Shown here piece by piece: positions 1 through 23,918 of a stretch of 23,918 nucleotides of DNA. A program made the position numbers and the translations under genes. Position 1 is the first letter of the stretch. Each line of letters starts with the position of its first letter. The notes below the pieces were generated by a model, which was not told the DNA's origin, did not search any database, and saw only the letters and a program-made list of their open reading frames with translations. Origin of the DNA: Bacteroidota bacterium (GTDB lineage: Bacteria > Bacteroidota > Bacteroidia > NORP154); assembly GCA_002401055.1 (NCBI GenBank), contig NVRZ01000029.1, positions 1-23,918 on the forward strand, written 5' to 3'.

Positions 1-2
1 AT

Positions 3-302
3 TTGGCAAACTTGTGCGAGAAGCTTGGAGACCTGCCTGAAGCGCTCAGATTAAATGGTTCAATAATTAAAATTAACCCTAAAACTGAAGTGCCTTACAT
101 GAACATGGGCAATTATTACTTGAACAGAGCGGATGAGTCCACGGCGGTGAAGTATTTTGAAAAAGCGGCTCTGCTTGACCCTGAAAATCAAAAGTTATTT
201 ATTGACTTAGGCGATTATTTTAAAGAAAATGGGGACTTGAAAAAGGCGCGGTATTACTATGACAAAGCCAATAATGTCAAACAATTAAACTTTTCAGAGT
301 AG
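3..302 (+). CDS. TPR-repeat protein, C-terminal fragment (5' end outside window)
   Basis: This is the last ~100 codons of a gene that enters from the left edge; no real start is visible and the frame is open to base 3. The visible part holds about two and a half tetratricopeptide-like helical hairpins, with typical features such as GDLPEAL, a YMNMGNYYLN helix followed by AVKYFEKAALLDPEN, and LGDYFKENGDLKKARYYYDKA. TPR arrays mediate protein-protein contacts, so no enzymatic role can be read from this piece. It lies upstream of two glycosyltransferases on the same strand with a gap of about 150 bases. Large membrane glycosyltransferases of the GT-C type with C-terminal TPR tails occur in bacteria, and such a protein would be a natural user of the lipid-linked sugar made by the next gene. 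That link is inference; it could equally be an unrelated TPR scaffold. The TPR call is good, the function unknown. Confidence 0.7.
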   Translation: MANLCEKLGDLPEALRLNGSIIKINPKTEVPYMNMGNYYLNRADESTAVKYFEKAALLDPENQKLFIDLGDYFKENGDLKKARYYYDKANNVKQLNFSE

Positions 303-451
303 CATAGATCAGGTACTATAAGATGTTGGCGAAGTTCACCAAAAACACTCCTCAAGCTTACATCATTGCCTATGTTCAATCCTCGTCCACGATTATTGAC
401 ATGAAATAATTATATTTACTTCAATCAATTCAATACTTGGTCTTAGCACGC

Positions 452-1420
452 ATGAGCAATACATCGCCTTTGATTTCTATTGTAATTCCAGTCTTTAATG
501 AGGAGGAAAGTTTACCCATTCTCTATGAGGGATTAAAGAAAGCGTTGGCTGATCAAGGACTCTCCCGGGAGCTGATTTTTGTTAATGATGGAAGTACGGA
601 TAGCACGCAAGAAGTATTGTCGAATTTAGCCGCGAAAGACATCAGTGTTAAATATATAGTCCTTACGCGCAATTTTGGCCAACAAGCCGCTTTAACAGCG
701 GGAATGGATTACGCCAAAGGAGACTATATAGTAACTATGGATTGCGATTTACAGGATCCGCCGGAGATGGTACCCGCAATGCTCGATAAAGCGAAGGAAG
801 GCTATGAGGTTGTTTTTGCAAGAAGGGCTTTTCGTGATGAAGGGTTTTTTAAGAGGGGCACTGCTTCTCTTTATTATGGCTTACTGGAGAAGTTCTCAGA
901 TACCGAGGTATATGGAAATATTGGGGATTTTCGCTTGATTACCAAAAAGGTTCTTGTCCAGTTGAAAGGAATGAGAGAAAAGAGTCGATATCTGAGGGGA
1001 ATGGTTGCATGGCTGGGCTTCAATCATGCAATAATTGACTACGACAGGCCAAGACGCCTGCATGGCAAGACGGGATTTAGCCTGTTGAAGATGGTGAGAT
1101 TGGGAATGGCTGGGATATTGAATTTCTCGCTCTTACCCATTAGATTAGGATTGGTAATTGGGCTCATCTCTATATTTACTGGAACAGCATTTTTGGGCTA
1201 TATTACTTTTGACACCTTTGTTAATAATGAGGTTTACCAGCTTTATAAATGGCTGAGTGTAGTAACATTCGTCTTTATAGGATTCTTATTTATCCTAGTC
1301 TGGATTGTGGCAGAATACATAGGCCAGATTTATAATGAGAGTAAGAATCGCCCAATCTACGTGGTGAATAAGGAGGAAAATTTTGAACATGAGCTTGAAG
1401 ATTCTTATCCTCAATTATGA
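452..1420 (+). CDS. GT2 glycosyltransferase, DPM1/GtrB/ArnC-like polyprenyl-phosphate sugar synthase
   Basis: 322 residues from the ATG at 452; a TTG at 437 is in frame but adds only five residues and the family usually starts close to the first beta strand (LISIVIPVFNEEESL). The GT-A catalytic domain fills residues ~7-225: nucleotide-binding NDGSTDST at 45-52, the acidic metal-binding stretch DCDLQDPPE at 97-105, and GDFRLI at 158-163, all typical of the DPM1/GtrB group. Two hydrophobic segments at ~230-252 and ~268-290 are predicted membrane helices, as in GtrB and ArnC. Such enzymes transfer a sugar from a nucleotide donor to undecaprenyl phosphate on the cytoplasmic face, making a donor for later extracytoplasmic transfer. 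The sugar cannot be told from sequence. The 3' end overlaps the following GT4 gene by 32 bases, so the two are probably translated from one message. The 149-base upstream gap shows no convincing TAnnTTTG element. Confidence 0.9.
   Translation: MSNTSPLISIVIPVFNEEESLPILYEGLKKALADQGLSRELIFVNDGSTDSTQEVLSNLAAKDISVKYIVLTRNFGQQAALTAGMDYAKGDYIVTMDCDLQDPPEMVPAMLDKAKEGYEVVFARRAFRDEGFFKRGTASLYYGLLEKFSDTEVYGNIGDFRLITKKVLVQLKGMREKSRYLRGMVAWLGFNHAIIDYDRPRRLHGKTGFSLLKMVRLGMAGILNFSLLPIRLGLVIGLISIFTGTAFLGYITFDTFVNNEVYQLYKWLSVVTFVFIGFLFILVWIVAEYIGQIYNESKNRPIYVVNKEENFEHELEDSYPQL
1371..1376 (+). promoter_or_regulatory. Strong Shine-Dalgarno (AGGAGG) for the GT4 gene
   Basis: A perfect AGGAGG lies inside the end of the preceding coding region, 12 bases before the ATG at 1389 and 6 bases before an in-frame TTG at 1383. 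Genes in this phylum generally lack strong Shine-Dalgarno sequences, so this one stands out. It fits reinitiation within the 32-base gene overlap. The better spacing to the TTG leaves the exact start open by two codons. Confidence 0.6.
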
Positions 1421-2582
1421 GTATCCTCCTATTGGCGGAGGCGGTGGTGTCATAAGTAAACACATCGCGGAAGGGTTGTGTGGTTTGGGTTACGAGACCA
1501 CAGTAATCACTACATGGATTAAAGGCGAACTGGAATTAGAAAATGAGTTGGGATGGCCGACGGTTGTTAGGCTCAAATCTAAGAGAGAAAACAATTACCG
1601 CTCCAACCCAATTGAAATGCTGTCGTGGATAAGCGCTGCTAAGAAATATTTGTCAATTTTTCTTTTAACAAATACAATCGACTTATGTTTTGCCAACTTT
1701 GCTTTGCCTGGAGGCGAGGTTGCATTGTATGTAAAGCGAAGGTTCAATATTCCGTATGTCCTAATTTCTCACGGTCATGATATTCCATGGGTTAGGCCCT
1801 TGGACCATCTTATTGTTTATCATGCAATCACTTATAATCGGATTAAGAAAATATGTTTGAATTCAGAGATCAATTTTATGCAATCAAATCTGATGAAATC
1901 AAACATAGATAAGTTTCTCGGTCCGGAATATCATAATAAGAATGTGGTTATTTCAAATGGTGTCGATGTGGAGAAATTTAAACCTAAAATGAAATCAGAG
2001 AATCAAACATTCAACATAGTTTTTGTGGGTAGATTGGTGACCCAAAAGGACCCTGCAATCTTGTTGAAAGCAGTTCGCCAGCTTGCAATGAGAACATTGA
2101 AGTATGAGCTAAATATTTATGGCGACGGTCCCTTACGCAAAGAGCTACAAACAATGTGTGTTAATTATGGTATTTCAGATTGCGTTAAATTTCACGGTAA
2201 AATTGAAGAAGATGAAATGCCAGAGGTATATGAAAATGCAAGTCTTTTGGTGGCCCCTTCTCGCAGTGAGGGCATGTCCATTTCGATATTAGAGGCTCTT
2301 GCAACGGGTTTGTACGTGCTAACAACGCCAGTAAGTGGAAACAATGAACTCATTGTTGATGGAGAAAATGGCGAGCTATTGGAAATAGGAAATGATAAAG
2401 TGTTTGCAGAACGGATTTACAACTTCTATCACTCAAAGTTTAAAATGTCCTTCGAGGTAGATCAAAAAGTACTTAGTGATTTACGGATGCACAGGAACTG
2501 GGTATCGATGATAGATCAATATGACAGGCAGATCCGAAGAACCTATTCCAAGGTGGTAGCTGATTTGCAGGTACCCACTTGA
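1389..2582 (+). CDS. GT4-family glycosyltransferase
   Basis: 397 residues from the ATG at 1389; the TTG at 1383 would add two. GT-B fold of the GT4 family. The N-terminal half opens with KILILNYEYPPIGGGGG, the glycine-rich acceptor-side loop, followed by the helix VISKHIAEGL; an HGHD segment lies near residue 137. The C-terminal half starts at FVGRLVTQKDPAILL (~residue 214) and has the diagnostic EX7E motif in SEGMSISILEA (~295-305), where the glutamates contact the nucleotide-sugar donor. No membrane segment is evident, so it is likely a cytoplasmic or peripheral membrane enzyme using a nucleotide sugar to extend a glycan or glycolipid. It overlaps the GT2 gene, which suggests one pathway, probably surface polysaccharide or protein glycosylation. 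Donor and acceptor are unknown. It is full length for the family. No good intrinsic terminator follows. Confidence 0.9.
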   Translation: MSLKILILNYEYPPIGGGGGVISKHIAEGLCGLGYETTVITTWIKGELELENELGWPTVVRLKSKRENNYRSNPIEMLSWISAAKKYLSIFLLTNTIDLCFANFALPGGEVALYVKRRFNIPYVLISHGHDIPWVRPLDHLIVYHAITYNRIKKICLNSEINFMQSNLMKSNIDKFLGPEYHNKNVVISNGVDVEKFKPKMKSENQTFNIVFVGRLVTQKDPAILLKAVRQLAMRTLKYELNIYGDGPLRKELQTMCVNYGISDCVKFHGKIEEDEMPEVYENASLLVAPSRSEGMSISILEALATGLYVLTTPVSGNNELIVDGENGELLEIGNDKVFAERIYNFYHSKFKMSFEVDQKVLSDLRMHRNWVSMIDQYDRQIRRTYSKVVADLQVPT

Positions 2583-2910
2583 TCTTATTTCAGTGGGGAT
2601 CTTCAAAAAAATTTGGAATAAAAGCTTGGAATTTGGTAGATAATAAAATTTAATGGATGTTATTATCGCTCATGAAGTATAATTGAACAGTTTATTATGC
2701 TATCGCTTCTTTTTTTAAACGTTCAATCGGGTGAGGTGTTTTCGTCTTGAATAAATGCAGTTAAGCGAAAAATGGTTGCTACTGTAACATAATTTTGCAA
2801 TATTCGTATCACTATGCCCCTTTTAACCCTATATGTGAATGAAGTAGTTCGGGTGAGCTCGGTACAAATTGATTGGGGAAAGGGCCGTGGTAAACCTGAA
2901 CAGAGTTCAA
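2583..2910 (+). other. Intergenic region upstream of the adhesin operon
   Basis: This 328-base AT-rich gap has no convincing gene. It must hold the promoter of the adhesin operon. A good match to the -7 consensus, TAATTTTG, lies at 2790-2797, but no TTTG-like -33 box is at the expected 17-23 base distance (a GTTG at 2775-2778 is too close). If used, the leader to the ATG at 2911 would be about 105 bases, leaving room for post-transcriptional control. A T-run at 2710-2716 has no GC-rich stem before it, so I do not call a terminator. The frame is open from an in-frame TTG at 2869, considered under the adhesin gene. Confidence 0.4.
2790..2797 (+). promoter_or_regulatory. Possible -7 promoter element (TAATTTTG) for the adhesin operon
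   Basis: The octamer fits the TAnnTTTG -7 consensus of the Bacteroidota primary sigma factor. The -33 partner is poor, so the call rests on one half-site and on its position upstream of the adhesin gene. Confidence 0.35.
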
Positions 2911-5900
2911 ATGTTTAATGTGAGAAACCGCACGTTAATAAAGATATTTATTGCGATTATATTGCTTTTGCCATTTGGTGGCATTGCGCAATTTACGACG
3001 CTATTATCGGAAGACTTCGAGGCTTGCGGGGAAGCCTCTCTTCCAAATTGTACCTGGGTTTCAGCCAACTTTTCAGGTTCAAGTAGATGGACGACGACTA
3101 ACAATGCATGCGTAATTACAGGTACATACAGTTTGGCTGTTGCGAGTGACGCGTCTTACTGTGCTTATAATTATGCGGGAAATACCAATAAAATAGCGAA
3201 TACAGGATTCTCCTCTGCTGGTTACCAGTTGCTCGATTTAAGTTTCAATTGGAGATGTGTTGGAGAAGGGCCGAGCTTTGATTATGGAAAGGTCGTCTAC
3301 TCCGTAGATGGGGTGACCTGGACAGATGTAACAGGAGCCCTGTATTTGGGTCAAGCTGGTACACAGACGGTTTCAAATATGGCTATTCCGGCGGCAATTA
3401 ACAATGACGCAAGCGTATTTATTGGGTTTCGTTGGATTGATGATGGCAGTATCGTCAATGCTCCTGGGTTCACGATAGATGATATAGTTATTCAGGGAGA
3501 GCAAATGACACCTGATAATCCGCCTAGCCCGACCAGCAATTCACCTCAATGTTTGAGTGTTACGATAACAAGATCCGGATCACCACCTTCTCCCTCCAAT
3601 GTGATTTGGTATTGGCAGGGAACATCTTGTGGCACAAGCACTGTGCTTGGTTCTGGAGCAACCTTCACCGCAACAACTTCAGGCACCTATTATATCAGGG
3701 CATATAATACTATATCTGGACTATGGTCCACTGGCTGTGGCAGCGTTGTAGTAGTTGTGGATTCACCTCTACCAACCGCCAATGCCGGCGTCGGAGGTGA
3801 TGAGTGCGATCGGAATTTCCAGTTTAATGCAACGCCTAGCATCGGCACAGGAACCTGGACACAACAGTCAGGGGCTGGAGTACCTACTTACACCCCAGAT
3901 GCGAATACGCCCAATGCTGTAGTTGATGTAACCTTGTATGACACCTATGTATTTAGGTGGACAGAAGCCAATGGATCATGTGTTGACTTCGACGAAATTA
4001 CAGTAAACTTTTATGAACAGCCAGTGGCTATTCCAGGGTCAGGTTCCAATGAATGTGATCTTAACTATACTTTCGGTGCCACTCCAAGCGTTGGTGGAGG
4101 CACATGGACGCAGCAGTCGGGTCCAGGCTTCTCATTGTATAGTCCAAGCGCCAACAGCCCCGCGGCCAATGTTACTGCATCTGCTTATGGCACGTACATT
4201 TATAGGTGGACAGAGGTAAACGGAACGTGCTCAGATTTTGCAGAGATTACTGTGGTATTCACTGAAGATCCGATTTCCAATGCCGGCCCTGACGGTGAGG
4301 AATGTGACCTGTTTCATACTTTGGCGGCAACGCCTAGCGTAGGTTCTGGATTGTGGTCATTGCAGTTTGGCCCTGGATTGGTTTCTTATTTCCCCAACGC
4401 AGCCAGCCCGTCTGCGATTACAACAGTTACCGCTTATGGTACTTATATTTTTAGGTGGACAGAGACCAATGGTATATGTTCTGACTTTGATGATGTTGCT
4501 GTGACCTATTATCAGCAACCTATATCCGATGCTGGAACTGGGGGAATAGCCTGTGGACTTCCCAGAGCATTCACCTTAGTTGCATCTGCTAGCGTCGGAA
4601 CGGGAACTTGGACAATATTCTCAGGGCCTGGTACCGCCATTTATGCGCCTAGTCAAAACAGCCCGACATCACAGGCTACCGTATCCGTTAATGGCACATA
4701 TGTATTCGAATGGCAGGAAGTTAACGGAATATGTTCAGATTTTGATACTGTAACGGTAGTTTACGTTGCAAATCCGACGGTAAGTTTTTCAGGTTTAGGA
4801 GGGCCTCATTGTATAAGTGATACCGCAGCAATACCTTTAACTGGGTCTCCTTTGGGTGGTATCTTTTCAGGGAACGGAATTGTCGGAGATAATTTTTATG
4901 CAAATCTTGCTGCTGTTGGAATTAACAGCATATCGTACACATATACGGATACGAATGGGTGTAGCAGCACGGATGCACAAGATGTCGATATAATCGGGTT
5001 ACCGATTGTGTATTTTACAGGACTCGTCAATCCGTATTGCGTGGATGATGTGACAGCGGCAGTATTAACTGGCTTTCCATCTGGAGGAACATTCTCAGGT
5101 CCTGGTATTATAGGTAATACTTTCACTCCAAGTATAGCGGGTATAGGACTACATTCTATAACCTACTCATATATCGATGGGAATGGTTGTTCAGCTTTTG
5201 AAACTCAATCTGCCGACGTCCATGCATTGCCCGTCGTAACATTTTCGGGCCTGTCTGGTCAATACTGCTTGGATGATGGTATTGCTTCGTTAACTGGTAG
5301 TCCATCAGGCGGTGTGTTTTCAGGTAATGGTATAACAGGAAATAATTTTGATCCTGCTTTAGCAGGGACTGGGACGCATAGTATTACTTATTCCTACACT
5401 GATGGATCAGGGTGTTTTAATGATTCAACTACGACAGTTGATGTCAATGCGCTTCCTATTGTTTCATTCAGTGGATTGGGTTCTACCTACTGCGTTCTTG
5501 ACAGCGGTGTAATATTGACTGGATCTCCTGTAGGTGGTTCTTTTACCGGCGTTGGAATAAGTGGAAGTTCATTTTTCCCAACCATAGCTAGTGTTGGTAC
5601 TTACACGATAACCTACACTTACACCGATGGAAATGGTTGCGTGGGTAGCGAAGATCACGTTGTAATTATTACAGGAGTCCCAGTAGCGAGTTTCACAGGA
5701 TTATCGACGAGTTATTGTGAGAGTAATCCGGGTGCATTGTTGACTGGCTCACCGGTAGGTGGCACATTTAGTGGACCTGGTATTTCGGGCGACACGTTTT
5801 ATCCCTCTTTGGCGGGAGTTGGTACGCACACGATTCAGTATATGTACAGTGATGGCGGTGGATGTGCAGACAGCACTACACAGTCGGTGATAGTCAACGC

Positions 5901-8499
5901 AGCCTCTCCATTTTTGAGTGTTGATTCAGTAACTACTACCGAAGCTGCATGCGACAGCACATGCGATGCAACTGCAGAGGTGATCGGTTCAGGAGGAGTT
6001 TCTCCTTACACATATGCTTGGTCTACTGGAGATGTAGGGCCTATAGCTGACAGTTTGTGTGCATCAACTTTTTATATAACCGTAACCGATGCTAGTGGTT
6101 GTACAAGCAGCAATGACATTATGGTTGCCGGGCCCAATGGCTTTATGAGCAGCATAACCAGTACAACTATGATTACCACATGCTTTGGTGATTGTACAGG
6201 AGGAGCAACAGCTACAGGCATTGGAGGCATAGCACCATACACCTATTCTTGGGTTGATAGCCTGGGTGCATCCGTTGGTGGCTCAAGCTCGAGTATTTCA
6301 GGATTGTGCGCTGGTACTTACTATGTGATAGTTAAGGATGATAGCAGCTGTGTTACAACTGCCCCATTTACCATAACTCAGCCGGTCGCCCTGGTGCCCA
6401 CCATATGCAACCTTCAGGATGTAACCTGTAACAGTGCTTGTGATGGATCAGCCACAGCATGTCCATCAGGGGGAACAGCACCCTTCACCTATTTATGGGA
6501 TGATGTTGGCACACAAACAACTGCCATGGCAACAGGATTGTGCGCAGGCACCTATAGAGTAGATGTTACCGATGCTCAGGGCTGTATTACGACCGATTCG
6601 AATGTTGTAATTGCAGAACCTATTGCACTGGTAGCAACGATCACCGGCACCACCGACGCGAATTGCGATACACTGGCACCAATAGGGACAGCGAGTTCAG
6701 AGGCTTCAGGCGGAGTAGGCACCCATCAATTTGTTTGGAACACTACGCCAGCGCAAACAGACTCAGTTGCAACAGGCTTATTGGCAGGCACCTATACGGT
6801 AACGGTAACTGATGCCACTGGATGTACTTCTACGGCCACGGCAAGTGTGGGAGATACCTCAACCATGTCTGCTTTGATCACCGACTTGGTGTTGAGTTCT
6901 TGTACGATATGTGATGGAAGTGCAACAGTTACTCCCGTGGGAAGTGTATCTCCTTATGTTTATGATTGGCTAGATTCAATGGGTGTTGCTATTGGTAAGA
7001 CAGACTCCATGGCAGACTCGCTGTGTGGTGGATTGCATAGAGTAATAGTGATGTCAAGTGTATATTGTATCAGATCCATACCAGCCGATACAGAATCACC
7101 ACTTCCGGTAGCATCCTTTACCGGGCTTAGCACACCGCATTGCATTGGAGATCCAATAGATGCATTGGTTGGCACACCTTCGGGAGGTGTATTTAGTGGA
7201 CCAGGAATTACAGGATCTGATTTTGACCCAACCCTAGCTGGAGCAGGAACACATGTTATAAAATATTTATACGTGGACGGTGGAGGCTGTGCAGATAGCA
7301 CCACGCAAACGGTAGAAGTTAACACCCTTCCTACAGCCTCATTTACAGGCCTTGACACGGGCTATTGTGTTGATGCAGCAGCAGTGGCGTTAGCAGGAAG
7401 TCCACCGGGGGGTACGTTTAGTGGGCCGGGTATAAGCGGTGTTATCTTTGATCCTGCCACAGCAGGTGCAGGTACCCATACCATAGAATATATGTTTACC
7501 AGCGTTGATGGCTGTTCAGACATCAGCACACAGACGGTTAACATTAATGCGCTACCAAGTTTAGCGATCATCGGACTAGATCCTGTTTATTGTGTTGATG
7601 CTCCCTCGGCTGTATTAACCGGATCACCCGCAGGTGGTACATTCTTTGGAACGGGTATAACTGACAGTCTCTTTACTCCGGCAATTGCCAATATTGGAAC
7701 CCATGGTATAACTTATTCTTATACAGACGGAAAAGGCTGTAGTCAGGATACCGTTCAAATAACCGATGTGTTCCCGGGATTCTCGGTGGCGGCTACAGGC
7801 ACCGCCACTTGTGAGGGCCCAGGAAGTGGAACCGCAACTGCAGTTCCTGCAGGCGGGACTAGTCCATTTGTGTATCAGTGGGATGACGCTAATATGCAAA
7901 CAACTGTAACCGCAATTGATTTACCGAGCGGAATAATTACTGTTATTGTAACGGATGTGAACACGTGTATATCTACAAGTAGTGTGACCGTGGTGCAGTT
8001 GACGAACTTCTTAGTTGAAGCAACGACAACAGATGGTACAAACGGAAATTTTGACGGAAGTGCAAGTGTCACAATCGTCGGAGGTTCAAGTCCATTTACT
8101 TATGTGTGGTCAGATGGCCAAAGTACAAGCTTGGCAACAGGGTTAATAGCGGGCGATTATACGATTATCGTGACGGATTCGAATGGATGTCAGGTAACGG
8201 AGCAAGTAACAATAGCCAATGCACTGGTTTTGGTAACGGCTACTGCATTCACGCCTAATGATGATGGAACCAATGACGGATGGATCATTGAGGACATAGA
8301 ATACTTCCCAGAAGCGGATATAACAATATTTAATCGTTGGGGAAATCTGCTATTTAGTTCGAGCGGAGAGGAATATGCTAAGTCGCCATGGGATGGAACT
8401 TACCAGGGTAAAAAGCTACCTTTCGGAGCATATTTTTACTTAATTGATCTAAACAATGGCGACAAGCCGTTGACCGGATCCGTAACCATATTAAGATAA
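2911..8499 (+). CDS. Giant multi-repeat surface adhesin with gliding-motility-associated (type B) T9SS C-terminal domain
   Basis: 1862 residues from the ATG at 2911, chosen because it puts a signal peptide at the N-terminus (basic start, hydrophobic core IFIAIILLLPF, likely cleavage after GGIAQ); the TTG at 2869 would add 14 residues before it. Order of parts: a MAM/jelly-roll-like domain (~28-197), an Ig-like domain (~200-285), four ~84-residue 'GTWTQQSGPG...YVFRWTE' repeats (~286-621), five ~75-residue 'GTFSGPGI...GTHTITYTYTDGNGC' repeats (~622-998), five SprB-type repeats (GSATVTPVG, SPYTYAW; ~999-1394), three more 75-residue repeats (~1397-1623), two SprB-type repeats (~1624-1769), and a final domain (FTPNDDGTNDGW, IFNRWGNLLF, WDGTYQGKKLPFGAYFY; ~1772-1862), the type B sorting signal. 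Each 75-residue repeat has a Cys pair that may form disulfides. By family, this is a T9SS-exported surface filament of the SprB kind, for adhesion or gliding; the ligand is unknown. Its stop overlaps the start of the SprF-like partner. Confidence 0.93.
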   Translation: MFNVRNRTLIKIFIAIILLLPFGGIAQFTTLLSEDFEACGEASLPNCTWVSANFSGSSRWTTTNNACVITGTYSLAVASDASYCAYNYAGNTNKIANTGFSSAGYQLLDLSFNWRCVGEGPSFDYGKVVYSVDGVTWTDVTGALYLGQAGTQTVSNMAIPAAINNDASVFIGFRWIDDGSIVNAPGFTIDDIVIQGEQMTPDNPPSPTSNSPQCLSVTITRSGSPPSPSNVIWYWQGTSCGTSTVLGSGATFTATTSGTYYIRAYNTISGLWSTGCGSVVVVVDSPLPTANAGVGGDECDRNFQFNATPSIGTGTWTQQSGAGVPTYTPDANTPNAVVDVTLYDTYVFRWTEANGSCVDFDEITVNFYEQPVAIPGSGSNECDLNYTFGATPSVGGGTWTQQSGPGFSLYSPSANSPAANVTASAYGTYIYRWTEVNGTCSDFAEITVVFTEDPISNAGPDGEECDLFHTLAATPSVGSGLWSLQFGPGLVSYFPNAASPSAITTVTAYGTYIFRWTETNGICSDFDDVAVTYYQQPISDAGTGGIACGLPRAFTLVASASVGTGTWTIFSGPGTAIYAPSQNSPTSQATVSVNGTYVFEWQEVNGICSDFDTVTVVYVANPTVSFSGLGGPHCISDTAAIPLTGSPLGGIFSGNGIVGDNFYANLAAVGINSISYTYTDTNGCSSTDAQDVDIIGLPIVYFTGLVNPYCVDDVTAAVLTGFPSGGTFSGPGIIGNTFTPSIAGIGLHSITYSYIDGNGCSAFETQSADVHALPVVTFSGLSGQYCLDDGIASLTGSPSGGVFSGNGITGNNFDPALAGTGTHSITYSYTDGSGCFNDSTTTVDVNALPIVSFSGLGSTYCVLDSGVILTGSPVGGSFTGVGISGSSFFPTIASVGTYTITYTYTDGNGCVGSEDHVVIITGVPVASFTGLSTSYCESNPGALLTGSPVGGTFSGPGISGDTFYPSLAGVGTHTIQYMYSDGGGCADSTTQSVIVNAASPFLSVDSVTTTEAACDSTCDATAEVIGSGGVSPYTYAWSTGDVGPIADSLCASTFYITVTDASGCTSSNDIMVAGPNGFMSSITSTTMITTCFGDCTGGATATGIGGIAPYTYSWVDSLGASVGGSSSSISGLCAGTYYVIVKDDSSCVTTAPFTITQPVALVPTICNLQDVTCNSACDGSATACPSGGTAPFTYLWDDVGTQTTAMATGLCAGTYRVDVTDAQGCITTDSNVVIAEPIALVATITGTTDANCDTLAPIGTASSEASGGVGTHQFVWNTTPAQTDSVATGLLAGTYTVTVTDATGCTSTATASVGDTSTMSALITDLVLSSCTICDGSATVTPVGSVSPYVYDWLDSMGVAIGKTDSMADSLCGGLHRVIVMSSVYCIRSIPADTESPLPVASFTGLSTPHCIGDPIDALVGTPSGGVFSGPGITGSDFDPTLAGAGTHVIKYLYVDGGGCADSTTQTVEVNTLPTASFTGLDTGYCVDAAAVALAGSPPGGTFSGPGISGVIFDPATAGAGTHTIEYMFTSVDGCSDISTQTVNINALPSLAIIGLDPVYCVDAPSAVLTGSPAGGTFFGTGITDSLFTPAIANIGTHGITYSYTDGKGCSQDTVQITDVFPGFSVAATGTATCEGPGSGTATAVPAGGTSPFVYQWDDANMQTTVTAIDLPSGIITVIVTDVNTCISTSSVTVVQLTNFLVEATTTDGTNGNFDGSASVTIVGGSSPFTYVWSDGQSTSLATGLIAGDYTIIVTDSNGCQVTEQVTIANALVLVTATAFTPNDDGTNDGWIIEDIEYFPEADITIFNRWGNLLFSSSGEEYAKSPWDGTYQGKKLPFGAYFYLIDLNNGDKPLTGSVTILR
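3766..4773 (+). repeat. Four tandem ~84-residue repeats (block A) of the adhesin
   Basis: Protein-level repeats begin near 3766, 4021, 4270 and 4519. Each reads P-[IVL]-x-x-A/P-G, an EC[DG] near the start, a GTW core, a Tyr-rich strand GTYIFRWTE, and ends with C-S-D-F-D and a beta strand. Each has two cysteines about 60 residues apart. They have diverged at DNA level and look like PKD/Ig-like beta-sandwich stalk units. Confidence 0.8.
4774..5904 (+). repeat. Five tandem ~75-residue Cys-pair repeats (block B, first run)
   Basis: Units start near 4774, 5002, 5230, 5455 and 5680. Consensus: P-[IV]-V-x-F-[ST]-G-L, a Tyr-Cys, LTGSPxGG-x-FSGxGI, F-x-P, AGxGTHxIxYxYxD, and GC. Cys of the YC and GC positions are present in almost every unit. 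The same unit recurs three times at 7099-7779. Confidence 0.8.
5905..7098 (+). repeat. SprB-type repeat block (five units)
   Basis: Five units carry the SprB signature: a Cys, then GSAT or equivalent, a glycine pair, SPYTYAW or a variant, and later AGTYxVxVTDAxGC. The fourth (near 6660) is degenerate. This kind of repeat makes up most of SprB, the gliding adhesin of Flavobacterium johnsoniae. Confidence 0.75.
7099..7779 (+). repeat. Three further ~75-residue Cys-pair repeats (block B, second run)
   Basis: Units start near 7099, 7330 and 7555 and match the earlier block, so the adhesin alternates block B and SprB modules. The segment GPGI...DGGGCADSTTQ of the first unit here is nearly the same as in the unit at 5680, suggesting duplication or gene conversion within the gene. 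Confidence 0.75.
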
Positions 8500-9506
8500 T
8501 GGCTATGAGAAAAGAAATTATTAGATACTTCATATTAATGTTGCTGACAGTGGCTACTCTATATTCTGAGGCGCAGCAGCTTGCACAGTACAGCCAATAT
8601 TTACACAATCCTATATTGTTGAATCCTGCAACCGCGGGTATTAATAATAATTTCAATATTGATTTGAGCTATAGAAATCAGTGGACGGGATTCAATGAAG
8701 CGCCTAAGACGTTCTATTTTAGTGTAAATGCCACTTTGAATAGGGAAAAGAGTTCCTCTTCCCTTCGACTTAGTAGGCCTGGCTACACAAAATCAAAAAA
8801 GAAAGAGAGATTCGTCACGCACGGTCTTGGAGGATATATTGTTGCTGATACGTACGGCGCATTTTCAAATACTTCGGGTTACCTAAGTTATGCTGTTCAT
8901 TTAAGGATTACACACTCTATTAAATTAGCACTCGGTCTTTCTACCGGACTTTCGAATTGGAAGCTAAACGTGACGGATCTTGGAGTATCTGATCAAAATG
9001 ATGAAACGTATAACTACCTCACTTCACAAGATTTCTCAAAGACCTTTTTTGATGTTCAGGGAGGTCTTTGGATGTACTCGGAAAGTTTCTACTTGGGCTA
9101 CTCAACGGCACAGTTGCTTCAAAACCAGATAAGGGCGGTAAATGTACCAGCCACTGCAAAAATAAATGTTCATCACTTTATAACAGGAGGTTATAAATTT
9201 AAGCTAGGTAGGGATCTTAGTATTACGCCTAGCGTTCTTCTAAAATACATGACTCCTACGCCGGTATCAGTTGATGTTACCACGAAGGTTAATTTCAGGG
9301 AAATGATTTGGGGTGGCTTGTCTTATCGCCACAAGGATGCTGTAGTTGTGTTTCTGGGATATGAGTTGAATAAGATGATAAAAATTGGGTATTCTTATGA
9401 CATTACGCTATCAGATATAAGGAAATACAGTTCTGGTAGTCACGAAATAATTTTGGGTGCAAAACTCTTTAAGACCGCTCAAAAATCTTCAATTAGCTTC
9501 TTGTAA
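8499..9506 (+). CDS. PorP/SprF family type IX secretion partner (outer-membrane protein)
   Basis: 335 residues. The ATG shares its A with the stop of the adhesin (TAATG), a coupling overlap; a second ATG two codons later is possible. A signal peptide is clear (RKEIIRYFILMLLTVATLYSEAQ). The mature start is the family hallmark: QYSQYLHNPILLNPATAG, then LSYRNQWTGF and PKTFYFS; the remainder is made of alternating amphipathic strands, as expected for an outer-membrane beta barrel, with GSHEIILG near the end. In F. johnsoniae, SprF is needed for secretion of the adhesin SprB, and type B-domain T9SS cargo depends on a cognate PorP/SprF-like protein, usually encoded next door, as here. I therefore infer that this protein binds the type B domain of the upstream adhesin and helps deliver or anchor it. 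About ten residues run past the usual family end. Confidence 0.92.
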   Translation: MAMRKEIIRYFILMLLTVATLYSEAQQLAQYSQYLHNPILLNPATAGINNNFNIDLSYRNQWTGFNEAPKTFYFSVNATLNREKSSSSLRLSRPGYTKSKKKERFVTHGLGGYIVADTYGAFSNTSGYLSYAVHLRITHSIKLALGLSTGLSNWKLNVTDLGVSDQNDETYNYLTSQDFSKTFFDVQGGLWMYSESFYLGYSTAQLLQNQIRAVNVPATAKINVHHFITGGYKFKLGRDLSITPSVLLKYMTPTPVSVDVTTKVNFREMIWGGLSYRHKDAVVVFLGYELNKMIKIGYSYDITLSDIRKYSSGSHEIILGAKLFKTAQKSSISFL

Positions 9507-9522
9507 ACTTATCGTAATTGCT

Positions 9523-11445
9523 GTGAGCAAATTAAGCTTTATAGTTTTCTTAATGTGGCATTTTGGTGCATCGTCATATGCCCAGCTCCTGTATGAGGAG
9601 CCGGTGAAGTTAGGGGATGGTGTAAACTCAACGGCTGAGGAAACTATGCCCCTTGTCTCTACAGACGGAAGCATCTTGTATTTCTCACGAATCTTATATG
9701 GTGAAAATGTTGGTGGTGAAACTGCAGGGCAGGATATTTGGTATGCAAAGGGAGGTGAAGAAGGGTCATGGACAGAATCGAAGAATGACCTTAACAAACT
9801 CAACAATAAGTTCGACAATGCCATTGTAGGAATCGGTGAGGATGGTAAGACCTATTACCTCTTGAACAGCTATAAAAAGAAGGGTAAAATGGGAGTTTCG
9901 GTAACGACCTTAGAAAATAGAATCTGGTCTGTGCCGTCCAGCCTTGACATTCCTGGGCTGGAGTCATTAAGTGGGCTATATGGCTTTTACATGCATCCAT
10001 CGGGTGATATCCTTATGATCTCAATGGAGGGAGCTGATTCATTTGGCAAAGAGGATATCTATGTTAGCGTGAAAGGTGATGACGGGAAGTGGTCTGAGCC
10101 CATTAACTTGGGGGCAACTATTAATTCTGAGGCATTTGAGATTACTCCTTTTTTGGATGAAGAAACAGATAATTTATACTTTTCAACGGACGGCAGAGAT
10201 GGGCTTGGATCAGCAGATATATATGTTTCAGAAAGGATGGACGATACTTGGACAAATTGGACTTCTCCCGCAAACTTAAAAGAACCCATTAATTCGGCGG
10301 GTTTTGATGCCTTCTTTTCTTTAAATGCTTCTGGAGACGTTTTCTTTTCCAGTAATCGAGGGAGTGAGTTGAATGACATTTATTACTCAAAAATAGTAGA
10401 GGCTAAGGCGGAAACAGCATCGCAGCCTGAACCACTTCGTGCTCAAGAAGAGGCTCAATCTGCAGAATCTCAGATATTCTATGTTCAAACATCCGCCCCT
10501 GTTAATACTGAAGAAGAAACAACCCAAGAATCCGCACCCAGTGCTAGTGCCTCCGAATCGGTAGCTGATGTTATGAATCAGATTCTATCTGAAGAATCAG
10601 TTGATGACACCGAAGCTGAGTACACCCAAATCTATGAAGCTCTGGGCACAGTTGAGGCAGAAGATCCAAGTGATGATGCAGACGCCCAAGCAGTTACAAA
10701 AACTGCAACTATAACGAGCCAAGATGAAGAAGATACCACCCCAGTAACCTCTGTTGAAAATGAAGAGTCTGAAATTGCTGTACAAATGGATGATGAGCAA
10801 GAAGCGCAAACTTTGGCGGAGACTACAAGTGATGATGTTGAGAGAGTAGAGGATTCAGCCATTGAAGAATTAGTTGCAACGGAATTACCTTTTGCTGAAG
10901 AAGAAGAGATGGCATCAGATGTTGTAGAAAATATTGATACAGAGCAGTCTGATGCAACTCAAGAGTCGGAACTGCCCATTGAACCAGATGTAGCATCTGA
11001 AGTATTGGAAGAGCCTGAAGAAACTCCTGAGGTTGTTTTGGAAGAAATTGCAGAGGAAGTTGTAAGCAAACCTATCGCCGCTAGTAGCTCACCAGTACTG
11101 GCTTCTGGAGCAACAGAGAGAATCTATTTCGAACATAACTCTTCCTATTTAGGAGAGAAGGCGCAACAACAACTTGTGGAGCTATCCAAACGCCTATCTT
11201 CTATTATGTCAACGAACAAAATTGAAGTTATTGGGTATTCTGACAATACGGGTGAACAGCATTATAACTTATGGATAACGGAGAGAAGGGCGAACAGGGT
11301 TATCGCTTTTTTGGCCGAGAATGGCGTTGAATCCTCGGTTTTTGTTGCAGATTGGAAAGGTGCCGAAAATCAGTATAAGCAATGTTCTAGCTGTACTGAA
11401 CAAGAAAATGAGGCCAATAGGCGGGTCGAGATTATTGTAAGATAA
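9523..11445 (+). CDS. PD40 (WD40-like) repeat OmpA-family protein with long acidic linker
   Basis: 640 residues from the GTG at 9523, 16 bases after the preceding stop. I prefer this to the upstream GTG at 9457 because it yields a compact signal peptide (SKLSFIVFLMWHFGASSYA, then Q). Parts: PD40 beta-propeller-like blades (~23-290), recognisable by PVKLGDGVNS, LYFSR, GKEDIYVS, WSEPINLGATINS, NLYFSTDGRDGLGSADIYVS and VFFSSNRG; an acidic Glu/Asp/Ser/Thr/Ala-rich linker (~293-526), probably disordered; and an OmpA peptidoglycan-binding domain (~531-640). In the last, the Asp of YSDNTG and the Arg of ITERRA are 15 residues apart, the spacing of the two residues that bind diaminopimelate in OmpA. 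An unusual Cys-Ser-Ser-Cys lies near the end. It should be periplasmic, bound to the cell wall, and linked to the SprF-like protein or adhesin; adhesin-SprF-OmpA trios are common in this phylum. Its stop is 18 bases from that of the opposing operon. Confidence 0.88.
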   Translation: MSKLSFIVFLMWHFGASSYAQLLYEEPVKLGDGVNSTAEETMPLVSTDGSILYFSRILYGENVGGETAGQDIWYAKGGEEGSWTESKNDLNKLNNKFDNAIVGIGEDGKTYYLLNSYKKKGKMGVSVTTLENRIWSVPSSLDIPGLESLSGLYGFYMHPSGDILMISMEGADSFGKEDIYVSVKGDDGKWSEPINLGATINSEAFEITPFLDEETDNLYFSTDGRDGLGSADIYVSERMDDTWTNWTSPANLKEPINSAGFDAFFSLNASGDVFFSSNRGSELNDIYYSKIVEAKAETASQPEPLRAQEEAQSAESQIFYVQTSAPVNTEEETTQESAPSASASESVADVMNQILSEESVDDTEAEYTQIYEALGTVEAEDPSDDADAQAVTKTATITSQDEEDTTPVTSVENEESEIAVQMDDEQEAQTLAETTSDDVERVEDSAIEELVATELPFAEEEEMASDVVENIDTEQSDATQESELPIEPDVASEVLEEPEETPEVVLEEIAEEVVSKPIAASSSPVLASGATERIYFEHNSSYLGEKAQQQLVELSKRLSSIMSTNKIEVIGYSDNTGEQHYNLWITERRANRVIAFLAENGVESSVFVADWKGAENQYKQCSSCTEQENEANRRVEIIVR

Positions 11446-11463
11446 GAGTTGTTGGCCTTTATA

Positions 11464-13548
11464 TCAGACTCGCACCCCAAAAATGATCATGTCATCTATT
11501 TGCTCCCCTGTTCCAATCCAGTCTGTAATCGTTTTATCCAATGTAATTCGTTGATCTTCCATGGGCTTTTGATGAATCTGCATCAATAAATCTTGAAAAG
11601 GCCCATAGTAAAACTTTTTGTCTTCAGGTCCGCCTCTTTGATCGGGAAACCCGTCAGAAAATAAGTAGACAACATCACCCTTTTGAAGCTGTATTTTATG
11701 ATCTGTAAACGTGTCGTCGGGTTTGGTGCCGCCTAAGAACAACTTTTCCCCTTTCCATTCTGATAGTTCGCCATCTCGGATCATATAAAGTGGATTGTGG
11801 GCTCCCGCATATGTCAACTCCAATGTGGTTTTATTGAATGAGCAGAGTGCGATATCCATTCCATCCTTCACCTCCCATTCTGCCTTGTTATTTTGGTTAT
11901 CACCATCGTTTTCAGTCTGTGATTTGGTTTTCGTCTGTAATCGCCGGATCACTTCTTGGCTAAGCAGTTTAAGGATTGCGCTTGGCGTAAGGCTTTCATA
12001 TTGCGTAACAATTTGATTCAGGATGTTATTACCAATTATTGACATAAAGGCTCCTGGAACTCCATGGCCAGTACAATCTACCGCGGCGAATAAAATGGAA
12101 TCACCATAATCCTTAACCCAATAAAAATCACCGCTTACTTTGGCTTTTGGTTTGAACAAAATCATTGAATCAGGCAGAAGGCTAGCAACCTTGTCAAATG
12201 ACGGCAATACAGCAGTCTGTATTCTCTTCGCATAGTCAATACTATCTGAAATCTGCTGGTTTTGTTTCGCCAGTTGATCACGGTTTTCCTCTATTTCACT
12301 TTTCTGTTTAAATATCTCGTTCTTTTGCTTTGTTATTTCGTCGTTTTGCTTTGCCAGATCAATATTCGCTCTTTGTTTTGCTTTGTAGCGGCTATATATG
12401 AGAATCACCAAGAGAATTACCAAGAGCAGCGCTCCCGCGCCGGCGTATATAATGATTTCTATATTCTTGGCTTCAGCCATCTTTTTATCCAGCTCTGCTT
12501 GGTTTAAATTGTTTTCGGCGTTGAGTAGTTGTATTTTGTTTTCCTGTTGTGCGGCTCCGTGTTCCTTTGCCAAAAGTCGTATGTTGTAATCATCCTGTTG
12601 AATTCTCGCCTTTAACTCAATCAACTGTTTAGCTTCCGTAAGTCCTGCAATTTGGTCCAAAAAGTTTGATGCCTGCTGCTGGATCTTAATAGATTTTTCT
12701 TTAACCTCCTCCAGATACTGTTGCGACTCTACCTCCTGGTCTTTTTCATATTGCGTCTTGGAGTCGCTGTACTCTTCCTTGTTGCGCATTACGATAGCCA
12801 AATTGTTTTTAGCAGAATTATATTGTGAAGAAAGATTATTCTTTTTTGCGATAGACATTGCCTCTTCCAAGTTCTTTTCGGCATTACCATAGTTCCCCAG
12901 ATTAGAATAAGCAGAGCCTATTCTGCTAAGCGTAGCAACTACGCCCTGGTGATTCCCCTTGCCACGATCAATAGATAAGGTTTTTTTGTACATAGCAATA
13001 GCCTGATCAAAGCGACCCTCTTTATGATATATATCGCCAAGGTTTGACTGCACATGCGCCACACCATCCTTATCGCCAAGCGATTCATATATTTTCAAGG
13101 CCTTTTTGCAAAAAGTACCAGCGCTGCTATATTTCTTAAGATGCTTGTATTCTAACCCTATTTGATTAGAAGTATAGGCTTGAGCATTACGGTTGTTCGT
13201 CTGCGAGAAAATAGCTAGCGCCTTTTTGAAAGAATTCAGTGCCTTGTTATGATCGTTGAGGAGGTCATGTGCATTGCCAAGATTGATATGTGCATTAGAC
13301 TCTCCGTTAGAATATTTATTCTCAATAGAGAGCTTCAAGGCCTCTTCAGCGTATTGAATGCTTTGTATGGCATCCTTTCGTAGATATAGCTTTGCCAGTT
13401 GGTTTAAAACCTGTGCCTTCTCATTACCCAACGCTGACTCCAACTTCGTTTCGAGACCTTGAATTTGACCTTGCGCTACTGAAGCTTCGTATGTGAACAC
13501 AAGGATAATAACCAGTAATGCGAAGTCTCTAATCCGGTTATAAAACAT
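11464..13548 (-). CDS. TPR sensor - transmembrane - SpoIIE/PP2C phosphatase (SiaA/RsbU-like)
   Basis: 694 residues; last gene of the minus-strand operon, 15 bases after the PorE-like gene. Parts: signal peptide (~1-25), about six TPR units (~35-260; e.g. INLGNAHDLLNDHNKALNSF, SNLGDIYHKEGRFDQAIAMY), an alpha-helical coiled coil (~265-360), one membrane helix (~363-386), a cytoplasmic coiled coil with near-perfect heptads (EITKQKN, EIFKQKS; ~395-440), the linker SIDYAKRIQTAVLP, and a PP2C-type phosphatase (~460-694). The metal-binding motifs are intact: GDFY 473-476, DCTGHGVPGAF 491-501, DGMDIALC 562-569, AGAHNP 581-586, SDGFPDQ 631-637 and DDM 685-687. With signal peptide and one helix, the TPR array should face the periplasm and the phosphatase the cytoplasm. 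In partner-switching systems (RsbU, SiaA) this enzyme dephosphorylates a Ser/Thr phosphoprotein; the obvious substrate is the SiaC-like protein of the same operon. A different target cannot be ruled out. Confidence 0.9.
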   Translation of the reverse strand: MFYNRIRDFALLVIILVFTYEASVAQGQIQGLETKLESALGNEKAQVLNQLAKLYLRKDAIQSIQYAEEALKLSIENKYSNGESNAHINLGNAHDLLNDHNKALNSFKKALAIFSQTNNRNAQAYTSNQIGLEYKHLKKYSSAGTFCKKALKIYESLGDKDGVAHVQSNLGDIYHKEGRFDQAIAMYKKTLSIDRGKGNHQGVVATLSRIGSAYSNLGNYGNAEKNLEEAMSIAKKNNLSSQYNSAKNNLAIVMRNKEEYSDSKTQYEKDQEVESQQYLEEVKEKSIKIQQQASNFLDQIAGLTEAKQLIELKARIQQDDYNIRLLAKEHGAAQQENKIQLLNAENNLNQAELDKKMAEAKNIEIIIYAGAGALLLVILLVILIYSRYKAKQRANIDLAKQNDEITKQKNEIFKQKSEIEENRDQLAKQNQQISDSIDYAKRIQTAVLPSFDKVASLLPDSMILFKPKAKVSGDFYWVKDYGDSILFAAVDCTGHGVPGAFMSIIGNNILNQIVTQYESLTPSAILKLLSQEVIRRLQTKTKSQTENDGDNQNNKAEWEVKDGMDIALCSFNKTTLELTYAGAHNPLYMIRDGELSEWKGEKLFLGGTKPDDTFTDHKIQLQKGDVVYLFSDGFPDQRGGPEDKKFYYGPFQDLLMQIHQKPMEDQRITLDKTITDWIGTGEQIDDMIIFGVRV

Positions 13549-13563
13549 ATCTGGGGTTTACAG

Positions 13564-16260
13564 CTAGTTAATATTTACGGCTTGTGATACGCTTATCTTC
13601 TTACCATTATAAAAGGCGATGAGAAATGCATCGGAAAATCCGGCAGATCTAACCTGAACCTGAGCATTTTTGGCAGCATCGTAGGTTTTGAATACGCCTA
13701 CACTGCAGCGATAAATATTGCTTGGTAGTTTATTCGCCATTACTGGGTAAAGACCTTTCAACACTTTGGCACCAGGCAACTTCGAATATGAACCTATTTG
13801 AACCTTATAGATAATACCTGGAGGTAATTCGGGATCTATCGGGATTTTATTCGTTGCGTAGTAGTTCATTTTTGAGGTTGAAAATTGATCTTCAGATAAG
13901 TTATCCCGAGTCGTGTTAGCCAAAACCTCTTCAACTACCTCCATCTTATCTTCAGTTTTTACGAGCTTCGGTTCTGTCGATGAGGGAAGTACTTCCTCTA
14001 CTTCCTCCACTTTGCTAGGTTCTTCGCTGTCAAAACTTTCCATTTCCGCGATTACCTCCTCGGTTTTAGATGTGGCATTATCAATTTGAAGACTGCCAGA
14101 TTCTTCAATTATCAGTTCCATTTCTTTTGGACTACTGTTTTCAGTTGGAGTATTCGTATTACTCGTTTCCATATTTGAAGTAGGTGCAGCATTAACAACA
14201 GTTTGTCTTGACTTGTTAAATTCTAATATTTTGAATTCAGTTCTTCTATTTTTAGCTCGTCCTTCTTCAGTGTCATTGGTGGCCTTTGGTTGACTGAACC
14301 CATAACCTTCAGAAACCATTCTGTCCGCTGCAATGCCATTCTTTATCAGCCAGGTAACCACCGATTTTGCCCTATTATTAGATAATTTCTGATTGTACCC
14401 AACAGTCCCCTTGTTATCAGTGTGCCCTGAAATTTCAATTTTCAGGCTCTTGTTTTTCCCCATGAAAGTCACGACTCGTTCCAACTCGATTATTGATTGA
14501 CTTTTCAAGGCAGCCTTGTCAAAATCAAAGAAGATAAAATTAAGAACCATCGATTTTCCTACATCCATGCTGTTCATATGGATGTTCTTAAATAGCTCAT
14601 AAAATGGTGATGATTCTGGAATGTCGATGTTTTCCGAATGGAAGAAATAACCATCAGCCGTAACTGTAACGCCATAATCTCTGCCAGATGGGAGGGAGAA
14701 TAGAAACTCACCGGTTAATTTATTTGATTTGGAGTTGGCAACTATCTCGTTTTTGTCATTGTCTATCACTTCAATATAAGCTTCAATTGGAAGTCCGGTA
14801 TTCTTGTCGATGATCTTACCTTTTACAAGAGTCAACTCTGGGCTTGATTCGGTTTCCAAAAAGGTTATCATATAAATATCTTTTTCACCCATTCCATCAG
14901 CCTTGATGGATGAATAATAACCGCGCTCACCATTTGCGCCCATTACAAAAAACACATCATCATCAGGTGTGTTAATTGGATAACCAAGGTTCTCTGGACT
15001 GGACCAGGTGCTCGACTTCTTGTTGTAAATTGATTTAAATAGATCATATCCGCCCATCGTCTTGTGCCCTTGTGAGCTGAAGTAAAGTGTTTTGCCGTCA
15101 GGATGCATGAACACAGCCTCTTCATTGTATTCTGAGTTGATGGTAGCACCCAAATTTGATGCGACATCCCACTCTCCATTGCTTCCTAGCTTAGAAATGT
15201 AGATATCATTTTCACCAAACCCCCCAGGTCTATCACTTATGAAATAAATGGTTCTTCCATCATAAGAAAAGCAAGCCGTTGGTTCCGTATATTCAGAATT
15301 GATGTTTTTATTCAGCTTTATTGGCTCGGACCAAACATCTCCATTCAATATACATTCATATATATTTCCGTCACCCTCGTCATCTTTGTATACGAACAGT
15401 TTTTGACCATCAGGGGCAAGACCAACGGTAGCGTCGTGGAATTCTGTGTTTATGGGTTCACCAATTCCTCGTGCAGTACTCCAAGTACTATCTTCTTTTT
15501 TCTTTGACTTATATATATCTTCATAATAGACATCAAAATTTGGATCACGATTACCTCCTGTGGTGCTGTCCCTCCTTGCTGTGAAGTACATTACTGCCTC
15601 ATCAGCAGAGATTAGCGGATGGTAGTCTGCAAATTCTGAGTTTATTTGACTCCCTAGGTTGGTTATCTTCACCTTAACGGGAGATTCTACTAGTTCCTTA
15701 CCATATTTACATTCTTCAATCTTCTTGTTTGCAATCTCAATTTGCCCTTTGTTTTCGTCTGAAGCATTGCTAACATAAACGCCATAAGACTTGATGGCCT
15801 CATCCCATTTCATATTTAACTGGTAGCCATGTCCTAGCAAGAAGTGTATAAAGTTATTGAGCGGTGCATCCAAGGCAGTCGCCTTTTCAAGATAGCCTAG
15901 AGCTTGTGGCTTATGAGAAGAGTACAAGTAGCAATGTCCAATTTTCATATTTAGCTCAGCATTATTAGGATTGAATTTCTGTGCCAGTTCAAAATGGGCA
16001 AGGGCTTCGGAATACACAGAATTCTTGTAGCTAGCTTCACCTCTTTGCAATTCTTTCAAAGCTTCTTTGAATCCCTCTTTGTCGCTTTCGAAATTTGCCT
16101 TCTCAAAGGAAATGTTTCTTGAGCCTGATTGGGATAGCGCCGGGTAGCAGTTAAGTACAGTAACAAATGATACAAAAATCAGCAACTTAAGATAGGATTG
16201 GGTTCTTCCCAAAACGGTGTACAGGTTAATGCTGCTCAGTGAATATAGATGCCTGATCAT
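13564..16260 (-). CDS. PorE-like TPR - PD40 - CRD - OmpA - SPOR envelope protein
   Basis: 898 residues from the ATG at 16260; the signal peptide has a long N-region (cleavage near ALSQ, ~44), so a TTG at 16212 is an alternative start. Order: TPR units (~62-160), PD40 propeller blades (~195-465; LGATINS, LYFSSQGHKTMGGYDLF, ISDRPGGFGENDIYIS), a carboxypeptidase-regulatory-like beta sandwich (~476-548; VKGKIIDKNTGLPIEAYIEV), an OmpA domain (~570-680) with peptidoglycan-binding Asp615 and Arg630, a Glu/Ser-rich linker (~690-805), and a C-terminal SPOR domain (~815-895; YKVQIGSYSK, YRCSVGVFKTYDAA). TPR-WD40-CRD-OmpA is the layout of PorE, a peptidoglycan-bound T9SS component of Porphyromonas gingivalis. 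The added SPOR domain, which in other proteins binds glycan strands lacking stem peptides at division or remodelling sites, is an extra. It lies between SiaC-like and phosphatase genes, so it may be the envelope partner of the switch. Whether it is the core PorE or a paralogue cannot be decided here. Confidence 0.88.
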   Translation of the reverse strand: MIRHLYSLSSINLYTVLGRTQSYLKLLIFVSFVTVLNCYPALSQSGSRNISFEKANFESDKEGFKEALKELQRGEASYKNSVYSEALAHFELAQKFNPNNAELNMKIGHCYLYSSHKPQALGYLEKATALDAPLNNFIHFLLGHGYQLNMKWDEAIKSYGVYVSNASDENKGQIEIANKKIEECKYGKELVESPVKVKITNLGSQINSEFADYHPLISADEAVMYFTARRDSTTGGNRDPNFDVYYEDIYKSKKKEDSTWSTARGIGEPINTEFHDATVGLAPDGQKLFVYKDDEGDGNIYECILNGDVWSEPIKLNKNINSEYTEPTACFSYDGRTIYFISDRPGGFGENDIYISKLGSNGEWDVASNLGATINSEYNEEAVFMHPDGKTLYFSSQGHKTMGGYDLFKSIYNKKSSTWSSPENLGYPINTPDDDVFFVMGANGERGYYSSIKADGMGEKDIYMITFLETESSPELTLVKGKIIDKNTGLPIEAYIEVIDNDKNEIVANSKSNKLTGEFLFSLPSGRDYGVTVTADGYFFHSENIDIPESSPFYELFKNIHMNSMDVGKSMVLNFIFFDFDKAALKSQSIIELERVVTFMGKNKSLKIEISGHTDNKGTVGYNQKLSNNRAKSVVTWLIKNGIAADRMVSEGYGFSQPKATNDTEEGRAKNRRTEFKILEFNKSRQTVVNAAPTSNMETSNTNTPTENSSPKEMELIIEESGSLQIDNATSKTEEVIAEMESFDSEEPSKVEEVEEVLPSSTEPKLVKTEDKMEVVEEVLANTTRDNLSEDQFSTSKMNYYATNKIPIDPELPPGIIYKVQIGSYSKLPGAKVLKGLYPVMANKLPSNIYRCSVGVFKTYDAAKNAQVQVRSAGFSDAFLIAFYNGKKISVSQAVNIN

Positions 16261-16301
16261 TTATTGATTTCGGTAAAAGCCTTAATCTAAAATAGCTGGA
16301 A

Positions 16302-16706
16302 TTAAATTACGATGTACTCAAAAGGAATTCCCGTCATACTCGCGAACTCTTCACCTGATTCTTTCATGTCGATATCCGGTTCTTCATAATACCATTTAAC
16401 CGTAACATTCATGTCATCTTTTCGAAAAGATTCAATTTTTTTCAGGATATCCAAAATAAACTTGGCCGAAGTGCTATTAAAATATTCAAACCTAAATTCG
16501 AAAATTGTAGAATTTGATTTTTCATTAAACTTGCTATCTCTCCAATACCGAAGAGCGTAATAATTATCCATCCAGTTCAATATTATCTCGTAAAACTTAC
16601 TCGCGTTTTCTGGCCTCGATTCACCTGACATTTCAAATGTGTTTGAACCCGGGTCCATTATTACGTTCGGTGTAAATTCCGTTGCTTCTATAATTAAAGC
16701 CTCCAT
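16302..16706 (-). CDS. SiaC-like regulatory phosphoprotein (DUF1987)
   Basis: 134 residues, starting 6 bases after the stop of the SiaB-like gene, so surely co-transcribed. The layout fits the SiaC/DUF1987 family: an N-terminal strand pair with the FTPNVIMDPG and FEMSGESRPENASKFY segments, a helix with WMDNYY, the phosphoacceptor region RFEYFNSTSAKFILDILKKIE (split here at residues 71-91), and a C-terminal VTVKWYYEEPD strand followed by an acidic tail. In Pseudomonas SiaC the phosphorylated Thr lies in an N-T-S-S stretch; here the equivalent is Asn77-Ser78-Thr79-Ser80, so the phosphosite is Ser78 or Thr79. By family it is an anti-sigma-antagonist-like protein, phosphorylated by the SiaB kinase and dephosphorylated by a PP2C phosphatase, its unphosphorylated form binding an effector. 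In Pseudomonas that effector is the diguanylate cyclase SiaD; none is seen here. Small, complete, and well placed. Confidence 0.87.
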   Translation of the reverse strand: MEALIIEATEFTPNVIMDPGSNTFEMSGESRPENASKFYEIILNWMDNYYALRYWRDSKFNEKSNSTIFEFRFEYFNSTSAKFILDILKKIESFRKDDMNVTVKWYYEEPDIDMKESGEEFASMTGIPFEYIVI

Positions 16707-16712
16707 CGTTTT

Positions 16713-17264
16713 CTAAACTTTTATCTCCAGTATAAAGAATGAAATTTCGTCCTTTACCGTATTGAATTTATATTCAAGTGGGTTATCTGACTTTATTGCC
16801 ATGTCTATGATACCCAATCCAGCACCTCCGGCATCTGTTACCTCAGAAGAAAGAATAGTGTCCCGGTATTTTGACTTTAATTCGTCGCGGCTCAATTGAT
16901 TAATATCATCTAGTTTCTCCTTTAGTATTTCCTTATCATCGTCTTTTATAAGGTTACCCACGGTAACATAAAAACCTTCTTCGCTGGTGCCCAATAAAAA
17001 TAGTGGGTAGTGAGGAGTAAGGTCATTCGACTCAAACTTACCTTCGCCTGCATATCGGTTGATGTTCTCCAAACATTCAACCATAATGTTGTAAAGCTTT
17101 TTTCTGACAGGTAATTCCATGTTCAGATTTTGCATCTGAACCTTTGCGTTTGAAAGCAGAGAATTTACAATCTTGTTGTTAAACTCACCCTTATATGCAA
17201 GCAGAATCTGCTTATCCAGCATTGTGTTGTGGATTCCATATATATTATCAACATTGACAGTCAT
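16713..17264 (-). CDS. SiaB-like protein kinase (DUF6272, GHKL-type)
   Basis: 183 residues; first gene of the four-gene minus-strand operon. The protein fits the SiaB family of small GHKL-type ATPases acting as Ser/Thr kinases. Visible motifs are an N-box-like ECLEN at 63-67 (Glu63 and Asn67, in the helix VECLENINRYA) and a glycine-rich DAGGAGLGIIDMA at 144-156, resembling the ATP-lid G-box of SpoIIAB/RsbW-type kinases. There is no signal peptide or membrane helix, so it is cytoplasmic. By family it phosphorylates the SiaC-like protein encoded immediately downstream; a PP2C phosphatase reverses this. The kinase-phosphoprotein-phosphatase set in one operon makes the assignment firm, even though the family is divergent. 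A dyad overlapping a -7-like element sits 37 bases upstream of the start and is the probable operon promoter. Confidence 0.87.
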   Translation of the reverse strand: MTVNVDNIYGIHNTMLDKQILLAYKGEFNNKIVNSLLSNAKVQMQNLNMELPVRKKLYNIMVECLENINRYAGEGKFESNDLTPHYPLFLLGTSEEGFYVTVGNLIKDDDKEILKEKLDDINQLSRDELKSKYRDTILSSEVTDAGGAGLGIIDMAIKSDNPLEYKFNTVKDEISFFILEIKV

Positions 17265-17300
17265 AAGTACTTAAATTAGCTAAAAGCCTGATTCACCAAA

Positions 17301-17329
17301 GGGTACTATAACAAATATAGAAAATACCC
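17301..17329 (-). promoter_or_regulatory. Putative promoter of the siaB-like operon with overlapping dyad
   Basis: On the minus strand a TATATTTG (17312-17319) matches the TAnnTTTG -7 consensus and would place transcription start near 17305, about 40 bases before the ATG. No good -33 box is seen. The element lies inside a dyad: GGGTA (17301-17305) pairs with TACCC (17325-17329), and CTATA (17306-17310) with TATAG (17316-17320), with four unpaired bases on one side. It could be an operator, or a weak terminator of the gene upstream on this strand. Confidence 0.4.
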
Positions 17330-17360
17330 TGTAAATACCTATTATCAGATGGAACACAAG

Positions 17361-20300
17361 CTATTGGCCAGAGTTAGACATTACCAACAATTGCTCACCT
17401 CTTCTTGTTCCATTGACATAATATCTGATGGAATATACTCCGGCTGCTACTGAGGCACCAGCATCTGTTTTTCCGCTCCAGTGTATATAGTGATTACCAG
17501 TGTGATAAGTGCCTGAAATCAATATAGATATTACCTCGCCTAACATATTCGATACAATGATTGACACTGCAGAGGCGCGTTCTAGACTAAACGAAATTGA
17601 GATACTCCCAGATGTGGGGTTGGGGAATACACTAAAATTATCATAGAAGAAGAATTGATTGTCTGGTGGGAGACCGGTAACAATACTAAGGTTAGACTGA
17701 ACCAGGCTGTCACATCCATCTATACTTAAGAAGGTCTCCAGAAGGACAGTATCGCTGGTATAAACGACTCCGAAATAAGATTGGCCAGATTCAATTATCG
17801 TGTCGACAATAATCGAAAATGTAGAGTCAACCTTCAGTATAGTCGTTACAATACTGTCGCACCCATTTGAGCCAGTTAGTGTGTCAATAAGAGCAGTATC
17901 AGCAAAATAAATTGTTCCATCAAAGACCTCGCCCTTACATATGGTGGCATTAGAAGAGCTGGATGAAATGGTTACAATAACAAGGTTGGTTGACCGAATA
18001 CTGTCGCAAGAGAATTGATTTTGTACAGTGTCAATCAGCGTAGTATCATCAGAATACGCGGTTCCATTGTGTAAGTCCCCTTGGCATAATATAACTGTTG
18101 ACGAACTGAGAATAGGAGAGTCTACATTAACATTCGTTACAATAATGCTGTCACATCCATTAATACCGGTTAGTGAGTCAGTGACTGTTGTATCAGAAAA
18201 GAATTGAAATCCTCCGAAAATGTCTCCTTGACATATGCTAACAGTATCGGACACGAATGATTTGACTAAAACGATAATACTTGTTGAAGTAATGCTATCA
18301 CAGGAGACTTGATTCTGCAAGGTGTCAATCAGTGTCGTATCAGCAGAGTACGCAGTTCCATTGTATAACTCCCCTTGACATAAGCTTACAGTATCGGACA
18401 CGAATGATTTGACTAAAACAATAATACTTGTTGATATAATGCTATCGCAGAGGAATTGATTTTGTACGGTGTCAATCAATGTTGTATCAGCAGAATACGC
18501 AGTGCTGTTAAATAATTCTCCCTGGCACAGTGAAACGGCCGGCGTAGTAAAGAAAATAAATGGGTTTACGGTAATGTTTGTGGTCACGGTGCTATCACAG
18601 CCTTTAAATCCTGTTAGATATGATACCAATGTCGTATCAGAGGTATAGGTATTACCCCAAAAGCTATCCAACTCACAAAATGTCGTATCAATTACTACAC
18701 TATCAGCTGATATCAGGCCTAATATTGTGACAACAATGCTGTCATTACCCGAATAGGCAGGCAGCGTGTCTCTATAAATACCGCCGACAAATTGAAATGT
18801 ATCTTCCAGAAAGATGCTATCTCCACCGCAAATGTCTTCATGCATATAAACGATTCCATAAATAGTTGAGTCTTCTATTATTTGAAGGTGTTGATTGGGG
18901 TAGATATTGGCAAAGGTCTCCTGGTTGCCATTCAGCCAGGTAACGATAACACTATCCACAATTGTGAGCGAACCCAAACCAAAGTAAGCGTTACTCATGC
19001 TATGTGAAGCATGGCTAGATCCTCCATCCACCTCTCTTATCCAACTTCTCCCCCCGGCAAACAGCCTGATGCGTGACCCAAATCCATCCCGATTATTTAC
19101 CACGCCTTGTAGGCTAACCGAAAGCCAGTTGTTGGAGTCAGCATTAGCGTTTTTGTATAGCAGGAAGTGACTGGATGACGAAGTGTCGGCGGTAACTACG
19201 CTCACCGCTACGTCCAGGCGACCGTCCATATTAATATCACCCAGTGCCAGACCTCTGGCGTAAGTTGTGTCGTTAAAGCCCTCTAAATCTGACACATCTG
19301 TAAACGTAGCATCGCCATCATTTTTGAAAAGCACGTTAGGGTTGAATGGCGTGTTGTAGGTAAAGGAATCGGCAGTGATGTAACCATTGGCTACAATTAA
19401 ATCTAAATACGTGTCGTTATCGTAATCAAAGAATGCAGTGCCCCACCCCACGGCTAAAGAAGTGCTATCGGTATAGGTGTTGGCTGTCTCGCTGGTATCC
19501 GTCTTATCCAGAAACGTGCTGTTTCCCTGGTTGTTTCTCATTACATTCTTCCCCAGATTCGTAATGTAATAATCTAAATCCCCATCCTCATCATAATCTC
19601 CTATAGCTATTCCCATTCCGTACATGGAATCATTCACGGAAGCCGAAAAAGCGATATCTGTAAAATTACTGGAAGGGAAATTGTTTTCAAGTATCGTGTT
19701 GGGTCTTACCCAAGCGCCAAAATCGTTGGCGATGTATATATCCATATCGCTTTCGTTATCAAAGTTGGTAAATGCAGTGGCCAATGCGCAGCCCGTATCA
19801 GCCACCCCGTAAGCCAAGCCTGATTCGATAAAGGTCTGATTGCCATTGTTTATGTACAGAAAGTTGGCAAAACAAGTATAATCAAAGCCATTTTGTGGAA
19901 CAGAATTGACAAGGTCCACGTAATTTGCCACGTAAATATCTAGTAATCCATCTTTGTTTACGTCGCCGAATGTCACAGAAATACTGTTTGATGAATCCGC
20001 GACATTAGCACTTGCAGAGATGTCGGTGAACGTGCCATCCCCATTGTTTTTGAATAATACGTTCGTATATCCCTGCCAGGTTGTAACAAAAATCTCGCGA
20101 TAGCCATCATTGTCTATGTCGCCCGTGGCAACGCCAATCGTTAAAATGGAATCTGTTCCCAATATTCCTGCGATTGTGGTGACATCAGTAAAAGTGCCGT
20201 TTCCATTGTTGCGGTAAAGCTTGTCAGAAGAAGTACCTCCAGTTATGTACAAGTCCTGAAATCCGTCCATGTCGTAATCAAAGAAAGCAACACCTCCTCC

Positions 20301-20450
20301 CATTAGCATGGGGTGAACATGTACCATATTAACGCCAGACTGTAGGCTAACTTCTAAGAATGACTGGCCAAGTGTGTTGCTAAAATTTGAAACCAACACA
20401 AACGCGATTACTCCAACATTCCTCAATACAAGTTTTATTTTCTGCAACAT
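17361..20450 (-). CDS. FG-GAP/VCBS propeller - ASPIC/UnbV - Cys-repeat stalk protein with type A T9SS tail
   Basis: 1029 residues with a signal peptide (KIKLVLRNVGVIAFVLVSNFSNTLGQ). An FG-GAP/VCBS beta-propeller fills ~30-440, with Ca-binding DxDxDGxxD loops at 58-66, 111-119, 163-171, 285-293 and 405-413 (a variant at 342-350). An ASPIC/UnbV domain follows (~442-527; SVSLQG, NRDGFGSRIRLFAGG, FGLG, VTWLNGNQETF). Next come about eight ~48-residue repeats (~530-925) with a Cys near the start of each and a second Cys in a GCDS or SCDS motif. The end (~940-1029; VFPNPTSGSISISF, VSNMLGEV, AGVYSIRYYVNG) is the Por-secretion type A signal. The family layout resembles CRTAC1-like secreted propellers; the repeats probably form a disulfide-bonded stalk. 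It should be exported by the T9SS and attached or released at the surface. Substrate or ligand is unknown. It lies upstream of the Sia-like operon on the same strand, separated by 96 bases and a probable separate promoter. Confidence 0.92.
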   Translation of the reverse strand: MLQKIKLVLRNVGVIAFVLVSNFSNTLGQSFLEVSLQSGVNMVHVHPMLMGGGVAFFDYDMDGFQDLYITGGTSSDKLYRNNGNGTFTDVTTIAGILGTDSILTIGVATGDIDNDGYREIFVTTWQGYTNVLFKNNGDGTFTDISASANVADSSNSISVTFGDVNKDGLLDIYVANYVDLVNSVPQNGFDYTCFANFLYINNGNQTFIESGLAYGVADTGCALATAFTNFDNESDMDIYIANDFGAWVRPNTILENNFPSSNFTDIAFSASVNDSMYGMGIAIGDYDEDGDLDYYITNLGKNVMRNNQGNSTFLDKTDTSETANTYTDSTSLAVGWGTAFFDYDNDTYLDLIVANGYITADSFTYNTPFNPNVLFKNDGDATFTDVSDLEGFNDTTYARGLALGDINMDGRLDVAVSVVTADTSSSSHFLLYKNANADSNNWLSVSLQGVVNNRDGFGSRIRLFAGGRSWIREVDGGSSHASHSMSNAYFGLGSLTIVDSVIVTWLNGNQETFANIYPNQHLQIIEDSTIYGIVYMHEDICGGDSIFLEDTFQFVGGIYRDTLPAYSGNDSIVVTILGLISADSVVIDTTFCELDSFWGNTYTSDTTLVSYLTGFKGCDSTVTTNITVNPFIFFTTPAVSLCQGELFNSTAYSADTTLIDTVQNQFLCDSIISTSIIVLVKSFVSDTVSLCQGELYNGTAYSADTTLIDTLQNQVSCDSITSTSIIVLVKSFVSDTVSICQGDIFGGFQFFSDTTVTDSLTGINGCDSIIVTNVNVDSPILSSSTVILCQGDLHNGTAYSDDTTLIDTVQNQFSCDSIRSTNLVIVTISSSSSNATICKGEVFDGTIYFADTALIDTLTGSNGCDSIVTTILKVDSTFSIIVDTIIESGQSYFGVVYTSDTVLLETFLSIDGCDSLVQSNLSIVTGLPPDNQFFFYDNFSVFPNPTSGSISISFSLERASAVSIIVSNMLGEVISILISGTYHTGNHYIHWSGKTDAGASVAAGVYSIRYYVNGTRRGEQLLVMSNSGQ
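18241..18434 (-). repeat. Near-identical direct repeat, 147-base period, inside the FG-GAP protein stalk
   Basis: A 32-base stretch at 18241-18272 recurs exactly at 18388-18419, and after one mismatch the match continues for 14 more bases. The similarity reaches further on both sides with scattered changes. The period is 147 bases, one 49-residue stalk unit. This points to a recent duplication or gene conversion of the SFVSDTVS...CQG unit, unlike the older divergence of the other units. Confidence 0.85.
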
Positions 20451-20470
20451 GGATATTTGATGGTATTATT

Positions 20471-20498
20471 CAAAGATATGATATAAATATGGTTCAAA
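20471..20498 (-). promoter_or_regulatory. Promoter of the FG-GAP protein gene
   Basis: On the minus strand TATCTTTG (20471-20478) is a perfect TAnnTTTG -7 element and TTTG (20495-20498) is a good -33 box, 16 bases apart, one short of the usual range. Transcription would start near 20464, giving a ~14-base leader. It sits in the 131-base divergent gap shared with the helicase gene. Confidence 0.6.
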
Positions 20499-20547
20499 AG
20501 TTTCGATGTTGGCAGATTAATTGCCAAAAATAGCTGATCAAAAGTTG

Positions 20548-20555
20548 TAATTTTG
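20548..20555 (+). promoter_or_regulatory. Putative -7 promoter element of the helicase gene
   Basis: TAATTTTG matches the -7 consensus, 26 bases before the TTG start codon. An ATTG at 20520-20523 is a possible -33 box but at 24 bases, slightly too far. The divergent promoter of the FG-GAP gene lies ~50 bases to the left. Confidence 0.5.
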
Positions 20556-20581
20556 AGGGTCTAAAATCCAAATAATACACC

Positions 20582-22927
20582 TTGAGCGATTTCCTAAAGG
20601 CATTAAATTCAGTACAGAGAGAATCCGTAGTATGCTCTGAAGGCCCCGTGATGATCATTGCTGGCGCGGGCTCTGGCAAAACGCGTGTTTTGATGTATCG
20701 CGTGGCGTATTTGATAAATAAAGGAGTGAGCCCGTTCAATATATTGGCCTTAACCTTTACCAACAAGGCGGCTAAAGAAATGAAGCTTCGTATTGAACAA
20801 TTGGTGCCAGGTCTCGAGGCCAGAAACACTTGGATTGGGACGTTCCATTCCATTTTTGCTAGAATATTACGGATCGAGTCTGAAAGAATTGGTTACCCTA
20901 CCAACTTTACAATCTATGATACAATTGATTCTAAAAGTCAGATTAAAGCCATTATCAGGGAAAGGGGGCTTGACGACAAGGTTTACAAACCGTCTTTGGT
21001 TCTCAACAGAATTTCTCTGGCCAAGAACAATCTGATTTCGCCCGAAGGCTACCTCAACGATGGTGAGCTATTAAGGGAAGATCAGTTGGGCTCTCGATCT
21101 GAGTTGGGTGAGATATACAAAACTTATGTTGACAGGTGTTTCAAAGCAGGTGCAATGGACTTTGACGACCTGCTTTATAAAATGAACTTTCTTTTAACAA
21201 AATTTCCAGATGTACTGCACCAGTATCAGCAAAAGTTCAAATATGTACTTATCGATGAATTTCAGGATACCAATGTGCTGCAATACTCTATTGTAAAGAA
21301 GCTCGCCGCCAAGCATGAGAATATTTGCGTAGTTGGTGATGATGCACAGAGTATATACGCGTTCAGGGGGGCCAATATTCAGAACATTCTAAATTTTAAG
21401 AGAGACTATTCAGATCTGAAAACCTTTAAACTCGAGCAGAATTATCGGTCTACCAAAAATATTGTGAATGCTGCCAATAGCGTAATTGCAAACAACAAAA
21501 AGCAATTGCACAAGGAAGTTTGGACGGATAATGAAGAAGGCGAGAAATTAACCGTGTTAAAATCATATACAGATAATGAAGAAGGTGCGCAGGTAGCACA
21601 CTCAATTTTTGAGTGCAAGGCCAACAAGCAAGTAAAGAACTTAGATTTTGCTATTCTGTACCGGACCAATTCGCAATCAAGAGCGATAGAAGAAGCGTTA
21701 AGGAAAAATAATCTGCCTTATAGAATCTATGGGGGACTGTCTTTTTACCAGAGAAAAGAGATAAAGGACTTGTTGGCGTATTTCCGCTTAGCACTCAACA
21801 ACAAGGACGAGGAATCTTTGAAAAGGGTAATCAATTACCCGGTGAGAGGAATAGGTCTTAGAAGCATGGAAAAAATTGCTGTGGCAGCACATGAGAACAA
21901 TGTGACGCCATGGGAGATAATAGAAAATCTAAATGGTTATGATTTAGGGATTGGGGCTGCGTCAGTTGGCAAAATAATTGATTTTGTTTCGATGATAAAA
22001 AGCTTTTCGGCGGAAAGAGAGAATAAAAACGCGTATGATCTCGGTAATCTAATTGCTACCTCATCGGGGATATTGAAGGAGCTGTATGATAGTAAGGCAC
22101 CTGAAGACATCGTACGGTATGAAAATGTTCAGGAGTTGCTGAATGGCTTGAAGGATTTTTGTGAGACCTGGTCGCGCAGCAATTCAGGTGCGCATGATCT
22201 TTTTGAGGGCCCGTCATTGACAGATTATATTCAGGATATAGCATTGCTGACAGATGCAGATGATGATGATCCCAACGACAATGACAAAATATCACTGATG
22301 ACCATACACGCTGCGAAGGGCCTGGAATTCCCATATGTTTTTGTTGTTGGTCTTGAAGAAAATTTGTTCCCCTCGCAGCTGTCGTTAAATTCCAAAGAGG
22401 ACCTCGAAGAAGAGAGAAGGCTGTTTTATGTGGCCATTACCAGGGCAAGGGAGAGAGCATATTTATCTTATGCAACCACACGTTATAGATGGGGCAATCT
22501 CATTCATTGTGAGCCCAGTCGATTCTTGGACGAGGTTGATGATAAATACTTGGATTTCCCGGCGACTAAGAAAATGAGTATGCCATTGGACATATTTGAT
22601 AATCAAATAAAACTGAAAGGGCCAGCATTTACTAAGAAATCAAAGAAAGTCAGCTCGATCAAAACTAAAATGGAGCTACTTGATAAGAAATTGGTACGGC
22701 TCAATAAAGCTGTAAGTGCTTCGTCAAATACTTTTGAAGCCGACAACACAGAGAACCTACAGGTAGGAATGGAGGTTGAACATCAGCGATTTGGATTTGG
22801 TAAGGTGCTGCAAATAGAGGGGGATCGTTCGAATCAAAAAGCGACTGTGTTCTTTCAATCAACTGGACAAAAGCAACTGCTTTTGAAGTTTGCCAAGCTG
22901 AAAATATTAAGCGGTGGTTCTGAGTAA
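20582..22927 (+). CDS. pcrA: UvrD/PcrA-type superfamily 1A DNA helicase
   Basis: 781 residues, starting at TTG 20582: a stop codon lies three codons upstream with no other start between, and starting later would remove the conserved Q-motif (ALNSVQRESV). All helicase motifs are visible: Walker A AGAGSGKTR (27-35), Ia ALTFTNKAAKEM, II LIDEFQDTN, III VVGDDAQSIYAFRGA, IV LEQNYRS, V LMTIHAAKGLEFPYVFVVG and VI RRLFYVAITRARE. The C-terminus (~727-781; VGMEVEHQRFGFGKVLQI) is the Tudor-like fold of PcrA/UvrD that binds RNA polymerase in studied species. Such enzymes unwind DNA 3' to 5' in nucleotide excision repair, mismatch repair and in removing stalled polymerase or RecA. It is a cytoplasmic housekeeping gene, full length, with no sign of transfer. 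The name PcrA versus UvrD is a matter of convention. Confidence 0.97.
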   Translation: MSDFLKALNSVQRESVVCSEGPVMIIAGAGSGKTRVLMYRVAYLINKGVSPFNILALTFTNKAAKEMKLRIEQLVPGLEARNTWIGTFHSIFARILRIESERIGYPTNFTIYDTIDSKSQIKAIIRERGLDDKVYKPSLVLNRISLAKNNLISPEGYLNDGELLREDQLGSRSELGEIYKTYVDRCFKAGAMDFDDLLYKMNFLLTKFPDVLHQYQQKFKYVLIDEFQDTNVLQYSIVKKLAAKHENICVVGDDAQSIYAFRGANIQNILNFKRDYSDLKTFKLEQNYRSTKNIVNAANSVIANNKKQLHKEVWTDNEEGEKLTVLKSYTDNEEGAQVAHSIFECKANKQVKNLDFAILYRTNSQSRAIEEALRKNNLPYRIYGGLSFYQRKEIKDLLAYFRLALNNKDEESLKRVINYPVRGIGLRSMEKIAVAAHENNVTPWEIIENLNGYDLGIGAASVGKIIDFVSMIKSFSAERENKNAYDLGNLIATSSGILKELYDSKAPEDIVRYENVQELLNGLKDFCETWSRSNSGAHDLFEGPSLTDYIQDIALLTDADDDDPNDNDKISLMTIHAAKGLEFPYVFVVGLEENLFPSQLSLNSKEDLEEERRLFYVAITRARERAYLSYATTRYRWGNLIHCEPSRFLDEVDDKYLDFPATKKMSMPLDIFDNQIKLKGPAFTKKSKKVSSIKTKMELLDKKLVRLNKAVSASSNTFEADNTENLQVGMEVEHQRFGFGKVLQIEGDRSNQKATVFFQSTGQKQLLLKFAKLKILSGGSE

Positions 22928-22928
22928 A

Positions 22929-22960
22929 ATTGGCAATACAGTATAAAAGTCCTATCTTTG
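22929..22960 (+). promoter_or_regulatory. Promoter upstream of the DUF4290 gene
   Basis: ATTG at 22929-22932 and TATCTTTG at 22953-22960, 20 bases apart, are an almost ideal -33/-7 pair for this phylum. It begins just past the helicase stop, so DUF4290 has its own promoter. Transcription would start near 22967, leaving a ~130-base leader before the ATG at 23096, long enough to hold further control, though I see no recognised riboswitch. Confidence 0.65.
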
Positions 22961-23095
22961 TTTAACAATTACGATGCTATTGGCTTAAGCAGCACTAGCA
23001 AACTCCCTTCAACAGTAGAAATTTCTTTTTTAGAAGAGCTTAACATTAATATACTTTATTGATCTACTTTGTTTAAAAGTGGAAAATTTGAAATT

Positions 23096-23731
23096 ATGGA
23101 ATACAACAGTCAACGAGAAAAACTAACGATACCTGAATACGGACGACACATCCAAAAAATGGTTCAAACTGTTTTGGCCGAAAAGGACAAAGAGGTAAGA
23201 AACAAACAAGCGAAAGCAATTATTGATGTAATGGGTCAACTAAATCCACATTTGCGGGATGTAGCTGATTTTAAGCATAAGCTTTGGGATCATCTTTTTG
23301 TGATATCAGATTTTAAACTGGATGTGGATTCACCTTTTCCAAAACCTACTCAGGAATCTCTAAGCGTAAAGCCTAAAAAACTTGCTTATCCCGGAAGAAA
23401 GATCAAATACAAGCATTACGGTAGAACAAATGAGATTATGATTGAAAAGGCAATTGAATTTCCTGAAGGTCCAGAGAAAGAAGCTTTGATTATGACCATA
23501 GCCAATCATTTAAAAAAATCTTACGTTACGTGGAATAAGGATACCGTAGATGATGATAAAATTATTGGCGATCTATTGAGTCTTTCTGATGGAAAGCTGA
23601 AATTAGACCCCAAAACGGTACTTACAGACACAACCGAAATACTGGCCGCCAACAAAAGAAAAAAGCGAAATACCAGATCAAATAACAATCATAAATCGCG
23701 CAATAATTCGCGGCGAAGGGGAGGGTATTAA
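23096..23731 (+). CDS. DUF4290 family protein
   Basis: 211 residues from the ATG at 23096, chosen because MEYNSQREKLTIPEYGRHIQKM is the typical beginning of DUF4290 proteins (given here as MEYNSQREK followed by LTIPEYGRHIQKM); a TTG at 23069 would add nine residues. The body is alpha-helical (AKAIIDVMGQLNPHLRD, FKHKLWDHLF) with an LDVDSPFPKP segment and a KLAYPGRKIKYKHYG stretch. The last ~25 residues are Lys/Arg/Asn/Ser-rich and end RRRGGY, a possible nucleic-acid-binding tail. I know the family only from Bacteroidota, of unknown function, and often encoded just before murA; here the next start does not look like murA. No signal peptide or membrane helix, so cytoplasmic. It ends before an intrinsic terminator. 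No function should be assigned. Confidence 0.88.
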   Translation: MEYNSQREKLTIPEYGRHIQKMVQTVLAEKDKEVRNKQAKAIIDVMGQLNPHLRDVADFKHKLWDHLFVISDFKLDVDSPFPKPTQESLSVKPKKLAYPGRKIKYKHYGRTNEIMIEKAIEFPEGPEKEALIMTIANHLKKSYVTWNKDTVDDDKIIGDLLSLSDGKLKLDPKTVLTDTTEILAANKRKKRNTRSNNNHKSRNNSRRRGGY

Positions 23732-23752
23732 TTCCATCTCAATCTCAAACAG

Positions 23753-23785
23753 AATCCTCAGCTTTGAATCAGAGCTGGGGGTTTT
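23753..23785 (+). terminator. Intrinsic terminator after the DUF4290 gene
   Basis: The arms CCTCAGCT (23756-23763) and AGCTGGGG (23773-23780) form an eight-pair stem with one G-T wobble and a nine-base loop, followed at once by GTTTT. It is 22 bases beyond the stop and closes the helicase-DUF4290 segment. Confidence 0.8.
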
Positions 23786-23810
23786 ATGTTTAGCGGCATT
23801 TCTTTAATGC

Positions 23811-23818
23811 TATTTTTG
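23811..23818 (+). promoter_or_regulatory. Possible -7 element before the last gene
   Basis: TATTTTTG fits TAnnTTTG and lies 16 bases before the ATG at 23835, just past the terminator. The -33 region has only a TTTA near 23789, so the match is partial. Position between terminator and start codon supports it. Confidence 0.45.
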
Positions 23819-23834
23819 CCTAAAACCCCTACCT

Positions 23835-23918
23835 ATGGGATATAAGAGTTTAGCTCAGTGCATTCAGGATTTGGAGCACCCTCCGCCCTCAGCTTATGAG
23901 GGCGGTCGCGTTTTCTGC
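23835..23918 (+). CDS. Apparent N-terminus of a UbiD-family decarboxylase, diverging after 14 codons; runs off the window
   Basis: The frame is open from the ATG at 23835 to the window end, 28 codons. The first fourteen residues, MGYKSLAQCIQDLE, look just like the start of UbiD-family decarboxylases of this phylum, the prenylated-FMN enzymes that act in menaquinone or ubiquinone synthesis; family members then go on with a stretch like K/N-x-G-x-L-[IV]-R-I. Here the sequence becomes HPPPSAYEGGRVFC, which is unlike the family, exactly where the DNA turns GC-rich and forms a perfect hairpin. So either the gene is interrupted, or the assembly is chimeric at its end, or my family call from 14 residues is wrong. 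There may be a promoter element 16 bases before the start and a terminator further upstream, both consistent with a true gene start. Confidence 0.45.
   Translation, partial: MGYKSLAQCIQDLEHPPPSAYEGGRVFC
23883..23905. repeat. Perfect GC-rich inverted repeat near the window end
   Basis: The arms CCGCCCTCA (23883-23891) and TGAGGGCGG (23897-23905) are exact reverse complements with a five-base loop GCTTA. The surrounding ~41 bases are about 63% G+C, well above the neighbouring DNA, and a TTTT follows at 23911-23914. It may be a REP-like element, the end of a mobile element, an intrinsic terminator from other DNA, or an artefact at a contig end. Confidence 0.7.

Follow-up and report, generated by a model that had tools for sequence, protein, structure and literature searches.

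Uncultured marine bacteria of one small family carry four adjacent genes that likely encode a Sia-type switch, by homology with the Pseudomonas system, and the operon that they form also encodes a PorE-like envelope protein with a SPOR tail. The window, that is the whole stretch of DNA analysed here, is an entire contig of 23,918 bases from a genome that is 60% complete. Relatives of the source genome are MAGs labelled Flavobacteriales bacterium (UWMA-0021, UWMA-0041, UWMA-0023, NORP269, and NORP157) and Bacteroidetes bacterium B1T1B10. The parts and their motifs, the predicted topology, the gene order, a promoter box, and the PorE-like lineage are read from sequence; the operon suggests, rather than proves, that the condition of the cell envelope is what the switch senses.

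The probable Sia-type switch and its operon

A first-pass annotation of this DNA had described four minus-strand genes spaced 6, 41, and 15 bases apart. The coordinates of the open reading frames bear this out, with siaB, siaC, porE-like, and TPR-PP2C genes following each other at exactly these intergenic gaps (Table 1). Gene calls were scripted from open reading frames, and small genes and start positions are approximate.

Table 1. Features of the operon and of the genes on either side of it.
Feature	Bases	Strand	Residues	Description
SprB-repeat protein with CHU_C type B T9SS signal	2869..8499	+		Convergent operon gene 1; Pfam SprB and CHU_C
PorP/SprF-family outer-membrane protein	8499..9506	+		Convergent operon gene 2; NCBIfam T9SS_PorP_fam 254.8 vs 90.55
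PD40/OmpA protein	9457..11445	+		Convergent operon gene 3; ends 18 bases from phosphatase stop
TPR-TM-PP2C phosphatase	11464..13548	-	694 aa	Signal peptide, TPR part, TM, predicted cytosolic PP2C/SpoIIE
TM helix of phosphatase	12456-12400	-	aa 365-383	Hydrophobic stretch
PorE-like periplasmic protein	13564..16260	-	898 aa	Signal peptide, TPR, PD40 propeller, CRD-like, OmpA, SPOR
SPOR domain of PorE-like protein	13809-13621	-	aa 818-880	Profile match
OmpA domain of PorE-like protein	14532-14245	-	aa 577-672	Profile match
siaC-like, SiaC-family phosphoprotein	16302..16706	-	134 aa	Pfam SiaC
siaB-like, SiaB-family protein kinase	16713..17264	-	183 aa	Operon gene 1; NCBIfam SiaB_fam_kinase, Pfam DUF6272
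TATATTTG, Bacteroidota-type -7 promoter box	17312..17319	-		55 bases before siaB start
FG-GAP/ASPIC-UnbV protein	17361..20450	-		Weak type A T9SS sorting tail; upstream, same strand as operon

The first product matches the NCBIfam model SiaB_fam_kinase (NF038262) at 149.4 bits against a cut-off of 85, the narrower SiaB equivalog not being reached (77.1 vs 225). It aligns with 6kko_A, which we take to be SiaB (the database record reads putative serine phosphatase), including the E...N and GAGLG stretches. The second product scores 113.9 against 24.5 with Pfam SiaC (PF09345) and stays below the SiaC equivalog (67.9 vs 150). When aligned to 6kko_C, its S78 (bases 16475-16473) falls on Pseudomonas T68, the residue described as phosphorylated by SiaB and dephosphorylated by SiaA (PMC7647112). 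The surrounding motif N-S-T-S is kept in all seven SiaC copies from the family operons, and a serine or threonine occupies the T68-equivalent position in 91/91 SiaC proteins collected.

The last product matches the SpoIIE/PP2C profile (74.8 vs 25) as well as many TPR models. Its PP2C domain aligns over the whole length with 6k4e, presumably the SiaA phosphatase structure, and keeps the motifs GDFY, VDC.GHGVPG, DGF.DQ, and DD, an alignment that upholds the initial claim of intact metal motifs. The full-length SiaA model (NF038263) scores 172.5 against 700 and covers residues 398-694 only. Because a single hydrophobic helix (365-383) follows a signal-peptide-like N terminus, the sequence suggests that the TPR part lies outside and the PP2C domain inside; no other operon product has a helix predicted to span the inner membrane.

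Order and strand of all four genes are kept in 7/7 family genomes examined, spanning three genera, with SiaB 69-90% identical across the family, and the arrangement within the family is therefore not due to chance. In one genome (G003) the porE-like frame is split into an 882 aa ORF and an 87-aa SPOR ORF. Upstream of siaB, at a distance of 55-72 bases, six of the seven members have the box TAnnTTTG, which we take to be the Bacteroidota -7 promoter consensus; it is absent in G004. At the other 26 operon gene starts no such box stands, and its background frequency is 0.043 per 100 bases; this supports a single transcript of the four genes from one predicted promoter. Only this position-specific count was used, since a relaxed -33/-7 pattern came near expectation over the whole window (15 matches vs 11.8 expected). 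Scans for sigma-70-type promoters and for terminators gave no more matches than shuffles.

Downstream of the first phosphatase gene, five of seven family genomes carry a second TPR-PP2C gene, which is found neither in the window nor in G004. The second copies fall at different places in the phosphatase tree: those of G001 and G002 next to the entire clade that unites the operon and f24 phosphatases (96/95), those of G005 and G006 inside that clade with weak support, and that of G003 far off on a long branch. This slot has thus probably been filled more than once. The tree leaves aside domains of less than 100 bits or 190 aa, rows with more than 20 unknown residues, duplicates, and rows with no TPR match, except for nine chosen SiaBC-adjacent loci.

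A convergent OmpA gene meets the phosphatase end of the operon in 5/6 relatives, G004 being the one without it. Two loci were checked beyond this gene: the window, where PorP-like and type B cargo genes follow, and L039, where a PorP-like gene does. On the other side, a gene of similar length stands upstream of siaB in 6/7 family members and was confirmed as FG-GAP/ASPIC-UnbV in the two checked, again the window and L039. Among parts of the T9SS itself, SprA was found in 7/7 family genomes and GldM in 6/7 (5/7 over cut-off; none found in the source genome).

The PorE-like protein and its lineage

The domain contents first proposed for the operon were recovered with Pfam and NCBIfam for SiaB, SiaC, TPR, PD40, OmpA, SPOR, and PP2C, and not for the carboxypeptidase-regulatory domain (CRD) of the PorE-like protein, which in the window stays under the cut-off (19.1 vs 32.3). 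In that protein OmpA scores 77 vs 27.2, PD40 62.7 vs 20.9, and SPOR 23.8 vs 21. The order TPR-PD40-CRD-OmpA is present, with the CRD part below threshold as stated, and peptidoglycan binding is putative. Apart from an engineered TPR protein, the best PDB match is 6top, an OmpA family protein that we take to be the PorE C-terminal domain. No cysteine indicating a lipoprotein signal is conserved near the signal peptide in six aligned family members.

With the NCBIfam PorE model the operon protein scores 304.9 vs 600, and the queE-linked PorE counterpart of G015 is also below the cut-off (328). In each of the six relatives, another gene matches the queE-linked PorE at 566-697 bits; the operon protein reaches 375-407 bits in five of them, among the matches listed. 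In the incomplete source genome the operon protein is itself the best match (408), and no better counterpart was found there. We rejected the idea that the operon protein is the main PorE of the genome on account of the better counterpart in 6/6 relatives and of a tree that places the operon protein elsewhere. In several families the better counterpart follows a gene that is presumably queE, as judged from a motif. For Porphyromonas gingivalis, pg1058 is described as following pg1057 (PMC5053529), and PorE, PorP, and the type B protein PG1035 are described as forming a complex in which PorE binds peptidoglycan (PMC9143113).

In the PorE-like tree, the proteins nearest to those of the operon are L132 (G004) together with L117 and L118 (family f24), and both L132 and L118 sit in CHU_C type B - PorP - PorE clusters. 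Its place in this tree makes the envelope protein a SPOR-tailed paralogue that stems from the type B cargo/PorP/PorE lineage. The tree was built by a quick method from hand-chosen loci, with rows cut at 760 residues and those with more than 60 unknown residues omitted. As a query, the last 119 residues retrieved seven proteins, one identical to the query, among 143 candidates from 5.8 billion, in a search that reached only relatives with short words in common. The family is not alone in having a SPOR-tailed PorE-like protein: L219 of f30 has one of 968 aa, on another tree branch, and its stretch contains neither SiaBC nor PP2C. Nor do SPOR proteins generally go with SiaBC, only L066 and L155 having such a protein among 89 stretches scanned. 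Of the initial picture of a Sia-type operon built around a PorE-like wall protein, the module, its single operon, and T9SS-type genes on both sides thus stand; the closest counterpart of PorE is a different gene.

Distribution beyond the family

SiaB-family genes occur in at least 66 of 100 Bacteroidia genomes. At E values up to 1e-38, SiaB of the family type was found in the source genome only among 395 genomes of the phylum, a sample that did not include the six relatives. In metagenomes the SiaB clade is broader, with 28 clusters whose identity is at least 49%, relatives at 49-68% among them. A further 94 SiaB clusters, 79 of them with SiaC, were examined among the matches listed; in none does the strand run include a PD40+OmpA gene up to five genes away. 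Two of the 94 (L163 and L184) have a divergent PD40+OmpA gene within five genes, and a PD40 gene without OmpA lies near SiaB in L046 (other strand) and L066 (same run). PP2C genes stand within five genes of SiaB in 33/94 clusters and share one strand run with it in 17/94. Of these clusters 46 have full five-gene flanks and two are possibly repeats, positions being taken from the matches listed. Conversely, neither SiaB nor SiaC lies up to five genes from any of 60 PorE-like loci, within the limits of the stretches.

The search for four-gene adjacency across Bacteroidota, put forward with the first-pass annotation, thus recovered the arrangement in none of the 94 other SiaB clusters or 60 PorE-like loci, and because of this the whole arrangement appears to be family-specific as far as sampled. 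Restriction of the order to close relatives had been named as a refutation, and this partly applies: the order extends through the entire family and three genera, yet to no sampled locus beyond. The 60 PorE-like loci, like the 27 phosphatase loci considered next, are high-scoring rather than random matches, and many stretches end within five genes.

Pairing of a TPR-PP2C gene with a PorE-like gene is wider than the full operon, with three further families. Six of the 27 best phosphatase loci outside the family adjoin a PD40/PorE-like gene, and they come from f16, f24, and f31. The phosphatase of f24, seen in one genome, branches as sister (support 98/94) to the clade that includes those of the operon, and it stands tail to tail with the PorE-like gene of a CHU_C-PorP-PorE cluster, whose product belongs to the sister pair of the operon PorE-like proteins (node 97). 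The f16 and f31 phosphatases lie on separate branches. In f16 (one genus) the order TPR - PorE-like - TPR-PP2C - PorE-like is present in 6/7 genomes, the seventh (G161, locus L126) showing a TPR-sized gene - PorE-like - PorE-like without the phosphatase. In f31 (one genus) the phosphatase adjoins a PD40 gene in 2/2, where the end of the locus cuts the gene and only the PD40 part is seen. TPR-PP2C genes are very numerous, so a single adjacency may be chance and proves little. PorE-like genes do not generally adjoin PP2C: across the 60 loci PP2C was a same-strand neighbour once (L128, f16) and a convergent neighbour once (L118, f24).

Proposed mechanism and comparison with known systems

The reading that fits best, to which we lean tentatively and with slightly less confidence than doubt, has the phosphatase of a Sia-type switch reading a protein that is bound to the wall and resembles a T9SS anchor. 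From a single promoter, the partner switch would be made together with the wall-bound envelope protein. In the cytosol SiaB would add a phosphate to SiaC, with S78 as the most likely site and T79 as a possible one, and the membrane phosphatase would take it off again through its PP2C domain, both reactions being modelled on the Pseudomonas system. The periplasmic TPR array of the phosphatase would most likely bind the co-transcribed PorE-like/SPOR protein, a descendant of the PorE-like partner in T9SS type B cargo/PorP clusters that should hold peptidoglycan via its OmpA and SPOR domains. Anchor loading or wall state would set phosphatase activity and with it the level of unphosphorylated SiaC, which would then bind a putative cytosolic partner. 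We infer both ends of this scheme, namely the output of the switch and the input role of the PorE-like protein.

In favour of this anchor-reading switch are the family models and motif matches to SiaB, SiaC, and SiaA-type structures, the operon in 7/7 genomes with the promoter box before siaB in 6/7, the predicted topology, the pairing in f24, f16, and f31, the presence of SprA (7/7) and GldM (6/7), and the lack of GGDEF domains in 6/6 relatives. Against it, SiaBC and a PorE-like gene in one strand run were seen in one small family only, PorE-like genes in general have no PP2C neighbour, and G161 of f16 has the TPR and PorE-like genes but no phosphatase beside them. Co-transcription alone could also reflect a shared regulon, which counts against it as well. 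It is quite possible that the Sia switch is real and the PorE-like gene a passenger or co-regulated output, with the phosphatase TPR domain sensing something else; among the loci sampled, only one family indeed shows the association with SiaBC, and PorE-like genes are common in other clusters without PP2C. Such a passenger would nevertheless have kept tight spacing and order across three genera in which SiaB is 69-90% identical, and it would have to be squared with the f24 sister phosphatase, which adjoins the sister PorE-like gene with no SiaBC in the stretch, and with the pairing on separate branches in f16 and f31.

The same f16 and f24 pairs, free of SiaBC in the stretches examined, would suit a signalling pair of phosphatase and PorE-like protein in their own right, in which SiaC is not the main substrate and SiaBC a recent addition for a separate purpose. 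The genomes moreover encode numerous TPR-PP2C phosphatases, along with several paralogues of both SiaB and SiaC, so that cross-reaction is possible. We consider such a pair improbable in view of the SiaB clusters that have PP2C nearby (33/94) or in the same strand run (17/94) and of the alignment of the PP2C domain with 6k4e throughout. Inside-out signalling, with the state of SiaC altering the phosphatase and its TPR domain recruiting or releasing the wall-bound PorE-like protein, would be permitted by the predicted topology but is very unlikely, as enzymes with outer sensory domains normally signal inward and we know of no precedent in Sia or SpoIIE-type systems.

As to the output, Pseudomonas SiaC is described as activating the cyclase SiaD, and the same paper proposes that DUF1987 proteins of other bacteria modulate their neighbouring proteins (PMC8457831). 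No GGDEF domain was found in our operon or in any of the six relatives (69-91% complete), on the strength of which the Pseudomonas-type output is probably absent and c-di-GMP was rejected as the output. This rejection is not absolute because the genomes are incomplete and the source genome has one 35-residue GGDEF match, over cut-off, in a 57-aa frame. That a c-di-GMP-free Sia switch has its TPR phosphatase read the wall-bound PorE-like/SPOR protein and so reports the state of a T9SS-type surface anchor to SiaC, as an envelope or secretion checkpoint of Bacteroidota distinct from PorXY-SigP, is a bolder proposal and on the whole somewhat unlikely. Control of type IX secretion by PorXY-SigP is known; if the proposal were true, serine/threonine phosphorylation would join it. 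Our literature search on the SiaB family in Bacteroidia returned no input or output, the matches concerning Pseudomonas or lying off the point by their titles and abstract openings. By linking a Sia switch with a wall-bound protein derived from the T9SS, the operon points to a definite candidate input for SiaB of Bacteroidia.

Compared with known systems, the operon is most like SiaABC(D) of Pseudomonas aeruginosa, with which it shares a SiaB-family kinase, a SiaC with serine or threonine at the T68 position, and a membrane PP2C phosphatase, all in one operon (PMC7647112). It differs in that a TPR array takes the place of the SiaA sensor half in the phosphatase, and in that the operon has no SiaD and includes a PorE-like gene. 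The envelope protein resembles T9SS PorE in its order of TPR, propeller, CRD-like, and OmpA parts and in its CHU_C-PorP-PorE lineage (described in PMC9143113 and PMC5053529), but at 898 aa it has a SPOR tail, lacks a lipobox, and is operonic with siaBC rather than queE. Its best NCBIfam match is CHU_0125 of Cytophaga hutchinsonii (331.9, below the equivalog cut-off of 620), which also combines TPR, PD40, and OmpA (PMC5891637); CHU_0125 is shorter, at 656 aa, and its description in that source names no SPOR domain. The NCBIfam model of FimS, a Porphyromonas gingivalis sensor histidine kinase, matches the TPR-TM half of the phosphatase (residues 11-403; 55.8 vs 600), although the output domain of FimS is a histidine kinase and that of the operon phosphatase is PP2C. 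What is new here is a probable Sia-type switch that is operonic with a wall protein derived from a T9SS anchor.

Sia kinase genes at queE-linked porE loci

The proteins at L267 and L278, which are better PorE counterparts than the operon's PorE-like paralogue, score below the cut-off of the NCBIfam PorE model (600), with 328 bits at L267 and 283 bits at L278, and this cut-off therefore does not sort these paralogues. At 6 of the 30 PorE loci examined, spread over three families, a SiaB-family gene stands divergent to a queE-like gene, assigned by a sequence motif, and porE. SiaC was not in view beside the SiaB-family gene at these six loci, and the SiaB-family gene is absent at the porE locus (L269) of G095, a member of one of the same three families. 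These six loci are a second neighbourhood, separate from the operon, linking a Sia kinase gene with PorE.

Phosphatase genes near PorE-like or porE genes

The f16 gene run is present in six of the seven genomes of this family looked at; SiaBC was not found in the stretches covered at these loci, and the phosphatase is missing from the locus (L126) of the seventh genome, G161. The PP2C gene at L280 is incomplete, as it runs off the locus end. TPR-PP2C phosphatases are greatly expanded, with matches at E <= 1e-70 in 61 of 99 genomes of the class sample, many of which have at least 11 scored matches.

SPOR proteins and Sia paralogues

SiaBC is not near the f30 PD40/OmpA protein, and a SPOR-domain protein (L066) and a SPOR-like protein (L155) are encoded downstream of siaBC at two other loci.

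Loci and gene arrangements
Locus	Source	Arrangement
L267, L268, L270-L273	G015, G059, G055, G091, G009, G051	SiaB-family gene divergent from queE-like gene and porE
L128, L137-L141	f16	TPR protein, PorE-like, TPR-PP2C, PorE-like
L280	G072	PP2C gene directly upstream of queE-like gene and porE, same strand
L219:6445-9351	f30	PD40/OmpA protein, 968 aa, SPOR-like tail
L066:1662-9856		siaB, siaC, plsY-like gene, 2118-aa protein with PD40 and C-terminal SPOR domain
L155		siaB, siaC, 586-aa SPOR-like protein
L038:148-1479	own genome	Paralogue cluster, one SiaB and two tandem SiaC genes
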